The translations under genes and the position numbers were made by a program. DNA of 64,000 nt. It comes from Massilia sp. Root133 (GTDB lineage Bacteria > Pseudomonadota > Gammaproteobacteria > Burkholderiales > Burkholderiaceae_D). The notes under the pieces were generated by a model, which worked only from the letters and a program-made list of their open reading frames with translations, was not told the DNA's origin and searched no databases. This document shows, one piece after another, positions 1-64,000 of the stretch (positions are counted from its first letter, which is position 1; every line of letters starts with the position of its first letter). The stretch spans positions 187,370 through 251,369 of the forward strand of contig NZ_LMEW01000032.1 of assembly GCF_001426525.1 (NCBI RefSeq), read 5' to 3'.

Positions 1-466
1 ACGTCGGATCCGCGAGCCACGCGCGCTGGCCGCCGAGGATGTGGTTGACGACGCCGGACGAGGGCTGCAGCATCCAGTCGGCGATCAGGGTCATGACGGA
101 GATCGGCAGCACGAACGGCAGGAAGAACGTCCCCTGCAGCCAGCCCTGCACGCGCGTGAAACGGTCGACGAGCATCGCCATCAGCAGGCCGGCGGCGCAC
201 AGCGGGATCACCGTCAGCAGGGAAAAGTAGAACGTGTTGCCGACCGAATCCCAGAACGACGGGTCGTTCAGCAAGGTGTGGTAGTTGTCGAGGCCCACGA
301 AGGCGCTCGTGCGCGTCAGGCTGCTCTCCGTGAGGCTAAGCCAGAACGTCTGCAGCGCAGGCAGGAAGAAGAACAGGCCGAACGCCACGAGGAAAGGCGC
401 CAGCAGCAGCCAGGCCGGGAGCGTGTCGCGGCGGGCCGTGGCCATGGTGAGGTCGTCGCGTCGCAT
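1..466 (-). CDS. Sugar ABC transporter permease, MalF/UgpA type (partial, runs off the window)
   Basis: Inner-membrane subunit of a carbohydrate ABC importer. Only the first 155 residues are inside the window; the rest lies beyond base 1. A basic N-terminus (MRRDDLTMATARRD) is followed by a first hydrophobic span at about residues 18-38, then the 'GLDNYHTLLNDPSFWDS' type stretch that is typical after the first helix of MalF-like permeases, and at least two further hydrophobic spans. The ATG at 466 was chosen because GAGGA lies six bases ahead of it; a second ATG at 445 is possible. It starts ten bases after the binding-protein gene on the same strand, so the two are co-transcribed. The second permease of the pair and the ATPase are not in view here. 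Confidence 0.85.
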   Translation of the reverse strand, partial: MRRDDLTMATARRDTLPAWLLLAPFLVAFGLFFFLPALQTFWLSLTESSLTRTSAFVGLDNYHTLLNDPSFWDSVGNTFYFSLLTVIPLCAAGLLMAMLVDRFTRVQGWLQGTFFLPFVLPISVMTLIADWMLQPSSGVVNHILGGQRAWLADPT

Positions 467-475
467 GCGTGGTCC

Positions 476-1783
476 TCAATAGCGCGGCGGACGCTTGCGC
501 ACGAGGCGCGCCGCTTCCGTCTCGAACCGGTGCACGGCCTGCGCCGGCGTCAGGTAGCCGTACAGCGCGGCCGGCAGGAATTTCGACGCGATCGCTTCCA
601 GCGGCCCGGCCGCGCCCATGTACCAGCCGTCCGGATCGTATACGACGTCGTTCGCGACCTGCGCATACAGCGCATTCGGCATCAGGCTTTTCGCAGCGGC
701 CGATTCGGCGACGGGCTTGTACGCGGGAATGTGGCCGCCCTCCGCCCACCCCAGCGAATGCGTGCTGACATAGGCAATGAAGCGCATCACCGCCCTCACC
801 TTTTCCGGCGACGGCTCGTGGCCCGGGTTCGCGGGCAGCGCGAACGCGTGCGAATCGGCCCAGGTGGAGGCGTTCGCGTACATCTTCGGCAGCGGCACGA
901 TCCCGTACTCGAAGCCGAGCGTACCGGCCTTCGTCGCCCGCACGAGTTCCGGCACTTCCCACACGCCGTTCAGCATGAACGCGGCGCCGCCGCCCATGAA
1001 CTGGCTCGTCGACGCCGGGTAGTCGAGGCCCGACTGCGCATAGCCCTTCGTGAACCAGTCGCTGATGCGGGCCAGCGTCGCCGCGCCGGCCGGACCGTAC
1101 GTGAAGCGGCCGTTGGCGATGATCGTGACGTTCTGCTGCGCGAGCATGGCCAGCCACAGGCGCCAGATCGCGTAGGAGCTCTGGCTGCTTTCCATCGTCA
1201 GGCCGCGCTGGCCCGTGCGCTCGGTGGCGGTGCGGAAGGCGTCCGTCAGCGCGTCCACGCCGACGATCGGCTTCAGCCTGCCGTCCGCGTCGAGCAGGCC
1301 CGCCTTGCCCGCGAGCGTCTTGTTGTAGTACAGGACGAACGGGTGCACGTCGAGCGGAATCGCGTACGTGGCGCCCTGGTACTGCGCCTTGGCCCACTGG
1401 CGCGGCAGGTAGTCCTGGCCGCGCAGGCCGGCCGCCGCCAGCTCGGCGGGCGCGATCGGCCGCAGCACGCCGCCGCCGGCCAGGTTGACGATGCGCGACA
1501 GGTGGATGGTCGCGACGTCCGGCCCGGCGCCCACGACGGAGGCCGTGATCAGCTTCGTATAGAAAGGCTCACCCCATTTGAGGGTCGTGCTGACGACGCG
1601 CACGTCGCGCTGGCTGGCGTTGAAGTCGTCGACCAGCGCCCGCATGCGCGCGCCGTCGCCGCCCGAAAGCAGCGTCCACATCCTGACTTCGACCTGCGCC
1701 CGCGCGGGAGCGTCTACGCCCGCCAGCCCGAGGAACAGGGTCGCAACCAGCGCGGCGGCGCGCGGGAATCCGCGTCGCGCCAC
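476..1783 (-). CDS. Extracellular sugar-binding protein of an ABC importer
   Basis: Periplasmic substrate-binding protein of the family-1 type (435 aa, usual length). A signal peptide covers about residues 1-29, with the mature protein beginning near QVEVRMW. The fold signature 'WTLLSGGDGARMRALVDDF' and the later 'GPDVATIHLS' and 'GVWEVPELVRA' stretches match sugar-binding proteins that deliver mono- or oligosaccharides to MalF/MalG-type permeases. The start is a GTG at 1783, with AGGAG five bases upstream. The permease gene follows nine bases later, and GH2 and GH43 genes lie upstream on the same strand, which suggests a substrate derived from plant cell-wall polysaccharide. The actual sugar cannot be read from the sequence. 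Confidence 0.88.
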   Translation of the reverse strand: MARRGFPRAAALVATLFLGLAGVDAPARAQVEVRMWTLLSGGDGARMRALVDDFNASQRDVRVVSTTLKWGEPFYTKLITASVVGAGPDVATIHLSRIVNLAGGGVLRPIAPAELAAAGLRGQDYLPRQWAKAQYQGATYAIPLDVHPFVLYYNKTLAGKAGLLDADGRLKPIVGVDALTDAFRTATERTGQRGLTMESSQSSYAIWRLWLAMLAQQNVTIIANGRFTYGPAGAATLARISDWFTKGYAQSGLDYPASTSQFMGGGAAFMLNGVWEVPELVRATKAGTLGFEYGIVPLPKMYANASTWADSHAFALPANPGHEPSPEKVRAVMRFIAYVSTHSLGWAEGGHIPAYKPVAESAAAKSLMPNALYAQVANDVVYDPDGWYMGAAGPLEAIASKFLPAALYGYLTPAQAVHRFETEAARLVRKRPPRY

Positions 1784-1834
1784 GTTGTCTCCTGATTGTG
1801 TTTCCTTCTTGTCCGTTGTGGCGCGCGGCTGAAT

Positions 1835-3844
1835 TTACGCGACTTTACGCCGTGCGCGCGCCCCGGGACCGCCACGCCCGCGGCGTTCGAAGCCCGGAGG
1901 ACCCGCGGACGGACCTGGCTCGGTCGGCGGGATGTCCGGCGCGTCGACCTGCGGCGACTGGCGCTCTCCCGGATAGGCTAGCACTTCTGCGGTTTCTCCG
2001 ACGCGCGTCCACTCGACAGGGAAATCGGGCCCCCGCCGCGCGCGCCAGCGCTGGCTGTGGCCGAGGGGATCCAGCACCCAGTCCTGCAGGTGCGCCTGCG
2101 GTCCGCGCGTGGCCTGCGCGAGCGCTTCGATGGGCGCCTTCGGCACGCGGTCTTCCGTCAGCAGGCCGTTCTTTTCGAGGAACGTGTCCGTCAGCTGCGT
2201 GTAGCAGAAGCCGGACAGCGGCCGGCACCGGTGCACGGCCGACATCAGCTGCTGGTAACGGAGCAGCAGTTCCTTGCTGTCCTTCGCCACCGAATAGCCC
2301 CAGCCGGACTCCTCGCCGGGTTTCGACATGGCAATGCCACCGAACTCGGACAGGAACAGCGGCCGGCCCAGGCCCGTAAAACCGTCGATGACGAGGCGGC
2401 GCCGGTCCGGCTGCACGTGCTCCAGCGTGTAGGCGACGGCGTCGCGGGTGCCGTAGCGCTCCAGCAGCACCGTCGGGTCCTGCTCGTAGTCGTGCACGCA
2501 CACGAGGTCGCCGCAGGGCATCTCCCAGCCGTCGTTGCCGACGACGGGCCGCGTGCCGTCCAGCGCGCGCGTCATGTGGTACAGGGCGCGCACGAAATCG
2601 ACCTGGCGCCGGTCGTTCATCAGTTCCGGCACGCCCCACGATTCATTGGTCGGCACCCACGCGACGATGCACGGGTGCGAGATGTCGCGTTCGACGAGTT
2701 CCTTCCACTCCTCCATCACGCCGTGGACCGTCGCGCTGGAAAAGCCGTAGGCGGACGGCATCTCGCCCCACACGCACAGGCCCAGCACGTCGCACCAGTA
2801 CAGCCAGCGCGGGTCTTCCGACTTCTGGTGCTTGCGCACGCCGTTGAAGCCGAGGCGCTTGATGAGCAGGACGTCGTGACGCAGCTGGTCGCTCGACGCG
2901 ACCATCAAACTGTCCGGCCAGTAGCCCTGGTCGAGCACCATGCGCAGGAAGTAAGGGCGGCTGTTCAGCACGAAGCGGTCGCCTTCCACGCTCACCGTGC
3001 GCAGCGCCGTATAGCTTTGCACGCTGTCGATCAGGTTGCCCTCGGCCGAGCGGATCTCGATCTCGGCGTCGATCAGCTGCGGGCTCTCGGGGCTCCACAT
3101 CCACAGGCCGCGCGCGTCGTCGATGCCGGGATCGGGCAGCTGGAAGATACGGGACAGGCGCGGCCCGGTCAGCAGGCAGCGGTCGGCCACGAGCAGCCGG
3201 CCGGCCAGCTTAAGCGTCACGTTGGCCATGCCGCCTTCCGGCACGTGGGCGATGTCGGCGTCCAGGCGGATCTGCCAGCGGGCGACGTCGGCCGTCCAGC
3301 GCAGCTGCGCGACGTGGGCGCGCGGCACCTTTTCGATCCAGACCGTGCGCCAGATGCCGCTCGTGCGCGGGTACCAGATCTTGTGCGGTTCCGGCTCCCA
3401 GTCCATCTTCCCGCGCGGCTTGTGCATGTCCTGCGGGTCGTCCTCGGCCTGCACGGCGATCTCGAGGATCGAGCCGTCCAGGTGGCGCGTGACGTCGAGG
3501 GAGAACGGGCTGTGGCCGCCCCGGTGCTCGACGGCGAAGCGCCCGTTGATCCAGACGCGGGCCCGGTAATTGACGGCACCGAAGTGCAGGATCAGCCGCT
3601 CCTCCGGTCCCGGCAGCAGCGCGGGGTCGAGCGAAATCTGGCGCTTGTACCACACGCGCCGGCGGTAGCCGCGGTCGTGCACGCCGCTGGCGCGCGCTTC
3701 GGGCGGATACGGGACGACGATCGTGCGGTCGAACGGTACGTCGGCCGGATCGACGTAGAGGGTCGAGTCGTCGAACATGGCCTGCCAGGGGCCGTCGAGG
3801 CTGCGCCAGGCGGCGCGCCGCAATTGTGGGCGGGGATATTCCAC
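1835..3844 (-). CDS. Glycoside hydrolase family 2 protein (beta-galactosidase/glucuronidase-like)
   Basis: Retaining exo-glycosidase of the GH2 fold, 669 aa. The N-terminal jelly-roll sugar-binding domain begins with 'PRPQLRRAAWRSLDGPW', an immunoglobulin-like domain follows, and the TIM barrel fills the second half. The acid/base Glu is E401 in 'WVPTNESWG' and the nucleophile is E500 in 'FLSEFGG'. No signal peptide is visible, so it probably acts in the cytoplasm. The start was moved to a GTG at 3844 because AAGGAG stands seven bases ahead of it; an in-frame ATG 20 codons upstream has no such site. The C-terminus carries a Pro/Gly/Arg-rich tail of low complexity. It lies between a GH43 gene and an ABC binding protein on the same strand. 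Substrate (galactoside, glucuronide, mannoside) is undetermined. Confidence 0.9.
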   Translation of the reverse strand: MEYPRPQLRRAAWRSLDGPWQAMFDDSTLYVDPADVPFDRTIVVPYPPEARASGVHDRGYRRRVWYKRQISLDPALLPGPEERLILHFGAVNYRARVWINGRFAVEHRGGHSPFSLDVTRHLDGSILEIAVQAEDDPQDMHKPRGKMDWEPEPHKIWYPRTSGIWRTVWIEKVPRAHVAQLRWTADVARWQIRLDADIAHVPEGGMANVTLKLAGRLLVADRCLLTGPRLSRIFQLPDPGIDDARGLWMWSPESPQLIDAEIEIRSAEGNLIDSVQSYTALRTVSVEGDRFVLNSRPYFLRMVLDQGYWPDSLMVASSDQLRHDVLLIKRLGFNGVRKHQKSEDPRWLYWCDVLGLCVWGEMPSAYGFSSATVHGVMEEWKELVERDISHPCIVAWVPTNESWGVPELMNDRRQVDFVRALYHMTRALDGTRPVVGNDGWEMPCGDLVCVHDYEQDPTVLLERYGTRDAVAYTLEHVQPDRRRLVIDGFTGLGRPLFLSEFGGIAMSKPGEESGWGYSVAKDSKELLLRYQQLMSAVHRCRPLSGFCYTQLTDTFLEKNGLLTEDRVPKAPIEALAQATRGPQAHLQDWVLDPLGHSQRWRARRGPDFPVEWTRVGETAEVLAYPGERQSPQVDAPDIPPTEPGPSAGPPGFERRGRGGPGARARRKVA

Positions 3845-3947
3845 GTTTGCGCTCCTTGGTTCTTCTGTACGGCCTACTCTAGGAGCCGTGACTGCCGCTG
3901 GCAAGCCCTTTCACCAGCGGTTACAAAGCGATACTCACGGCGTCGCA

Positions 3948-5768
3948 TCAACGAGACAGGCGGGACACGGTCACGCGTTCGAACACCGCGCGGTAGCCGG
4001 CGCCGCCCATCGCCACCAGGCCCAGCCGCGCCTGCGGTCCGAGGCGATGCGTCCACGTGCCGCCCCCGACCCAGGTCTTGCCGTCCCGGCTCGAATACCC
4101 CGTATAACGTTCATCCCCCCCGCCCCGGTGGACATCGAGCCGCAGCCATGTCGTCGTCCCCGGCGTGCCGGCGACCGTGTTGCCGTAGCGTGGATAAGCG
4201 GCCGGCACGGGAGACAGCTCTTTCGCGAACTCGACCTGGTGAAGGCCGCCGTGCGCCATCTCGACGAGCTTGACGTAGTTGTCGTCGTCGCGCATCACCA
4301 CCAGGCCCGCCTGCACGGCCGTCTTGCAGCAGCCGTCCGGCACGTCCAGTTTTACGACCGCCTCGATGCGGTAGTCGCCGTCCGGCAGCGCCGCCTGCAG
4401 TACGCTGGCCGTGTTCGTGTCCACATGCAAGTCGGTCGCGGCCGTCGTGACCGTCAGTCCCTGGGGACCCGTCGACCAGGCGTCGCCCGCCGGCGGGCGC
4501 TGCCACGTCCACCGCTCGTCCAGCTTCGCGCCGGTGAAGGTGTCCGTCTTCGCGCCGGTGAAGGTGTCCGTCCACACGGAACTCGCGTTCTCCGCGGGCG
4601 CCGGCGCGAGCGTCAAGGCGCGCGGACGCGTACCGGCGACCGTGGCCGGCGCGGGCCGGGGTTCGTCGCTGGGCGCGCCGCGCGCGACGGGCCAGCCGTC
4701 GACCCAGTCGATACGGTCGAGCAGCGCGAGGCGCCGCGTCAGCTTGTCGCGCGCGCTGAAGAACGGCTCGTTCACGTCGATGCCGTGGTAGATCGTCCAC
4801 CACTGCCCGCCCGCGTCGGGAAAGACCGTGTTGTGGCCCACGCCGACCCAGCGGTTACCGTTCTGGAACAGGACGGGCGTGCCGCCTGCGCGGGGGGCGG
4901 CGAGGTCCTGGCCCAGCCGGTCGACGAACGGCCCGGCCGGCGTGCGCGCCCGGCCCGCGTAGACGGCATAGCCGGTCAGCGGGCCGTTGCAGCAATCCGT
5001 CGTGGAGCCGAACAGATACCACCAGCCCCCGTGCCTGACGACCTCCGCGCCTTCGTAGCGCCACGCGGCGCCCACCTTGCGCGGCGTGCCCTCGGCCTGC
5101 AGGCCGTCGAATCGCAGCGGCTGCACGTACACGCCGCCGCCGTAACTGCCGTAATAGATCCATTTGCGGTTGCCGTCCTCGACGACCTTCGGATCGAACG
5201 TCCACTGGAAGTCGCAGCCGGGGCCCGCGCGCCGCGGCGGCACCACCGGTTGCGCCGCCGGCACCCACGGGCCGGCCGGGCTGTCCGCCATCGCGACGCC
5301 GATGGCGCTGTCCTTGTCGCAGCCGGCTTCCGGGCTGTGCGCGTCGGCCACGTCCGTCACGGTGAAGTACAGGTAGTAGTGGCCGTTGAGGAAGGCCGGT
5401 TCCGGCGCCCACAGGCCGGACGTGGGCGCCGCCAGCCCGGCCGGGCGGTCGGCGAACGCGTCGCCCACGTAGTTCCACGTCACCAGGTCCGTCGAGCGGT
5501 AGATGGCGATCATGTGGAAGTGCCAGTCGCCCTTCTCGCCGTCCAGCGGGCGCTCGTTCTTGCTGACGGGGTCGCTCGTGCAATACAGGTACCATGTGGG
5601 CGTCTTCGCGCGCGGGTCGCGCAGCACGGCCGGGTCGGCGCAATTCTGGGCGGGTTCGCCGTTCGCCAGGTGGACGGGGAGCGGATTGCGATAGGTGGCG
5701 GCGGGCGTCGCCCATGCGGGTGCGGCGAGTACGACTGCCAGTGCGCCGAGATACGGTAGCGATCCCAT
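3948..5768 (-). CDS. Secreted glycoside hydrolase family 43 protein with C-terminal beta-sandwich domain
   Basis: Inverting arabinosidase/xylosidase-type enzyme, 606 aa. Signal peptide at residues 1-20 (cut near PAWA). The five-bladed propeller shows the expected acidic residues: D45 in 'CADPAVLRD' as likely general base, D192 in 'FDPKVVEDG' as pKa modulator, and E239 in 'RYEGAEVV' as likely general acid. After about residue 390 comes a linker and then a concanavalin-like beta-sandwich (about 420-606). The linker contains a perfect 24-base tandem duplication (4525-4572) repeating TDTFTGAK. The ATG at 5768 has GGAGG upstream; the open frame extends 22 codons further but without a start signal. 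Neighbouring GH2 and sugar ABC genes support hemicellulose or arabinan side-chain degradation. Exact substrate unknown. Confidence 0.88.
   Translation of the reverse strand: MGSLPYLGALAVVLAAPAWATPAATYRNPLPVHLANGEPAQNCADPAVLRDPRAKTPTWYLYCTSDPVSKNERPLDGEKGDWHFHMIAIYRSTDLVTWNYVGDAFADRPAGLAAPTSGLWAPEPAFLNGHYYLYFTVTDVADAHSPEAGCDKDSAIGVAMADSPAGPWVPAAQPVVPPRRAGPGCDFQWTFDPKVVEDGNRKWIYYGSYGGGVYVQPLRFDGLQAEGTPRKVGAAWRYEGAEVVRHGGWWYLFGSTTDCCNGPLTGYAVYAGRARTPAGPFVDRLGQDLAAPRAGGTPVLFQNGNRWVGVGHNTVFPDAGGQWWTIYHGIDVNEPFFSARDKLTRRLALLDRIDWVDGWPVARGAPSDEPRPAPATVAGTRPRALTLAPAPAENASSVWTDTFTGAKTDTFTGAKLDERWTWQRPPAGDAWSTGPQGLTVTTAATDLHVDTNTASVLQAALPDGDYRIEAVVKLDVPDGCCKTAVQAGLVVMRDDDNYVKLVEMAHGGLHQVEFAKELSPVPAAYPRYGNTVAGTPGTTTWLRLDVHRGGGDERYTGYSSRDGKTWVGGGTWTHRLGPQARLGLVAMGGAGYRAVFERVTVSRLSR
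4525..4572. repeat. Perfect 24-bp tandem duplication inside the GH43 gene
   Basis: Two identical 24-base units, 4525-4548 and 4549-4572, lie head to tail. Being a multiple of three, the duplication keeps the frame and repeats eight residues (TDTFTGAK) in the linker before the C-terminal domain. The two copies have no differences, which suggests a recent slippage event. Confidence 0.95.
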
Positions 5769-5993
5769 CGTCCCTCCCTGATTTTTGCCGCAGAGCTTAC
5801 CCCAAGCGGCCCGGGCGGGATGCACGGTTGGCACGCCTATCGTTGTTCATATGCCCAGCCTGTTGCCGGATTATGAACAGCCCCGTCGCATCGCGCCAAC
5901 TGGAACGGCCCGGGCCAGGCATTGCGCGACACGCTCTGGTATCATGACGATTGTTTCCGCTTCGAGATCCACACGTTGACGCACCACACTTGG

Positions 5994-6515
5994 ATGTCCA
6001 CCGGCCTGCTGTTTGCGGCTCTGCTGAGCGCCGGCGCGGCGGACGCGAAGGACGCGACCCTGCGCCCCTGGCCCGCGGGCCAGCCGACGCCAGCCCTGCA
6101 GTTGACGGGCCTGGACGGCCAGCCGTGGGACGTGACAAGCCTGCGCGGCAAGGTCGTCGTCGTGAATTTCTGGGCCAGCTGGTGCGGCCCGTGCGTGGAC
6201 GAGCTGCCGGTATTGAAGGGCCTGGCGGGCCGCGACGGCGTCGCGGTCGTGGGCGTGAACTACAAGGAACCGCTCGATACGATCGAACGTTTCACGCAGG
6301 ACCACCCGCTCGGCTATCCCGTCCTGCGCGACCGTACGGGCGATGCCTTCAAGCGCTGGACGCCGGGCGTGATGCCGACGACGATCCTCGTGGACCGCAC
6401 GGGTCGCGCGCGCTGGCGCACGGTCGGCGAGATTCCGCCGGACGACACGAAGCTGCGCGCCGCCATCGACGCGCTGCTGGCGGAACCGCAACATCGAACA
6501 CACAACCAAAAATAG
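5994..6515 (+). CDS. TlpA/ResA-type thioredoxin-like protein
   Basis: Periplasmic thiol-disulfide oxidoreductase, 173 aa from the ATG at 5994. An N-terminal hydrophobic segment (residues 4-16, ending near GAADAKDA) acts as signal peptide or anchor. The redox motif is W63-C64-G65-P66-C67, preceded by 'GKVVVVNFWAS' and followed by the cis-Pro loop 'GVMPTTILVD', both standard for TlpA/ResA. The start is uncertain: a TTG at 5976 in the same frame is an alternative and neither has a strong ribosome binding site. Nine bases separate it from the transglutaminase gene, with merT and merP behind, so it likely heads a four-gene operon. Its probable job is keeping cysteines reduced, perhaps those of the MerT/MerP-like proteins downstream; that link is inference. 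Confidence 0.88.
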   Translation: MSTGLLFAALLSAGAADAKDATLRPWPAGQPTPALQLTGLDGQPWDVTSLRGKVVVVNFWASWCGPCVDELPVLKGLAGRDGVAVVGVNYKEPLDTIERFTQDHPLGYPVLRDRTGDAFKRWTPGVMPTTILVDRTGRARWRTVGEIPPDDTKLRAAIDALLAEPQHRTHNQK

Positions 6516-6524
6516 GGAAAAGCC

Positions 6525-7643
6525 ATGCAAGACACCAAACCGTCCACCGCCCGCCGTGCGCTGCTGAAAGCGGCCGGCGGCCTCGCGCTCGCCACCACCC
6601 TGCCCCGCGCCGTGCTGGCGGCGGACGCGCAGGAACGCCATTTCGACCCGCGTCCGGGCGACTGGAAGGGCTACGAGGTGGTGACGAAGGTGGCCCTGCA
6701 GCGCGCCGCCGGTCCGTCGACCGTGTGGATCCCGCTGCCGGCCATCGACACGGAATGGCAGCGCAGCCTGTCGAACAACTGGTCCGGCAACGCGAAGAAG
6801 ACGCACGTCGAAACCGACCCGCGCTACGGCGCGCGCTTCCTCGTCGCCGAATTCGATGGCAGCGCGCCGCCGATGCTGGAAGTCGTGTCGCGCATCCAGA
6901 CCCGTGACCGCGCCGAGAACTGGAAGACCCGCACCCCGGGTACGGAAGCCGCCGAAGACCTGCGCGTGTGGCTGCAGCCGACCGACCTGATGCCGCTCGA
7001 CGGCATCGTCAAGAAAACCTCGCTGACGATCACCAGGGGCGCGCGCACGGATGAGGAAAAGGTCCAGCGCATCTACGACTGGATCGTGCTGAACACGTTC
7101 CGCGAGCCGAAAGTGAAAGGCTGCGGCACGGGCGACATCAAGACGATGCTGGAAACGGGCAACTTCGGCGGCAAGTGCGCCGACCTGAACGGCCTGTTCG
7201 TGGGCCTGTGCCGAGCCTCGGGCGTGCCGGCGCGCGACGTCTATGGCATCCGCATCGCGCCGAGCGCCTTCGGCTACAAGGAACTGGGCGGCAAGCCCGC
7301 GGCCCTGCAAGGCGCCCAGCACTGCCGCGCCGAGGTTTACCTGAAGCAGCACGGCTGGGTCGCGATGGATCCGGCCGACGTGGCCAAGGTCATGCGCCAG
7401 GAAACCGCGGACTGGATCAAGGACCCGGACAACCCCGTCGTCGCGCCCGTCAAGCGCGCGCTGTTCGGCGGCTGGGAAGGCAACTGGATGGGCTATAACT
7501 TTGCCCACGACGTGCGCCTGCCGGGCTCCGTCGCCGGCAAGGTCGGCTTCCTGATGTACCCGCAGGCGCAGAGCGGCGGCGAAGCGTACGACTCGCTCGC
7601 GCCGGACACGTTCAAGTACACCATCACGTCGCGCGCCATCTGA
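6525..7643 (+). CDS. Tat-exported transglutaminase-like cysteine protease family protein
   Basis: Protein of 372 aa with a twin-arginine signal ('TARRALLKAAGG' then a hydrophobic stretch ending near VLAADA). The core matches the transglutaminase-like domain (papain fold): catalytic C218 in 'GGKCADLNG', H266 in 'AQHCRAEV' and D282 in 'WVAMDPAD'. The preceding 'VQRIYDWIVLNTF' helix is usual for this family. These domains may cleave or cross-link amide bonds; no specific substrate can be named. The Tat signal implies export in folded form. It sits between tlpA-like and merT genes with gaps under ten bases, which makes co-translation likely. AGGG lies ten bases ahead of the ATG. Confidence 0.85.
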   Translation: MQDTKPSTARRALLKAAGGLALATTLPRAVLAADAQERHFDPRPGDWKGYEVVTKVALQRAAGPSTVWIPLPAIDTEWQRSLSNNWSGNAKKTHVETDPRYGARFLVAEFDGSAPPMLEVVSRIQTRDRAENWKTRTPGTEAAEDLRVWLQPTDLMPLDGIVKKTSLTITRGARTDEEKVQRIYDWIVLNTFREPKVKGCGTGDIKTMLETGNFGGKCADLNGLFVGLCRASGVPARDVYGIRIAPSAFGYKELGGKPAALQGAQHCRAEVYLKQHGWVAMDPADVAKVMRQETADWIKDPDNPVVAPVKRALFGGWEGNWMGYNFAHDVRLPGSVAGKVGFLMYPQAQSGGEAYDSLAPDTFKYTITSRAI

Positions 7644-7648
7644 CCGAC

Positions 7649-8023
7649 ATGTCCACGCTCGCCCGCCAATCCGTCGACGGTACCGAACGCAAGGCCGGCC
7701 GCCTCATCGCGCTCGGCATGCTCGCGGCGCTGCTCGCCTCCACGTGCTGCGTGCTGCCGCTCGCGCTCGTGCTGATCGGCGTGACGGGCGCGTGGATGGT
7801 CAATCTGCAGGCGCTGAAACCCGTGACGCCGTATGCCATCGCCCTTACCGTGGGTGCGCTGGCGTGGGCCGGCTGGCTCGTGTTCCGCCCGGCGCGCGTG
7901 TGCGACCTGGAGAGCGGCGACTGCGCCACCACGCGGCCGCTGATGCGCCGCGTGTTCATCGCCTGCGCGCTGTTCGTCGCGCTGTTGCTGGGCTTTCCGC
8001 TGATCGCCCCGCTGTTTTATTGA
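7649..8023 (+). CDS. merT: MerT-like mercuric (heavy-metal) transport protein
   Basis: Small inner-membrane protein, 124 aa, with three predicted transmembrane segments (about 17-40, 46-78 split by a short turn, and 101-122). The paired cysteines C33-C34 ('STCCVLPL') in the first helix and a second pair C85/C92 in the cytoplasmic loop match MerT, which takes Hg(II) from MerP and passes it into the cell. It starts five bases after the transglutaminase gene and is followed by merP. No merR or merA is present in the window, so the usual mercury resistance operon is missing. Import of another thiophilic metal such as copper cannot be excluded. Confidence 0.85.
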   Translation: MSTLARQSVDGTERKAGRLIALGMLAALLASTCCVLPLALVLIGVTGAWMVNLQALKPVTPYAIALTVGALAWAGWLVFRPARVCDLESGDCATTRPLMRRVFIACALFVALLLGFPLIAPLFY

Positions 8024-8033
8024 GGAGAGCACC

Positions 8034-8318
8034 ATGAATTTCACCCGTACCCTCGCCGTCGCCGCCCTCTTCATCGCGGCGCCGGCCTTCGCCAAGCAGC
8101 AGACCGTGTCGCTGAACGTCCCGACGATGGACTGCGCCACCTGCCCCATCACCATCAAGACGGCATTGTCGAAGGTGCCGGGCGTGTCGAAAGTGAAGGT
8201 CAGCTACGAGAAGCGCGAAGCCGTCATCGTCTACGACGACGCCCAGACCACCGTCGCCGACCTGAAAAAGGCGACGGAAGACGTGGGTTATCCGGCGATG
8301 CTCAAGACGTCGAAGTGA
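8034..8318 (+). CDS. merP: MerP-like periplasmic metal-binding protein
   Basis: Protein of 94 aa: signal peptide at residues 1-20 (cut after AFA), then a single heavy-metal-associated (HMA) domain. The metal site is M32-D33-C34-A35-T36-C37, close to the GMTCxxC of MerP and copper chaperones, followed by the 'VSKVKVSYEKREAVIVYDD' beta-strand pair normal for this fold (regions at about residues 51-70). GAGGAG precedes the ATG. In known systems MerP hands the metal to MerT, which is encoded directly upstream. The 3' end overlaps the end of the convergent MFS gene by 17 bases. Confidence 0.9.
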   Translation: MNFTRTLAVAALFIAAPAFAKQQTVSLNVPTMDCATCPITIKTALSKVPGVSKVKVSYEKREAVIVYDDAQTTVADLKKATEDVGYPAMLKTSK

Positions 8319-9552
8319 TCCCGCGGGGATCCGTGAGGAAGACGAGGAACACGGCCCCGATCAATCCCATCCCCACGGCGCACGCGGCCTGCCAGCCGCC
8401 GTGCGCATAACTCCACGCCCCCAGCGCCGAACCGGTCGCGCCGCCCAGGAAGAACGTCGCCATGTACAGGCCGTTCACGCGCCCGCGCACTTCCGCGCCA
8501 AGCGCATAGATCGCGCGCTGGCCCAGCACGAGATTGCCCGACACGGCGAAGTCCAGCGCGATGGCGGCCGCCACGAGGATGCCGACGCCGAACCGGCCGC
8601 CGTCCGCCAGGCCGAGCGTCGGGACGAACGACAGCAGGCCGAGCAGCATGCAGAACACCGTCGCGGGGCGCGTCCAGCCCCGGTCCGCCACGCGGCCCGA
8701 GAGCGGCGCCGCGATCGTGCCGGCGACGCCGGCCAGCGCGAACCACGCGATATCGCGCTGGTTCATGTCGTACGCCGGGCTCGCGAGCAGCAGCGGCGTG
8801 ACCGTCCAGAACACGCTGAACGCGCCGAACATGCCGGCCTGGTAGATGGCGCGGCGGCGCAGCACGGGCAGGTCGCGCACGAGCCCCGCCATCGATGCGA
8901 GCAAGGCGCCATAGCCGAGCGTCGCATGCGGACGGCGCGCCGGCAGCAGCACGCGCAGCACGATGCCGAGCAGCACCATCAGTACGGCCGACAGCACGTA
9001 CACGCCCTGCCACGACCACGCGTGCGTGATGAAACTGGCGACGGGACGGGCCAGCATGATGCCGAACATCAGGCCGCTGACGATATTGCCGACGACTCTA
9101 CCGCGCACGTGCTCGGCCGCCATGTGCGACGCGTACGGCACGAGCACCTGCACGGACACGGCGCTGAAGCCGATCACCAGCGAGCACGCGAGGAACGCCG
9201 GCACCGGATGGCCGAGCGCCGGTGCGATTGAAGCGGCGACGAGCGCCACCACCAGCAGCGCCACGAGGGCCAGCACCAGTCCCCGGTTTTCCAGCAGGTC
9301 ACCGAGCGGCACGACGAGCAGCAGGCCGGCGCAATAGCCGAGCTGCGTCAGCGTGACGAGCAGGCCGGCCGCGCCGGCCGGCAGGCCGATGTCCGCGCGG
9401 ATCGGGCCGACGAGCGGCTGGACGTAATATAGATTCGCCACGATCAGGCCGCAGGCGGCGGCGATCAGCAGCATCAGCCACGTGGGCATGGCCGCGGCGT
9501 CTTGCCGCGGACGTTCGAGCACCTCGGTGGACAAAGGCGATGGGGGCAACAT
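8302..9552 (-). CDS. MFS transporter, YnfM-like drug/metabolite exporter
   Basis: Major facilitator protein of 416 aa with about 12 membrane spans. The first helix ('LLIAAACGLIVANLYYVQPL') and the 'LGYCAGLLLVVPLGDLLENR' stretch with its conserved G-D-R loop motif are typical of the YnfM/arabinose-efflux type drug:H+ antiporter branch. The ATG at 9552 is preferred since GGAG precedes it; a TTG seven codons upstream opens the frame further but has no site. The C-terminus overlaps merP tail to tail. It shows no visible tie to the sugar locus. The exported compound is unknown. Confidence 0.85.
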   Translation of the reverse strand: MLPPSPLSTEVLERPRQDAAAMPTWLMLLIAAACGLIVANLYYVQPLVGPIRADIGLPAGAAGLLVTLTQLGYCAGLLLVVPLGDLLENRGLVLALVALLVVALVAASIAPALGHPVPAFLACSLVIGFSAVSVQVLVPYASHMAAEHVRGRVVGNIVSGLMFGIMLARPVASFITHAWSWQGVYVLSAVLMVLLGIVLRVLLPARRPHATLGYGALLASMAGLVRDLPVLRRRAIYQAGMFGAFSVFWTVTPLLLASPAYDMNQRDIAWFALAGVAGTIAAPLSGRVADRGWTRPATVFCMLLGLLSFVPTLGLADGGRFGVGILVAAAIALDFAVSGNLVLGQRAIYALGAEVRGRVNGLYMATFFLGGATGSALGAWSYAHGGWQAACAVGMGLIGAVFLVFLTDPRGITSTS

Positions 9553-9609
9553 GCGCTCCGGGTAAAGCGTCAAGTGTAATGCCTGCTGGCGATCCTTGCC
9601 GGACGCGTC

Positions 9610-10071
9610 TTAGATCGGCGTGCGCTCCCACAGCACGTCGAGCGGCCCGTCCACGTGGCCCACGGCGATGCGCGGATAGCGTTTCAGGCGCGCGCCCGCG
9701 AAGTCGTCGGCGAGCGCCGCGCGCACGAGGCGGCGCACGAGCAGCACGCCGTCGTCCGCATCGGCGACGTCACCCGGCAGCGCAATCCGGGCGCGCGACG
9801 GCAGCCAGACCTCGTCCAGCGCCCAGTCGGCGGCAGCCGGGTCGCAATCGGCGGCGCCGATCAATTCCACGGCGTGCTCGCCGGCAGTCGTCGGGTGCAC
9901 GTTGAAGCACAGCGCGCGCACGCCGGCACGCCAGCTGCCGGCCGGCTCGCCGATCGCGCCCAGCAGCCAGCGCCGGAAGAAGTCCTCGAAGCGCGCATCC
10001 TCGAAACGGGCATCGGGCGCCTGCGGCATGCCTGCGCCGCGCGCGGCGTCAAGGTTGATCCAGCCAGTCAT
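9610..10071 (-). CDS. Hypothetical protein overlapping the serine hydrolase gene
   Basis: Unrecognised soluble protein of 153 aa. It has no signal peptide, no membrane span and no motif I can name. The N-terminal part holds a short imperfect tandem repeat, DARFE twice (near residues 20-30), followed by 'DFFRRWLLGAIGEPAG'. It is acidic and rich in Ala and Asp. Its ATG at 10071 lies 22 bases inside the end of the upstream serine hydrolase gene, so the two are probably translationally coupled. The regular third-position GC bias supports a real gene. Confidence 0.6.
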   Translation of the reverse strand: MTGWINLDAARGAGMPQAPDARFEDARFEDFFRRWLLGAIGEPAGSWRAGVRALCFNVHPTTAGEHAVELIGAADCDPAAADWALDEVWLPSRARIALPGDVADADDGVLLVRRLVRAALADDFAGARLKRYPRIAVGHVDGPLDVLWERTPI

Positions 10072-11194
10072 ATTCCCAGCTCCACGGCATGTCGTCCGGG
10101 CCGAGCGCCTGCCGGCCCAGTTCCGGGAACAGGCGTTCCGCCCGCACGTCGTTCGACAGCATCACCACGCAGCGCTGGCCCGTCTCCAGGCACAGCACGA
10201 AGTCCGCCGTCGATTCGTCGTGGCCGCCGTCGAACCACGCGGGCCCCGAGCGGTCCTCGAACGTGACGACGCCCAGGCCCGCCGCCAGTTTCTGCGGCCA
10301 CGCGGCCTCGGCGCCGCCGAACGCGGGGTAGCGACGACGCGCTGCGATCGGCAGCCAGCCCGTCGAGAACGCGGCGCGCGTGTCGGGGCGCAGCCCGTCG
10401 CCGCGCATGATGCCGGCCCACAGCCTGGCCTGGTCGGCGATCGTCGTCTCCATCGAGCCGGCCGCGCGCACGCGGTAGCGGCGCTCGTGCGGCTGCAAGG
10501 CGCCGTCGAACGCATAGCCGTCCGCCGCGTTTTCCGCGTACTCCGCGCGCCAGTACATGCTCGTGCGGCGCATGCCGAAGCGGTCGAACACGCGCCGGCG
10601 CATCTCCTGCGCCACGTCCAGGCCGAGACCCTGTTCGACGATGAGCTGCAGGATCGCATAGCCTTCGCTCGAATACGCATAGCGCTCGCCCGGATCGGTG
10701 TGGATGCGCAGCCGGCCGCCCGGCTCCATCCAGCGGTAGTCGGCCAGGCCGCCGCCGTGCGCGAGCAGCATGCGCGGCGTGATCGCCTGCCAGCGCGCAT
10801 CGCCGGCGAGGTCGGAAAAATCGTAGGGACGCATGCGGTACGTGGGCAACGGATGCGGCAGCAGCTTCGTGACGGGCGCGTCGAGGTCGATCCGGCCCTC
10901 GTCGGCCAGCTGCAGCAGCATGTACGCGAAGGCGGCCTTCGTGAGGGTGCCGCCCGCCATGATGGTGTCCGGCGTCAGCGGCTGGCCGAGGGACGCGTTG
11001 CGCATGCCCATCACCTTGACGTTCGCGACCTGTCCGTTCTCGATCGTCGCGAAGGCCAGGCCCTGCACCTGCTCGCGCCGCATCGCGCGCTGGATTTCCG
11101 GATCGGACAGCGATTGCATGGGGCGTAGCGGACGCGCGCAGCCCGCCGCCAACATCGCCGCCACACCCATCGTCAACCACGTCCCGAACCGCAT
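10049..11194 (-). CDS. Lipoprotein serine-hydrolase (beta-lactamase/penicillin-binding type) with Thr at the nucleophile position
   Basis: Class C beta-lactamase-like fold, 381 aa. A lipoprotein signal (LAAG-C19) predicts membrane anchoring. The hallmark SxxK motif is here T83-L84-T85-K86 ('GGTLTKAAF'), so the usual catalytic Ser is Thr, while the Lys is kept. The second motif is YSSEGY in place of YxN, and 'FDGGHDES' stands near the usual HxG position. Family members include esterases, D-aminopeptidases and carboxypeptidases; with Thr as nucleophile, activity may be lowered, changed or lost. The ATG at 11194 has GGGGAG in front; an earlier in-frame ATG at 11248 would bury the lipobox. A small unknown gene overlaps its 3' end. 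Confidence 0.85.
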   Translation of the reverse strand: MRFGTWLTMGVAAMLAAGCARPLRPMQSLSDPEIQRAMRREQVQGLAFATIENGQVANVKVMGMRNASLGQPLTPDTIMAGGTLTKAAFAYMLLQLADEGRIDLDAPVTKLLPHPLPTYRMRPYDFSDLAGDARWQAITPRMLLAHGGGLADYRWMEPGGRLRIHTDPGERYAYSSEGYAILQLIVEQGLGLDVAQEMRRRVFDRFGMRRTSMYWRAEYAENAADGYAFDGALQPHERRYRVRAAGSMETTIADQARLWAGIMRGDGLRPDTRAAFSTGWLPIAARRRYPAFGGAEAAWPQKLAAGLGVVTFEDRSGPAWFDGGHDESTADFVLCLETGQRCVVMLSNDVRAERLFPELGRQALGPDDMPWSWEYDWLDQP

Positions 11195-11285
11195 GCGCTC
11201 TCCCCAGACCCGCCGGATGCCGCACCGCGCGGCACCCCAGTCCGACATGATGCCATGAGAGCGCTAACTCCGTCATGACGATTCG

Positions 11286-12089
11286 TCAAGGCGAGCGCTT
11301 GTAGACGCGCACGTAGTCGACCAGCATCTGCTGGGGGAACGCGGTCGTCGCGTCCGGGTTGCCGGGCCAGGCACCGCCGACGGCCAGGTTCAGGATCATG
11401 AAGAACGGGTGCTCGAACACCCAGTCGCCCGTGACGGTGTCGGGCCGCGCCGTGTGGTACAGGATGCCGTCGCGGTACCAGCGGATCTCGCGCGGTTCCC
11501 ATTCGACGGCGTAGACGTGGTAGTCGTCGGCATACATCCCCTTGTCGAGCCGCTGCGGCTTGCCGATGGCCTTGGCGCCGCTGTAGCCGGGGCCGTGCAG
11601 CGTGCCGTGGACGAGGTCCGGCTCGCGGCCGATGTTTTCCATGATGTCGATCTCGCCGCAGCGGGGCCAGCCGGCCTGGCCGATGTCGGCCCCGAGCATC
11701 CAGAACGCGGGCCAGATGCCCTGCCCGCGCGGGATCTTGATGCGCGCCTCGTAGCGGCCATGCGTGCGCTCGACCTTTCCCGCAGTCTTGATGCGCGCGG
11801 AGGTGTAGTGGCGTCCGCCGTGGTCTTCCTTGCGTGCTTCGATGACGAGATTGCCGCCATCGACACGCACGTTGTCGGGCCGGTCCGTATAGAACTGCAG
11901 CTCCTGGTTGCCCCAGCCGTTGCCGCCCGTCTCCGGGACCCATGCCGTGCGGTCCAGCGTGCGGCCGTCGAATTCGTCGTGCCAGTCCAGTACCCAGCCG
12001 GGCGGCTGTGTGAGCGTGGTTTGCGCTTGGGCCGCAGTCCACGGAGCAAGGAAAACGGCAAGCACGGTGGCGATTCGTAAAGTGGACAT
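11286..12089 (-). CDS. Secreted glycoside hydrolase family 16 beta-glucanase (laminarinase/licheninase type)
   Basis: Endo-beta-glucanase of 267 aa with a signal peptide at about residues 1-22 (cut near AQAQ). The GH16 catalytic motif is E146-I-D148-I-M-E151 in 'CGEIDIMENIG': nucleophile, helper Asp and acid/base, with the extra Met (beta-bulge form) seen in laminarinases. Supporting stretches are 'WVLDWHDEFDG' at the N-terminus and 'FFMILNLAVGG' near the end. GGAGA precedes the ATG at 12089. Its promoter has TTGACA and TATATT 18 bases apart, followed by a LacI-type operator at 12102-12115. It is divergent from the TonB-dependent receptor gene and shares the operator region. Role: first extracellular cut of beta-1,3 or mixed-linkage glucan. 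Confidence 0.93.
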   Translation of the reverse strand: MSTLRIATVLAVFLAPWTAAQAQTTLTQPPGWVLDWHDEFDGRTLDRTAWVPETGGNGWGNQELQFYTDRPDNVRVDGGNLVIEARKEDHGGRHYTSARIKTAGKVERTHGRYEARIKIPRGQGIWPAFWMLGADIGQAGWPRCGEIDIMENIGREPDLVHGTLHGPGYSGAKAIGKPQRLDKGMYADDYHVYAVEWEPREIRWYRDGILYHTARPDTVTGDWVFEHPFFMILNLAVGGAWPGNPDATTAFPQQMLVDYVRVYKRSP

Positions 12090-12101
12090 GCGGTCTCCGC
12101 T

Positions 12102-12115
12102 TGGAAACGTTCCCA
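12102..12115. promoter_or_regulatory. LacI-family operator in front of the GH16 gene
   Basis: TGGAAACGTTCCCA, a near-perfect palindrome 13 bases ahead of the GH16 start and just downstream of its -10 element. It matches four other sites in this locus. Confidence 0.8.
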
Positions 12116-12125
12116 GACAGTTTCG

Positions 12126-12155
12126 AATATAGCATCGCGGTTTTTTCGATGTCAA
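12126..12155 (-). promoter_or_regulatory. Sigma-70 promoter of the GH16 gene
   Basis: Minus strand TTGACA (12155-12150), 18-base spacer, TATATT (12131-12126). The operator at 12102-12115 falls at about +11 to +24, a position suited to repression. Confidence 0.75.
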
Positions 12156-12208
12156 ACGTACCCTGTTTTTCAGTGTGCCGTTTCGGCCACGCACTACTGA
12201 ATATTCCG

Positions 12209-12237
12209 TTGACAATTGTTTTTTCTGAACATAAGAT
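12209..12237 (+). promoter_or_regulatory. Sigma-70 promoter of the TonB-dependent receptor gene
   Basis: TTGACA (12209-12214), 17-base spacer, TAAGAT (12232-12237). The start of transcription would fall near 12244, just ahead of the operator at 12250. Confidence 0.78.
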
Positions 12238-12249
12238 TCGACCAGCATA

Positions 12250-12282
12250 TGGAAACGTTTCCAGAGATTGGAAACGATGTTG
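12250..12282. promoter_or_regulatory. LacI-family operator (full site plus extra half site) in front of the receptor gene
   Basis: TGGAAACGTTTCCA at 12250-12263 is a perfect 14-base palindrome, followed six bases later by a second half site TGGAAACGATG (12270-12280). Together they lie between the promoter and the start codon at 12318. Confidence 0.82.
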
Positions 12283-12317
12283 AAGCGGTGAAGAGAGATA
12301 AAAACAGAGGAGACCCA

Positions 12318-15290
12318 ATGCATTACCCGAAGGCAAACCAAAAACTGATGAGCCTGGCTGTCGCGAGCGCCTGCGCCGCCCTGATCCCGGCCTACGCCCA
12401 GACGACCGCGCCCGAAGACAGCCGCGGCGGCGACATCCCGACCACGTCGATCCAGCAGGTCACCGTCACGGGCCTGCGCCAGTCGCTGGCCTCGTCGCTG
12501 AACCTGAAGCGCCAGTCGGACGGTATCGTCGACGGCATCGTGGCCGAGGACATCGGCAAATTCCCCGACACGAACCTGGCCGAATCGCTGCAGCGCATCT
12601 CGGGCGTGTCGATCGACCGCGTGAACGGCGAAGGCCAGAAGATCACCGTGCGCGGCGTGGGTCCCGACTTCAACATGGTGCTGCTGAACGGCCGCCAGAT
12701 GCCGACGTCGAACCTGGGCGACCTGAATGGCCGCTCGTTCGACTTCTCGAACCTGGCGTCGGAAGCGATCTCGCAGCTGCAGGTCTACAAGACCAGCCGC
12801 GCCGAGACGCCGACCGGCGGCATCGGCGCCACCGTCAACGTGATCACCGCGCGTCCGCTCGACAAACTTGGCACGTATTCGAGCATCGGCATCAAGGCCG
12901 TGCACGACACGTCGAACAACAACCTGCCGGGCGACGTCAAGGCCAGCACCTCGACCACGCCGGAATTCTCGGGCATCTATTCGACGACGTCGAAGGATGG
13001 CCACTGGGGCCTGGGCGTGTCGGCGAGCTACCAGGAACGCAACCTGGGCTTCAACCAGGCGTCCGTCGGCAACGGCTGGAAGGGTCCGTTCCGCGGCGAC
13101 GAGAACAACTGGGGCACGATCCCGCAGCCGGGTACCGCCGGCTCGGAAAACATCACGAACCGTCCCAAGCCCGGCGACATCTACCAGGTGCCGCAGAACC
13201 TGAACTACAGCATGACCGGCGTGAAGCGCCAGCGCACCAACGGCCAGTTGACCCTGCAGTGGCAGCCGGTCAAGGAACTGACGACCACCCTCGACTACAC
13301 GTACTCGGAAAACAAGCTGCAGACGAAGCGCAACGACGTCTCCGCCTGGTTCAACTTCGGCGCGTCGGCGTCGTCGTGGACCAACGGCCCGATCGCCGCG
13401 CCGCTCGTCTACACGGAATTCATCCCGGCCGGGAACAGCGACATCGCGATGGGCGGCGCCGACTTCGCCACCAAGACGCAGAACAAATCGCTCGGCTTCA
13501 ACGCCCAGTGGCGTGCGACGAAGGACCTGAAGCTCGAGTTCGACGCGCACCGTTCGACCGCGGAATCGAAGGCGGACAGCCCGTTCGGCTCGAGCAATAC
13601 GCTGGGCACCGCGAGCTTCTCGCGTGGCGACACGACGGCCGATTTCTCCCAGGAGTTCCCGGTCCTGTCGATCAAGGGCGCCGACTTCACGGGCGCGCCG
13701 CAGCAGGTCACCGGTTCCGTCTTCCAGAACGGCTACATGAAGGGCGAGGTCGACCAGCTCCAGTTCAAGGGCCGCCTGCGCATGCTGGAAGCGTCGAACC
13801 TGAACTTCGGCATCGGCACCGTCGAGGTCAAGAACCGCTCCGCGTTCTCCACCCAGCAGCGCGACGCCTGGACCGGCGCGACCAAGCCGTCCGACTACCC
13901 GAGCAGCCTGTGGCACGCCGACACGATCCGCCAGTACTTCGACCAGCTGGCCGGCAGCCAGAACCCGAACCTGTTCAACACCTTCTACACCTTCAACTTC
14001 GCGCAGGTGCGCGACGTGGTGTCGAAGGCGTCCGGCCTGCCCGCGCTGTACCTGCCGAAGAACACGTACGACACCGACCAGCGCACCGGCGAAAAATCGA
14101 AGAGCCTGTACCTGCAGTTCAACACGGACTGGGATACCGCGCTGCCGATGCACACCGCGATCGGCGTGCGCTACGAAAAGACCGACGTCGTCTCGACCGC
14201 GCTCGTGCCGGCGGCCACCGCCATCACGATGGTCTCCGCCAACGAATTCCCGGTCACGTTCGGCGCCCCGACGTTCACCACGCTGACCGGCAAGTACCAC
14301 CACCTGCTGCCGTCGGTCGACTGGGACATGGACCTGCGTGACGACATGAAGGTGCGCGCGAGCTATGGCGAGACCATCGGGCGTCCGCGCTACGACCAGA
14401 TCGCCGGCGGCCAGATCCTGAATACGCTGGCGCGCGTCGACGGCGGCACGGGCTCGCAGGGCAACCCGGCGCTGAAGCCCGTGAAGTCGAAGAACTTCGA
14501 CCTGTCGTGGGAGTGGTACTACGGGAAGGACAGCTTCTTCTCCGTGAACGCGTTCTATAAAGACCTGGAGAATTACGCGGGCCAGTCGAAGATCGACGCG
14601 ACGCCGTTCAACCTGCACACCCCGGTGGGCGGCGCGCTGTGGAACGAAGCGTCGGCCGCCGGCTGCGGCACGGACCCGGCCTGCATCCGCAACTACATCT
14701 TCAAGAATCACCCGACCGCCCCGGGCGTGACGGTGACGGGCGTGGACAGCAGCGGCAACCCGACCGGCAACATCGTCGGCCAGCCGGGCGATCCGGTGGC
14801 GCACTTCCAGATCACGACGTTCTCGAACCAGAAGAAGGCAAGCCTGAACGGCCTGGAATTCAATCTCCAGCACATGTTCGGCAACACCGGCTTCGGCATC
14901 TCGGCGAACTACACGTACGTGCACTCCGGACTGCGGTACGATAACGGCAGCGTGGGCGAACAGTTCGCACTGGTCGGCCTGTCGAACTCCGCGAACCTCG
15001 TCGGCATCTACGAGAACGACAAGTGGAACGTGCGCGCGGCCTACAACTGGCGCGGCGAGTTCCTGTCGTCGACGTTCGACGGCGCGGGGCCGAACCCGAA
15101 CTACGTGGAGCCGTACGGCCAGCTCGACCTGTCGGTCGGCTACAACGTCACGCCGAAACTGGTCGTGCAGTTCGAAGCCATCAACCTGACGAACGAGACG
15201 AGCCGCGTCCACGGACGGACCACGCAGCAGGCGCTGTACGTGACGCAGACCGGGCCGCGTTATATGCTGGGGGCACGCTACAAGTTCTAA
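12318..15290 (+). CDS. TonB-dependent receptor (carbohydrate uptake type)
   Basis: Outer-membrane active transporter of 990 aa. A signal peptide ends near residue 29 (AYAQ); a TonB-box-like stretch 'QQVTVTG' follows, then the plug domain ('EDIGKFPDTNLAESLQRISG', 'RVNGEGQKITVRGVGP') and a 22-strand barrel closing with the usual aromatic C-terminus 'LGARYKF'. The long form with 'GIVAEDIGKFPDTN' is that of the large receptors which bring oligosaccharides across the outer membrane in Caulobacter, Xanthomonas and relatives. The start at 12318 has AGAGGAG in front; the open frame begins earlier, but that part is leader DNA with promoter and operator. Divergent GH16 glucanase and shared operators indicate beta-glucan oligosaccharides as cargo. 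Halogenase genes follow on the same strand. Confidence 0.93.
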   Translation: MHYPKANQKLMSLAVASACAALIPAYAQTTAPEDSRGGDIPTTSIQQVTVTGLRQSLASSLNLKRQSDGIVDGIVAEDIGKFPDTNLAESLQRISGVSIDRVNGEGQKITVRGVGPDFNMVLLNGRQMPTSNLGDLNGRSFDFSNLASEAISQLQVYKTSRAETPTGGIGATVNVITARPLDKLGTYSSIGIKAVHDTSNNNLPGDVKASTSTTPEFSGIYSTTSKDGHWGLGVSASYQERNLGFNQASVGNGWKGPFRGDENNWGTIPQPGTAGSENITNRPKPGDIYQVPQNLNYSMTGVKRQRTNGQLTLQWQPVKELTTTLDYTYSENKLQTKRNDVSAWFNFGASASSWTNGPIAAPLVYTEFIPAGNSDIAMGGADFATKTQNKSLGFNAQWRATKDLKLEFDAHRSTAESKADSPFGSSNTLGTASFSRGDTTADFSQEFPVLSIKGADFTGAPQQVTGSVFQNGYMKGEVDQLQFKGRLRMLEASNLNFGIGTVEVKNRSAFSTQQRDAWTGATKPSDYPSSLWHADTIRQYFDQLAGSQNPNLFNTFYTFNFAQVRDVVSKASGLPALYLPKNTYDTDQRTGEKSKSLYLQFNTDWDTALPMHTAIGVRYEKTDVVSTALVPAATAITMVSANEFPVTFGAPTFTTLTGKYHHLLPSVDWDMDLRDDMKVRASYGETIGRPRYDQIAGGQILNTLARVDGGTGSQGNPALKPVKSKNFDLSWEWYYGKDSFFSVNAFYKDLENYAGQSKIDATPFNLHTPVGGALWNEASAAGCGTDPACIRNYIFKNHPTAPGVTVTGVDSSGNPTGNIVGQPGDPVAHFQITTFSNQKKASLNGLEFNLQHMFGNTGFGISANYTYVHSGLRYDNGSVGEQFALVGLSNSANLVGIYENDKWNVRAAYNWRGEFLSSTFDGAGPNPNYVEPYGQLDLSVGYNVTPKLVVQFEAINLTNETSRVHGRTTQQALYVTQTGPRYMLGARYKF

Positions 15291-15313
15291 GGGCCCGGGA
15301 CCCCAAGACCGTC

Positions 15314-15410
15314 GTCCCCGCGAAGGCGGGGACCCAAGTTTGCAGGCTACGGACGCAAAATTGGATTCCCGCCTGCGCGGGAAGTCGTTTCCGGCGGTGC
15401 CGGAAACGAC
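15314..15410. repeat. Three consecutive perfect hairpins (REP/BIME-like element)
   Basis: GTCCCCGC/GCGGGGAC with a 4-base loop (15314-15333), TTCCCGC/GCGGGAA with a 4-base loop (15366-15383), and a 12-base-pair stem with a 3-base loop (15384-15410). They lie between the receptor and the first halogenase, where they may end or attenuate transcription and protect the receptor mRNA 3' end. The first two resemble the scattered intergenic 'CCCCGCGAAGGCGGGG' repeats of many proteobacterial genomes. Confidence 0.85.
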
Positions 15411-15521
15411 GACACGGGCGTACGGTCAGTCTGCCGTAATCGGTTTCAGCGTATAAAAAGTTGTTCCAAAAGCAGCATTTTCGGGTAGACTCATGCGGCC
15501 CACCGGAAAAAGGAAGCTGTG

Positions 15522-17054
15522 ATGAGTAAACCCATCGAACACGTCGTGGTGGTCGGCGGCGGCTCCGCGGGCTGGCTGACGGCCGGCGTCCTCGCGGCCG
15601 AACACCCGCGCCTGACCGTCACGCTCGTCGAATCGCCGGGCGTGCCGCCCATCGGCGTCGGCGAAGGCACGTGGCCGTCCATGCGCGAGACCCTGCAGCG
15701 CATCGGCGTCTCAGAAGCCGCGTTTTTCCGCGAATGCGACGCCGCGTTCAAGCAGGGCTCGCGCTTCGACCGCTGGGTCGACGGCAGCGACGGCGACGTC
15801 TATTTCCACCCCTTTTCCCTGCCCCAGGGCTATGGCGAGGCGAATCTCGTCGCGGCCTGGCAGCGCGCGCACCGCGGCGTCCCGTTCGCGGACCTCGTCA
15901 GCTACCAGCCGCATTTATGCGTGCAGGGCCGCGCGCCGAAGCAGCCGCAGACGCCGGAATACGCCGGCGTCGCCAACTACGGTTATCACCTGGATGCCGG
16001 CAAATTCGGCGTCTTCCTGCAGAAGCACTGCGTGGACAAGCTGCGCGTACGCCACGTGCTGGCCCACGTCGTCGACATTCTTTCGACCGACGACGGCGAC
16101 ATCGCGGCCTTGCGCACGCGCGAGGCCGGCCCCGTCGAGGGCGACCTGTTCATCGACTGCACGGGCATGGCCTCGCTGCTGCTGGGCCGCCACTACGGCG
16201 TGCCGCTCGTGTCGCAGCGCGACGTGCTGTTCAACGACCGCGCCCTCGCCGTGCAGGTGCCCTATCCAACGGACGACACGCCCATTGCATCGCAGACGAC
16301 GTCCACCGCCCAGTCGCACGGCTGGACCTGGGACATCGGCCTGCCCGCGCGGCGCGGCGTCGGCTATGTGTATTCCAGCGCCCACGTCGACGACGACGCG
16401 GCGGAGCAGACAATCCGCGCCTATCTTGCGTCCACCGGTATCACTGGCGAGATTCCCGCACCGCGCAAGATCGCGTTCGACCCGGGCTACCGCGCCCGCT
16501 TCTGGGAACGGAACGTGGTCGCGATCGGCCTGTCCGCCGGGTTCATCGAGCCGCTGGAAGCGTCCGCGCTCGCGCTCGTGGAACTGTCCGCGGGCTGGCT
16601 GGCGGACGACCTGCCCGCCACGCGCGCGCAGATGGACACGATCGCCGCGCGCTTCAACGAGGCCTTCACGTACCGGTGGGAGCGCATCATCGACTTCCTG
16701 AAGCTGCACTACGTGCTGTCGAAGCGCACCGACACCGATTACTGGCTCGATCACCGCGCAGCGCGCACGCAGTCGCCGCGCCTGCGCGAGCTGCTCGCGC
16801 TGTGGCGCACGCGCGCGCCGTCGCGGCGCGACTTCCCGCGCATCGAAGAGATCTTCCCGTCCGCGAGCTGGCAATACATCCTGTACGGGATGGGCTTCCG
16901 GCCCGAATTGACGGCGCGCGCATCGGACCTGCCCGAGCGTGCCGACCAGTATTTCCGCGAGGCCGCGCGGCTCACCGCCCGCATGCTGCCGCAGCTGCCC
17001 GCGAACCGCGAGATGCTCCACCACATCCGCCAGTTCGGCATGCCGCCGGGCTAG
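15522..17054 (+). CDS. Flavin-dependent halogenase, tryptophan-halogenase family (first copy)
   Basis: FADH2-dependent halogenase-like protein of 510 aa. The FAD-binding GGGSAG motif is at residues 12-17, and the second 'GVGEGTWPS' motif follows the first strand-helix unit. The catalytic Lys that forms chloramine in PrnA/RebH is K77 ('AAFKQG'), and the catalytic Glu is E346 ('FIEPLEAS'). The diagnostic WxWxIP motif is altered to W268-T-W270-D-I272-G273, so Pro is Gly. AGGAA precedes the ATG at 15522. It starts the block after the TonB-dependent receptor; SapC follows 44 bases later. Related enzymes of xanthomonads and sphingomonads sit beside such receptors, and some have been shown to brominate free indoles, but native substrates are unknown. 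Target is therefore open. Confidence 0.88.
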   Translation: MSKPIEHVVVVGGGSAGWLTAGVLAAEHPRLTVTLVESPGVPPIGVGEGTWPSMRETLQRIGVSEAAFFRECDAAFKQGSRFDRWVDGSDGDVYFHPFSLPQGYGEANLVAAWQRAHRGVPFADLVSYQPHLCVQGRAPKQPQTPEYAGVANYGYHLDAGKFGVFLQKHCVDKLRVRHVLAHVVDILSTDDGDIAALRTREAGPVEGDLFIDCTGMASLLLGRHYGVPLVSQRDVLFNDRALAVQVPYPTDDTPIASQTTSTAQSHGWTWDIGLPARRGVGYVYSSAHVDDDAAEQTIRAYLASTGITGEIPAPRKIAFDPGYRARFWERNVVAIGLSAGFIEPLEASALALVELSAGWLADDLPATRAQMDTIAARFNEAFTYRWERIIDFLKLHYVLSKRTDTDYWLDHRAARTQSPRLRELLALWRTRAPSRRDFPRIEEIFPSASWQYILYGMGFRPELTARASDLPERADQYFREAARLTARMLPQLPANREMLHHIRQFGMPPG

Positions 17055-17098
17055 CGGAGACACCACCACAACACCAATAACGAGAGAGACTACCACCG

Positions 17099-17812
17099 AT
17101 GGCCAACCATGCACCCCTGAACAACGTCGACCACAAGAACCTGCGCGTGGTCACCACCCGCGGCGCGGCGTACGGCGACGCCGTGATGTCGGCGCTGACC
17201 TTCCCCGCCGAATTCCGCGACCTGCAGGCCTGCTACCCGATCGTCTTCGCGCAGGACGGCAACGGCGGCTACGACGCGCTCGCATTACTCGGCTTCGAAC
17301 CGGGCGAAAACCTGTTCCTCGGCCCGAACGGCTGGGACGCGCCGACGATCCCGCTGACCATCGAACGCCAGCCGTTCATGATCGGCCGCAGCGGCGAGGA
17401 ACTGTCCGTCCACGTCGACCTGGACAGCCCGCGCGTGCGCGACGGCGGCATCGAGGGCGAGGCGCTGTTCCTGACCTATGGCGGCACGAGCGAATACCTG
17501 GAACGCATCAACTCCGTGCTGCGCACCATCCACGAAGGCCTCGCCGCATCGCGCGCGTTCGTCGCCGTGCTCGTCGAGCTGGAACTGATCGAATCGTTCG
17601 TGCTGGACGTGGAACTGGACGACGGCTCACAGAACCGCCTGGCGGGCTTCTACACGATCAACGAAGACCGCCTCGCGAAGCTGACGGGCGAGCAGCTCGC
17701 GCGCCTGCACGACAACGGCTATCTGCAGGCCATCTACATGGCGGTGGCGTCGCTGGCGCAGTTCCGCGGCCTGATCCAACGGAAGAATCGCGCCAATGAC
17801 GTCCTCCGTTAA
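17099..17812 (+). CDS. SapC family protein
   Basis: Protein of 237 aa of the SapC family (named after a Campylobacter S-layer locus; biochemical role unknown). The family core 'YPIVFAQDGNGGYDALALLGF' spans about residues 44-64, and 'NLFLGPNGWDAPTIPLTI' follows. No signal peptide or membrane helix is visible, so it is probably cytoplasmic. The last 17 bases overlap the start of the cupin gene, meaning coupled translation. SapC genes are regularly found next to tryptophan-type halogenases and TonB-dependent receptors; here it stands between the two halogenases. What it binds or does in this setting cannot be derived from sequence. Confidence 0.85.
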   Translation: MANHAPLNNVDHKNLRVVTTRGAAYGDAVMSALTFPAEFRDLQACYPIVFAQDGNGGYDALALLGFEPGENLFLGPNGWDAPTIPLTIERQPFMIGRSGEELSVHVDLDSPRVRDGGIEGEALFLTYGGTSEYLERINSVLRTIHEGLAASRAFVAVLVELELIESFVLDVELDDGSQNRLAGFYTINEDRLAKLTGEQLARLHDNGYLQAIYMAVASLAQFRGLIQRKNRANDVLR

Positions 17813-18806
17813 GCATGTCCGCGAAGTAGCGGCAGTCGACGGCAAGCTGCCGGACGAGATGCTGCGCGCGACGCGGCCCTACATCGTACGCGGCCTCGCG
17901 GCCGACTGGCCCCTCGTGCAAAGAGGACGCGCGTCCGCGGAAAGCGCCGACGCCTACCTGCGCCGGTTTTATCGCGACGCGACCGTCAACGCGATGCTCG
18001 GCCCCCCGCAGATCGGCGGCCGCTTCTTCTACAACGACACGATCACGGGCTTCAACTTCCACAACGTGCGCGGGCGGCTCGACCAGGTGCTGGACGAACT
18101 GGCCGAGCACCGCAAGCGGCCGGATCCCGGCGCGATCTACGTGGGCTCGACGTCGATCGACGGCGCCCTGCCCGGCCTGCGCGCCGACAACGACCTGGAC
18201 CTGGGCGGCCGCAACCCGCTGGCCAGCATCTGGATCGGCAACCGCACCGTCGTCGCCACGCACTACGACCTGCCCGACAACATCGCCGTCGTCGCGGTCG
18301 GCGAACGGCGGTTCACGCTGTTCCCGCCCGACCAGCTGAAGAACCTGTACGTCGGCCCGCTCGATTTCAACCCGGCCGGCCAGGCGATCAGCCTCGTCGA
18401 CGTGCGCAACCCGGACTTGGAGCGCTTCCCGCGCTACGCCGAGGCGCTGCAGCATGCCGAAGTGGCCGAGATGGGACCGGGCGATGCGCTGTTCATCCCG
18501 TCGATGTGGTGGCACCACGTGGAAGCGCTGTCCGCGTTCAACGTGCTCGTAAACTACTGGTGGCGCCAGTCCCCGGACTACATGGACACGCCGACGAACG
18601 CGCTGATGCTGGCGATCCTGACGATGCGCGACCTGCCGCCCGAGCAGCGGCGCGCGTGGCAGGACATCTTCCGCCACTACATCTTCGAGCCGGACCCCGC
18701 GAACCTCGCGCACATTCCGGAGAATGCGCGTTATGCGCTGTCGCCGCTCGACGAGGACGGCGCGCGCGTCCTGCGCGGCCAGCTGCTGCGCCGGATCAAC
18801 CGATAA
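17796..18806 (+). CDS. JmjC/cupin-like protein (probable Fe(II)/2-oxoglutarate oxygenase, FIH-like)
   Basis: Protein of 336 aa with a double-stranded beta-helix of the Cupin_8/FIH type. The iron-binding triad can be seen: H156 and D158 in 'THYDLPDN', and a distal His in 'WWHHVEA' (H240 or H241). 'RFTLFPPDQLKNLYVGP' between them is the usual strand and loop of the family. Such enzymes hydroxylate amino-acid side chains of proteins or peptides using O2 and 2-oxoglutarate. The ATG overlaps the end of sapC by 17 bases, and the second halogenase follows 57 bases later. Position between two halogenases suggests it acts on the same molecule, which is inference. Confidence 0.87.
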   Translation: MTSSVKHVREVAAVDGKLPDEMLRATRPYIVRGLAADWPLVQRGRASAESADAYLRRFYRDATVNAMLGPPQIGGRFFYNDTITGFNFHNVRGRLDQVLDELAEHRKRPDPGAIYVGSTSIDGALPGLRADNDLDLGGRNPLASIWIGNRTVVATHYDLPDNIAVVAVGERRFTLFPPDQLKNLYVGPLDFNPAGQAISLVDVRNPDLERFPRYAEALQHAEVAEMGPGDALFIPSMWWHHVEALSAFNVLVNYWWRQSPDYMDTPTNALMLAILTMRDLPPEQRRAWQDIFRHYIFEPDPANLAHIPENARYALSPLDEDGARVLRGQLLRRINR

Positions 18807-18863
18807 GACTAAAGACTACGACGCGTCTAACGACGACAAAGCGTACAAGCCAGGAGTAGAGAC

Positions 18864-20375
18864 ATGGAGAACAACAACCAACAAGGGCGCGGCCGCCCGA
18901 TCCGCCGCGTCGTCATTGCCGGCGGCGGCACCGCCGGCTGGATGGCCGCGGCGGCGCTGGCGCGCACCCTCGGCAAGGTCGTCGACATCAAGGTCGTCGA
19001 GTCGGACGACATCGGGGCCGTAGGCGTGGGCGAGGCGACGATCCCGAGCCTCGTGCATTTCCACCGCCTGCTCGACATCGGCGAACAGGAATTCATGGCC
19101 GCCACGCAGGCCACGTTCAAGCTGGGCATCAGTTTCGAAAGCTGGCGCGCGCGCGGCGAGGACTACATCCACTCGTTCGGCATGACGGGCACGGACCACT
19201 GGACGGCCGGCTTCCAGCACTTCTGGCTGAAGGGCCGCGACCGCGGCCTCGCCAGCGACTACGGCGACTACTGCCTGGAACTGGTCGCGTCGCAGGAAAA
19301 GCGCTTCGGCCACCTGCCGAACCAGGGCATCAACTACGCCTACCACCTGGACGCGACGCGCTACGCCCGCTACCTGCGCCGCTTTTCCGAACACTTCGGC
19401 GCCGAGCGCATCGAAGCGAAGATCGCGAAGGTCGACACCGATCCGGCCACGGGCCACATCACCGCGCTCGTGCTGGATGCCGGCACGCGCGTCGAGGCCG
19501 ACCTGTTCATCGACTGCACGGGCTTCCGCTCGCTGCTGCTGGGCCAGACGATGGGCGTGGAGTACGAAGACTGGTCGCAATGGCTGTTCAACGACTGCGC
19601 CATCGCCGTGCAGACGGAATCCACCGGCCCGGCCGTGCCGCTGACGCGCTCGATGGCGCACGACTGGGGCTGGCAATGGCGCATCCCGCTGCAGCACCGC
19701 ACGGGCAACGGCGTCGTGTTCTCCAGCCGCTACACGGACGAAGCCACGGCACGCGCCACGCTGCTCGGCAACATCGAGGGGAAGGTCCTCACGGAGCCGC
19801 GCGTGATCCGCTTCACGCCGGGCCAGCGCAAGAAGGTCTGGGTCGGCAACTGCATCGGCCTGGGTCTCGCGAGCGGCTTCCTGGAGCCGATCGAATCGAC
19901 GAGCATCCACCTGATCCAGCGCGGCATCGTGCGCCTGCTGCAGACGTTCCCGACTTACGGCATCCAGCAGGCGGACGTCGACGAATTCAACGTGCAGACC
20001 GAGGAAGACATCCGCACGATCCGCGACTTCATCATCCTGCACTACAAGGTCACGAACCGGCGCGACACGCCGTACTGGCACGACGCGGCATCGATGCCCG
20101 TGCCGGACAGCCTGCAGCACCGCATCGACCTGTTCCGCGGCGGCGCCCGCGTGTTCCGCGAAGGGAACGAACTGTTCGCGGAAAACTCGTGGGTGCAGGT
20201 GATGGTGGGCCAGGGCCTCACGCCCGAACGCTGGCATCCGAGCGCGGACCTGATGGGCGACGACGAACTGCGCGGCTTCCTGGACGGCATCAGGAACGGC
20301 GTGCGCCGCACCGTCTCGCAACTCCCGCCGCACCAGCAATACGTGGAACGCTACTGCCCCGCGGGCAAACCGTGA
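18864..20375 (+). CDS. Flavin-dependent halogenase, tryptophan-halogenase family (second copy)
   Basis: FADH2-dependent halogenase of 503 aa. FAD motif GGGTAG at residues 20-25; catalytic Lys K86 ('ATFKLG'); the diagnostic halogenase motif is complete here as W270-Q-W272-R-I274-P275, preceded by W268; catalytic Glu E344 in 'FLEPIEST'. All hallmark residues of PrnA/RebH-type chemistry are thus present, unlike in the first copy. The start codon ATG at 18864 has CAGGAG eleven bases ahead. It follows the JmjC-like gene closely, and its stop codon overlaps the GTG of the acyltransferase (GTGA), so the two are translated together. No flavin reductase gene is nearby; a housekeeping one would have to supply FADH2. 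Confidence 0.92.
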   Translation: MENNNQQGRGRPIRRVVIAGGGTAGWMAAAALARTLGKVVDIKVVESDDIGAVGVGEATIPSLVHFHRLLDIGEQEFMAATQATFKLGISFESWRARGEDYIHSFGMTGTDHWTAGFQHFWLKGRDRGLASDYGDYCLELVASQEKRFGHLPNQGINYAYHLDATRYARYLRRFSEHFGAERIEAKIAKVDTDPATGHITALVLDAGTRVEADLFIDCTGFRSLLLGQTMGVEYEDWSQWLFNDCAIAVQTESTGPAVPLTRSMAHDWGWQWRIPLQHRTGNGVVFSSRYTDEATARATLLGNIEGKVLTEPRVIRFTPGQRKKVWVGNCIGLGLASGFLEPIESTSIHLIQRGIVRLLQTFPTYGIQQADVDEFNVQTEEDIRTIRDFIILHYKVTNRRDTPYWHDAASMPVPDSLQHRIDLFRGGARVFREGNELFAENSWVQVMVGQGLTPERWHPSADLMGDDELRGFLDGIRNGVRRTVSQLPPHQQYVERYCPAGKP

Positions 20376-21526
20376 CGACGGCGGCCGGCGGCTTCGCCGA
20401 CACCAGGCGGCACTACCCCGTCCTCGACGGCCTCCGCGGCGTCGCGGCGCTGACGGTCGTCGCGTTCCACCTGTGCGAAGCGCATGCCGTGAACCGCTTC
20501 GCCCAGGTGATCAACCACGGCTACCTGGCCGTCGACTTCTTCTTCCTGCTGTCCGGCTTCGTGATCGGCTACGCCTACGACGACCGCTGGCGCCGCATGT
20601 CGCTGGGCGAATTCTTCCAGCGCAGGCTGATCCGCCTGCATCCGATGATCGTCGTCGCGATGGTCATCGGCGCGCTGATGTTCTATTTCCAGGCCGGGCC
20701 GCTGTTCCCGATGATCGCGGACACACCGCTGTGGCGCGTACTGCTGATCATGGTCATCGGCATGACCCTGCTGCCGGTGCCGCCGTCCATGGACCTGCGC
20801 GGCTGGGCCGAAATGCATCCCCTGAACGGCCCGGCGTGGTCGCTGTTCTTCGAATACGTGGCGAACGTGCTGTACGCGCTGGTGCTGCGGCGGCTGCCGA
20901 ACCGGATCCTCGGCGCGCTCGCGCTGCTGGCCGGCGCGGCGCTCGTCCATTACCTGCTGACGGGGCCGAACGGCGACGTGATCGGCGGCTGGTCGCTGGA
21001 CCCCGTCCAGTTCCAGCTCGGGTTCACGCGCCTGGCCTACCCGTTCGTCGCGGGACTGCTGCTGTCGCGCGTCGTGCGCCCGGGCCGCATCGCGCACGCG
21101 TTTCCGGTCAGCGCCGCGATCCTGTTCGCCACGATGGCCTTGCCGCGCATCGGCGGCCCCGGGACCTTGTGGATGAACGGCCTGTACGAAGCCGCCTGCA
21201 TCGTCGCCGCGTTTCCAATCGTCGTCTGGCTCGGCGCCAGTGCCCAGGCCAGCGCGCGCACGGCCCGCGTGTGCGCCGCGCTGGGCGGCCTGTCATATCC
21301 GCTCTACATCATCCACTACCCGTTCGTGTACACGTACACCGCGTGGACGAACGAGCACCACGTGTCGTTGCGCGACGGCCTGCCCGTCGCCGCGGCCACC
21401 TTCGCCGCCTGCGTCGCGCTGGCGTGGCTGCTGCTGAAGTACTACGACGAGCCGGTGCGCGCCTGGCTCACGCGGCGCTGGATGGACCGCAAGCCGGCGG
21501 TCGCCGCGCCGGCCATGAACGGCTGA
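20372..21526 (+). CDS. Acyltransferase family 3 membrane protein (OafA/NodX type)
   Basis: Integral membrane O-acyltransferase of 384 aa with about ten helices. The N-terminal motif 'YPVLDGLRGVAALTVVAFH' with R-G and a following His (residues 15-33) is the family signature, and 'HPLNGPAWSLFFEY' and 'SYPLYIIHYP' further on are also typical. Such proteins add acetyl or other acyl groups to cell-surface sugars, antibiotics or lipids. The start is a GTG that overlaps the halogenase stop (GTGA), placing it in the same transcript. A role in modifying the product of the halogenase block or a surface glycan is possible; the substrate cannot be told from sequence. Confidence 0.85.
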   Translation: MTTAAGGFADTRRHYPVLDGLRGVAALTVVAFHLCEAHAVNRFAQVINHGYLAVDFFFLLSGFVIGYAYDDRWRRMSLGEFFQRRLIRLHPMIVVAMVIGALMFYFQAGPLFPMIADTPLWRVLLIMVIGMTLLPVPPSMDLRGWAEMHPLNGPAWSLFFEYVANVLYALVLRRLPNRILGALALLAGAALVHYLLTGPNGDVIGGWSLDPVQFQLGFTRLAYPFVAGLLLSRVVRPGRIAHAFPVSAAILFATMALPRIGGPGTLWMNGLYEAACIVAAFPIVVWLGASAQASARTARVCAALGGLSYPLYIIHYPFVYTYTAWTNEHHVSLRDGLPVAAATFAACVALAWLLLKYYDEPVRAWLTRRWMDRKPAVAAPAMNG

Positions 21527-22096
21527 TCAGCCCTGGCCGAGGTGCTCGTACAGGATCAGCGACCCGATCGCGATCAGTACGAGCCCGCCCACGACCTCGG
21601 CGCGCTTGCCCACCAGCTTGCCGAGGCCGCGGCCCACCATCACGCCGAGCGTCACCATGATGAACGTCGACAGGCCGATCGCGCCGGCCGTCGTGATGAT
21701 GTTCGCGTCGATGAATGCGAGGCCCACGCCGACTGCCATCGCGTCGATGCTCGTCGCGAAACCGGTCACGGTGAGCAGCCAGAAGGAGTGGCTCGTGGGT
21801 TTGTCGTCCTCGTCGTCGTCCGCGCCGCCCAAGCCTTCGCGCATCATGCGCAGGCCGAGCACGCCCAGCAAGGTGAACGCGATCCAGTGGTCCCACGCCT
21901 GCACATACGGCGCCGCCCAGTGGCCCAGCGCCCAGCCGATGACGGGTGTGAGACCTTCGATCACGCCGAAGATGGCGCCCGTGCGCAGGGCTTCGCGGAA
22001 ATGGGGACGTTGCAGCGCGGCGCCCTTGCCGACGGCGACGGCGAATGCGTCGGTGGACATGGCGAGGGCGAGTGCTGCGGTGGCGAGGAGATTCAT
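21527..22096 (-). CDS. mntP: Manganese efflux pump MntP
   Basis: Inner-membrane Mn(II) exporter of 189 aa with six helices, the usual length. The repeated motif of the family is clear: '[13 protein letters not shown]' (residues 14-26) and '[13 protein letters not shown]' (after about residue 113), each with the Asp that binds metal. An acidic loop '[11 protein letters not shown]' lies between the two halves. The real start is the ATG at 22096; the open frame upstream is the riboswitch leader, not protein. It is convergent with the acyltransferase gene, one base apart. Expression should rise with Mn through the leader riboswitch. Confidence 0.95.
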
Positions 22097-22154
22097 CGTG
22101 GTTCCAGTCGGGCAAACGCGAAGGCATGCCGGCGCGGCCCGATGAACGCGCAGG

Positions 22155-22268
22155 CATACCAAAGGTCTTGCCAACCGAAACGGCTGCCCGTACCACGTCA
22201 GCCGGGGCTGTCGAGTATGTTGATACGGGAACTTCCGCGCGGGCGGAAGCAGGCTACTCCCCAATGGG
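22155..22268 (-). promoter_or_regulatory. yybP-ykoY manganese riboswitch in the mntP leader
   Basis: Read on the minus strand, the leader holds GGGGAGTAGCC, then a TTCCG/CGGAA hairpin, TCAACATACTCG, a GC-rich paired arm, and TTGGCAAGACCTTTGG in that order. These are the conserved loop 1 and loop 3 blocks of the yybP-ykoY class, which binds Mn(II). It ends about 60 bases before the mntP ATG at 22096, a usual arrangement for switching ribosome access or termination. Confidence 0.92.
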
Positions 22269-22308
22269 ATGCCGGCATTCTACTGCAAAGGTGCCGCCAT
22301 GGCCAGTC

Positions 22309-23568
22309 TCAGGCGCTGGTCGCTCCCTGGCGATGCAGGTTCGCATACTTCACGCCGAAGTAGAGGATGAAGCCATAGCAGGCCGCCGGCACGAAGAACG
22401 ACGGCTGCACGCCGATGCGGTCGGCCAGCCAGCCTTGCAGGAACGGCACGATGGCGCCGCCCACGATCGCCATGCACAGGATGCCGGAACCCTGGCCCGT
22501 GTGGCGTCCGAGGCCGTGCAGCGCCATGCTGAAGATCGTCGGGAACATGATCGAATTGCACAAGCCGACGGCGAGGATCGCCCACATCGCGGCCTGGCCC
22601 CGGCCGAAGATCGCGGCCAGCACGAGCGCGATGGCCAGCAGCGCGTTGAACGCGAGCGCCTTGCCGGGGCTGACGACGCGCATGACGGCAAAGCCGATGA
22701 AGCGCCCGATCAGCGCCCCGCCCCAGTACACGCTGACATAGCTCGCCGCCTGCGCCGCCGGCATCCCGGCCACCTGCTGCTCGCCGAGGAAATTGACGAG
22801 GAAGCTGCCGATGCTGACTTCGCCGCCCACGTACAGGAAGATGGCGGCGGCGCCCAGCACGAGATGACGATGATGCAGCGCGGAGCCGACGGCACCGGCC
22901 GCGGGAACGTCTGCCTCCGCATGGTCGACGCGCGGCAGCCGGGCCAGCGCGAACAGTGCGGCGAGGATCGCGAGCGCCGCGGCGAGCGCGAGATACGGTC
23001 CCTGCACGGCAGCCGCCTGGTCGGCCGCGACGGTGCTCGCCCCCGCGAGGATGAGCATGCCGCCCAGCGCCGGGCCCACCGTCGTGCCCAGCGAGTTGAA
23101 TGCCTGCGTGAGCGTCAGCCGGCTCGATGCCGTCGCGGCCGGGCCGAGCACCGTCACGTACGGGTTCGCGGCCACCTGCAGGATCGTGATCCCGGCAGCC
23201 AGCACGAAGAACGCGAACAGGAACAGGCCGTAGCCGCCCTGCGCGGCCGGATAGAACAGCGCGCAGCCCCCGGCCGCGATCAGGAGGCCCGTGACGGCGC
23301 CCTTCTGGTAGCCGATGCGGCGGATCAGCGCGCCGGCCGGCAGCGACACGATGAAATAGGCGCCGAAGAAGCAGAACTGCACGAGCATCGCCTGCAGGTA
23401 GTTCAGCGTGTAGATCGCCTTCAGGTGCGGGATCAGCACGTCGTTCAGCGACGTGAGCAGACCCCACATGAAGAACAGGATCGTGACGATGACGAGCGGA
23501 CCGGTGTTGGTCGCGCGCGCAGTCGATGCCGCGGTCACGGACACGGTCGGGTTGGGGGAAGCTGCCAT
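22309..23568 (-). CDS. FucP/GluP-type sugar MFS transporter
   Basis: Sugar:H+ symporter of 419 aa with 12 helices. '[19 protein letters not shown]' in the first helix and loop, '[19 protein letters not shown]' in the second, and '[13 protein letters not shown]' are the standard signatures of the fucose/glucose/galactose permease branch. AAAGGAG precedes the ATG at 23568. It lies 151 bases behind the GH3 beta-glucosidase on the same strand and is probably transcribed with it, which points to import of glucose released in the periplasm. Confidence 0.92.
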
Positions 23569-23719
23569 GGATTCTCCTTTGTTATGGTTTTGGTGTTCAG
23601 TGCGGGACACGGTCCGATGACGAGCCACGCCGGGATGCGCGCCAGGCAAGCCCGCAGCCGGCCCTTGCCCTCGCAGCGGGCATCGGTGCCGCCGCTGTCG
23701 GCCGGCAGGCGCAAGCCGC

Positions 23720-26230
23720 TTATCGCAGGTCCTCGCATCGGACGGTGGCGGCGCCCACGCTCACGTCGACGTTGCCGAAGGCGGCCGTGAAAACGCCGTC
23801 GCTCGTCACGCGGAACGGCGTGTCGATTCTTGCCAGGTCCGCGCCGCGCGCGCGGAAGCACGCCAGCGGGATCGCGACCTCCTGCCGACCCTTGCCGGCC
23901 AGGCCCGTGAACAGCCTGGTCGCATCCAGCGGCGTGCCGCAGGCGGCGGCGCCGCAGGCCATCGCGATCGTCACCTTGCCGGCGGGCGCCTGCTGCACGA
24001 TCGTGTCGAAGCGCAGCACGCCCTTGTCCGCCAGCGCGGCCGGCAGCGCGAGCGGCTTGCCGCCGTGCGCCTCGAACGCCGCCGGCGCCGTCCACGTGAC
24101 GAGCTTCGCATCCTGCTGCGTCTTGATCTGGGCAATGGCCACCGAGATGCCCGGCAGGCTCGTACCCGCATTGAGGTCGGCGCCCAACGGCTGCACGGCC
24201 GTGCCGCTGACGATCCGCAGCGGGAAGCTCGCGCGATCCGCCTGGCCGTACACCGGATACGTATCGGACGCGCTGCAGCCGCCGGCCGGATACGTCGCAT
24301 CCAGCGTGCCGATATGCGAACGCTGGCCGCGCTTAAGGCCGTAGCCGTACGCGAACAGCGGCGCATAGCCGGCGTCGCCCACGTTCAGCGGCGTCTGGCA
24401 CACGGATTTCGGCCAGGAGAACGACAGCTTGCCCTTGAACTCATAAGGTTTCGCGCCTTTGCCGGTGACGAGCAGGTCCGACACGCCCTTGCCTTCCGTG
24501 CCCGGCAGCCATGCCGCGATGAACGTGTCCGACAGGTTCAGCAAATCGTTCACCCACAGCGGGCGGCCGGACAGGAACACGGTCACCACGGGCTTGCCCT
24601 TGCCGTGCACTTTCTGCAGCACCGCCAGGTCTTCCGGATAGCGGCTCGAATGGCGCAGCGTCCCGGACGGCACGATATCGCCGTCGCCTTCCGCATAGGG
24701 CGCCTCGCCGATCACGGCGATGACGGCATCGAACCTGGCCGGATCCACGGCGGCGGCGTCCGCGCTGTACGTGACGTCCGCGCCGGCCGCCTTCAACCCC
24801 GCGAGGATCGTCTCGGCCTTCGGGAAATCGGCGTTCGTGTTCGCCGTGCCCTGCCACGTCAGCGCCCAGCCGCCGGTCTGGTTGGCCATGCTGTCGGCGG
24901 CCTTGCCGACGACGAGGATGCGCTTGTTCGTGGCCAGCGGCAGCGCCGGTCCTTCGTTCTTCAGCAGCACGAGCGATTCGCGCACCGCGCGGCGGCCCAG
25001 GTCCTTCGCAAGCAGCGCGTCGTCCTTGCCGGCCCATGCGGATTGCGACGGGCGCTTGTCGAACACGCCGGCGCGCAGCTTCACGCGCACGATGCGGCTG
25101 ACGGCGTCGTCGATGCGCGCCATCGGAATACGGCCCGCCTCGACGTCCCTGATCGTATTGGAAATGAAGGCCTTCCAGTCGTTCGGCACCATCACCATGT
25201 CGATGCCCGCGTTGATGGCCTGGGCGCAGCCGTCGTTGCGACAGCCCGGCACTTCGCCGTGTCCGTTCCAGTCCGTGACGACGAACCCGTCGAAGCCCAT
25301 CTTGTCCTTCAGGATATCGGTGAGCATATAGCGGCTGCCGTGCACCTTGCCGTAGTCCTTGCCGGCCGCCACGTCGTTCCATGAATTGAACGAGGCCATG
25401 ACCGTCTGCGCGCCCGCCTCGATGCCGGCGTAGTATCCCTGCGCGTGGATATTCATCATGTCGCGCTCGCTGACCTTCGCGACCCCCATATTGATGCCGA
25501 ACTCCGTGCCGCCGTCGGCCATGTAGTGCTTGATGCTGGCGATGACGTTCGCGTCGTCCTTCAGCGCGCCCTGCAGGCCCGTCACGTATGGACCGGACAG
25601 GCGTCGCACCAGTTGCGGGTCCTCCGAAAAGCTTTCGTAAGTGCGCCCCCAGCGGTCGTCGCGCACGACGGCGACGGTCGGGCCGAACACCCATGCGATG
25701 CCCGTCGCGCGCACGGCCTTGCCCGTCGCGGCGCCGATGGCCTGCACCAATTCCGGGTCGCGCGCCGCGCCGAGGCCGATATTGTGGGGGAACATGGTGG
25801 CGCCGTAGACGTTGTTGTGGCCGTGGACGGCGTCCGTGCCCCAGATCATCGGGACCTTGACCGCCATGTCCGTCGCCATCGAGGCGTCGTAGAACGCGTC
25901 GGCCAGCTTCAACCAGTCGCCGGCGCTTGCGTGCTTGTCGTTGTGCGGCCAGCTGCCGCCGCCGTTCAGCACGGAGCCGAGGTAGTACGTGCGCATGTCG
26001 TCCGGCGTCACGGCCTTGAGTTCGGCCTGCGTCATCTGGCCGATCTTCTGCGCGAGCGTCATGCGGCCGACGATCTCGCGCACGCGCGCCTCGAGGGCGG
26101 CGTCGGGCGCGATCGCGCTCTTCAGGTGCGGCCAGGCCGTGATCTGCGGCGCGGCCGTCGCGCAGAACGCGGCGGCGGCCAGCGCGGACGCGACGGCGAG
26201 CCGGATGTGGCTGGGGCGATGGGTGGTCAT
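23720..26230 (-). CDS. Secreted glycoside hydrolase family 3 beta-glucosidase
   Basis: Retaining exo-beta-glucosidase of 836 aa. Signal peptide at about residues 1-27 (cut near ATAAPQ). Order of domains: TIM barrel (about 55-390) with nucleophile D320 in 'VVTDWNG', alpha/beta sandwich (about 410-630) with '[15 protein letters not shown]', and a C-terminal beta-rich domain (about 670-836) of the kind in xanthomonad and marine exo-1,3/1,4-glucanases. '[14 protein letters not shown]' carries the conserved Lys-His of the sugar pocket. GGAGA precedes the ATG at 26230; the earlier in-frame ATG at 26326 would include the operator. A LacI-type operator lies 41 bases upstream. Likely periplasmic processing of oligosaccharides. 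Confidence 0.93.
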
Positions 26231-26270
26231 GCGGGTCTCCAGGGGCGGTTCGTTATCGTGGGCGGTGGAT

Positions 26271-26284
26271 TGGAAACGATTCCA
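26271..26284. promoter_or_regulatory. LacI-family operator in front of the GH3 gene
   Basis: TGGAAACGATTCCA, palindromic except at the centre. A minus-strand TTGACA (26326-26321) with AATATC 18 bases further lies upstream, so the operator again follows the promoter. Confidence 0.78.
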
Positions 26285-26340
26285 ATCGACCCCGCAGATA
26301 TTGACTGCAAACGCGCGCGCTGTCAATCACCCGCTCTCGT

Positions 26341-27720
26341 TCACAGCCCCCGCAGGAACGTGCGATACCACTTCGCGCTGTCCTTCAGCCGGCGCTCCTG
26401 CGTGGCGTAATCCACGTGCACAAGGCCGAAGCGGCGCAGATAGCCTTCCGCCCACTCGAAATTGTCCAGCAGGCTCCACGCGAAATAGCCTTTCACTGGG
26501 ACGCCATCGGCCACGGCCTGGCGCAGCGCGGCCAGGTGGCGCATCAGGTAGCGTCTGCGTTCGACGTCGCGCACGGCACCGTCGCCCGTCACCACGTCGT
26601 CGTAGCACGAGCCGTTTTCGGTCACGTACAACGGGCCGGGACGGTAGTCGCGGTCGACCCGGGCCAGCAGTTCGGACAGCCCCTGCGGCGCCACGGGCCA
26701 GCCCATTGCCGTGATCTCCCCTTGCGCCGGCAGGATGCGGGCGCCGAGCGGACCGTGGTCCGGATCGTTCGCCACCGTCTCCGGGAAGTAGTAATTCACG
26801 CCGAGGAAGTCGGTCGGCACGGCGATGTCGGCCAGGTCGCCCGGCAGCACGACGGGCGCCGCCTTGCCCACTTGCGCGAGCGTCGCTTCCGGATAGCCGC
26901 GGCCGTACAGCGGGTCGAGGAACCAGCGGTAGCGCAGGCCGTCGTGGCGATCCATCGCGGCGACGTCCTGCGGCGCGGCGCTCGCGGGCCGCAGCGGGTG
27001 CAGGCTGAGCGAGATGCCGGCCTGCGCGCCGGGCACGTTCGCGCGGATCACGGGCACCGCCCTGCCGTGCGACAGCAGCACGTGGTGCGCGACCTGCAGC
27101 GCCGTGCCGAGGTCCGTCAGGCCCGGCGCATGCCAGCCCTCGTAATTGCCGATGATGGCCGTGCACCACGGCTCGTTGTGCGTGATCCAGTGGCCCACGC
27201 GGTCGCCGAGGCGGCGCGTCACCGCGTCGGCCATGTCCACGAACGCGTCGACCGTGTCGCGCGACGCCCAGCCGCCGCGGTCCTGCAGCCATTGCGGCAG
27301 GTCCCAGTGGTACAGCGTGGCCCACGGCTGCAGGCCCCGCTCCAGCATGCCGTCGACGAGGCGGTCGTAGAAATCGAGGCCTTTCGCATTCGGTGTCTCG
27401 CTCACCCCGTCGCAGATGCGCGGCCATGCGATCGAGAAGCGGTAGGCGTTCAGGCCCAGGTCGCGGCCGATGTCGAGGTCCGCCGGCCAGCGGTGGTAAT
27501 GGTCGCAGGCGACCGCGCCGGAGGAACCGTCGCGGATCCTGCCGGGCGTCGCCGCGAACCGGTCCCAGATCGATTCGACCCGGCCGTCCACGGTGCCGGC
27601 GCCCTCGATCTGGTACGACGACGTCGCGCAGCCCCACAGGAAATCGGAGCCGAAGTCGGCGCGCTGCGGCGCCTGCGGTTCCGGGCCGTCGGCGCCCGGG
27701 AAGATATCGTAGGTGGTCAT
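26341..27720 (-). CDS. Glycoside hydrolase family 1 beta-glucosidase
   Basis: Cytoplasmic retaining beta-glucosidase of 459 aa, the normal length for bacterial GH1. The acid/base Glu is E183 in 'THNEPW' and the nucleophile is E368 in 'YVTENG'. 'FLWGCATSSYQIEGA' at the N-terminus, 'YHWDLPQWL' and 'SLLDNFEWAEGY' near the end complete the family set. No signal peptide is seen. There is no good ribosome binding site ahead of the ATG at 27720; translation may rely on a weak purine stretch. A LacI-type operator lies 22 bases upstream. It would split cello- or laminari-oligosaccharides brought in by the transporters. Confidence 0.94.
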   Translation of the reverse strand: MTTYDIFPGADGPEPQAPQRADFGSDFLWGCATSSYQIEGAGTVDGRVESIWDRFAATPGRIRDGSSGAVACDHYHRWPADLDIGRDLGLNAYRFSIAWPRICDGVSETPNAKGLDFYDRLVDGMLERGLQPWATLYHWDLPQWLQDRGGWASRDTVDAFVDMADAVTRRLGDRVGHWITHNEPWCTAIIGNYEGWHAPGLTDLGTALQVAHHVLLSHGRAVPVIRANVPGAQAGISLSLHPLRPASAAPQDVAAMDRHDGLRYRWFLDPLYGRGYPEATLAQVGKAAPVVLPGDLADIAVPTDFLGVNYYFPETVANDPDHGPLGARILPAQGEITAMGWPVAPQGLSELLARVDRDYRPGPLYVTENGSCYDDVVTGDGAVRDVERRRYLMRHLAALRQAVADGVPVKGYFAWSLLDNFEWAEGYLRRFGLVHVDYATQERRLKDSAKWYRTFLRGL

Positions 27721-27741
27721 CGTGATGTGTGTCGTTGTGAT

Positions 27742-27755
27742 TGGAAAGCTTTCCA
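27742..27755. promoter_or_regulatory. LacI-family operator in front of the GH1 gene
   Basis: TGGAAAGCTTTCCA, a perfect palindrome sharing both arms with the other sites but with GC in the centre rather than CG. It is only 22 bases from the start codon. Confidence 0.75.
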
Positions 27756-27765
27756 GAGGCGCCGC

Positions 27766-27794
27766 AAAAAAAGGCGCGCACGCGGCGGCGCGCC
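27766..27794 (-). terminator. Rho-independent terminator of the LacI-type regulator gene
   Basis: On the minus strand, GGCGCGC / GCGCGCC (7 base pairs, 8-base loop, 27794-27773) is followed directly by seven T (27772-27766). It lies 16 bases behind the regulator stop codon and separates it from the GH1 gene. Confidence 0.8.
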
Positions 27795-27810
27795 GGATCG
27801 GGAAGTCGGG

Positions 27811-28839
27811 TCAGGCGGCCTTTCGCTTCGCGCTCGGGGCCTTGGCCAGCGAGGCGCGCAACGTCACGCTGACGGGGAATTCGCGCGTGACGGGACGGCG
27901 CATGTCGTAGCACAGGTTCAGCAAGGCGTTGATGCCGTTCTGCGTCATCTCGCGCCACGGCATGTGCACGGACGTGAGGCGCGGCGCGGAGAAGGCGGCA
28001 CTCGGCGTGTCGTCGTAGCCCAGCACGGACAGGTCGTGCGGCACGCGGATGCCCGCCTCCTGGAAGTACGACAGCGCGCCCACGGCCATCTCGTCGTTCG
28101 CGCAGAACAGCGCCGTGCACGGGTAGCCCGAGTCGAGCAGCTGCTTGGCCGCGGCCCAGCCGCCGGCCGGCGAAAAGTCGCTCTCCAGGCGCCAGATCTT
28201 CGCGGGGTCGATGCCGTTGTCGCGCAGCTCGCTCATGAAGCCGTCGATACGGGCGCGGTTGTCTTCCAGCTGGCGCGGGCCTTCGACGACGGCGATCTTG
28301 CGGTGCTTGTGGTCCAGCAGCGCGCGCGCCGCGAGACGCCCGCCCAGCGTGTGGTCGACGGTGAAGCACTGGTTGGACATGGAATCGAAACTGTGGTTCA
28401 GCGCGACGAGCTGGCCGGACTTGGCGCCCAGCGCGGCCACGTCTTCTTCCAGCAGCGCGCTCGTCATCACCACGAGGCCGTCGCAGCCGCGTTCGACGAG
28501 GAATTCGACGCCCTCGATGGCCTGGCGGCGCTCGTCGCCGAGGCCTACGCCGAACGCGAGCACCATGTGCACGCCGGCCGCGCGCAGTTCCGTGTCGATG
28601 ATCTGCAGGATCGGCGTGTAGAACGTCCCGCTCAGCACGGGGATGTACACGCCGACCATGCGGCTCGTGCCGGACAGCAGCGCGCGCGCCGCGTGCGACG
28701 GCCGGAAGCCCAGCTCGTCGATTGCCTTCTTCACGCGCGCCAGCGTCGCCGGCGACACGGAGCCCTTCCCGCTCACCACGCGCGACGCGGTGCCCAGTCC
28801 CACGCCGGCCAGCTTCGCTACGTCCTTGATAGTTGCCAC
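27811..28839 (-). CDS. LacI-family transcriptional regulator of the beta-glucan locus
   Basis: DNA-binding repressor of 342 aa. The N-terminal helix-turn-helix is complete ('TIKDVAKLAGVGLGTASRVV', residues 3-22) and is followed by the hinge helix 'PSHAARALLSG' that enters the minor groove at the centre of the operator. The rest is a periplasmic-binding-protein-like sugar-sensing domain ending in 'VTLRASLAKAPSAKRKAA'. The start is a GTG at 28839 with GAGGA in front; the frame runs on further upstream but only through leader. Its neighbours on both sides carry TGGAAACGTTTCCA-type operators, so it is the likely binder. The inducer should be a beta-glucan derived sugar. Confidence 0.92.
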   Translation of the reverse strand: MATIKDVAKLAGVGLGTASRVVSGKGSVSPATLARVKKAIDELGFRPSHAARALLSGTSRMVGVYIPVLSGTFYTPILQIIDTELRAAGVHMVLAFGVGLGDERRQAIEGVEFLVERGCDGLVVMTSALLEEDVAALGAKSGQLVALNHSFDSMSNQCFTVDHTLGGRLAARALLDHKHRKIAVVEGPRQLEDNRARIDGFMSELRDNGIDPAKIWRLESDFSPAGGWAAAKQLLDSGYPCTALFCANDEMAVGALSYFQEAGIRVPHDLSVLGYDDTPSAAFSAPRLTSVHMPWREMTQNGINALLNLCYDMRRPVTREFPVSVTLRASLAKAPSAKRKAA

Positions 28840-28885
28840 AAACTGTTCCTCAATGCTGTCGATTCGTCCGAAGGATACTGCATTT

Positions 28886-28903
28886 GCCGCCTTCCAAGGC
28901 GGC
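28886..28903 (-). terminator. Hairpin behind the ABC ATPase gene (possible terminator)
   Basis: GCCGCCT/AGGCGGC, 7 base pairs with a 4-base loop, lies 19 bases behind the ATPase stop codon. No T-run follows it on the minus strand, so it may be only a weak or Rho-assisted end. Confidence 0.35.
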
Positions 28904-28921
28904 TTCTCGTCGTTGCCGTGT

Positions 28922-29974
<1,053 letters not shown>

Positions 29975-29977
29975 TCC

Positions 29978-30910
29978 CTATCCTTTCACGGCGCCGGCAG
30001 CGATGCCGCGCACGAACCAGCGGCCCGAGACGAAGTACAGCGCGAGCGGCACGAGCGCGGTGAGGATCGTCGCCGCCATGTTCACGTTGTACTGCCGCAC
30101 CCCGGTCGTCGTGTTGATCACGTTGTTCAGCTGGACCATCATCGGCATGTTGTCGCGCCCCGCGAACACGAGGCCGAGGATGTAGTCGTTCCACACGCCC
30201 GTCACCTGCATGATCGCCGCGACGACGACGACCGGCAGCGACATCGGCAACATCACCTGCAGGAAGATGCGCCAGAACCCGCCGCCGTCGATGCGCGCGG
30301 CCTGGAACAGCTCGTGCGGCACGTTGCAGTAGTAATTCCGGAACAACAGGGTCATGACGGGCATGCCGAACACGAGGTGCACGAGCACGATCGCGGGCAG
30401 GCTGCCGAAGATGCCGGCCAGCGCCATCACGCGCACGAGCGGGTAGATCATCACCTGCACGGGCACGAACGCGCCCGCCATCAGGATGCCGAACAGGAGG
30501 TTCGCGCCGCGCGGCCGCCAGAACGACAGCGCGTACCCGTTCACGGCGCCCAGCAGGATGGTCAGGATCGTCGACGGCACGGTGATGGCGACGGAATTCC
30601 AGAAGCCGGTACGCACGCCGTCGCACGCGGCGCCCGTGCACACGCCGCTCCACGCGAGGCGCCACGGCGCCAGCGTCGGCGCGTGCGGCAGCGCGAAGAT
30701 GCCGCCCTGGCGGATCTCGTCCATCGACTTCAGCGACGTCACGATCATCACGTACAGCGGCAGCAGGAAGAACAGCGCGGCGCCCAGCAGGAACACGTAC
30801 AGGCCGATGCGGGCCGGCGTCCAGCGGCGGCGCGCGCGCCGGGCGGCCCTCGATGGCGCGGCGCCGGCCGGCACGGCCGGCAACGGCGGGACGATCGATT
30901 CCATTTTCAT
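29978..30910 (-). CDS. Sugar ABC transporter permease, MalG type
   Basis: Inner-membrane subunit of 310 aa with six helices after a basic N-terminus of about 35 residues. The EAA loop that docks on the ATPase is visible as 'ELFQAARIDGGGFWRIFLQV', followed by 'MLPMSLPVVVVAAI'. AAGGAGG lies five bases ahead of the ATG at 30910, and the start overlaps the stop of the other permease (ATGA), so translation is coupled. A longer frame exists upstream but runs through the partner gene. Confidence 0.93.
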   Translation of the reverse strand: MKMESIVPPLPAVPAGAAPSRAARRARRRWTPARIGLYVFLLGAALFFLLPLYVMIVTSLKSMDEIRQGGIFALPHAPTLAPWRLAWSGVCTGAACDGVRTGFWNSVAITVPSTILTILLGAVNGYALSFWRPRGANLLFGILMAGAFVPVQVMIYPLVRVMALAGIFGSLPAIVLVHLVFGMPVMTLLFRNYYCNVPHELFQAARIDGGGFWRIFLQVMLPMSLPVVVVAAIMQVTGVWNDYILGLVFAGRDNMPMMVQLNNVINTTTGVRQYNVNMAATILTALVPLALYFVSGRWFVRGIAAGAVKG

Positions 30911-31782
30911 GCGGCCTCCTTGCGGCTGCGGGCATAGGCATAGGGCGCGAGCAGCGCGAGCACCGGCACGAGCAGCACGATCGCGCCGGCCGACGCCAGG
31001 CCCACGTTCGAGCGCAGGAACAGGTGGTCCATGATGAACTTGGCCGGGACCTCGCTGGCGATGCCGGGGCCGCCCTGCGTCATCGCGACGACGGCATCGT
31101 ACAGCTTCGCCACCGCGGTCGCCAGCAACAGGAGGACGGTGGCGATCGTCGGCCACAGCATCGGCAGGACGATCTGCGCGTACACGCGCCACGCGGGGAT
31201 GCCGTCCAGGCGCGCCGCCTTCCAGATTTCGGGGTCGACGCCGCGCAGGCCCGCCAGCATCAGCGCCATCACGAGGCCGGACATCTGCCACACGGTGGCG
31301 ATGACGACGGTGTAGATGGCGAGTTCCTGCGACACGATCCAGTCGAAGCGGACGTCGTGGAACCCGAGCGCGCGCAGGCTGCCGTCGATGCCGTCGCCCG
31401 GCGTCAGCAGCCATTGCCACACGAGGCCTGTCGCCACGAACGACATCGCGTACGGGTACAGGAAGATCGTGCGGAACACACCCTCGCCCTTCACGTTCTG
31501 GTCGATGAATACCGCGAGCAGGAAACCGATCACGAGGCAGGCCAGCACGAACAGCACGCCGTACGCGGCCAGGTTGTGCAGGGAAAGCATCCAGCGCTCG
31601 TTGTCGAACAGCCGGTGGTATTGGGCGAGCCCGATGAAGTGCCCGGATGGGAACGTGCGCGAGCCGGTCAGCGAAATATAAAAGGTCCACAGGCCGGCGC
31701 CGAGATAGCCGAGTGCGGCGACGAGGGCCATCGGCAGCAGCGCGGCATAAGGCGTCACACGGGAGAGCTTCAGGGTCGCCAT
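30907..31782 (-). CDS. Sugar ABC transporter permease, MalF type
   Basis: Inner-membrane subunit of 291 aa with six helices. The motif 'GLAQYHRLFDNERWMLSLHN' after the first helix and the EAA loop 'EIWKAARLDGIPAWRVYAQI' are those of MalF/UgpA-like sugar permeases. It starts one base after the binding-protein stop codon and ends within the start of the MalG-type gene, so the operon is tightly packed. Size and helix number are complete; it pairs with the next gene to form the channel. Confidence 0.93.
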   Translation of the reverse strand: MATLKLSRVTPYAALLPMALVAALGYLGAGLWTFYISLTGSRTFPSGHFIGLAQYHRLFDNERWMLSLHNLAAYGVLFVLACLVIGFLLAVFIDQNVKGEGVFRTIFLYPYAMSFVATGLVWQWLLTPGDGIDGSLRALGFHDVRFDWIVSQELAIYTVVIATVWQMSGLVMALMLAGLRGVDPEIWKAARLDGIPAWRVYAQIVLPMLWPTIATVLLLLATAVAKLYDAVVAMTQGGPGIASEVPAKFIMDHLFLRSNVGLASAGAIVLLVPVLALLAPYAYARSRKEAA

Positions 31783-31783
31783 G

Positions 31784-33025
31784 TCAGTAGCGCAGCGCCG
31801 ACGCGATGCTGTTCTGGGCCCGTTCGACGGGCATGCTGGTGTTCCAGTAGGCGGTCAGCACGTCCTGCAGCGCGCCGTTCTGGTCCGGGGTCAGGTACAC
31901 CTCGGCGACGCCGACGGGTCGCTTCGGGTCGCGCAGGATCGCCATGCCCTTGCGCGCGCACGCGTCGAACTGGCTGTCGTCCGCATCGAGCCGCACGGGC
32001 ACCGAGCCTTTCAGCTTGTTGAACGCGAGTTGCACGCCCGGATTCTCGACCACGCTCGCGAGCAGTTTCTGCGCGCGCAGCGCACCCGCATCGTCCGTTT
32101 TGGGGAACACGAACACGTCGCCCTGGATCAGGTAGGGGCTGTCCGCGCCCAGGCCCGGCAGGCAGCCGAACTGGCGGCCCGGCGCCTGGCCGGCGGCGAT
32201 GAATTCTCCCTTGGCCCAGTCGCCCATGATCTGCATGCCGGCCTTGCCGCCGATGACGAGCGCCGTCGCGTCGTTCCAGTTGCGGCCCGGCGACGCCGGA
32301 TCGACGTAGCCCTGCAGGCGCTTGTACGCGACGAGGACCTTGCGAAATTCGGCGGAACGGATCGCGGCCTGGTCGCGGTCCCGGATCACCTTCAAATATA
32401 GCTCGCGCCCGCCCATGTTCGACAGGACCATCGAAAACAGCAGGATGTCCTGCCACGCCTGGCCGCCGTGCGCGAGCGGGATCACGCCCGCCGCCTTCAG
32501 CTTGTCGAGGGCCGCGAACAGCTCGTCCATCGTCGCGGGCTCGCGCGTGATGCCGGCCTTCGCGAACGCCGCCTTCGAGTACCAGATCCACGTCTGCATG
32601 TGGATGTTCATCGGCACGGCATACCAGTGGCCGCGCACCTTGATCACGTCGACGATGGGCGCGGGCAGCACCTGGTCCCAGCGGTCGCGCCGGGCGAGAT
32701 CGTCGACGGGATTCAGCAGGTCTTCCTCGATGATGTCGAGGAACTGCTTCGACGTGTTGAACTGGGCGGCGGTCGGCGGATTGCCGCCGATGATGCGGTT
32801 GATGGTGACGGCGCGCGACTGGTCGCCGCCCGCGATGGCGGTGTCGACCCACGTGCCGCCGGCGTCGCGGTAGGCCTGCTCGACCTGCTTCACGGCGGCC
32901 GATTCGCCGCCGGACGTCCACCAGTGGATCACCTCGGCCCGTGGACCGCCATGCGCCGCGCTTGCGGTCGCGCACAGCCATGCGCACAGTGAGGCGCACA
33001 GCAACGCCCTGCGGGTTCCGTACAT
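31784..33025 (-). CDS. Sugar-binding protein of the ABC importer
   Basis: Periplasmic binding protein of 413 aa, first gene of the importer operon. Signal peptide at about residues 1-24 (cut near ASAAHG). 'EVIHWWTSGGESAAVKQVEQAYRDAGG' (two consecutive blocks from about residue 29) and 'GKAGMQIMGDWAKGEF' are typical of glucose/mannose and cellobiose-type binding proteins. GGAGA precedes the ATG at 33025. A promoter (TTGACA, 18 bases, TATAGT) and a LacI-type operator lie upstream, placing the operon under the same regulator as GH16, GH3 and GH1. Cargo is probably glucose or short beta-glucan oligomers. Confidence 0.93.
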   Translation of the reverse strand: MYGTRRALLCASLCAWLCATASAAHGGPRAEVIHWWTSGGESAAVKQVEQAYRDAGGTWVDTAIAGGDQSRAVTINRIIGGNPPTAAQFNTSKQFLDIIEEDLLNPVDDLARRDRWDQVLPAPIVDVIKVRGHWYAVPMNIHMQTWIWYSKAAFAKAGITREPATMDELFAALDKLKAAGVIPLAHGGQAWQDILLFSMVLSNMGGRELYLKVIRDRDQAAIRSAEFRKVLVAYKRLQGYVDPASPGRNWNDATALVIGGKAGMQIMGDWAKGEFIAAGQAPGRQFGCLPGLGADSPYLIQGDVFVFPKTDDAGALRAQKLLASVVENPGVQLAFNKLKGSVPVRLDADDSQFDACARKGMAILRDPKRPVGVAEVYLTPDQNGALQDVLTAYWNTSMPVERAQNSIASALRY

Positions 33026-33087
33026 GCTGTCTCCGTGATGGCGTCCTGGCGGGGCCGGCGCCTTTTTTATACGTACTCGGCATGCCA

Positions 33088-33101
33088 TGGAAACGTTCCC
33101 A
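33088..33101. promoter_or_regulatory. LacI-family operator in front of the ABC importer operon
   Basis: TGGAAACGTTCCCA, identical to the GH16 site. It is embedded in a wider inverted repeat because CCATGG flanks it on both sides. Confidence 0.82.
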
Positions 33102-33114
33102 TGGGCATGGTCCG

Positions 33115-33144
33115 ACTATAACATCCCAAAAAAATCAGTGTCAA
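33115..33144 (-). promoter_or_regulatory. Sigma-70 promoter of the ABC importer operon
   Basis: Minus strand TTGACA (33144-33139), 18-base spacer, TATAGT (33120-33115). The operator begins 13 bases after the -10 element. Confidence 0.72.
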
Positions 33145-33157
33145 ACAAAACAACGCC

Positions 33158-34075
33158 CTAGCCTGCCGCCTGCGCGCACACGGCCTGGACGTGGCGCCGC
33201 AGCCACGCGTGGACGGGGTCGGCATGCTGGCGCTGGTGCCAGCACTGTTCCACGTCCACGGCCGGCAGCGCGAACGGCAGCGCAAACGTCTGCAGCGGCA
33301 TCGTCGTCATCGCCCACTGCACGAACGGCGCCGGCATCACGGCGACGAAGTCGGACGCCAGGGCCATCGCCAGCGCGGCCTGGAATCCCGGCGCGACGAG
33401 GGCGACGGTGCGGCGCAGGCCCCGCTCGGCCAGGGCCACGTCGACCGCCGCGCACGAGCGCCGCCCGGGCGACGTGGCGATGTGCTGCCACGCGACGAAT
33501 GCCTCCGCCGTGATTCTGGCGCGGCGGCGCCCGGCGCACAAGGGGTGGCCGCGCCGCACGACGCCGACGAACGACGCCGTGAACAGCCGCTCGGTGAGGA
33601 TGCCCGGCTCCGGCCCCTTCACGACGAGGATGTCGAGGTCGACCTCGCCGCTGCGCAGCGCGTCCGGATCCCGGCTCGCGCGCGGCAGGAACTGCAGTGC
33701 GGTGCCCGGCGCCTCGGCGCGCATCGCGGCCGCCAGCCTTGCCGCCCACGCGCCGGCGAAACCGTCGTTGGCGCGGATCGTGAACGTCCGTTCCAGGGTC
33801 GCAAAATCCACGCGCGGCGGCTGCAGCACGCCGCGCACCTGGTCGATGGCGTGGGTGACCGCCTCGCGCAGCGCAAGCGCGCGCGACGTCGGCACGAGGC
33901 CGCGCCCGGCCGGCACGAACAGCGGGTCGCCGAATGCATCGCGCAGCCGCGCGAGGCGGCGGCTCATCGCCGGCGCGCTCACGTGCAGGCGTTGTGCCGC
34001 GCCCGCCACGCTGCCCGCCTGCAGCAGGGCGTCGAGGTCGACGAGGAGATTGAGGTCGAGCGTCTGGAGGGTCAT
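33158..34075 (-). CDS. LysR-family transcriptional regulator
   Basis: Regulator of 305 aa with an N-terminal winged helix-turn-helix ('LDLNLLVDLDALLQAGSVAG', then 'RLHVSAPAMSRRLARLRDAF') and a substrate-binding-like effector domain. The ATG at 34075 was chosen at the natural start of the family; the open frame runs far upstream over the divergent gene. It is divergent from an EamA exporter gene with an 81-base gap, so it probably controls that gene in response to the exported metabolite. Effector unknown. Confidence 0.9.
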   Translation of the reverse strand: MTLQTLDLNLLVDLDALLQAGSVAGAAQRLHVSAPAMSRRLARLRDAFGDPLFVPAGRGLVPTSRALALREAVTHAIDQVRGVLQPPRVDFATLERTFTIRANDGFAGAWAARLAAAMRAEAPGTALQFLPRASRDPDALRSGEVDLDILVVKGPEPGILTERLFTASFVGVVRRGHPLCAGRRRARITAEAFVAWQHIATSPGRRSCAAVDVALAERGLRRTVALVAPGFQAALAMALASDFVAVMPAPFVQWAMTTMPLQTFALPFALPAVDVEQCWHQRQHADPVHAWLRRHVQAVCAQAAG

Positions 34076-34156
34076 CGCGAATGCTGCATACGGTGCACGG
34101 GTTGCCTGCAAGGATATCACTTTACGCACGGCCCGCGGCCGGATGATGATGGCGGC

Positions 34157-35023
34157 ATGAATACACTCTTTCCCCTGCTGGCCGTGTGCATCTGGACCGG
34201 CAACACGCTGGTCACCAAATCGGCGGCCACCGCCATCGCACCGGCCGCCATCGCCTTTTACCGTTGGGTGCTCGCCGGCGCGATCCTCACGCCGTTCGTC
34301 GCGCGCGCCGTGTGGCACAAGCGCGCCGTCGTGGCGCGGCACTGGCCCAAACTCGCGCTGCTGGGCGCCCTCGGCATGGCGACCTACCAGGGACTGGCCT
34401 ACCAGGCGGCGCGGACGACGACGGCGATCAACATGGGCGTGATCGTCGCCACGATGCCGCTGATGTCCGCGCTGCTGGCCGCGGCGGCCGGCGGCGCGCG
34501 TCCGACGCGGGCGACGATCGGCGGCGCCCTGCTGTCGCTGGCCGGCGTGGTCGTCCTCGCGGCGCAGGGCGCGCCGGCGCGGCTGCTCCACGGCGGACTG
34601 CATCCCGGCGATGCGTTGATGGTCGTCGCCGTCGCGTCGAACGCCGTGTATGGCGTCCTGCTCAAGCGCTGGGCGCTGCCGCTGTCGACCTGGGAACAGC
34701 TGTACGTGCAGATCGGCTTCGGCGTACTCTGCCTCGCGCCGTTCTGGTGGTGCGCGCCCGCCTCGCCGGTCACGGCCGCCAACCTGCCGCTGGTCCTGTA
34801 CGCCGGCACCGCCGCGTCGATCGGGGCGCCGTTCTGCTGGATGAACGGCATCAAGCGGATCGGCCCCGCGCGCGCCGCCGTCTTCATGAACCTGCTGCCG
34901 CTGCTGGTCGCGCTGGGCGCGTGGGGATTGCTGGGCGAACGGCTGCGCGGCTACCACGCGGCCGGCGGTGCGCTCGTGCTGGCCGGGCTGCTGTGGAGCC
35001 AGCGCCGCTCACGGCTTCACTGA
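34157..35023 (+). CDS. EamA/DMT-family transporter
   Basis: Ten-helix inner-membrane exporter of 288 aa built from two EamA halves. 'LLAVCIWTGNTLVTKSAAT' starts the first half, and 'GDALMVVAVASNAVYGVLLK' starts the second; 'FMNLLPLLVALGAWGLLGER' is the usual ninth helix and loop. Family members export amino acids, purines or other metabolites; none can be singled out. It faces the LysR gene upstream and overlaps the convergent second LysR gene by seven bases at the 3' end. Confidence 0.9.
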   Translation: MNTLFPLLAVCIWTGNTLVTKSAATAIAPAAIAFYRWVLAGAILTPFVARAVWHKRAVVARHWPKLALLGALGMATYQGLAYQAARTTTAINMGVIVATMPLMSALLAAAAGGARPTRATIGGALLSLAGVVVLAAQGAPARLLHGGLHPGDALMVVAVASNAVYGVLLKRWALPLSTWEQLYVQIGFGVLCLAPFWWCAPASPVTAANLPLVLYAGTAASIGAPFCWMNGIKRIGPARAAVFMNLLPLLVALGAWGLLGERLRGYHAAGGALVLAGLLWSQRRSRLH

Positions 35024-35919
35024 GGTTTCACCAAGGCTTCCCGCAGCATGTCGAACAGCGTGCGCGCGGCCGGGGCCATCGTGTGGTTGCGCTTGGCGAT
35101 CAGGCCCAGGGTCCGGTGGATGGCCGGGTTCACGAGCGGCACGCCGACGATCGTGTCCTGACGGCCCGGCAGCACGGACAGGCCGGGCACGGCGGCCACG
35201 CCCATCCCCGCCTCGACGAGGGCCAGCACACCGGACACGTGGTTCACCTCGCACAGGATCACCGGGTGCTTTTCGACGCCGGCCAGCGCCGCGTCGATGA
35301 CGGTACGGTTGCCGCTCGACGTCGCGACCGAGATGTAGCGCTCGTTCATGGTCTCCTTCCAACTGAGCTCCTTGCGGCCCGCGAGCGGATGGCTGCTGCG
35401 CATCGCCAGCACATAGCTCTCCACGTAGATCGGCTCGAACTCGATCTCCGGGTTTTCCGCGCCGGTGAAGTTGATGCCGAAATCCGCTACGCCCGCCAGT
35501 ACGAGGTTCAGCACGTCCTGCGCGCTCTCGTCGTGCACGCGCACGCGGATGCGCGGGAAGCGCTCGCTGAAGCGCGCCAGGACGTCCGGCAGGAAGTGCC
35601 ACACGGCGGACGGCACGCACGCGAGCGTGACGGAGCCGGTGCGATGGGCCGCGAGATCGGCCACGCCGAGCACCGCGTCTTCCAGACCGTCCAGCGCCGT
35701 GCGCACGTTGACGAGGAAGGTCTGGCCGACGTTCGTCAGCTGCACGCGGCGCGTGGTCCGCTCGAACAGCTTGACGCCCAAGCTGTCCTCGAGCTTGTCG
35801 ATGCGCCGGCTCAACGCCGACTGGGACAGGAACAGGTCGGCCGCGGCCTGCCGGAAGCTGGCCCGTTGCGCCACGGCCACGAACGCCTGCAAGTCATGAA
35901 GATCGTAATTGATGCGCAT
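35017..35919 (-). CDS. LysR-family transcriptional regulator (of the porin/transporter operon)
   Basis: Regulator of 300 aa. The DNA-binding domain is clear ('LHDLQAFVAVAQRASFRQAA', 'LFLSQSALSRRIDKLEDSLG') and the effector domain follows from about residue 90 ('GSVTLACVPSAVWHFLPDVL'). It is divergent from the porin operon, and the intervening DNA holds an ATTTG-N7-CAAAT dyad of the T-N11-A LysR type. It therefore most likely controls the porin, binding protein and MHS transporter genes. The effector is probably the organic acid moved by that transporter. Confidence 0.9.
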   Translation of the reverse strand: MRINYDLHDLQAFVAVAQRASFRQAAADLFLSQSALSRRIDKLEDSLGVKLFERTTRRVQLTNVGQTFLVNVRTALDGLEDAVLGVADLAAHRTGSVTLACVPSAVWHFLPDVLARFSERFPRIRVRVHDESAQDVLNLVLAGVADFGINFTGAENPEIEFEPIYVESYVLAMRSSHPLAGRKELSWKETMNERYISVATSSGNRTVIDAALAGVEKHPVILCEVNHVSGVLALVEAGMGVAAVPGLSVLPGRQDTIVGVPLVNPAIHRTLGLIAKRNHTMAPAARTLFDMLREALVKPQ

Positions 35920-35939
35920 GACGCAAGAATACGCTGGAA

Positions 35940-35956
35940 ATTTGCAATTATCAAAT
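35940..35956. promoter_or_regulatory. LysR-type binding dyad between the LysR and porin genes
   Basis: ATTTG, seven bases, CAAAT: a perfect inverted repeat of the T-N11-A class, 21 bases from the LysR start and 71 from the porin start. Confidence 0.6.
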
Positions 35957-36026
35957 CATTCGTTTTATCGGATGATCTAGCCACTTACCCATCAGCCTCG
36001 CCAAGAAGGCATCACAAGGAGACACC

Positions 36027-37076
36027 GTGCGCCAATCCTGCGCCCTCACCGTATTGCTGCTTGCCAGCGGCACCAGCCTCGCCCAGACCAGCGTCAATCT
36101 CTACGGCATCGTCGACGTCGGCCTGCGCGCCGTCGACGGCCTGGCCGGCAGCACGACATCCGTCGCAAGCGGCGTGAACCAGACCAGCCGCTGGGGCCTG
36201 CGCGGCCAGGAAGATCTCGGCGGCGGCTGGAAGGCCGTGTTCCGGCTCGAAGGCGGCATCAGCGCCGACACCGGCACGCAGGCCAAGAGCGACCGCCTGT
36301 TCGACCGCCAGGCCTGGGCCGGCCTCGATTCCCCCTACGGCCAGCTCGCCCTCGGACGCCAGGCCAACCTGATCTCCGACGCGCTGGTCCCCGTCGACCC
36401 GCTCGGCAAGCGCGACGCGTCGTTCAACCCGAACATCAACGTGGCGGGCCTCTCGAACACGGCGTTCGGCACGCATGCGTTCGGGCGCCAGTATGGTCCG
36501 AGCGGCTACGCGGACAACTTCTACCGCCTGGACAACACGGTCAAGTACACGGCGACCGTGGGGCCGTGGCAGGCGCGCGCCGCGTATTCGGCGGGCGAAG
36601 TGGCCGGCGATGCGGGCGCCTCGAGCAGCCATGGCGTCGCTCTCGCGTACCAGCACCCGGACTGGGTCGTCTCCGGCGCGACGATGCAGTTCCGCAGCCG
36701 CGACGGCCTGCCGCTCGATGCGTGGAGCCTCGGCGCTGCCGTGCGGCTCGGCGCCTGGCAGGTGAAGGCCAACGCGGCGCGCAACGACGCGGACACCGGA
36801 CCGGCCAGGACCGTGCATCAGCGCGTGCTGTCCGCGGGCGTAAGCCGCCCGCTGGGGCGCGACCTGCTCGTGACGACCGCCTGGTACAGCGTGCGGCGCG
36901 AGGCCACCGGCTACGTCGACGACGGCTTCGACCGCGGCTTCCTGTTCGTCGAAAAGACGCTCGCGCCGCGCACCACGGCGTATGTGGAAGCCGACTACAC
37001 GGCCTGGCGCGGCGATGCCGCGTCGAAGGACCGCCACGGCACGGGCGTCACGCTCGGCCTCATGCAGAAATTCTGA
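36027..37076 (+). CDS. Gram-negative porin (Burkholderia/Neisseria type, porin_4)
   Basis: Outer-membrane general porin of 349 aa. Signal peptide at residues 1-19 (cut at LAQ), mature start 'TSVNLYGIVDVGLRAVDG', and 'SRWGLRGQEDLGGGWKAVF', both diagnostic of beta-proteobacterial trimeric porins with 16 strands. The C-terminal residue is Phe ('GLMQKF'), needed for barrel insertion. The start is a GTG with AAGGAG six bases ahead. It opens an operon with a binding protein and an MHS transporter, and so likely admits their substrate. Confidence 0.93.
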   Translation: MRQSCALTVLLLASGTSLAQTSVNLYGIVDVGLRAVDGLAGSTTSVASGVNQTSRWGLRGQEDLGGGWKAVFRLEGGISADTGTQAKSDRLFDRQAWAGLDSPYGQLALGRQANLISDALVPVDPLGKRDASFNPNINVAGLSNTAFGTHAFGRQYGPSGYADNFYRLDNTVKYTATVGPWQARAAYSAGEVAGDAGASSSHGVALAYQHPDWVVSGATMQFRSRDGLPLDAWSLGAAVRLGAWQVKANAARNDADTGPARTVHQRVLSAGVSRPLGRDLLVTTAWYSVRREATGYVDDGFDRGFLFVEKTLAPRTTAYVEADYTAWRGDAASKDRHGTGVTLGLMQKF

Positions 37077-37089
37077 CAAGGAGACCCTT

Positions 37090-37860
37090 ATGTACATCAA
37101 GACCACCCTGGCCGCCCTCGCCTTCGCCACCGCCGGCATCGCCCACGCCACCGACGTGCACGTCGTCAGCTCGGGCGGTTTCGCCCAGGCCTACAAGGAC
37201 TTGTCCGGGCCGTACGAGCGCGTGAGCGGCGACAAGCTCGTGTCCGAGTGGGGCCCGTCGATGGGCGCGACGAAGCACGCGATTCCCGCGCGCCTTGCGC
37301 GCGGCGAACATATCGATGTCGTCATCATGGTCGGCGACGCACTGGACAAGCTGATGACCGAAGGGAAGCTGGAACCGGGCAGCAAAGTCATCCTCGCCGA
37401 TTCCCCGATCGCGTGCGCCGTGCGCCATGGCGTGCCGAAGCCCGACATCGGCACCGTCGACGGCCTGCGCCAGGCCTTCCTGCATGCGTCGAAGGTGGCG
37501 TACTCGGACAGCGCGAGCGGCGAATACATCAAGCGCGAACTGCTGGATAAACTGGGCATCCAGCAGCAGATGCAGGGCAAGGCCGCGCAGATCCCGGCCA
37601 CGCCGGTGGGCGAGATCATCGCGCACGGCGAAGCCGATTTCGGCTGCCAGCAAAGGAGCGAGCTGAAACCCGTGCAGGGTATCGACATCGTCGGCGTGCT
37701 GCCGGCCGAGGTCCAGTTGAAGACGCAGTTCGCCGGCGCCATCGTGCGCGGCGCTCCCCACGCGGACGCGGGCCGCGCCCTGCTCCGCTTCCTCGCGGCC
37801 CCCGCGAACGCGCCCGCCATCGAGGCCACCGGACTCGAACCAGTCGCGGCCCGGCACTGA
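37090..37860 (+). CDS. Periplasmic substrate-binding protein, molybdate-binding (ModA)-like superfamily
   Basis: Protein of 256 aa with signal peptide at residues 1-20 (cut at AHA). '[21 protein letters not shown]' at the mature N-terminus (two blocks) and '[18 protein letters not shown]' are typical of ModA-like type 2 binding proteins, but these members often bind organic anions or unknown ligands rather than molybdate. There is no ABC permease or ATPase next to it; instead the following gene encodes an MFS symporter. AAGGAG precedes the ATG. A sensor or scavenging role in organic acid uptake is possible. Confidence 0.82.
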
Positions 37861-37880
37861 ACCCACTCCGGAGACACATC

Positions 37881-39203
37881 ATGACCAGTCAAACCACCGT
37901 CGCGGCGCGCGCCGCGACAGCAGCACCCGCGCGCGGACCATCGAAGCTCGGCGCCGTCATCCGCGTCACGAGCGGGAATTTCATCGAGATGTACGATTTC
38001 TTCCTGTTCGGCTTCTACGCGAACCAGATCGCGGGCGCGTTCTTCCCGGCGACCAGCGAGTACGCCGCGCTGATGATGACGTTCGCCACGTTCGGCGCGG
38101 GCTTCTTCATGCGGCCGCTGGGCGCCATCTTCCTGGGCAGCTACGTCGACCGCATCGGCCGCCGCAAGGGTCTCGTGCTCACGCTCGGCATCATGGCATC
38201 GGGCACGGCGCTGATCGCGTTCGTGCCCGGCTACGCGACCATCGGCCTCATGGCGCCGCTGCTCGTGCTGGCCGGCCGCCTGCTGCAGGGCTTTTCGGCG
38301 GGCGTGGAACTGGGCGGCGTGTCCGTCTACCTGTCCGAGATGGCGACGCCGGGCAACAAGGGATACTACGTGAGCTGGCAGTCGGCCAGCCAGCAGGTGG
38401 CCGTCGTGTTCTCCGCGGCGCTGGGCTATGGCCTGAACCACCTGATGCCGAAGGAGGTCATCGCCGACTGGGGCTGGCGCATCCCGTTCTTCATCGGCTG
38501 CTCGATCATCCCCGTCGTCTTCTACATCCGCCGCTCGCTGCAGGAGACGCAGGCGTATCTCGCGCAGAAGTCGCACCCGACCTTCCCCCAGGTGATGCGC
38601 ACGCTGACCCTGAACTGGCCCATCGTGACGGCCGGCGCCATGCTGGTCGTGATGACGACCGTCGCGTTCTACCTGATCACCGTGTACACGCCCACGTTCG
38701 GCAAGAGCGTGCTGAAACTCTCCACCGAGGAGAGCCTGCTCGTGACGCTGTGCGTCGGCGTGTCGAACTTCATCTGGCTGCCCGTGATGGGCGCCCTGTC
38801 GGACCGCATCGGCCGCTGGCCCGTGATGGCCGTCTGCTCGGCGCTGGCCGCCGTGACGGCGTATCCGGCCTTGTCGTGGCTGATCGCGCATCCCAGCTTC
38901 GGCAATATGGTGATGATCGAGCTGTGGCTGTCGTTCCTGTACGGCAGCTACAACGGCGCCACCATCGTCGCGCTCACGGAAATCATCCCGATGCAGGTAC
39001 GCACGACCGGGTTCTCGCTCGCCTACAGCCTCGCGACCGCGCTGTTCGGCGGCATGACGCCGCTGTTCTCGACGTGGCTGATCGAAGCCACGGGCGACAA
39101 GGCCGCACCCGGCTGGTGGATGGCGGGGGCCGCCGCGATCAGCCTGTTCGCGACGTTCCTCGTCTACCGCGGCATTGTGAAGGAGCGCGTGGCCGTCAAT
39201 TGA
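37881..39203 (+). CDS. MHS-family MFS metabolite:H+ symporter (citrate/tricarballylate-like)
   Basis: Inner-membrane symporter of 440 aa with 12 helices. '[20 protein letters not shown]' in helix 1, '[21 protein letters not shown]' in helix 2 and loop, and '[20 protein letters not shown]' in helix 4 are the hallmarks of the metabolite:H+ symporter family, closest in style to citrate and tricarballylate carriers. It ends the porin operon and overlaps the convergent doxX gene by eight bases. Exact organic acid unknown. Confidence 0.9.
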
Positions 39204-39603
39204 AGCGGCCGGCCGCGCCGCCGACGCTGTAGCGCCCCGCCCCGAGCAGGGCGATGGCGACGGCGACGCCGAGATACATGCCCTGCAGTTCGAGCGCCCA
39301 GCCGCCCGTGTCGCTCAGGGTGAAGAACTGGCTCGTGTGGACCAGCAGCAGCGCGACGATCATGTTCACGGCCACGACGAGCGCCGCGGCGCGCGTGAAC
39401 ACGCCGAACAGGATCAGCAGCGGCGCGATCACCTCGCCGATGTAAACGAGATAGGCCAGGGCGCCCGGCAGCCCCGCCTTGGCCAGCATGCCGCCGATGA
39501 AGCCGACGCCCCCGATCAGCTTCGACACGCCGTGAAACAGGATCAACACGGCCAGCACGGCGCGCAGGAGCAGCTTGCCGCCATCGTCCATCTGGTTTTG
39601 CAT
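39196..39603 (-). CDS. DoxX family membrane protein
   Basis: Four-helix inner-membrane protein of 135 aa. '[21 protein letters not shown]' and '[21 protein letters not shown]' match the DoxX/YphA family, whose members appear in redox or sulfur metabolism and stress settings without a firm function. AGGAGGGG precedes the ATG at 39603. It overlaps the end of the MHS gene tail to tail. Confidence 0.88.
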
Positions 39604-39667
39604 ATCCCCTCCTGGAGTGAGCACGACTGTATACTCCCATGGTACGCCACCTGAAGAGAACCAGCCG

Positions 39668-40501
39668 TTGATTCCTGATCCAGACAAGAATGCCCGCGTG
39701 CGCGGCGTGACGTCGATCGCCGCCATGCGCGACGCCATCCGTGACGCATCACGCAAACTCCCGCCGCTGACCGCCGTCCCCCGTTTCCGGACGCTCGATC
39801 GCGCCGCCTTCCGCGCGCAGGCGGAACGCGGCCTGCCCTTCATGATCACGGGCCTCGTGGGCCGCTGGCCTTTGTGCGCCTTCACGCCGGCGGCATTGCG
39901 CGCAAGGTTCGGCGACGTGCCCGTGCGCGCCCGCGTGGGCGACTACATCGGCACGGCGTTCGCGCCGGACCGCGCGATGCGGGACCTGGCGATGGGCGAG
40001 TACCTGGATCTCGTCGCGGACTGGAAGGACGGCTTGCCGCCGTATGTCGGCAACCTGGAAATCAATGCGTTGAATGCGATGTGCCACTGGCCCGGCTACT
40101 TCGGCAAGATGGGTCCGCCCCGCTTCTGGCTCGGTCCCGCCGGCACGGTGACGCCGCTGCATTGCGACTACGACGACAATATCTTCGCGCAGATCTGGGG
40201 CACGAAAAGAATCTTCCTCGTTCCGCCCCACCACGACGAGTTCCTGTACGTGCGCGAAGCGAATCCGGTGCTGTTCGGGTCCCCGTTCGATCCGGAGCGG
40301 CCCGATTTCGATGCGTATCCGCTCGCGCGCCGGGCGGCGCCGGTCGAATGCATCGTCGAGCCCGGGGACATGCTGTATGTGCCCGCCGGCTGGTATCACC
40401 AGGTGCGGGCATTGACGTTCGCCTTGTCCGTCAACCGCTGGGCCAGGGCGATGCCGCTCGCGCTGAAGGACGTCCCTTCGCTGCGGCTGGCAGCGCCCTG
40501 A
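39668..40501 (+). CDS. JmjC/cupin-like protein (probable Fe(II)/2-oxoglutarate oxygenase)
   Basis: Cupin_8/FIH-like protein of about 277 aa. The iron ligands are H165 and D167 in 'LHCDYDDN' and H244 in 'GWYHQV'. 'PFMITGLVGRWP' near the N-terminus and 'GTKRIFLVPPHH' between the iron motifs are family features. The start is unclear: a TTG at 39668 and an ATG at 39725 are both in frame, neither with a strong ribosome binding site. It has no halogenase next to it, unlike its distant relative at 17796. Function unknown; protein hydroxylation is the family theme. Confidence 0.8.
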   Translation: MIPDPDKNARVRGVTSIAAMRDAIRDASRKLPPLTAVPRFRTLDRAAFRAQAERGLPFMITGLVGRWPLCAFTPAALRARFGDVPVRARVGDYIGTAFAPDRAMRDLAMGEYLDLVADWKDGLPPYVGNLEINALNAMCHWPGYFGKMGPPRFWLGPAGTVTPLHCDYDDNIFAQIWGTKRIFLVPPHHDEFLYVREANPVLFGSPFDPERPDFDAYPLARRAAPVECIVEPGDMLYVPAGWYHQVRALTFALSVNRWARAMPLALKDVPSLRLAAP

Positions 40502-40508
40502 GCGGCAT

Positions 40509-41201
40509 TTACGCCTTGTGCTTGCGGCGGCGCGCGGCGCCCAGCAGGCCCAGGCCGCCACAGATCAGCGCCAGGCTGGCCGGTTCCGGCACGTCCGTCG
40601 ACGGCGTCTTCGCGGTGTACGTGTAGGTGACCTTCGCGACGCCCGATGCGGCCGTGCTGAATTGCGTGAGCAGGTTGCCCGAACCGTTGCCGCTCGACGC
40701 GCCGACGGCGTTCAGGCCCAGGTTGATCGTGCCACCGCCCAGCGCCGAGAACAGGGCGAAATCGCTCGCGCTGCTGCTCACGAAGAAGTTCGCGCCCGAA
40801 GCCGATACCGAACCGGTCGAGCCGCCCGACGTGCCGTCGAAGTTGATGCTGCCGTCGAACGCGCTGAAATTGAAGGTCTGGCTGAACACCGGGTTCGTCA
40901 CGACCAGCGTGCTGTTGTCCGGACGGGTCAGGCCCAGCAGCGAGCCCAGCGACAGAGTCACGGTGGAGGCCGTCGCATCCAGGCTTTCGGCATTGCCGTT
41001 GCCCTGCACGACGCCGGACAGGTCGAAGCGGATCGAGGTCAGGTTACCGAGGCTGGTGTCGAATTTCGAAAACGACAAGGTATTCGACCAGTTGGTCGTG
41101 GCCAGGGCGATACTGTCGGAATAGCTGAGCGTGCTCGCTTGCGCGGATGCGAACGGGAGGAATGCGGCGGTTGCCGCCAGGGCTGCAAGTGTCTTTTTCA
41201 T
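40509..41201 (-). CDS. PEP-CTERM sorted extracellular protein
   Basis: Secreted protein of 230 aa with signal peptide at residues 1-22 and a C-terminal PEP-CTERM tail starting at residue 204: VPEPASLA, a hydrophobic stretch, then a basic end 'ARRRKHKA'. Such tails are recognised by exosortase in exopolysaccharide-forming bacteria. The body is rich in Ser, Gly, Asn and Thr and short beta strands, without Cys; it resembles the choice-of-anchor type surface proteins. A TATAAT element on the minus strand (41259-41254) in an AT-rich stretch probably belongs to its promoter. Confidence 0.88.
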   Translation of the reverse strand: MKKTLAALAATAAFLPFASAQASTLSYSDSIALATTNWSNTLSFSKFDTSLGNLTSIRFDLSGVVQGNGNAESLDATASTVTLSLGSLLGLTRPDNSTLVVTNPVFSQTFNFSAFDGSINFDGTSGGSTGSVSASGANFFVSSSASDFALFSALGGGTINLGLNAVGASSGNGSGNLLTQFSTAASGVAKVTYTYTAKTPSTDVPEPASLALICGGLGLLGAARRRKHKA

Positions 41202-41253
41202 GTGTCCTAGTTGAATTTCAATGTTTGGTTATTAACGGGTGATGCAGATTTCC

Positions 41254-41259
41254 ATTATA
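41254..41259 (-). promoter_or_regulatory. Probable -10 element of the PEP-CTERM gene
   Basis: Minus-strand TATAAT, 53 bases ahead of the start codon, in DNA unusually AT-rich for this genome (about 41205-41335). No good -35 element is visible at the normal distance. Confidence 0.45.
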
Positions 41260-41315
41260 ACCATAATAATGAACAAATTTCACTAGTGCATGTTTTCTTT
41301 TACACAATTTCAGTG

Positions 41316-42014
41316 TCAAGATTGCAATCTGTAGCCGACGGCGGTTTCGGTCAACAGGTGCCGCGGCTGTGCCGGATCGTCTTCCAGCTTCTGGCGCAGG
41401 TGTCCCATATAGATGCGCACGTAATGGCCATTGTCCGCGTTCGACGGCCCCCACACCTCGCGCAGGAGTTGCGGCGCCGTGACCACGCGGCCCAGGTTCG
41501 CGATCAGCACGGACAGCAGCTTGTACTCGGTCGGCGTCAGGTGCACGGGCTGGCCGTCGCGCTGGACGGTGCGCTTGTTCAGGTCCACCTCGACCCGGCC
41601 GAATACGATGCGTGCGGACGCGTCGCCGCCCGCCTTGTGCTGGCGGCGCAGCGCGGCGCGCACGCGTGCGAGCAGTTCGCCGATGCCGAAGGGCTTCGTC
41701 AGGTAGTCGTCCGCGCCGGCATCCAGCGCCGCGATCTTGTCCGCCTCGTCGATGCGCGCGGACAGCACGATGATCGGCACGGGGCTCCAGGTGCGCACGT
41801 CGCGGATCAGTTGCATGCCGTCGCCGTCGGGCAGGCCCAGGTCGAGGATGATGAGATCGGGCGTGCGGCTGCCGGCGTCGATGCGGCCGCGCTTCAGCGT
41901 CTCGGACTGGTGCACCTGCCAGCCCTCGCCTTCGAGGGCCATGCGGACGAACCGGCGGATCTGCGGTTCGTCCTCGACGATGAGAGCGACGGGTGCGGCG
42001 GACTCAATGCTCAT
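41316..42014 (-). CDS. kdpE: Response regulator KdpE
   Basis: OmpR-type response regulator of 232 aa. Receiver domain with acidic pocket 'VEDE', phosphorylated D58 in 'LIILDLGLPDGDG' and the conserved Lys in 'YLTKPFG'; C-terminal winged helix with 'LTPTEYKLLSVLIANLGRVV', which is strongly KdpE-like. The ATG at 42014 overlaps the end of kdpD by 11 bases, so they are made together. KdpE normally activates the high-affinity K+ pump genes kdpFABC, but none are in this window. Confidence 0.92.
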   Translation of the reverse strand: MSIESAAPVALIVEDEPQIRRFVRMALEGEGWQVHQSETLKRGRIDAGSRTPDLIILDLGLPDGDGMQLIRDVRTWSPVPIIVLSARIDEADKIAALDAGADDYLTKPFGIGELLARVRAALRRQHKAGGDASARIVFGRVEVDLNKRTVQRDGQPVHLTPTEYKLLSVLIANLGRVVTAPQLLREVWGPSNADNGHYVRIYMGHLRQKLEDDPAQPRHLLTETAVGYRLQS

Positions 42015-43977
42015 GCTGGTCGGTGAAATGGTGATGGTGTTCGGGGTCCGGCAGCGGAGGCGGCTCGCCCAGCGGCAGGCGCAGTTCGAAGCAGGCGCCG
42101 CTGGCCGGCAGGTTGAACGCACGCATGCGGCCGCCGTGGGCCTCGACGATGGCGCGGCAGATCGCCAGGCCGAGGCCGACGCCGGAAATGGATGACTCCT
42201 GCCGGCCGCGCACGAATTTCTCGAACAGCGCGTCCGCGCGGCCCGCCGGCAGGCCCGGGCCGTCGTCGCACACGGCGACGACCAGCATGCCCTCTTCCGC
42301 GCGCGCCGCGATCGTCACGTGCGCGTCCGGCGGCGTGTACTTGCCGGCGTTTTCCAGCAGGTTGCACAGCACGCGCTCGAGCAGCGCCGCGTCGAAACGC
42401 ACGAGCGGCAGGCCGCGCGGGATGTGCGTGTCGACGGATCGTCCGCCCAGCTGCCAGCGGCAGGCCCGCAGCGCGCTGCCGATCGTCTCCTCGACCAGTT
42501 GCCACTCCAGGTTGAGCTTCACGCCGCCGCTCTGGATGCGCGCCATGTCGAGCAGGTTCGCGACGAGGGTGCTCATGCGCCGGGCCTCGTCGCGCAACGC
42601 GTTCGCCAGTTCCATCTGCGCGGCGGCCAGCGCCGGGCGCGACAGCGTCAGCGATTCGGACAGGCCGACGAGGCTCGTGAGCGGCGTACGCAGATCGTGC
42701 GACAGCGCGGCCAGCAGCGAGTTGCGCAGGCGCTCGCCCTCCATGCGCACGACGGCGTCCTGGGCCACGTCCACGTAGTGCACGCGCTCGAGGGCGATGG
42801 CGGCCAGCGCCGCGAAGGCGTCCAGCAGTTCGCGCCGTTCCGGCACGAGCAGCGCGGCGACGTCGGGCACGCGCACCGCGAGCACGCCGCGCGAGCGCAT
42901 CGGCGCCAGCAGCGGCAGGTACAGGTAAGGATTGCTGGGCAGCGTGGGCGTCCCGGCGCCGGCCGGCGCGCCATGGTCAAACGCCCACTGCGCGGCCGCC
43001 ATGTCCAGCACGCTGAGTACCGGCGCGCGTTCTTCGCTGGCCGGGTCCGCGACCGGCCAGCGCAGGCGGCCCGCATCGTCCGGCAACAGGATCGCGGCGC
43101 GGGCGTCGAAGGTGCGCGCGAGGAAGCGGCGGGTGATCTCGAACACCTGCTCCGTCTGCAGCGCGACGGACAGCGCCCGCGCGAATTCGTACAGCGCGCG
43201 GGTGCGGGCCTCGCGTTCGGTCGCGCTTTCCGCCTGCTCGCGCAGGTCGGACGTCAGGCGCGCCGTGATCCAGCCGACGGCCAGCATCACGGCCAGCGCG
43301 ACGGCGTACTTGAATTCGCTGACGTCGTACTGGCGGCGCGGCGCGGCGATCACGAGCGAGCAAAAGCCGACCAGGGTCGCGAGGATCGCGGGGCCGCGCC
43401 CGAGGCGGATCGCGACCAGCACCACCGTCAGCAGGAACAGCATGGCGACGTTGGCCACGTCCAGCAGCGGCAGCAACGGCAGCGCGACGCCGGCGGTGGC
43501 CAGGCTCGCGCCGGTGGCAGCCAGGTAGGGGCGCGGGGCGGGTCTGGCGCGCGCCCGCGGTCCGGCGACGCCGGGCGTCGACGGCGCGGCGACGTCGACC
43601 AGGTCCAGTTCGGGCGCGGCCTGCACCAGGCGACGGGCGAACGGCACATGCCACCACGCCGGCCCGTGTTCGCGCGCCAGCACGGCCGTCGTGCAGCCGT
43701 GGCGGCGGGCGTAAGCCGCGGCGACGGCAGGCGCGTCGCGGCCTTCCAGCACGGCCGTGACGGCGCCCCGGGCATGGGCCTGGCGCAGCAGCTCCAGGGT
43801 GCGCAGGCGGGCCGCTTCGCCGCGGCGGCGCGTGTGCGCGTTCTCGACGAGGATGGCGTGCCACGGCACGTCGCAGAGGGCCGCGCGCCGCGCCGCCGCC
43901 GCGACCGCGGCCTCGTCGCCGGCGTCGGCGCGCAACACGGCCAGCACCGTGCCTGTCTTCGATTCGGAACTCTGCAT
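42004..43977 (-). CDS. kdpD: KdpD-like sensor histidine kinase lacking the N-terminal sensor domain
   Basis: Membrane histidine kinase of about 657 aa. In order: a UspA-like domain (about 10-150), a hydrophobic block with four closely spaced helices (about 155-245), a GAF-like region (about 260-410), the HisKA box with H427 in 'LSHDLRTPLTSL', and the HATPase with 'NLLENAGKYTPPDAHV' and 'GVGLGLAICRAI'. Normal KdpD has roughly 900 residues and begins with a Walker-type KdpD domain; that part is missing, and the upstream DNA is taken by wrbA on the same strand. The His-rich tail 'PEHHHHFTDQHEH' is unusual. The start (43977 or 44013) is uncertain. Confidence 0.88.
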   Translation of the reverse strand: MQSSESKTGTVLAVLRADAGDEAAVAAAARRAALCDVPWHAILVENAHTRRRGEAARLRTLELLRQAHARGAVTAVLEGRDAPAVAAAYARRHGCTTAVLAREHGPAWWHVPFARRLVQAAPELDLVDVAAPSTPGVAGPRARARPAPRPYLAATGASLATAGVALPLLPLLDVANVAMLFLLTVVLVAIRLGRGPAILATLVGFCSLVIAAPRRQYDVSEFKYAVALAVMLAVGWITARLTSDLREQAESATEREARTRALYEFARALSVALQTEQVFEITRRFLARTFDARAAILLPDDAGRLRWPVADPASEERAPVLSVLDMAAAQWAFDHGAPAGAGTPTLPSNPYLYLPLLAPMRSRGVLAVRVPDVAALLVPERRELLDAFAALAAIALERVHYVDVAQDAVVRMEGERLRNSLLAALSHDLRTPLTSLVGLSESLTLSRPALAAAQMELANALRDEARRMSTLVANLLDMARIQSGGVKLNLEWQLVEETIGSALRACRWQLGGRSVDTHIPRGLPLVRFDAALLERVLCNLLENAGKYTPPDAHVTIAARAEEGMLVVAVCDDGPGLPAGRADALFEKFVRGRQESSISGVGLGLAICRAIVEAHGGRMRAFNLPASGACFELRLPLGEPPPLPDPEHHHHFTDQHEH

Positions 43978-44049
43978 GCGAGGATGGTAAGCGATCGCCC
44001 GTAAACGCGGCATAAATTTTGCCGCCCGCCCCTCGCCGATAACGGTGGG

Positions 44050-44649
44050 TCAGCCGAACAGCTTGAGCGCCGTCTGCGCCACCAGCCCGCCCTGGTGCCG
44101 CGCGCCATCAAGCTCGTTGGCGCTCGGCTGGCGCTGCCCCTGGCCGCCCGCGATCGTGCTGGCGCCGTACGGGCTGCAGCCGGTGATCTCGTCCAGCGTC
44201 ATCTGGCCCGCGAAGCTGTACGGCAGGCCGACGACCACCATCCCCAGGTGCAGCAGGTTCGTGATGATCGAGAACTGCGTCGTCTCCTGGCCGCCGTGCT
44301 GGGTCGCGGACGACGTGAACGCGGCGCCGACCTTGCCGTTCAGCGCGCCCCTGGCCCACAGACCGCCCGTCTGGTCGAGGAACGCGGCCATCTGCGACGG
44401 CATGCGGCCGTAGCGCGTGGGCGCGCCGATCACGATGGCGTCGTAGTCGGGCAGTTCGTTCACGGTCGCGATCGGCGCCGGCTGGTCCAGTTTGAAATGG
44501 CCGTTGCGGGCGACGTCGTCCGGCACCGTCTCGGGCACGCGCTTGACGTCCACGGTCGCTCCCGCCGCGCGCGCGCCTTCCGCCAGCGCGTTCGCCATCT
44601 GTTCGATGTGTCCATACGTCGAGTAATACAGCACCAGTACCTTCGCCAT
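44050..44649 (-). CDS. wrbA: NAD(P)H:quinone oxidoreductase WrbA
   Basis: FMN-binding flavodoxin-like enzyme of 199 aa, the family's usual size. FMN phosphate loop '[14 protein letters not shown]' near residue 8, '[22 protein letters not shown]' around residue 75 (read in two parts) and '[12 protein letters not shown]' are all characteristic. It reduces quinones by two electrons and guards against redox cycling. It lies on the same strand as kdpDE but with a 73-base gap and no evident link. GGAACGGCT precedes the ATG. Confidence 0.95.
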
Positions 44650-44784
44650 AGCCGTTCCTTTCCGTCATCCCGGCGCCACCGGCGGCGCCCTGCCCTCGCT
44701 TGCCCGTTCGGCAACGATCCACACATGCTACTCCATCGTCGACTCTTCCGGCGTCTGTCTTAATGCAAGTACAATGGCGGCCTG

Positions 44785-46623
44785 ATGAAAGCCCGCCACT
44801 ACCTGATCCTCATGGCCGTCGCCATCCTTGTGCCGGTCACCGTCATCGCCGGCGCGGGCCTGTCCATGCTCCTCGACTGGGAACGCGAGTCGCGGATCCG
44901 CAGCGTCGAGTCCAATGCGCGCGCCACCGCGCTGCTCGTCGACCGCGAGGTCGCAGCCGCCCAGGCGGCGCTGCGCGCGCTCGGCAACTCCGACGCCATG
45001 CGCCGCGGCGATTTCGCCGAAGTCCACCGCGAGGCGGCCGCGATGAACGCATCCACGCCGTGGACGTGGACCCTGTTGATCGACTACGACGGCAGCCCGC
45101 TGATGAATACCCTCGTCCCGTACGGCACCCGCCTGCCGGGCCATGCCGGCCCCTGGGTCGCGCAGGCGTGGGACAGCCAGCGGCCGCACGTGTCCGGCTA
45201 CTTCGTCGGCGCCCTGTCGCGCAAGCCGACCGTCTCCGTCGACGTGCCGGTGCCGCGCACCGCCGGCGGGCGCTGGGTGCTGAGCCAGATCTTCGACGCC
45301 GGCCATTTCGCCACCGTGTTCGCGGACAAGGGCATCGGGCCGGACTGGGTCGTCGGGATCATCGACCGCGACGGCGTCTCGATCGCGCGCAACGTCAACG
45401 ACACGCTCGTCGGCACCAAGGCACGGCCCGAATTGATCGCGGCGGCCCGCGCCGCGAACAGCGGCATGGTGCGCCACCAGACGCGCGACGGGGTCGAGGT
45501 CTACGACATCTTCACGCACAGCGACGCCACCGGCTGGACCATCGCGATCGGCGTTCCCGTCGCCGAGATCGAGAAGGCGGCGCGGGCCGCCGCGCTGTAC
45601 GCGGGGCTCGCGCTGCTCGCGCTGATGGGGCTCGCGTTCGGCATCGCGTCGTTCCTCGCCCAGCGCCTGACCGTGGCGCTCGACCGCGCGCGCCGCACCG
45701 CCGAGGCCTTGCCGCTGGGCGCGCCCGCCCGGCCCGCGCCGACCCGGGTGCACGAGGTCGACGTGCTGCAGGACGCGCTGTACCACACGAGCGAAAACCT
45801 GGCTCGCGAGCGCGCCGCGCGCACGGCGCTCGAATCGGAACGCGAAGCGCTGCTCCAGGGCGAACGCGACGCGCGCCGCCTGGCCGAAGCGCAGAGCGCC
45901 GCCAAGGACAACTTCCTCGCCATGCTGGGTCACGAACTGCGCAATCCGCTCGCCGCCATCGCGGGCGCGCTGCGGGTGCTCGACATGCCCGCCGCGAACG
46001 CGCAGATGACGGCCCATGCGCGCACGATCGGCCTGCGCCAGACGCGCCACCTGACCCGCATCGTCGACGACCTGCTCGACGTGCGCCGCATCCGGTCCGG
46101 CAAGGTGGAACTCAAGACAACCCCGCTCGACGCCGGCGCGCTGCTGCTGCACTGCTGCGCGACGCGCCAGGTCGTGGACGCGTGCATGCACGCGTGGACC
46201 GTGTCCGTGCCTGCGCTGTGGGTCGACGGCGATGCCACGCGGCTCGAACAGGTGTTCGACAACCTGCTCCACAACGCCATCAAGTACACGCCGGCCGGCG
46301 GCGCGATCGCCGTGCGCGGCCGCGCCGAAGACGGCGTCGCGGTGTTCGAGGTGAGCGACACCGGCATCGGCATCGAACCGGCCACGTTGCCCCTGATCTT
46401 CGAGGCGCTCGTGCAGGGGCCCGTCAGCATCGACCGCGCGCAGGGCGGCCTCGGTCTCGGCCTCGCCCTCGTGCGCGAACTCGCGGCGCTGCACGGCGGC
46501 AGCGTGACGGCCGCGAGCAGCGGCGACGGCCAGGGCAGCACGTTCACCCTGCGCCTGCCGCTGGTGGCCGCGCCGGCGCGCGCGGCGGATCCGGAACCGG
46601 ACGCCGCGGCCAGCGCCGCGTGA
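44785..46623 (+). CDS. Sensor histidine kinase with periplasmic Cache-like domain
   Basis: Membrane kinase of 612 aa. First helix at about residues 5-28, a periplasmic sensing region of about 235 residues ('GIIDRDGVSIARNVND' is typical of double-Cache domains), second helix at about 270-292, a short coiled linker, the HisKA box with H383 in 'MLGHELRNPLAAI', and the HATPase with 'NLLHNAIKYTPAGG' and 'GGLGLGLALVRELA'. A C-terminal Ala-rich tail closes it. No response regulator is adjacent, so the partner is elsewhere. The ligand is unknown. Confidence 0.9.
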   Translation: MKARHYLILMAVAILVPVTVIAGAGLSMLLDWERESRIRSVESNARATALLVDREVAAAQAALRALGNSDAMRRGDFAEVHREAAAMNASTPWTWTLLIDYDGSPLMNTLVPYGTRLPGHAGPWVAQAWDSQRPHVSGYFVGALSRKPTVSVDVPVPRTAGGRWVLSQIFDAGHFATVFADKGIGPDWVVGIIDRDGVSIARNVNDTLVGTKARPELIAAARAANSGMVRHQTRDGVEVYDIFTHSDATGWTIAIGVPVAEIEKAARAAALYAGLALLALMGLAFGIASFLAQRLTVALDRARRTAEALPLGAPARPAPTRVHEVDVLQDALYHTSENLARERAARTALESEREALLQGERDARRLAEAQSAAKDNFLAMLGHELRNPLAAIAGALRVLDMPAANAQMTAHARTIGLRQTRHLTRIVDDLLDVRRIRSGKVELKTTPLDAGALLLHCCATRQVVDACMHAWTVSVPALWVDGDATRLEQVFDNLLHNAIKYTPAGGAIAVRGRAEDGVAVFEVSDTGIGIEPATLPLIFEALVQGPVSIDRAQGGLGLGLALVRELAALHGGSVTAASSGDGQGSTFTLRLPLVAAPARAADPEPDAAASAA

Positions 46624-46630
46624 ACGGCGC

Positions 46631-48733
46631 CTAAGCGCACACGGGTTCGTCCTGCAGGCGGTACGGCGACGCGCGGGCCCAGTCCAGCAGCAGCGCGGCC
46701 GGCATCGGCGCGGCGACGAAATAGCCCTGGGCCTCGTCGCAGCCGAGCGCCTGCAGCGCGTCCCAGATACGCGCATTGCTGACGCCTTCCGCGACGACGC
46801 TCATGCCGAGATCGTGCGCCAGGTGCACGGTGGATTTCACGATCGACGCGGCGCGCCGGTCCTCGATCATCTGCATCGTGAATCCGTGGTCGATCTTGAT
46901 GACGTCCACGGGCAGGCGGCTCAAATAACTCAGCGACGAATAGCCCGTGCCGAAATCGTCGATGTACAGCCGGAACCCCATCGCGGACAGGCGTTCCAGC
47001 TCGGCGATGCTCTCCGCCGGGTTCTGCATCAGGCTGCTCTCCGTCATCTCCAGGCCGATCAGGCCCGCGCACGAGCCATGCCGTTCCAGCAGCTCGCGCA
47101 GGTGTTCGGACAGCGACAGCGCGGCGATGTCGCGCGCCGACAGGTTCACGGCGATGGGCAGCCGCACGCCCTGCGCGCGCCAGGCCTCGCTCTGGGCGAC
47201 GGCGCTTGCCAGCATGTGCTGCGTGAGCACGTGGATCAGGTCCGTGGATTCGATCAGCGGCATGAACGTCTCCGGACCGATGCAGCCCTTCTCCGGGTGG
47301 ACCCAGCGCACGAGGGCTTCCGCGCCGACGATCTCGCGGCCGACCATCGTCACCTTCGGCTGGCAGAACAGCTGGATCTGGCCCGCCTCGATGGCCGCGC
47401 GGAAGTCGCCGATCAGCGACAGGCGGTCGGGCGTGTGCGGGTCGTCCTCGGCCGCGTAGACGGCGACGTTGCGCCCAAGGTGCGCGGCCTGGTACAGCGC
47501 GATGTCGGCCTTTCTCAGCAGCGTGTGGAAGTCGAGGCCTTGCAGCGGCGCGAGCGCGATGCCGACGCGCGCGCCGATCTCGTATGAGATGCCGGCGACC
47601 GCGAACGGCGCCTCCAGCGCGCGGTGGATGTGCTGGGCCCAGCGCCGCGCCTCGTCCTCGTCGGCGCCGTCCAGCACGATCGGAAAGCGCGCATCGCAGC
47701 GCGCCACGACGCCGGCCTGGCCGACGACGGCCGCGAGGCGGTCGGCCACGAGCGCGAGCAGTACGTCGCCGTACAGGTGCGTGAGCGCGTAATTCACGTC
47801 GCGGAAGCGCACGAGGTCGACGATCAGGCAGGCCAGCCGCGCCGGGCCGCGTCCCCGGCCCGCGCCGCGGCGCAGCGGGACCAGCCGGTCGTCGACCTCG
47901 TTCTCGAAGCGGTTCATGTTCGGCAGGCCCGTCACCGTGTCGTAGTACGCGAGGCGCCGCACGTTTTCCTCGGCGCGGCGGCGCTCCGTGACGTCCTGCA
48001 CGAGGCCCAGCATCTTGACGACGCGGCCCGTCGCGTCGCGCCTGACCTCGGCCACGGAATGCAGCCAGCGGACCTCGCCGTCCGGCCGGATCAGGCGGAA
48101 CTCGATGTCGTACTTGTAATCGGGGTCAAGCAACGCCCGTTCTCGCGCGCGCTCCGCCATGGGCCGGTCGTCCGGGTGGATGCGGGCGTAGATCTCCGCC
48201 GTCGTGACGGGCGTCTCGTCCGGGCGGAAGCCCATGATCCGGTAACCTTCCGGCGACGACGTCACGTGCGAATCGCTGGCCGCGTCCCAGATCCAGTTGC
48301 CGATCAGGGCCAGCGCCTGCGCGCGCAGCAACTCGTTCTGCGTGTCGCGCAGCTGGACTTCGGCCTCGACGTGGCGCGTCACGTCCTGCAGGACGACGAG
48401 CACGGCGTCGCGCCCGCCGTATTCGATGGCGCAGCGCTGCAGGATGGCGTGGTGGATCTCGCCGCGCGCCCCCGCGATGTGGCGCACGTGGGAATGCAGG
48501 CGGCAGGTCTCCGGACGCAGCGCATCGGCGTCGTCCGCATCGCGCGCATACAGCTCGGGCAAATGCATGCCCAGCAACCTGTCGCGGGTAAAGCCGAGCA
48601 GGGCCAGCGTCGCGTCGTTGGCATCGAGGATTTCCTGCGACACGGGGTCGCAGACCAGCATGGACAGCTGCGTCCCTTCGAGCAGGGGCCGGCACCATGC
48701 GCTCGCATCCGCGCGCGGGGACTGTGCAGCCAT
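46631..48733 (-). CDS. PAS-PAS-GGDEF-EAL protein with degenerate GGDEF (probable c-di-GMP phosphodiesterase)
   Basis: Signalling protein of 700 aa: PAS domain (about 20-125), second PAS/PAC (about 135-250, with 'EVRWLHSVAEVRRDATGRVV'), GGDEF fold (about 255-420) and EAL domain (about 435-690). The cyclase motif reads C346-D-A-R-F350 instead of GGDEF, so c-di-GMP synthesis is very unlikely. The EAL domain keeps 'GAEALVRW', 'NLSARD', 'LEMTESSLM' and 'DDFGTGYSS', all required for hydrolysis. No membrane segment is seen. ATG at 48733 has GGAAAG upstream. The degenerate GGDEF may act as a GTP sensor that tunes the EAL domain. Confidence 0.92.
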   Translation of the reverse strand: MAAQSPRADASAWCRPLLEGTQLSMLVCDPVSQEILDANDATLALLGFTRDRLLGMHLPELYARDADDADALRPETCRLHSHVRHIAGARGEIHHAILQRCAIEYGGRDAVLVVLQDVTRHVEAEVQLRDTQNELLRAQALALIGNWIWDAASDSHVTSSPEGYRIMGFRPDETPVTTAEIYARIHPDDRPMAERARERALLDPDYKYDIEFRLIRPDGEVRWLHSVAEVRRDATGRVVKMLGLVQDVTERRRAEENVRRLAYYDTVTGLPNMNRFENEVDDRLVPLRRGAGRGRGPARLACLIVDLVRFRDVNYALTHLYGDVLLALVADRLAAVVGQAGVVARCDARFPIVLDGADEDEARRWAQHIHRALEAPFAVAGISYEIGARVGIALAPLQGLDFHTLLRKADIALYQAAHLGRNVAVYAAEDDPHTPDRLSLIGDFRAAIEAGQIQLFCQPKVTMVGREIVGAEALVRWVHPEKGCIGPETFMPLIESTDLIHVLTQHMLASAVAQSEAWRAQGVRLPIAVNLSARDIAALSLSEHLRELLERHGSCAGLIGLEMTESSLMQNPAESIAELERLSAMGFRLYIDDFGTGYSSLSYLSRLPVDVIKIDHGFTMQMIEDRRAASIVKSTVHLAHDLGMSVVAEGVSNARIWDALQALGCDEAQGYFVAAPMPAALLLDWARASPYRLQDEPVCA

Positions 48734-48806
48734 GGCTTTCCTTTCCAGTCGATGAGGGACCACAATACAGTATAACGCAATCATCGATAACAAAATGTCA
48801 TCAAAG

Positions 48807-48826
48807 ACCTGTCAAGATAGACAGGT
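48807..48826. other. Perfect dyad ACCTGTC-N6-GACAGGT in the divergent gap
   Basis: Seven-base arms with a six-base centre, between the divergent EAL-protein gene and the oxidoreductase gene. Operator for an unidentified regulator, or a hairpin in the leader of the oxidoreductase gene. Confidence 0.4.
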
Positions 48827-48895
48827 AGCCCGCTTTTCGGCCATCCTCCAGAATGGCCCGCCCCGCTTTTTCCACCCCTCTCAGATGGAGCACAC

Positions 48896-49879
48896 ATGAC
48901 GAACAACGTACGCTGGGGGATCCTCGGCACCGGCCGGATCGCCCGCGATTTCGCCACGGCCCTGCGCGACACGCCGGGCGCCACGCTCGCCGCCGTCGCC
49001 TCGCGCGACCCCGCGACGGCCGCCGGATTCGCCGACGAATTCGATATTCCCCTGCGCCTGGAAGGCTACGACAGCCTCGCCGCCTGCGCCGACGTGGACC
49101 TCGTCTACATCGGCACGCCGCACGCCATGCATGCCGAGAACGCGCTGTCGATGCTCGCCGGCGGCAAAGGCGTGCTGTGCGAAAAACCGTTCGCGCTGAA
49201 CCGCGCCCAGGCCCAGCATGTCGTCGCCCTCGCGCGCAGCCGCAAGGTATTCCTGATGGAAGCCATGTGGACGCGCTTCATGCCCGCGCTGGACGAAGTC
49301 AAACGCATCCTCGCCTCCGGCGTGCTGGGCGAGGTGTCGCAGGCCAGCGCCGATTTCGGCTTCGTCGCGTCGGGCGGTCCGGAAGCGCGCCTGTTCAACC
49401 CGGCCCTCGGCGGCGGCGCGCTGCTCGACGTCGGCATCTATCCACTGTCGATCACCGCCTACCTGCTGGGCGCCGTGGAAACCGTGCGCGCCCAGGCGGA
49501 ACTGGGGCCGACGGGCGTCGACCTGCAGACCGTGTTCACCCTGCGCCACGCGGGCGGCGCGCTGTCCACGTGCGCCTGCTCGCTGAAGGCGCGCACGCCG
49601 GGTCTCCTCACCTTGTCCGGCCGCCACGGCCAGCTGCGCCTGGACGCGCCGTTCCACCGTCCGCCCACCCTCACCCTGATGCTGGCCAACGCGCCGGCCC
49701 GCGTCATCCCGACGCCGTATCTCGGCAACGGCTACGTGCACGAGGCGATGGAGGCGCAGCGCTGCTGGAACGAAGGCCTGATCGAAAGCCCGGCCATGAC
49801 GCACGAGCAGACCCTGCACCTGATGGGCGTGCTGGACGAGATCCGCGCCCAGACCGGCGTGAAGTATCCGGGCGATTGA
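48896..49879 (+). CDS. Gfo/Idh/MocA family oxidoreductase
   Basis: NAD(P)-dependent sugar or inositol dehydrogenase-like enzyme of 327 aa. Rossmann motif 'GILGTGRIARDFA' at residues 8-20, and the family's 'CEKPFALN' with the catalytic Lys near residue 97. The C-terminal alpha/beta substrate domain contains 'GALLDVGIYPLS', typical of the dihydrodiol dehydrogenase/xylose dehydrogenase branch. Its stop codon overlaps the -35 element of the next promoter, so the GPH transporter gene is separately initiated. A part in sugar oxidation next to the GH94 phosphorylase is plausible. Confidence 0.9.
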   Translation: MTNNVRWGILGTGRIARDFATALRDTPGATLAAVASRDPATAAGFADEFDIPLRLEGYDSLAACADVDLVYIGTPHAMHAENALSMLAGGKGVLCEKPFALNRAQAQHVVALARSRKVFLMEAMWTRFMPALDEVKRILASGVLGEVSQASADFGFVASGGPEARLFNPALGGGALLDVGIYPLSITAYLLGAVETVRAQAELGPTGVDLQTVFTLRHAGGALSTCACSLKARTPGLLTLSGRHGQLRLDAPFHRPPTLTLMLANAPARVIPTPYLGNGYVHEAMEAQRCWNEGLIESPAMTHEQTLHLMGVLDEIRAQTGVKYPGD

Positions 49880-49924
49880 CATGACTCCCGGCGCGCGGCA
49901 TACTCGCCGGTGTTAGCGCTATCA
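49876..49924 (+). promoter_or_regulatory. Promoter and second-type LacI operator of the GPH transporter/GH94 operon
   Basis: TTGACA (49876-49881), 17-base spacer, CATACT (49899-49904), then TGTTAGCGCTATCA (49911-49924), a 14-base near-palindrome with the AGCGCT core of many LacI-family operators. It differs from the TGGAAACG type of the main locus and is likely bound by the regulator encoded at 55141-56175. Confidence 0.75.
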
Positions 49925-49945
49925 ATACAACGACCGGAGACACAG

Positions 49946-49984
49946 ATGGCCGCATTCCCTCATCCCGCCGGAGCAGTCCGATGA
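49946..49984 (+). CDS. Possible 12-residue leader peptide ahead of the GPH transporter
   Basis: A short frame ATG...TGA encoding MAAFPHPAGAVR begins behind a strong site (GGAGA) and ends in an overlap with the transporter's start (ATGA at 49981). It may couple or modulate translation of the transporter. It is too short for coding statistics, so its reality is unproven. Confidence 0.4.
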   Translation: MAAFPHPAGAVR

Positions 49985-51369
49985 CGGCCGCCCTGCCCCA
50001 GGCCGCCGCGGCAGCCACACCCGCGGCGGCGCCGCTGCCCTGGCGCGAAAAGCTGGCCTACGGCGTGGCCGACATGGGTTTCAATTTTTACTGGACCAAC
50101 GTCGCCACGTTCCTGCTGATCTTTTATACGGACACGTTCGGGATCTCGGCCGCCGCGGCCGCGACGATGATGTCGACGATTAAGATCATCAACGCGTTCA
50201 CCGACCCGATGATCGGCGCCGCCGCCGACCGCACGGACAGCCGCTTCGGCAAGTTCCGTCCGTGGCTCGTGTGGATGTGCGTCCCGCTGGCCGGCGCCGC
50301 CGTCCTCACCTACACGACGCCCGGCCTGGAAGGCGACGCGAAACTCGCCTGGGCCTACGGGACGTATTTGCTGATGATGGTGTGCTACACGTGCGTGAAC
50401 ATCCCGTACAACGCGCTGTCCGGCGTGATGTCGGCCGATCCGCAACAGCGCTCGACCATCAACGGCCTGCGTTTCATCTTCGCGTTCGCGGGCAGCACGC
50501 TCGTAACGGCCGCGACGCCCGATCTCGTGCGCTGGCTCGGCGCCGGCAACGACCAGCGCGGTTGGCAGCTGACGATGCTGCTGTGGGGGGTCGCCGCGTC
50601 GCTGCTGTTCGTGCTCACCTTCTTCAATACACGCGAGCGCATCGCCCCGCCGCCGGGGCAAAGGAACGCCGTGTGGCGCGACGTGCGCGACCTCGCGGGC
50701 AACCGGCCGTGGGTGGTGCTGTTCTTCCTCGCCCTGATCATCATGGTGACGATCACCCTGCGCACCGCCAGCGCCGCCTATTACTTCAAATACGTCGTCG
50801 AGCGGCCGGAGCTGATGCGCTCGTTCGTGCCGACCTACATGGTGACGGCCGCCATCGGCGCAGCCCTCACGCCCCTGCTGACCCGCTTCATCGACAAGAA
50901 GACGCTGATGATCGTGCTGATGAGCACCACCGCCGTACTGTCCGCCGCGTTCTACCTCGTGCCGCCGGACCAGGTGTGGCTGATGTTCGTGCTGCAGGGC
51001 GGAATGGGCCTCGTGCTGGGGCCGAAGTCGCCGCTGGCGTTCTCGATGTATGCCGACACGGCCGACTACAACGAGTGGCGCACGGGCCGGCGCGCCACCG
51101 CCATGACGTTCGCCGCCGCCACGTTCTCGCAAAAGCTGGGCACCGCGGTCGCCGTCGCCGTGATCGGGTCCGTGTTCACGGCGCTCGGCTACGTCCCCAA
51201 CGCCGTGCAGGCCACCGGGTCGCGCGAAGGGATCGTATGGCTCATGTCCTTCATCCCGGCGGCGTTCGCCGTCGCCGCCGTCGCCGTGATGTGCTTCTAT
51301 AACCTGAATGCCAGTCAGCTGGCGCGCATCCAGACCGAGCTGTCCGCGCGCAAGCCCCTCATCGAATAA
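49981..51369 (+). CDS. GPH-family glycoside/pentoside MFS symporter (MelB/XynB type)
   Basis: Inner-membrane sugar:cation symporter of 462 aa. 'REKLAYGVADMGFNFYWTNV' at residues 23-42, 'DPMIGAAADRTDSRFGKFRP' and 'NIPYNALSGVMSADPQQRS' are the classic melibiose carrier family signatures. An Ala/Pro-rich N-terminus of about 20 residues precedes the first helix. GGAG precedes the ATG. The GH94 gene follows 31 bases later in the same operon, so the cargo is likely a beta-linked disaccharide such as cellobiose or cellobionate. Confidence 0.93.
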   Translation: MTAALPQAAAAATPAAAPLPWREKLAYGVADMGFNFYWTNVATFLLIFYTDTFGISAAAAATMMSTIKIINAFTDPMIGAAADRTDSRFGKFRPWLVWMCVPLAGAAVLTYTTPGLEGDAKLAWAYGTYLLMMVCYTCVNIPYNALSGVMSADPQQRSTINGLRFIFAFAGSTLVTAATPDLVRWLGAGNDQRGWQLTMLLWGVAASLLFVLTFFNTRERIAPPPGQRNAVWRDVRDLAGNRPWVVLFFLALIIMVTITLRTASAAYYFKYVVERPELMRSFVPTYMVTAAIGAALTPLLTRFIDKKTLMIVLMSTTAVLSAAFYLVPPDQVWLMFVLQGGMGLVLGPKSPLAFSMYADTADYNEWRTGRRATAMTFAAATFSQKLGTAVAVAVIGSVFTALGYVPNAVQATGSREGIVWLMSFIPAAFAVAAVAVMCFYNLNASQLARIQTELSARKPLIE

Positions 51370-51400
51370 ACAACGCGAATAACAACGACAAGGAAAGACC

Positions 51401-53752
51401 ATGCTGCAACCGACCGAGAACGGCGCACGCTACGACCTCGCGAGCCCGACCGCCATGCCGTACGCCGGCGGCTTCCTGTGGAACCGCCGGATGATGATCC
51501 AGGTGACGTGCCGCGGCTACGCCACCGCCCAGTTCATGCAGCCGGAACCGGCCAAGTATTCGCACGCGCCGAACCTCGAGGCGAAAACCTTCATGCAGCC
51601 GGAGCAGGCCTATTACGCGCATCATCCGGGCCGGTTCTTCTACGTGAAGGACGAAGAGACGGGCGAGATTTTCTCGGCGCCGCACGAACCCGTGCGCGCG
51701 GCGCCCGACCGTTTCAGCTTTTCCGTCGGCCGCGACGACCTCGCGTGGACCGTCGAAAAGCTGGGCATCCGCATCGGGCTGCGCCTGGGCGTCCCGGTCG
51801 ACGACGTCGCCGAGCTGTGGACCCTCACCGTGACGAACGTCAGCGGCCGGCCGCGCAAGGTCAGCGTCTATCCCTACTTCACGATCGGCTACATGTCGTG
51901 GATGAACCAGGCGGCCGAATACCGCGCGGACCTCGGCGGCATCGTCGCGTCCAGCGTGACGCCCTACCAGAAGCTGCAGGACTATTTCAAGAACAAGGAT
52001 TTCAAGGACAGGACGTACTTCCTGTGCGAGACGGCGCCGGATGCGTGGGAAGCGAACCAGGGCCAGTTCGAAGGCGAAGGCGGCCTGCATGCGCCGGATG
52101 CGCTGCGCAACGAGCGCCTGGCCGGGGGCGACGCCCGCTACGAAACGCCCGCCGCGGTCGTGCAATATCGCCTCGCACTGGATGCCGGGGCCACCGTGAC
52201 GCGCCGCTTCCTGTTCGGCCCCGCGCGCGACGACGCCGAGATCGCGTCCATGCAGCGGCGCTACCTCGGCGCGGAGCAGTTCGCCGCCGCGGCCCGCGAC
52301 TACGCGGCGTATGCCGACCAGGGCGCCGGCTGCGTCGAGGTCGAGACGCCGGACGCGGAGTTCGACAACTTCGTCAACCACTGGCTCGCGCGCCAGGTGT
52401 TCTATCACGGCGACGTCAACCGCCTCAGCACGGACCCGCAGACCCGCAACTACCTGCAGGACAACATGGGGATGGCGTTCATCAAGCCCGCCGTCGCGCG
52501 CGCCGCGTTCCTGCACGCGCTGTCGCAGCAGGGTACGAACGGGGCTATGCCGGACGGGATCCTGCTGTTCGAAGGCGCGGAGCTCAAGTACATCAACCAG
52601 GTGCCGCACACGGACCACTGCGTATGGCTGCCCGTGTGCCTGCAGGCCTATCTCGACGAGACGGGCGACTATGCGATCCTGGACGAACCGGTCACGGGCC
52701 ACGACGGCATGGCGCTCACGGCGTATGAACGGATCTCGATGGCGATGGACTGGCTGTTGCACAAGCGCGACCACCGCGGCCTCTCCTACATCGAACAGGG
52801 CGACTGGTGCGACCCGATGAACATGGTCGGGTACAAGGGCCGCGGCGTGTCCGGCTGGCTGACCGTGGCGGCCGCGTACGCGCTGAACCTGTGGGCCGAT
52901 GTGTGCGCGGCGCGCGGCGACGACTGGCGCACGGACCACTTCCGCGCCGGCGCGCTCGACATGAACACGGCCGCGAACCTGCACCTGTGGGACGGCGCGT
53001 GGTACGCCCGCGGCATCACGGACGACGACGTGATCTTCGGCGTGAGCGACGACAAGGAGGGCCGCATCTACCTGAACCCGCAGAGCTGGGCGTTCCTCAG
53101 CGGCGCGCCGGACGAGAAGCAGCGCGCGACGATGCTGGCGGAGATCGACGGCCAGCTCGACACCCCGTACGGCGTACAGATGTTCGCCCCGCCCTATTCC
53201 GCGATGCGCGAGGATGTGGGCCGCGTGACGCAGAAGCACCCGGGATCGGCGGAGAATGGCGCCGTGTACAACCACGCGTCCGTGTTCTACATCTACAGCC
53301 TGTACACGATCGCGCAGCCGGACCGCGCGTGGGACGCGCTGCGCAAGATGATTCCGGGACCGGGCGAGGACGACTACCTGCGGCGCGGGCAGCTTCCCGT
53401 GTTCATTCCGAATTACTACCGCGGCGCGTGGAAGGAATACCCGCGCACGGCCGGCCGTTCGAGCCAGCTGTTCAACACGGGTACCGTGTCGTGGGTCTAT
53501 CGTTCGATCGTCGAAGGCCTGTGCGGCCTGAAGGGCGATGCGGCGGGCCTCGTCGTGAACCCGCAGCTGCCGTCGCACTGGCCGTCCATGCGCGTGCGCC
53601 GCGTGTTCCGCGGGGCCACGTTCGACGTCAGCGTGACGCGCGGCGCGGTCGAGCGGACGACGGTCGTGTGCGACGGGCAGACGCTGCCGGAAGCGCGCAT
53701 CGGCGGCATCGAAGCGGGGCGCACGTGTCGGGTCGAGGTGACGGTGCCCTGA
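51401..53752 (+). CDS. Glycoside hydrolase family 94 phosphorylase (cellobiose/cellobionate-type)
   Basis: Cytoplasmic inverting phosphorylase of 783 aa that would split a beta-glucoside with phosphate to give alpha-glucose 1-phosphate. Domains: N-terminal beta-sandwich (about 1-270), helical linker, (alpha/alpha)6 barrel (about 330-700), C-terminal beta domain. The general acid is D471 in '[11 protein letters not shown]', which aligns with the WND of cellobiose phosphorylases; '[16 protein letters not shown]' lies near the phosphate loop. The length near 785 and the WCD form fit the cellobionic-acid phosphorylase branch better than classical cellobiose phosphorylase (about 820); this is a guess. 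AAGGAAAG precedes the ATG. Confidence 0.9.
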
Positions 53753-53768
53753 GAGCCGGCGTCAGGCG

Positions 53769-53797
53769 GCACGGACCGGGCATGCGCCTGTCCGTGC
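53769..53797 (+). terminator. Hairpin behind the GH94 gene (possible terminator)
   Basis: GCACGGAC / GTCCGTGC, 8 base pairs with a 13-base centre that can itself pair partly, 16 bases behind the GH94 stop. There is no T-run, so any termination would be Rho-assisted. Confidence 0.4.
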
Positions 53798-53858
53798 AAC
53801 GATTTGCGTCGCGCGTGATCGAAAGCGTATCCGTCCCGGCCGGGACGCGATCCGTTTT

Positions 53859-54968
53859 ATGGAGCAGGTCGCCATGCGCATCCGAATCTGCCTCGTCGTT
53901 CCGTGCTTCGCCGCGCTGACGGCAGGCGCCGAACCGCTGTACACGCTGACCATCCTGCCCGAGTGGCTGCAGGCCAGCGCCATCAACAATGCCGGACAGA
54001 TGACCGGCGTGATGCCGGTTCCCGGCGGCTCTCACGCGTTTTTCTTCACGAACGGCGACGTGCGCGACCTTGGCGCGCTGGGCGGCGCGCGCAGTTTTGG
54101 CTACGGCCTCAGCGACAACGGCATGGTCACAGGCGACGTCGCGCCGGCCAACCGTCCCGGTCACGCCTTCCTCTACGCCGGCGGTACGATGAGCGACTTG
54201 GGCACGCTGCCCGGCGGAAGCTCCAGCATCGGCCTCGGCGTGAACGACACCGGGCAGATCACCGGCTCGGCGACCACCGCCGCGGACCGGACGCATGCCA
54301 TGCTCGCCGGCTATGGCGGCATGCGGGATCTCGGCACCCTCGGCGGCGATTTTTCATACGGTATCGGCATCAACGACGCCGGCCACGTGGTCGGCGCCTC
54401 GACCTTCGGTGGCGATGCATCGCGGTACCATGCGTTTTTCTATCGCGATGGGGTGATGACGGACCTCGGCGATTTCGGCGGCGTCGGCAGCTTTGCGCAA
54501 GGCATCAATGACCGCGACCAGGTCATCGGCGCCGTCGTGGACACCGCCCAGGTCGCCCGCTCCTTTCTCTACACGGACGGCACGGTGACGATGCTCGGCG
54601 ACTTCGGCGGCCGCTACACGGGCACGTGGGACATCAACAACCTCGGGCAGGTGGTCGGCTACTCGACGTTCAATGATGACATCAATTCCCGGCACGGCTT
54701 TTTGTACACGGATGGCAAGCTGCTGGACCTCAATGGGTTGATCGATCCGGCACTCGGCTGGACTGTGGCGACGGCCCTCGGCATCAACGATGCCCAGCAA
54801 ATTCTCGGTTACGCCTGTCGTACGAGCGACGTATGTCGGCCGGTGCGGCTGGATCCGATCACGCCGCCCGCCGTCCCGGAGCCAGGCGCACTGGCGATGT
54901 TGCTGGCAGGGGTGATCATATGCGTTGGCGCGAACACAGCCAAAAAAAAACAGGACCGGAAGCGCTAA
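53859..54968 (+). CDS. HAF-repeat PEP-CTERM extracellular protein
   Basis: Secreted protein of about 369 aa (an inner ATG at 53874 with GGAG ahead may be the real start). After a signal peptide come six to seven repeats of about 45 residues with the pattern HAFxYxxGxMxDLGxLGG...GINDxGxVVG, the HAF repeats that build a propeller-like fold. The C-terminus is a PEP-CTERM tail: VPEPGAL, a hydrophobic helix, then KKKQDRKR. It should be exported and anchored or released through exosortase. Ligand unknown. It lies between the GH94 operon and the convergent LacI gene. Confidence 0.9.
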   Translation: MEQVAMRIRICLVVPCFAALTAGAEPLYTLTILPEWLQASAINNAGQMTGVMPVPGGSHAFFFTNGDVRDLGALGGARSFGYGLSDNGMVTGDVAPANRPGHAFLYAGGTMSDLGTLPGGSSSIGLGVNDTGQITGSATTAADRTHAMLAGYGGMRDLGTLGGDFSYGIGINDAGHVVGASTFGGDASRYHAFFYRDGVMTDLGDFGGVGSFAQGINDRDQVIGAVVDTAQVARSFLYTDGTVTMLGDFGGRYTGTWDINNLGQVVGYSTFNDDINSRHGFLYTDGKLLDLNGLIDPALGWTVATALGINDAQQILGYACRTSDVCRPVRLDPITPPAVPEPGALAMLLAGVIICVGANTAKKKQDRKR

Positions 54969-55046
54969 GCGACCAGTCCCTAAGAGGAGATATTTGAAGA
55001 GTGCGCAGCCCCCCGCGCACCCGCACCGCCTGCCGGCGCCACCGGC

Positions 55047-55100
55047 TGGTAGCGCTAACAAGCAATGCTGACAGTGTAACGTTTCCACGGAAAATGTAAA
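55047..55100 (-). promoter_or_regulatory. Promoter with operators in a convergent intergenic region
   Basis: Minus strand: TTTACA (55100-55095), 16-base spacer, TACACT (55078-55073), then TGTTAGCGCTACCA (55060-55047), which matches the operator at 49911. A half site TGGAAACGTT of the other LacI type (55087-55078) overlaps the spacer. Both flanking genes end here, so the promoter points into the antisense strand of the HAF-repeat gene. Confidence 0.55.
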
Positions 55101-55140
55101 GCTCAACCGGGTGATTTTTTTTTCGTGGCCGTTGGCCGGA

Positions 55141-56175
55141 TCAGGTGCTTTCCCGCTCGCGCAACGTGAAGCCGAGGTCGATCCGACGCTCGCGCGGCTC
55201 CTTCCCGCCGATCACGTCGAGCAGCAACGACGCCGCCTCGTACCCGATGCGGTAACGCGGCGTGTCGATGGTCGTCAAGGACGGCACCATCCATGCGGAC
55301 GCCGGCAGGTCGTTGAAACCGGCGATGGCGACGTCCTGCGGCACGCGGATGTCGTGGCGCTGGCAATAATAGATGGCGCCGTGCGCAAGGTCGTCGTTGC
55401 AGAAGAACACGGCATCGCAATCCGGGAGCGTGTCCAGTGCGTGGCGCATCAGCTCGGCGCCGAGCGCGATGGTGGACGGGTCCGGCACCATGATCTCCAG
55501 CTTCGGATCGGCCAGGCCGGCCGCCTGCATCGCCTGCCGGTAACCGTCCGCGCGGCGCAGCGTGCGCTCGTCGAGCTGCGCGCCGACGAACGCGATGCGC
55601 TTGTAGCCGCGCTCGATCAGGTGGCGCGTGATGGCGTTGCCGGCGTCGTGCTGCGAAAAGCCCACCGACAGGTCGCCCGGTTCGTCGGCCAGGTCCATCA
55701 TCGACACGACCGGCATGCGCGACGCGGCCAGCATGCGCTCGACCTGCGGGCTGTGCGTGAGGCCGGAGAGCAGGATGCCGTCCGGATTCGACTGCAGATA
55801 CGTGAGCAGCAGCTTTTCTTCCTCGGCATCCGAATAGCGCGTATTGCCGATCAGGAGCTGGTACTGCCCGTGTTCGATGGCGTCATGGATACCGTCGAGC
55901 ACGGCCGTGAACACGACGTTCGACAGCGACGGCACGAGCGCCACGATCACGCGCGACTGCGCCGACGCGAGGGCCCGCGCGGCGCGGTTGGGCACGTAGC
56001 CCAGTTCCACCACCGCCTGCTCGACCTTGGTTCGAGTCGCCTCGGACACCAGTTGCGGCTGGCTGAGCGCGCGCGACGCCGTCATCGTCGATACGCCCGC
56101 GTGCGCCGCCACCTCTTCCAGTGTAGTCCGCCCCGTTCCCCTTACCTTACCTGTACTGCTTCTGCTCATTGTCAT
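55141..56175 (-). CDS. LacI-family transcriptional regulator (second)
   Basis: Repressor of 344 aa. After a Ser/Arg/Lys-rich leader of about 18 residues comes the helix-turn-helix 'TTLEEVAAHAGVSTMTASRA', the hinge helix 'PNRAARALASAQSRV' and a sugar-binding-like effector domain with 'VFFCNDDLAHGAI'. The style matches gluconate/GntR-like members of the family. The start is one of two ATGs (56175 or 56169); no clear ribosome binding site is visible. Operators of the AGCGCT type stand ahead of the GPH/GH94 operon and 81 bases behind this gene, so it probably controls that operon. Confidence 0.88.
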   Translation of the reverse strand: MTMSRSSTGKVRGTGRTTLEEVAAHAGVSTMTASRALSQPQLVSEATRTKVEQAVVELGYVPNRAARALASAQSRVIVALVPSLSNVVFTAVLDGIHDAIEHGQYQLLIGNTRYSDAEEEKLLLTYLQSNPDGILLSGLTHSPQVERMLAASRMPVVSMMDLADEPGDLSVGFSQHDAGNAITRHLIERGYKRIAFVGAQLDERTLRRADGYRQAMQAAGLADPKLEIMVPDPSTIALGAELMRHALDTLPDCDAVFFCNDDLAHGAIYYCQRHDIRVPQDVAIAGFNDLPASAWMVPSLTTIDTPRYRIGYEAASLLLDVIGGKEPRERRIDLGFTLREREST

Positions 56176-56238
56176 TTTTTTCGTAAATGCTGACCACACT
56201 GCGGGCCGACCATGGATTGCGCCACGGATTGAATATTT

Positions 56239-56253
56239 TGTCAATGTTTGACA
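56239..56253. other. Dyad TGTCAA-TGT-TTGACA upstream of the second LacI gene
   Basis: Perfect six-base arms around a three-base centre. Each arm read outward is a consensus -35 box, so this may be two back-to-back -35 elements or an operator; no good -10 element was seen at 16-18 bases on either side. Confidence 0.35.
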
Positions 56254-56396
56254 TGCAATCGTTCCCAATCCGCGCCGCGTCGAATCACTGTCGAGTCCTG
56301 TCCGACTGCTCCTACAATCGCCTGACGCCTGCGCCGATTGTCGGCCCCGGCAGACGGCCTACCATGGCATGTCACGTACCGTTCAAGGAGACGATT

Positions 56397-56714
56397 ATGC
56401 CGAGCAAACAGGACCACAAAGGCAAGGGCAAGCAAGGCCGGAACTATGATGAGCTGAACAGTGCCGGCACCCAGCAGAACTCCGACCTGGCCAGCGGCCC
56501 GGGCGACAACGCGCAGCGCGGCGACCAGGGCAACCTCCAGAGCGGCAACCTCGACCAGGGCAACCAGTCGCAGTCCGACCTCGGCAGCGGGCCCGGCGAC
56601 AATTCGCAACGGGGCAGCCGTGGCGGCGGCAACATGCAGAGCGGCGGCCAGGGGAGCCGGTCGGGCCGGAACCGGTTGACGCCGGACGATCTCGATACGG
56701 ACGAGTCCCTGTAA
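56397..56714 (+). CDS. Small hydrophilic disordered repeat protein
   Basis: Unrecognised protein of 105 aa behind a strong site (AAGGAG, six bases before the ATG). It is made almost only of Gly, Ser, Gln, Asn, Asp, Lys and Arg, with no hydrophobic core, Cys or Trp, and starts with 'MPSKQDHKGKGKQGR'. Two copies of SDLxSGPGDNxQRG (about residues 33-45 and 62-74) are separated by 'NLQSGNLDQGNQ'. Such composition means intrinsic disorder. Similar small, abundant, hydrophilic proteins are often stress or desiccation related, but I know no family for this one. Confidence 0.7.
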   Translation: MPSKQDHKGKGKQGRNYDELNSAGTQQNSDLASGPGDNAQRGDQGNLQSGNLDQGNQSQSDLGSGPGDNSQRGSRGGGNMQSGGQGSRSGRNRLTPDDLDTDESL

Positions 56715-56876
56715 CACCACCACGGGCCCGTCCACTGGGCGGGCCTGTCCCGTTGCATGATGTTGTGTTTACGCGTCACTCGGGGAAAGAGTTGCCGCGC
56801 GGAATGATACAATCTTCCGTCCGTGCGCCCGCGCCGACTCCTTCCGCATCATCCTCGGTCTGACTGGAAACACATC

Positions 56877-59633
56877 ATGAACGCGCCGGCCCTGCCCGCC
56901 TCCGCCGCCGACTACATCGCGCATATCGATCTTGCCTTCGAACTGATGGTCGTGCTGGACGCGTCCGGCCGCATCGTGCGCGCCAACGCGGCGGCCGGGG
57001 ACATCCTCGGCTACAGCCCGGTCGAGCTGGCGGGACGTCCCGTGCGCGAGCTGCTGCATCCGGACGAGCGGGCGGCCCTGGACACGCTCACGGCCGACCT
57101 GCTGGCCGGCCGGCCGTGCCACGAGCGCGAACTGCGCTGGCGTCGCAAGGACGGCGCGACGATCTATCTGTCGCTGTCCGCGCGCTGGTCCGCGCGCGCC
57201 AGGCTCGTGTACGCGAGCGCGCGCGACGTCACCGCGCACCGCGCGGCGCGCGACGAACTGAGACGCTCGCGCGAGCGCATGAACGACATGCTGGAGAGTA
57301 TCGGCGACGCGTTCTTCGCCATCGACCGCGACTGGCGCATCACGTACGCCAACCGCAAGGCCGGCGCCTTCATCGGCGTGGACGTGGCGCCGAATGTCGG
57401 GCGCCACCTGCTCGAGGTCGCGCCCGCGCTCGAGGGGACGGCCATCGTCGAGCACTACCGCCGCGCGCTCGCCAGCGGCGAATCCGGCTTCTTCGAAGCG
57501 TACTGGCAGCCGTCGGCGACGTGGGTCGAGGTACGCTGCTACCCGACGCCCGACGGGCTCTCCGTCTACTTCCATGACGTCACCGCCAAGCGCGTCGCGC
57601 TGGACGCCGTCCGCAAGAGCGAGCAGCGCTTCCGCAACCTGTTCCAGGAAGCCGGCGACAGCATCGTGATCGCCGACGCCGACCTGCGCATCATCGCCGC
57701 CAACGGCCGCGCGTGCGCCCGCTTCGGCTACACGGAAGACGAATTCATCGGCCTGTCCGTGAGCGACATCGACGGCCACCACGCCTACACGTCCGGCATG
57801 CTCGACAGCCTGCGCGCCGGCCAGACGCACCTGCTGCGCATGGCCAAGCGGAGAAAGGACGGCACCAGCTTCCCGGCCGAGGTGCACATCTCGCGCTTCG
57901 AGGACGGCGGCCAGGAATACTTCCAGGCCATCATCCGCGACCTGACGGAGCGCGAGGAAGCGGAGCGCCAGCTGCGCGCCAGCGAACGGCGCTTCCGCGA
58001 AGTCATCGAGATGACGCCGGCCGGCTATGTGCTGGCCAGCGCGGACGGCCGCGTCCTCGACGTCAACCCGGCGCTGTGCGCACTCTCGGGCCACACGCGC
58101 ACCGCGCTGCTCGGGCGCACGCTCGACGAGCTGTTCGTCGCCTTCCCCTGGCACGGCCTCGCGGCGCACGACGCCGACGCCCCCGTGCAGGGCGTGGAGG
58201 CGGTGCTGCGCCACGCCCAAGGCGGCGCCGTGCACGTGCTGTTCAACGGGAGCGTGCGGCGCGACCCGTGCGGCAACGTGGAATCCGTGACCGGCCTGAT
58301 GAGCGACATCACGGACCGCAAGCAGGCCGAACGCCGCCTGCAGCAACTGGCCACGCACGACACGTTGACGGGCCTGCCCAACCGCGCGCTGCTGCAGGAA
58401 CGCGTCCAGCGCATGCTCGACGAGTGCCCGCACGGCCGCGCCGTCGCCGTCATGTTCCTCGATCTCGACCGCTTCAAGGAAGTCAACGATTCGTTCGGCC
58501 ACGAGCTGGGCGACGCGCTGCTGTGCGAAGTCGCGGCGCGGCTGCGCAAGGTGATGCGGCCGGGCGACGTGATCGCCCGCCTCGGCGGCGACGAATTCGT
58601 CGTGGCGGCCGAGTGCGCGGGCGCGCAGGATGCCGAAGTGATCGCGGCCAAGCTGCTCGACGCGCTGGCGCTGCCGGTGCTCGTGGGCGGCCAGGAAGTG
58701 ACGGCCGGCGGGTCGATCGGCATCAGCATGTTCCCGCACGACGCCGGCACCCGCGAGCTGCTGTTCCAGACGGCCGACACGGCGATGTACGGCGCCAAGC
58801 GGGCGGGCCGCAACCGCTACCGCTTCTTCGAGCCGGCGATGACGCTCGCGGCCCAGGCGCGCATGGCGCTCGAGATGGCGCTGCGGCCCGCCCTCGCACG
58901 CGCCGAGTTCGAGCTGCACTACCAGCCGCGCATCGACCTGCGCACGATGAACGTCGTCGGCATCGAGGCGCTGATCCGCTGGAACAGCGCGGACCTGGGA
59001 CGCGTCTCGCCGGGCGAATTCATCGCCATCGCCGAGGAGACGGGCCTGATCCTGCCGATCGGCCGCTGGGTGCTGAACGAGGCGTGCCGCCAGACGCGCG
59101 GCCTGATCGACCGCCACGGTCGCACCATCCGCGTGTCCGTGAACGTGTCCGCGCGCCAGCTCGCGCAGCCGGGGTTCGTCGACGAAGTCCGCGCCGCGCT
59201 GGCGGACACCGGCCTCCCCGCCGACTGCCTCGAAGTGGAACTGACGGAAAGCGCCCTGATCGAAGACATCCCCCGCACGGCCGCCATGCTCGACGAGCTG
59301 CGCGCGCTGGGCGTCAAGCTGGCCGTCGACGACTTCGGCACCGGCTATTCCGGCCTTGCGTACCTGCGCCGCTTCCACATCGACGTGCTCAAGCTGGACC
59401 GCTCGTTCGTGCTGCAGGCCGACGGCCGCATCAGCGCCTTCGACTTCATCAAGGCGTTCGTCGACATGGCCCATGCGCTGAAACTGTCCGTCGTGGCGGA
59501 AGGCGTGGAAACGGCCGAGGTGCTGGACTTCCTGCGCGCGGCCGATTGCGACGAGGTGCAGGGTTACCTGATGGCCCGGCCGATGCCGCTGGAGGCGCTC
59601 GAGGCCTGGCTGGTCGCGGCGACCGAGGGCTAG
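56877..59633 (+). CDS. Multi-PAS GGDEF-EAL protein (c-di-GMP cyclase/phosphodiesterase)
   Basis: Cytoplasmic signalling protein of 918 aa with four PAS domains in a row (about 15-120, 130-235, 245-360 and 370-480), then GGDEF (about 490-650) and EAL (about 660-910). The cyclase motif is intact in 'RLGGDEFVVA', with 'DLDRFKEVNDSFGHELGD' upstream; the EAL side has 'GIEALIRW', 'NVSARQLAQPG', 'ELTESALIE' and 'DDFGTGYSG'. Both activities are therefore possible. The ATG at 56877 is the likely start; a GTG 18 codons upstream is in frame. It overlaps the convergent lipid-kinase gene by four bases. Confidence 0.93.
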   Translation: MNAPALPASAADYIAHIDLAFELMVVLDASGRIVRANAAAGDILGYSPVELAGRPVRELLHPDERAALDTLTADLLAGRPCHERELRWRRKDGATIYLSLSARWSARARLVYASARDVTAHRAARDELRRSRERMNDMLESIGDAFFAIDRDWRITYANRKAGAFIGVDVAPNVGRHLLEVAPALEGTAIVEHYRRALASGESGFFEAYWQPSATWVEVRCYPTPDGLSVYFHDVTAKRVALDAVRKSEQRFRNLFQEAGDSIVIADADLRIIAANGRACARFGYTEDEFIGLSVSDIDGHHAYTSGMLDSLRAGQTHLLRMAKRRKDGTSFPAEVHISRFEDGGQEYFQAIIRDLTEREEAERQLRASERRFREVIEMTPAGYVLASADGRVLDVNPALCALSGHTRTALLGRTLDELFVAFPWHGLAAHDADAPVQGVEAVLRHAQGGAVHVLFNGSVRRDPCGNVESVTGLMSDITDRKQAERRLQQLATHDTLTGLPNRALLQERVQRMLDECPHGRAVAVMFLDLDRFKEVNDSFGHELGDALLCEVAARLRKVMRPGDVIARLGGDEFVVAAECAGAQDAEVIAAKLLDALALPVLVGGQEVTAGGSIGISMFPHDAGTRELLFQTADTAMYGAKRAGRNRYRFFEPAMTLAAQARMALEMALRPALARAEFELHYQPRIDLRTMNVVGIEALIRWNSADLGRVSPGEFIAIAEETGLILPIGRWVLNEACRQTRGLIDRHGRTIRVSVNVSARQLAQPGFVDEVRAALADTGLPADCLEVELTESALIEDIPRTAAMLDELRALGVKLAVDDFGTGYSGLAYLRRFHIDVLKLDRSFVLQADGRISAFDFIKAFVDMAHALKLSVVAEGVETAEVLDFLRAADCDEVQGYLMARPMPLEALEAWLVAATEG

Positions 59634-60628
59634 CGCGCGGCGACGGCGGCGCCTGCCGCCGTCTCCTCCTCCGCCTCTTCGGGCGGCACGAGCAGCAGGA
59701 GCCGCCCCTCCAGCGCTTCGAAGCGCAGGGGCAACCGCATCCGGCACACTTCCCCATCCGTCGCCGTCTTGAGCTTGCGCCGCGCCGACAGCAGCGGCGC
59801 GCGCACCGTCATGCTCCGGAACGCGAACGCCTGGACATCCTCCGCCTCGCCCAGCCGCCCGAGCGCCCCGCGCACGAGCAAACCCAGCATCCGCAAGCGC
59901 CCGACAGGCCGCGGCGCGATCGCCACCAGCCGTCCTTCCTCCAGCGCATGGTCGAGCGCGTGCATGCCCACCTGTTCCATCTGCAGGCGGTTGTTGCCGA
60001 CGAAGACCGTGGGCGTGCGCAGGCGGCGCGTCTGGCCGTCCAGTTCGAGGGTGATGCGCAGGCTGCGGTAGCCCCGCAGCGCCGTCTTGATGGCCGACAG
60101 CAGGGCGACGACGCGCGAACGGCCGTACTGGCGCTTGTCGTGCTCGCGCTCTTCCAGCAGGTGCGGATACATGCCGACGCTCGCGTTCACGAGGAAGATG
60201 CGCTCGTTGAGCAGGCCGATCTGCACGGGCCGCACGCGTGCTTGCAGCAGCGCGCGCACGGCCTCGGCCAGGTCTTCCGGGATGCCATGCGTGCGGCCGA
60301 AATAATTGAAGGTTCCCTGCGGCAGCACGCCGAACACGCAGCCGTGCGCGACGGCCGCATGCGCGACCGTGTTGAGCGTGCCGTCGCCGCCCGCCGCGAC
60401 GAGGATGGCGCCGTCGCGCGCCGCCCGCCCGGCCATGACGCGCGCGGCGTCCTCCAGCTTCGCCGCGTCGTGCACGACCTCGAGTTCGCACGACCGTCCC
60501 GCCGCACCCAGCACGTCGCGGATCGTCGTGCAACGCAGGTCGGTCTCGGTCCGGCCGGAGCCGGCATTCAGGACAACGTAGAACGGCGCATCGGGGCGCA
60601 CAGGTTCGGGACGTGATGCGGCGAGCAT
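59630..60628 (-). CDS. Diacylglycerol kinase family protein (YegS/LCB5 type)
   Basis: Soluble lipid kinase-like protein of 332 aa. The nucleotide loop 'VLNAGSGRTETD' near residue 19, 'VAAGGDGTLNTVAHA' with the signature GGDGT around residue 75, and 'LPQGTFNYFGRTHGIP' (usual form GTxNxFA) are all present. Substrate could be diacylglycerol, a sphingoid base or another lipid. The ATG at 60628 was chosen because the family domain begins right after it; the open frame runs 43 codons further without a start signal. It ends with an acidic-Ala-rich tail. Confidence 0.88.
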   Translation of the reverse strand: MLAASRPEPVRPDAPFYVVLNAGSGRTETDLRCTTIRDVLGAAGRSCELEVVHDAAKLEDAARVMAGRAARDGAILVAAGGDGTLNTVAHAAVAHGCVFGVLPQGTFNYFGRTHGIPEDLAEAVRALLQARVRPVQIGLLNERIFLVNASVGMYPHLLEEREHDKRQYGRSRVVALLSAIKTALRGYRSLRITLELDGQTRRLRTPTVFVGNNRLQMEQVGMHALDHALEEGRLVAIAPRPVGRLRMLGLLVRGALGRLGEAEDVQAFAFRSMTVRAPLLSARRKLKTATDGEVCRMRLPLRFEALEGRLLLLVPPEEAEEETAAGAAVAAR

Positions 60629-60903
60629 CGCCGTCGATCTCCATGGTCGGTGGTTGAACGGGCAAGCGCAGGATAGCAGCATTCGCGCGACCGGCTCGCC
60701 CGGCTGAACGTGGCGAACGAAATGTAACTTCAGCCCCCATTCACCAGGATGGTGCATTCCCCGTCGCCCGTGCCAATGTCAACAATTTCGCTACGCGCAG
60801 CGCTGCCCGCGAAGCGATATACTCGCAAGCACAATCATAATTTCATCCTATCGAATCGCGCCGCCCAGCCAACGCGGCGCGCTTCCTGCACCACACGCAC
60901 AGC

Positions 60904-61512
60904 ATGAGAATCAGCAAAGAGAAGGCCGCAGACAACCGGGCCGCATTGATCCGCGCGGCGAGCAAACTGTTCCGCGAACGCGGCATCGACGGCGTCGGGG
61001 TCGCCGAGATCAGCAAGGAGGCGGGTCTCACCCACGGGGCGCTGTATGCCCATTTCCGGTCGAAGGACGAGCTGGCGCTGGAAGCCCTGTCGTATGGCCT
61101 CGATCAGGCCAATTCGCGCATGTATTCGGGCACGGTGGACGGCATGCCCGACCTCGCGCGTTTCCTCGACCGCTACCTGTCGCTGGAGTCGCGCGACGAC
61201 TTCGGCAACCGCTGCGCGATGGCGGCGTCGGCCAGCGAGATCGGGCGCCAGGACAACGCGCTCAGCGCCCGCTTCGCCGAGGGCTATATGGTGATGGTGC
61301 GCGCGTTCGAGCGCCAGATCGCGCAGAACGAACCGGGCAGCGACGCCCTCGCCCGCGCGATGGTCGTCGTGTCCACGATGATCGGCAGTCTCGCGGTGGC
61401 GCGCGGCGCCGCCAAGGGCAACCCGGCCGTGTCCGAGCAGGTGCTGCAGGCCACCCGCCGGCTGGTGGACGAGTTGATGCGCGCACCCGCGCGGACTAGC
61501 GTTACTTCGTGA
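60904..61512 (+). CDS. TetR-family transcriptional regulator
   Basis: Regulator of 202 aa. N-terminal three-helix DNA-binding domain: 'NRAALIRAASKLFRERGIDG' and 'VAEISKEAGLTHGALYAHF', followed by the ligand-binding helical domain, where 'GNRCAMAASASEIGRQD' is close to the AcrR/NemR-like branch that senses reactive electrophiles; the single Cys here might be the sensor. The 3' end overlaps the convergent binding-protein gene by 11 bases. No obvious target gene lies next to it, as the upstream neighbour (lipid kinase) is divergent at 275 bases. Confidence 0.9.
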   Translation: MRISKEKAADNRAALIRAASKLFRERGIDGVGVAEISKEAGLTHGALYAHFRSKDELALEALSYGLDQANSRMYSGTVDGMPDLARFLDRYLSLESRDDFGNRCAMAASASEIGRQDNALSARFAEGYMVMVRAFERQIAQNEPGSDALARAMVVVSTMIGSLAVARGAAKGNPAVSEQVLQATRRLVDELMRAPARTSVTS

Positions 61513-62629
61513 CGCCGATCGGGGTGCGGTGGCCGCCCTTGAACGTGTACAGGGTCAGCACGCCGTCGCGGATGTCGCCGTGGGCGTCGAACGCGATGGT
61601 GCCGGTAACGCCCGGATAGCGGACCTTCGCCAGCTCCGGCAGGTATCTCGCCGGCGCACTCGATCCCGCCTTGTCCATCGCCGCTGCGATCGCCAGCACG
61701 GCGTCGTACGAATACGGCGCGATGATCTGCACGTCGATGCCGAAGCGCTTTTTATAGTCGGCGCGGAACTTGTCCATGCCGGCCTTGCCCTTCTCTTCCA
61801 CGCCGCCCGCTTCCGCGCACACGACCTGGCCATCCGTCATCGTATTGCCCGACAATGGCTGCATGGCGTCCGAGCAGATGCCGTCGCCGCCCATCATCTT
61901 CGCGTTGATGCCCAGCTGTTTCATCTGGCGCAGCATCGGGCCCGCCACGGCGTTCATGCCGCCGAAGAACACGAGGTCCGGGTTGCCGGCGCGGATACGC
62001 GTCAGGATGGCGGCGAAGTCCGTCGCCTTGTCGTTCGTGAATTCACGCGCGACCGGCTTCACGCCCTGCTGGCGCAGGCTGTTCGTGAATTCCGTGACGA
62101 GGCCCTGGCCGTAGGCGGTACGGTCGTCGATGACGGCGATGCGCTTCGCGCCCATCGTCGTGACGGCGTAGCGGCCCAGCGCGCGGCCCAGCTGGATGTC
62201 GTTCGCGACGACACGGAACGCCGTGTTGTAGCCCAGCTGCGTGTACTTCGGATTCGTGGCCGACGGCGAGATCTGCGGGATGCCCGCGTCGTTGTAGATC
62301 TTCGCGGCCGGGATCGTCGTGCCGGACGTCTCGTGGCCGATCACGGCGTTCACTTTCGCATCCGCCAGCTTCTGTGCCGCGGTGGTCGCCGCCTTCGGGT
62401 CGCCCGCATCGTCCTCCGGCACGAGCACCCATTTCACCTTCTTGCCGCCGATCGTGGCGCCGCGCGCGTTCAGCGCGTCGATCGCCATGCGCACGCCGTT
62501 TTCGCTGTCCTTGCCGAAATGGGCCACCGGTCCCGTCATCGACGCCACATGGCCGATCTTCACGGTCTCCTGGGCCGTGGCGACACCCGCCGCGGACAGT
62601 GCCAACACCAACAACGCTTGCTTCTTCAT
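61502..62629 (-). CDS. Branched-chain amino-acid ABC transporter binding protein (LivJ/LivK type)
   Basis: Periplasmic binding protein of 375 aa with signal peptide at residues 1-19 (cut at ATA). 'VKIGHVASMTGPVAHFGKDS' opens the mature protein, and 'INAKMMGGDGICSD' and 'IIAPYSYDAVLAI' are standard for leucine/isoleucine/valine binding proteins. GAGGATGG precedes the ATG. No permease or ATPase genes are next to it, so it serves a transporter encoded elsewhere. Confidence 0.92.
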   Translation of the reverse strand: MKKQALLVLALSAAGVATAQETVKIGHVASMTGPVAHFGKDSENGVRMAIDALNARGATIGGKKVKWVLVPEDDAGDPKAATTAAQKLADAKVNAVIGHETSGTTIPAAKIYNDAGIPQISPSATNPKYTQLGYNTAFRVVANDIQLGRALGRYAVTTMGAKRIAVIDDRTAYGQGLVTEFTNSLRQQGVKPVAREFTNDKATDFAAILTRIRAGNPDLVFFGGMNAVAGPMLRQMKQLGINAKMMGGDGICSDAMQPLSGNTMTDGQVVCAEAGGVEEKGKAGMDKFRADYKKRFGIDVQIIAPYSYDAVLAIAAAMDKAGSSAPARYLPELAKVRYPGVTGTIAFDAHGDIRDGVLTLYTFKGGHRTPIGVTK

Positions 62630-62760
62630 TCCATCCTCATCTAAAACTGCGATTCTTTATACCAATACGCTAGGGTAGCGCGGATGAGCCGATTTCACAA
62701 GTCTTGCAAAGGAACCCAGAATTTCAGGCACAATGGGATTTTGGTTTTCCGAAGTCCACG

Positions 62761-63591
62761 ATGACAGCCGACTCTCCGTCACCGCTTCCCTCACTGGGCG
62801 CCGCCACCCTGCTGCGCGCCCTGTTCAAACGCCCGCGCCGCCTGAACGGCGTGCGCACCCCGCGCACCGCATACGTGCTCGACAGCATCGATTCGAACCA
62901 GCTGCGGCGCTACCGCCAGGCCCTCGGCTTCCGCGACGACGGCATCCCCGTCACCTATTACTACCTGCTGGCCCAGCGCGCCCACGTGGCGACGATGCTG
63001 GACGACGCGTTCCCGTTCCGCCTGCCCGGCACCGTGCACACGGAAAACGCCCTCCGGGCGCTGTCCGAGCCACTACGCGACATGCCGCTCGTGCTGTCGA
63101 CGACCGTCAACATCCGGCCGCCGGCCGAGAACGGCGCCGTGTATGCAGAGCTGGACACCGTCGCGCGCCAGCAGGGCACCGACATTTTTACGTGCCGCAG
63201 CACCTACCTCGTCGTGCGCGGCCAGGCCGGCAGGAAACGCCGCCAGGAAGCGCGCGACCTGCCCGTGCTGACGGGATGGCGCCTGCCCCGCAATACCGGC
63301 CGCGCCTACGCCCGCATCTCGGGCGACTGGAACCCGATCCACCTGTGGACGTGGAGCGCGCGCCTGATGGGCATGAAGCGCCCGATCGTCCATGGCATGC
63401 ACACGCTGGCGCGCGCGTGCGCCGAGCTGGAACAGGCGTGCGGCCGGCGCATCCTCGCGCTGGAAGGCCGCTTCCGGGCGCCGGCCGCGCTCGGCAGCGA
63501 ACTGGTGCTCGGCGCCGACCTCGCGGCCGGCAGCTTCGCCGTCGGGGGCGGCGGGCGCATCGTGGCGGAAGGAAGTTTCCGGACCATTTGA
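62761..63591 (+). CDS. MaoC-like hot-dog fold dehydratase
   Basis: Protein of 276 aa. The C-terminal half has the hydratase motif: 'YARISGDWNPIHLWTWSARL' followed by 'PIVHGMHTLARACAEL', with catalytic Asp and His as in (R)-specific enoyl-CoA hydratases. The N-terminal half is a second, non-catalytic hot-dog fold ('VTYYYLLAQRAHVATML'). Likely substrate is an enoyl-CoA or enoyl-ACP. The ATG at 62761 fits the domain start; an earlier in-frame start at 62704 lacks support. The stop codon lies inside the FNR-type box of the next gene. Confidence 0.87.
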   Translation: MTADSPSPLPSLGAATLLRALFKRPRRLNGVRTPRTAYVLDSIDSNQLRRYRQALGFRDDGIPVTYYYLLAQRAHVATMLDDAFPFRLPGTVHTENALRALSEPLRDMPLVLSTTVNIRPPAENGAVYAELDTVARQQGTDIFTCRSTYLVVRGQAGRKRRQEARDLPVLTGWRLPRNTGRAYARISGDWNPIHLWTWSARLMGMKRPIVHGMHTLARACAELEQACGRRILALEGRFRAPAALGSELVLGADLAAGSFAVGGGGRIVAEGSFRTI

Positions 63592-63601
63592 TATAGATCA
63601 A
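63588..63601. promoter_or_regulatory. FNR/ANR-type box upstream of the universal stress protein gene
   Basis: TTGATATAGATCAA, a perfect match to TTGAT-N4-ATCAA. It lies 62 bases ahead of the stress protein start, and overlaps the MaoC stop codon. This predicts induction at low oxygen. Confidence 0.8.
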
Positions 63602-63663
63602 AGAAACTGCTTGATAGATTCGCCATCCTGAGATCGTCCCCACCGGACTCTCAGGAGGCAATC

Positions 63664-64000
63664 ATGTATGACCGTATCCTCGTCCCCACGGACGGTTCCG
63701 ACGTCTCCGCCGCCGCCGAGCAGGCCGCCATCGCCTTCGCGCGCGCCCATGGCAGCGAAGTCGTCGTGCTCGCCGTCGGCCAGCCGCAACCGCCCATCGC
63801 GTCGGCGGAAGCCGCGATGGCCATCGACCCCGGCCTCGACGACGCCGTCCTGCTGGCCGCCGCCAGGGAACACGCGCGCAAGGTCGCCAATGCCGCCGAG
63901 GCGGCCGGCGTAAAATGCACCTCGCTGGCCGTGCTCGACTACTCGCCGGCCGACGCCATCCTTGCGACGGCCGACAGCCACGCCTGCGACCTGATCTTCA
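63664..64000 (+). CDS. Universal stress protein, UspA family (partial, runs off the window)
   Basis: The first 112 residues are present. 'MYDRILVPTDGSDVSAAAEQ' is the classic N-terminus with the Asp that touches the adenine ring of ATP; the usual length is about 145-150, so roughly 35 residues are missing past base 64000, including the G-2X-G-9X-G(S/T) ATP loop. CAGGAGG precedes the ATG. The FNR-type box upstream points to induction under oxygen limitation, as known for several UspA-like proteins of proteobacteria. Confidence 0.92.
   Translation, partial: MYDRILVPTDGSDVSAAAEQAAIAFARAHGSEVVVLAVGQPQPPIASAEAAMAIDPGLDDAVLLAAAREHARKVANAAEAAGVKCTSLAVLDYSPADAILATADSHACDLIF

Follow-up and report, generated by a model that had tools for sequence, protein, structure and literature searches.

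A conserved halogenase, SapC and JmjC gene module behind a TonB-dependent receptor of Massilia sp. Root133, a candidate oxidative tailoring cassette

Introduction

What common task could bring two flavin-dependent halogenases, a SapC family protein, a JmjC oxygenase and a membrane acyltransferase together behind a TonB-dependent receptor (TBDR)? The question is raised by a locus of Massilia sp. Root133 in a 64,000-nucleotide stretch of contig NZ_LMEW01000032.1, analysed as a whole and called the window here. An earlier note on this DNA had read the five genes as one pathway or complex for the tailoring of either a small molecule or a protein such as the receptor. Annotations of sugar regulons list halogenases and SapC-like proteins next to TBDRs, and the association as such may therefore already have appeared in databases or journals. 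In the open-licence literature, no paper was found that joined halogenase with SapC, or that treated Xanthomonas campestris, a TonB-dependent protein and a flavin-dependent halogenase together, while tryptophan halogenase with TonB-dependent receptor led only to PMC3377617 and PMC11337851, neither of which, from the parts available, appears to concern the module.

Organization of the locus

The receptor gene (12318-15290, forward strand) encodes a TIGR01782 protein of the Xanthomonas/Caulobacter type (642 bits, cut-off 310) with an N-terminal hydrophobic stretch compatible with a signal peptide. It is followed by five ORFs, all open on the forward strand: the halogenase HAL1 (15522-17054; PF04820, 384 bits), the SapC family protein (17099-17812; PF07277, 223 bits against a cut-off of 28.9), an FIH-like JmjC/Cupin_8 Fe(II)/2-oxoglutarate oxygenase (17796-18806; PF13621, 249 bits), the halogenase HAL2 (18864-20375; PF04820, 620 bits), which is very close to Xcc4156 (6y1w), and the membrane acyltransferase (20372-21526; PF01757, 118 bits). 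The cut-off for PF04820 is 21 bits and all five matches were above curated cut-offs, in agreement with the gene assignments of the earlier note. The overlaps that it described were also found, namely 17 bases between sapC (stop at 17810-17812) and jmjC (ATG at 17796), and GTGA, in which the HAL2 TGA (20373-20375) overlaps the acyltransferase GTG start at 20372.

An exact match to a LacI-type operator, TGGAAACGTTTCCA, was noted before the receptor gene at 12250-12263, with a half-site, TTGGAAACGAT, just after it at 12269 (no strand assigned to either), as expected from the suggestion that the receptor is operator-controlled. Operator-like sites with at most two mismatches numbered six in the window as compared with 0.26 expected, and none of 100 shuffles reached six. 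Such sites were present before the divergent GH16 glycoside hydrolase gene (11286-12089, reverse strand; site at 12102-12115), upstream of the likely ATG of the GH3 gene (26271), before the GH1 gene (27742), before ORF 31770-33083 (33088) and, at 56254, where a LacI-like ORF begins. Genes for a GluP-type sugar transporter, GH3, GH1 and a LacI-family regulator (22309-29016, reverse strand) probably belong to the same regulon. The combination of TBDR, carbohydrate-active enzymes and a regulator with common operators, found by Pfam, NCBIfam and the operator scan, is that of a carbohydrate utilisation locus, and the best explanation is that the cassette sits inside a LacI-regulated beta-glucan utilisation locus. 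Xanthomonas loci of this kind, as generally understood and as described in the available part of PMC1790865, likewise keep TBDR genes together with sugar genes in a single regulated locus; the tailoring enzymes are the addition here, and the terms halogenase, SapC and cupin are absent from the main text of that paper.

The 231-bp space between receptor and HAL1 holds REP-like inverted repeats (15317-15419, no strand assigned), the core of which had 81 exact copies in the genome as compared with 0 for the reversed control, and no sigma-70-like or terminator-like site was detected in this gap by a consensus scan. Given the gap and its REP-like element, which probably plays no part in the function of the module, receptor and HAL1 were not counted as a single transcript.

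Conservation and receptor linkage

Gene order in relatives, which the earlier note had named as a test of its reading, was not random. Thus, the order TBDR-[HAL1]-SapC-JmjC-HAL2 on one strand was present in 22 of 82 SapC loci (80 of which were picked by us from the SapC matches listed), and 28 of the 82 lay in a run that included one or more halogenases. Other SapC copies occurred elsewhere; 51 of the 82 loci had no module gene nearby and showed mixed surroundings among the nine neighbours scanned. Among JmjC loci, for which the best 80 of 587 confirmed were taken and which are therefore weighted towards loci whose JmjC is closely related to that of the window (several being short), the commonest arrangements were TBDR-HAL1-SapC-JmjC-HAL2 (36 loci) and TBDR-SapC-JmjC-HAL2 (13 loci). 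Judged by gene order, TBDR-[HAL1]-SapC-JmjC-HAL2 is a recurrent module of Pseudomonadota, and its conservation supports one pathway or complex for receptor, HAL1, SapC, JmjC and HAL2. The same does not hold for the acyltransferase, which was found in one of these best 80 of 587 JmjC loci and in two of 82 SapC loci, i.e., the window and one other locus from the same genus. The acyltransferase was rejected as a core part and is, from this distribution, a lineage-specific local addition outside the conserved unit.

Association with GH16/GH3 loci, one of the checks named earlier, or with laminarin was weak. TBDR was present in 71 of the best 80 of 587 JmjC loci whereas GH16, GH3, GH1, GluP and LacI were each present in at most 24 (GH16 24, LacI 24, GH3 23 and GH1 16, some loci being short), and a special bond of the module to laminarin is not supported.

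Linkage to receptors was evident from eight genomes selected by us for carrying SapC modules. After six of 68 PF04820 matches (partial, 19-52 bits), three of 20 PF13621 matches (two partial at 110-116 bits, one at 22 bits) and one of 11 DUF6445 matches (partial, with stops) were dropped, and with at least 136 receptor matches over the cut-off (two being pieces of one gene), 51 of 62 halogenases were located no more than 6 kb downstream of a TIGR01782 receptor and on its strand, as compared with 0.8 expected. Corresponding numbers were 15 of 17 for JmjC (0.23 expected) and, among the 22 matches listed of 25, 15 of 22 for SapC (0.26 expected). With receptor clusters on either strand included, these numbers were 53 of 62, 17 of 17 and 16 of the 22 SapC listed, while for the remaining nine halogenases and six listed SapC the cluster lacked a receptor. 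The enzyme sets differed (receptor with HAL2, with HAL1, with JmjC, with HAL1-SapC, with SapC-JmjC-HAL2 and with HAL1-SapC-JmjC-HAL2, where HAL1 and HAL2 were divided by Pfam score and not by tree), and the receptor was the usual constant; two unlisted SapC lie in receptor clusters L142 and L160, so SapC is undercounted in these sets. Different receptors thus have, by gene content, different enzyme sets behind them. From a 150-genome sample of the phylum, the best locus with a full-length halogenase was taken in each of 15 genomes (15 further loci with weak, partial matches were left out); a TBDR lay within 1.5 kb in eight, three of these divergent, SapC-JmjC was present in two more and neither was present in five. 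Caulobacter vibrioides, one of the control genomes, also gave matches to SapC, PF04820, Cupin_8 and TIGR01782.

Module proteins

Both halogenases contained GxGxxG, the catalytic Lys and the catalytic Glu, the last two each present in 72 of 73 aligned halogenases. The WxWxIP motif was WQWRIP in HAL2 and WTWDIG in HAL1, and its Pro was replaced in 23 of 26 HAL1 sequences. In JmjC, the HxD...H iron triad (H155, D157 and H239, in the numbering of alignment A3, whose first position is residue 2) was invariant in 28 of 28 sequences. Judged from these alignments, the catalytic residues of halogenases and oxygenase are retained.

LodB and QhpG are flavoproteins that modify Trp residues of proteins. 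HAL1 and HAL2 showed a weak HMM likeness to them of 24-27 bits, far under the curated NCBIfam cut-offs of 400 (LodB) and 240 (QhpG), and were rejected as maturases of this type. The nearest solved structure to HAL1 was 2pyx, which we take to be a Shewanella halogenase and which is known as a structure only; nearly the whole length was aligned (E 1.1e-169). The available part of PMC7336383 describes 2pyx as an unnamed halogenase from unpublished work. HAL2 was aligned with Xcc4156 (6y1w) over residues 11-503 (E 3.6e-228) and matched BrvH (6frl) at E 1.2e-132. The HAL2 of a TBDR-SapC-JmjC-HAL2 module of Xanthomonas cucurbitae matched 6y1w at 1033 bits, closer than HAL2 of the window. According to the parts of PMC7336383 and PMC5945002 available, Xcc4156 is a crystallised brominase, the native substrates of Xcc4156 and BrvH are unknown, both enzymes brominate indole compounds but refuse free tryptophan, the region that binds its backbone being missing, and a peptide substrate, as for MibH, was proposed. 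As presented there, these are single enzymes, whereas HAL2 sits in a receptor-linked module; TonB and SapC are absent from the main text of PMC5945002, as is TonB from that of PMC7336383.

In Foldseek searches of the PDB, the JmjC model matched FIH (E 1.2e-20), JMJD5 (TMt 0.82), JMJD7 and TYW5, and the catalytic HxD...H and the fold are common to JmjC, FIH and JMJD5. FIH, JMJD5 and JMJD7 are peptide hydroxylases, whereas TYW5 acts on tRNA, so the JmjC fold is no proof of a protein substrate. In FIH, Lys214 binds 2-oxoglutarate, whereas the bacterial JmjC has an arginine (R170 of alignment A3) in its place. A further module partner with an HxD...H...R motif, DUF6445, comes after HAL2 in a second module of the same genome.

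The SapC model (pLDDT 97.3) gave no fold match with Z of at least 2 among 996 aligned chains and no Foldseek match at E of 0.001 or below in PDB or BFVD. SapC is known from the S-layer locus of Campylobacter fetus, and loci of the sapCDEF type carry type I secretion genes. Although of the same Pfam family (PF07277), module SapCs are located behind receptors and form approximately a separate branch (29 sequences, three changes as compared with 24.2 after shuffling). An S-layer secretion locus was rejected for the window, where the neighbours of sapC are HAL1 and JmjC rather than type I secretion genes.

Receptor sequences

No residue general in enzyme-linked and rare in other receptors was found in a comparison of 24 receptors with SapC and JmjC to 74 unlinked receptors. 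Thus, W518 and W911 were present in 24 of 24 of the former but also in 42-43% of the latter, and W638 was present in 23 of 24, with Met in the window's own receptor. A C-terminal Trp as halogenation tag, an idea taken from the available part of work on PyrH (PMC9775415), was rejected, as the last residue of enzyme-linked receptors was Phe in 42 of 50, Leu in four, Tyr in four and Trp in none; Phe was also last in 46 of 74 unlinked receptors.

Proposed function and alternatives

The module is very probably a dedicated oxidative tailoring cassette. For a protein or peptide as its substrate the balance is about even, and the receptor itself is a tentative first suspect. As an explanation of the whole, a receptor-dedicated cassette of this kind in a LacI-regulated beta-glucan locus falls somewhat short of an even balance. 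None of the N-termini of HAL1, SapC, JmjC and HAL2 was signal-like, so these proteins should act in the cytosol. There, HAL1 and HAL2 would use FADH2, O2 and halide, by analogy with Xcc4156 and BrvH presumably bromide, to halogenate an indole-type ring, JmjC would hydroxylate a side chain and SapC would serve as a putative non-catalytic adaptor. The most economical common substrate would be a polypeptide, in the first place the receptor chain prior to Sec export, and the mark might tune its folding, stability or binding of ligand or phage. We know of no halogenated or hydroxylated receptor. A doubtful extension is that a SapC-guided, variable set of the cytosolic enzymes HAL1, HAL2, JmjC and DUF6445 places halogen (probably bromine) and hydroxyl groups on side chains of outer-membrane sugar receptors before export, as a new bacterial post-translational modification and the native job of Xcc4156/BrvH-type halogenases. 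Of the two readings in the earlier note, protein modification is favoured over small-molecule tailoring, while the receptor as target is unproven and lacks a marker residue.

Imported cargo could provide the aromatic substrate instead. A glycoside of plants or algae, or a phenol-decorated oligosaccharide, would enter via the receptor, GH1 and GH3 would free the aglycone, and halogenase and oxygenase would detoxify or degrade it. The receptor at the head of most clusters in the eight genomes, the neighbouring GH1, GH3 and GluP, and the bromination of indole compounds in the available parts of the Xcc4156 and BrvH papers (PMC7336383, PMC5945002) agree with this, but the content of cassette loci varies (GH16 in 24, GH3 in 23 and GH1 in 16 of the best 80 of 587 JmjC loci) and the relatives FIH, JMJD5 and TYW5 are understood to work on macromolecules, which leaves the cargo explanation unlikely. 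That the enzymes act on some other protein encoded in the locus or residing in the envelope, for example TonB, a periplasmic partner or a glycoside hydrolase that is secreted, is quite unlikely: the same arguments on substrate class apply as for the receptor, which is without a diagnostic target residue, but among the neighbour families scanned only TBDR was near-constant (71 as compared with at most 24 of the best 80 of 587 loci).

Most halogenases with this fold work on natural products and the acyltransferase adjoins the module, as would suit modification of a secreted product, either a small molecule or a ribosomal peptide, made during polysaccharide feeding. The acyltransferase, however, was present in only one of the best 80 of 587 loci, and no precursor peptide was found among 741 small ORFs (20-110 aa, 1.5 kb flanks) of 29 module loci, the largest cluster of which included four of 29 loci and resembled arginine-rich chance frames. 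A RiPP cluster, defined by a conserved precursor peptide, was accordingly rejected for these 29 loci. Moreover, overlapping alternative frames apart, only receptor, halogenase, JmjC, LacI, GH3 and DUF6445 of the 40 most recurrent neighbour clusters extended beyond a few module loci, and small-molecule or peptide tailoring is judged improbable. Mixed enzyme sets, clusters with halogenase alone and the failure to find a common target would fit transcriptional passengers of the receptor, e.g., general redox or hypohalite-producing enzymes that have no common substrate, but order and overlaps are kept in distant families and receptor linkage is far over chance, such that this explanation is very improbable.

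Xcc4156 and BrvH were without a known native substrate in the available parts of the 2018 and 2020 papers, and a near-constant TBDR partner makes the question testable by mass spectrometry. A receptor, if it is the target, would to our knowledge be the first outer-membrane transporter to carry a halogen, and this could influence the uptake of sugars and recognition by phages or bacteriocins.

Receptors with SapC and JmjC formed approximately a single clade (24 sequences, three changes as compared with a shuffled mean of 22.2), a result also expected from operon co-inheritance alone. The nearest relative of the window's receptor in the same genome had no enzymes beside it. Within genomes, distances of HAL1 and JmjC correlated with receptor distances at chance level (values as high were reached in 983 and 321 of 2000 permutations, respectively), and weak correlations were noted for HAL2 (rho 0.23, 47 of 2000 permutations as high) and SapC (rho 0.73, 54 of 2000).

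Conservation and composition of the module

A TIGR01782 TonB-dependent receptor gene on the forward strand of the window is followed by five further genes, which code for a flavin-dependent halogenase (HAL1), a SapC protein (PF07277), an FIH-like Cupin_8 oxygenase (JmjC), a second halogenase (HAL2) and a membrane acyltransferase (12318-21526 for all six). The earlier note had described this block correctly, and the gene overlaps that it reported proved base-exact when re-read. By profile matches, a divergent GH16 gene lies beside the block, with GluP-type transporter, GH3, GH1 and LacI genes further on. A second, shorter Cupin_8/JmjC-like ORF (39575-40501; 140 bits to the JmjC model, partial PF13621 match) lies outside any receptor cluster.

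The unit proposed in the earlier note, the five genes behind the receptor, extends far beyond the window but with a different membership, in which the receptor is included, the acyltransferase is not and DUF6445 is optional. Many Pseudomonadota carry SapC (104 of 299 sampled genomes), and 82 SapC loci were inspected (the window, L012, which is the second module of the same genome, and 80 fetched loci). At 28 of these loci SapC shares a same-strand run with one or more halogenases; 27 of them have the receptor in the run as well, and the order TBDR-[HAL1]-SapC-JmjC-HAL2 was noted at 22 (nine with HAL1, thirteen without). At three loci a receptor or halogenase lay within 6 kb but outside the SapC run, and 51 had no module gene nearby. 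Among the 80 named loci retrieved with the JmjC alignment (the best 80 of 587), the order was TBDR-HAL1-SapC-JmjC-HAL2 in 36 and TBDR-SapC-JmjC-HAL2 in 13; exceptions were TBDR-JmjC only (6), JmjC only (2) and TBDR-SapC-HAL2-JmjC (1), and the remainder includes loci cut off at their ends. Genera in the titles of JmjC-locus records include Massilia, Duganella, Xanthomonas, Pseudoxanthomonas, Lysobacter, Roseateles, Catenovulum, Teredinibacter and Kordiimonas. At a threshold of 150 bits, the acyltransferase was found in one of these best 80 of 587 loci (Telluria antibiotica, L219); of the 82 SapC loci, just two had it, the window and L048, which belongs to the same genus.

The receptor is the module's usual constant partner. 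In eight genomes picked for carrying SapC modules, clusters built from the receptor, halogenase, JmjC and SapC matches listed were of the types TBDR-HAL2 (9), TBDR-HAL1-SapC-JmjC-HAL2 (6), TBDR-HAL1 (3), TBDR-SapC-JmjC-HAL2 (3), TBDR-HAL2-HAL1 (2), TBDR-HAL1-SapC (2) and TBDR-JmjC (1), plus others; one TBDR-HAL1 and one TBDR-JmjC-HAL2-HAL1 cluster also hold a SapC gene absent from the SapC matches listed. Among the matches listed, 53 of 62 halogenases, 17 of 17 JmjC and 16 of 22 SapC genes clustered with a receptor, as did 44 of 136 receptors with an enzyme. Of the genes listed, 51 of 62 halogenases, 15 of 17 JmjC and 15 of 22 SapC have a receptor gene upstream on the same strand at no more than 6 kb, against chance expectations of 0.8, 0.23 and 0.26, respectively. 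In a sample drawn across the phylum, with each of 15 genomes represented by its best full-length halogenase locus, a receptor lay within 1.5 kb in eight (three divergent), SapC-JmjC was present in two more and neither in five. Nine halogenases are encoded in the window's own genome, which has two modules; L012, the second, lacks the acyltransferase and carries a DUF6445 gene after HAL2.

DUF6445 (PF20043) is seen as an optional part of the module because it is present in 16 of 299 genomes. It was found at L012:6312-7157 and at eight other loci, mostly adjoining the module's HAL2, HAL1 or SapC, and 8 of 10 full-length copies in the eight genomes adjoin module enzymes. Residues H116, D118, H211 and R229 are invariant in 9/9 sequences and form what we take to be the iron and 2-oxoglutarate site motif of a prolyl-hydroxylase-like enzyme; from this HxD...H...R motif, DUF6445 is probably a further Fe(II)/2-oxoglutarate oxygenase. 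At one locus (L061:8015-12892), HAL1, SapC and DUF6445 form a run with a FecR-like gene after it, and no TBDR of the TIGR01782 type was found in this run.

Properties of the module proteins

The nearest solved structures are 2pyx for HAL1 and Xcc4156 (6y1w) for HAL2, and of the 73 halogenases in the loci, 72 retain the catalytic Lys and 72 the catalytic Glu. HAL2 of a Xanthomonas cucurbitae module aligns with 6y1w over residues 3-508 (1033 bits), which makes it very probable that Xcc4156 itself is part of such a module. In sequence JmjC resembles FIH, with HxD...H kept in 28/28, and PDB matches of its model (pLDDT 92.5) include FIH, JMJD5, JMJD7 and TYW5. The SapC model (pLDDT 97.3) gave no solved fold match in PDB and BFVD comparisons. 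HAL1, SapC, JmjC and HAL2 are taken as cytosolic because their N-termini lack a stretch as strongly hydrophobic as the receptor's (highest mean over 14 residues, 0.7-1.4 versus 2.3). According to passages of the reports on Xcc4156 and a second brominase, BrvH, the native substrates of these enzymes are unknown, free tryptophan is rejected and a peptide substrate, as with MibH, is deemed conceivable (PMC7336383, PMC5945002).

The receptor as possible substrate

With no more than moderate confidence, we favour the tailoring of a protein, the receptor being the leading candidate. When 124 receptors were placed in a tree, those with both SapC and JmjC (24) formed nearly one clade (3 changes versus a shuffled mean of 22.2); on this tree, linkage to enzymes of any kind requires 17 changes or more. 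In four uncorrected tests of within-genome distances, HAL2 tracked receptor distance weakly (rho 0.23, 47/2000 permutations as high) and SapC more strongly (rho 0.73, 54/2000), while no tracking was noted for HAL1 (983/2000) or JmjC (321/2000). No column of the receptor alignment held a diagnostic Trp, His or Asn. The closest same-genome relative of the window receptor (G000:C14:75712-78546; loci L138 and L176) has no enzyme genes beside it and could be served in trans or have no need of the enzymes.

Operators and repeats

A 14-bp palindrome, TGGAAACGTTTCCA, lies upstream of the receptor gene, and six such sites with no more than 2 mismatches occur in the window versus 0.26 expected (0/100 shuffles had as many). 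This excess makes a LacI regulon for a beta-glucan likely. The same scan revealed no TGGAAACGTTTCCA-like site in the receptor-HAL1 gap, which is occupied by a REP-like inverted repeat (15317-15419) whose core, CCCGCGNAGGCGGGNACCCA, occurs 81 times in exact form across the genome (reversed control, 0). Two of the six LacI-type operator-like sites lie at 33088-33101, preceding an ORF at 31770-33083, and at 56254-56267, where a second LacI-like ORF begins.
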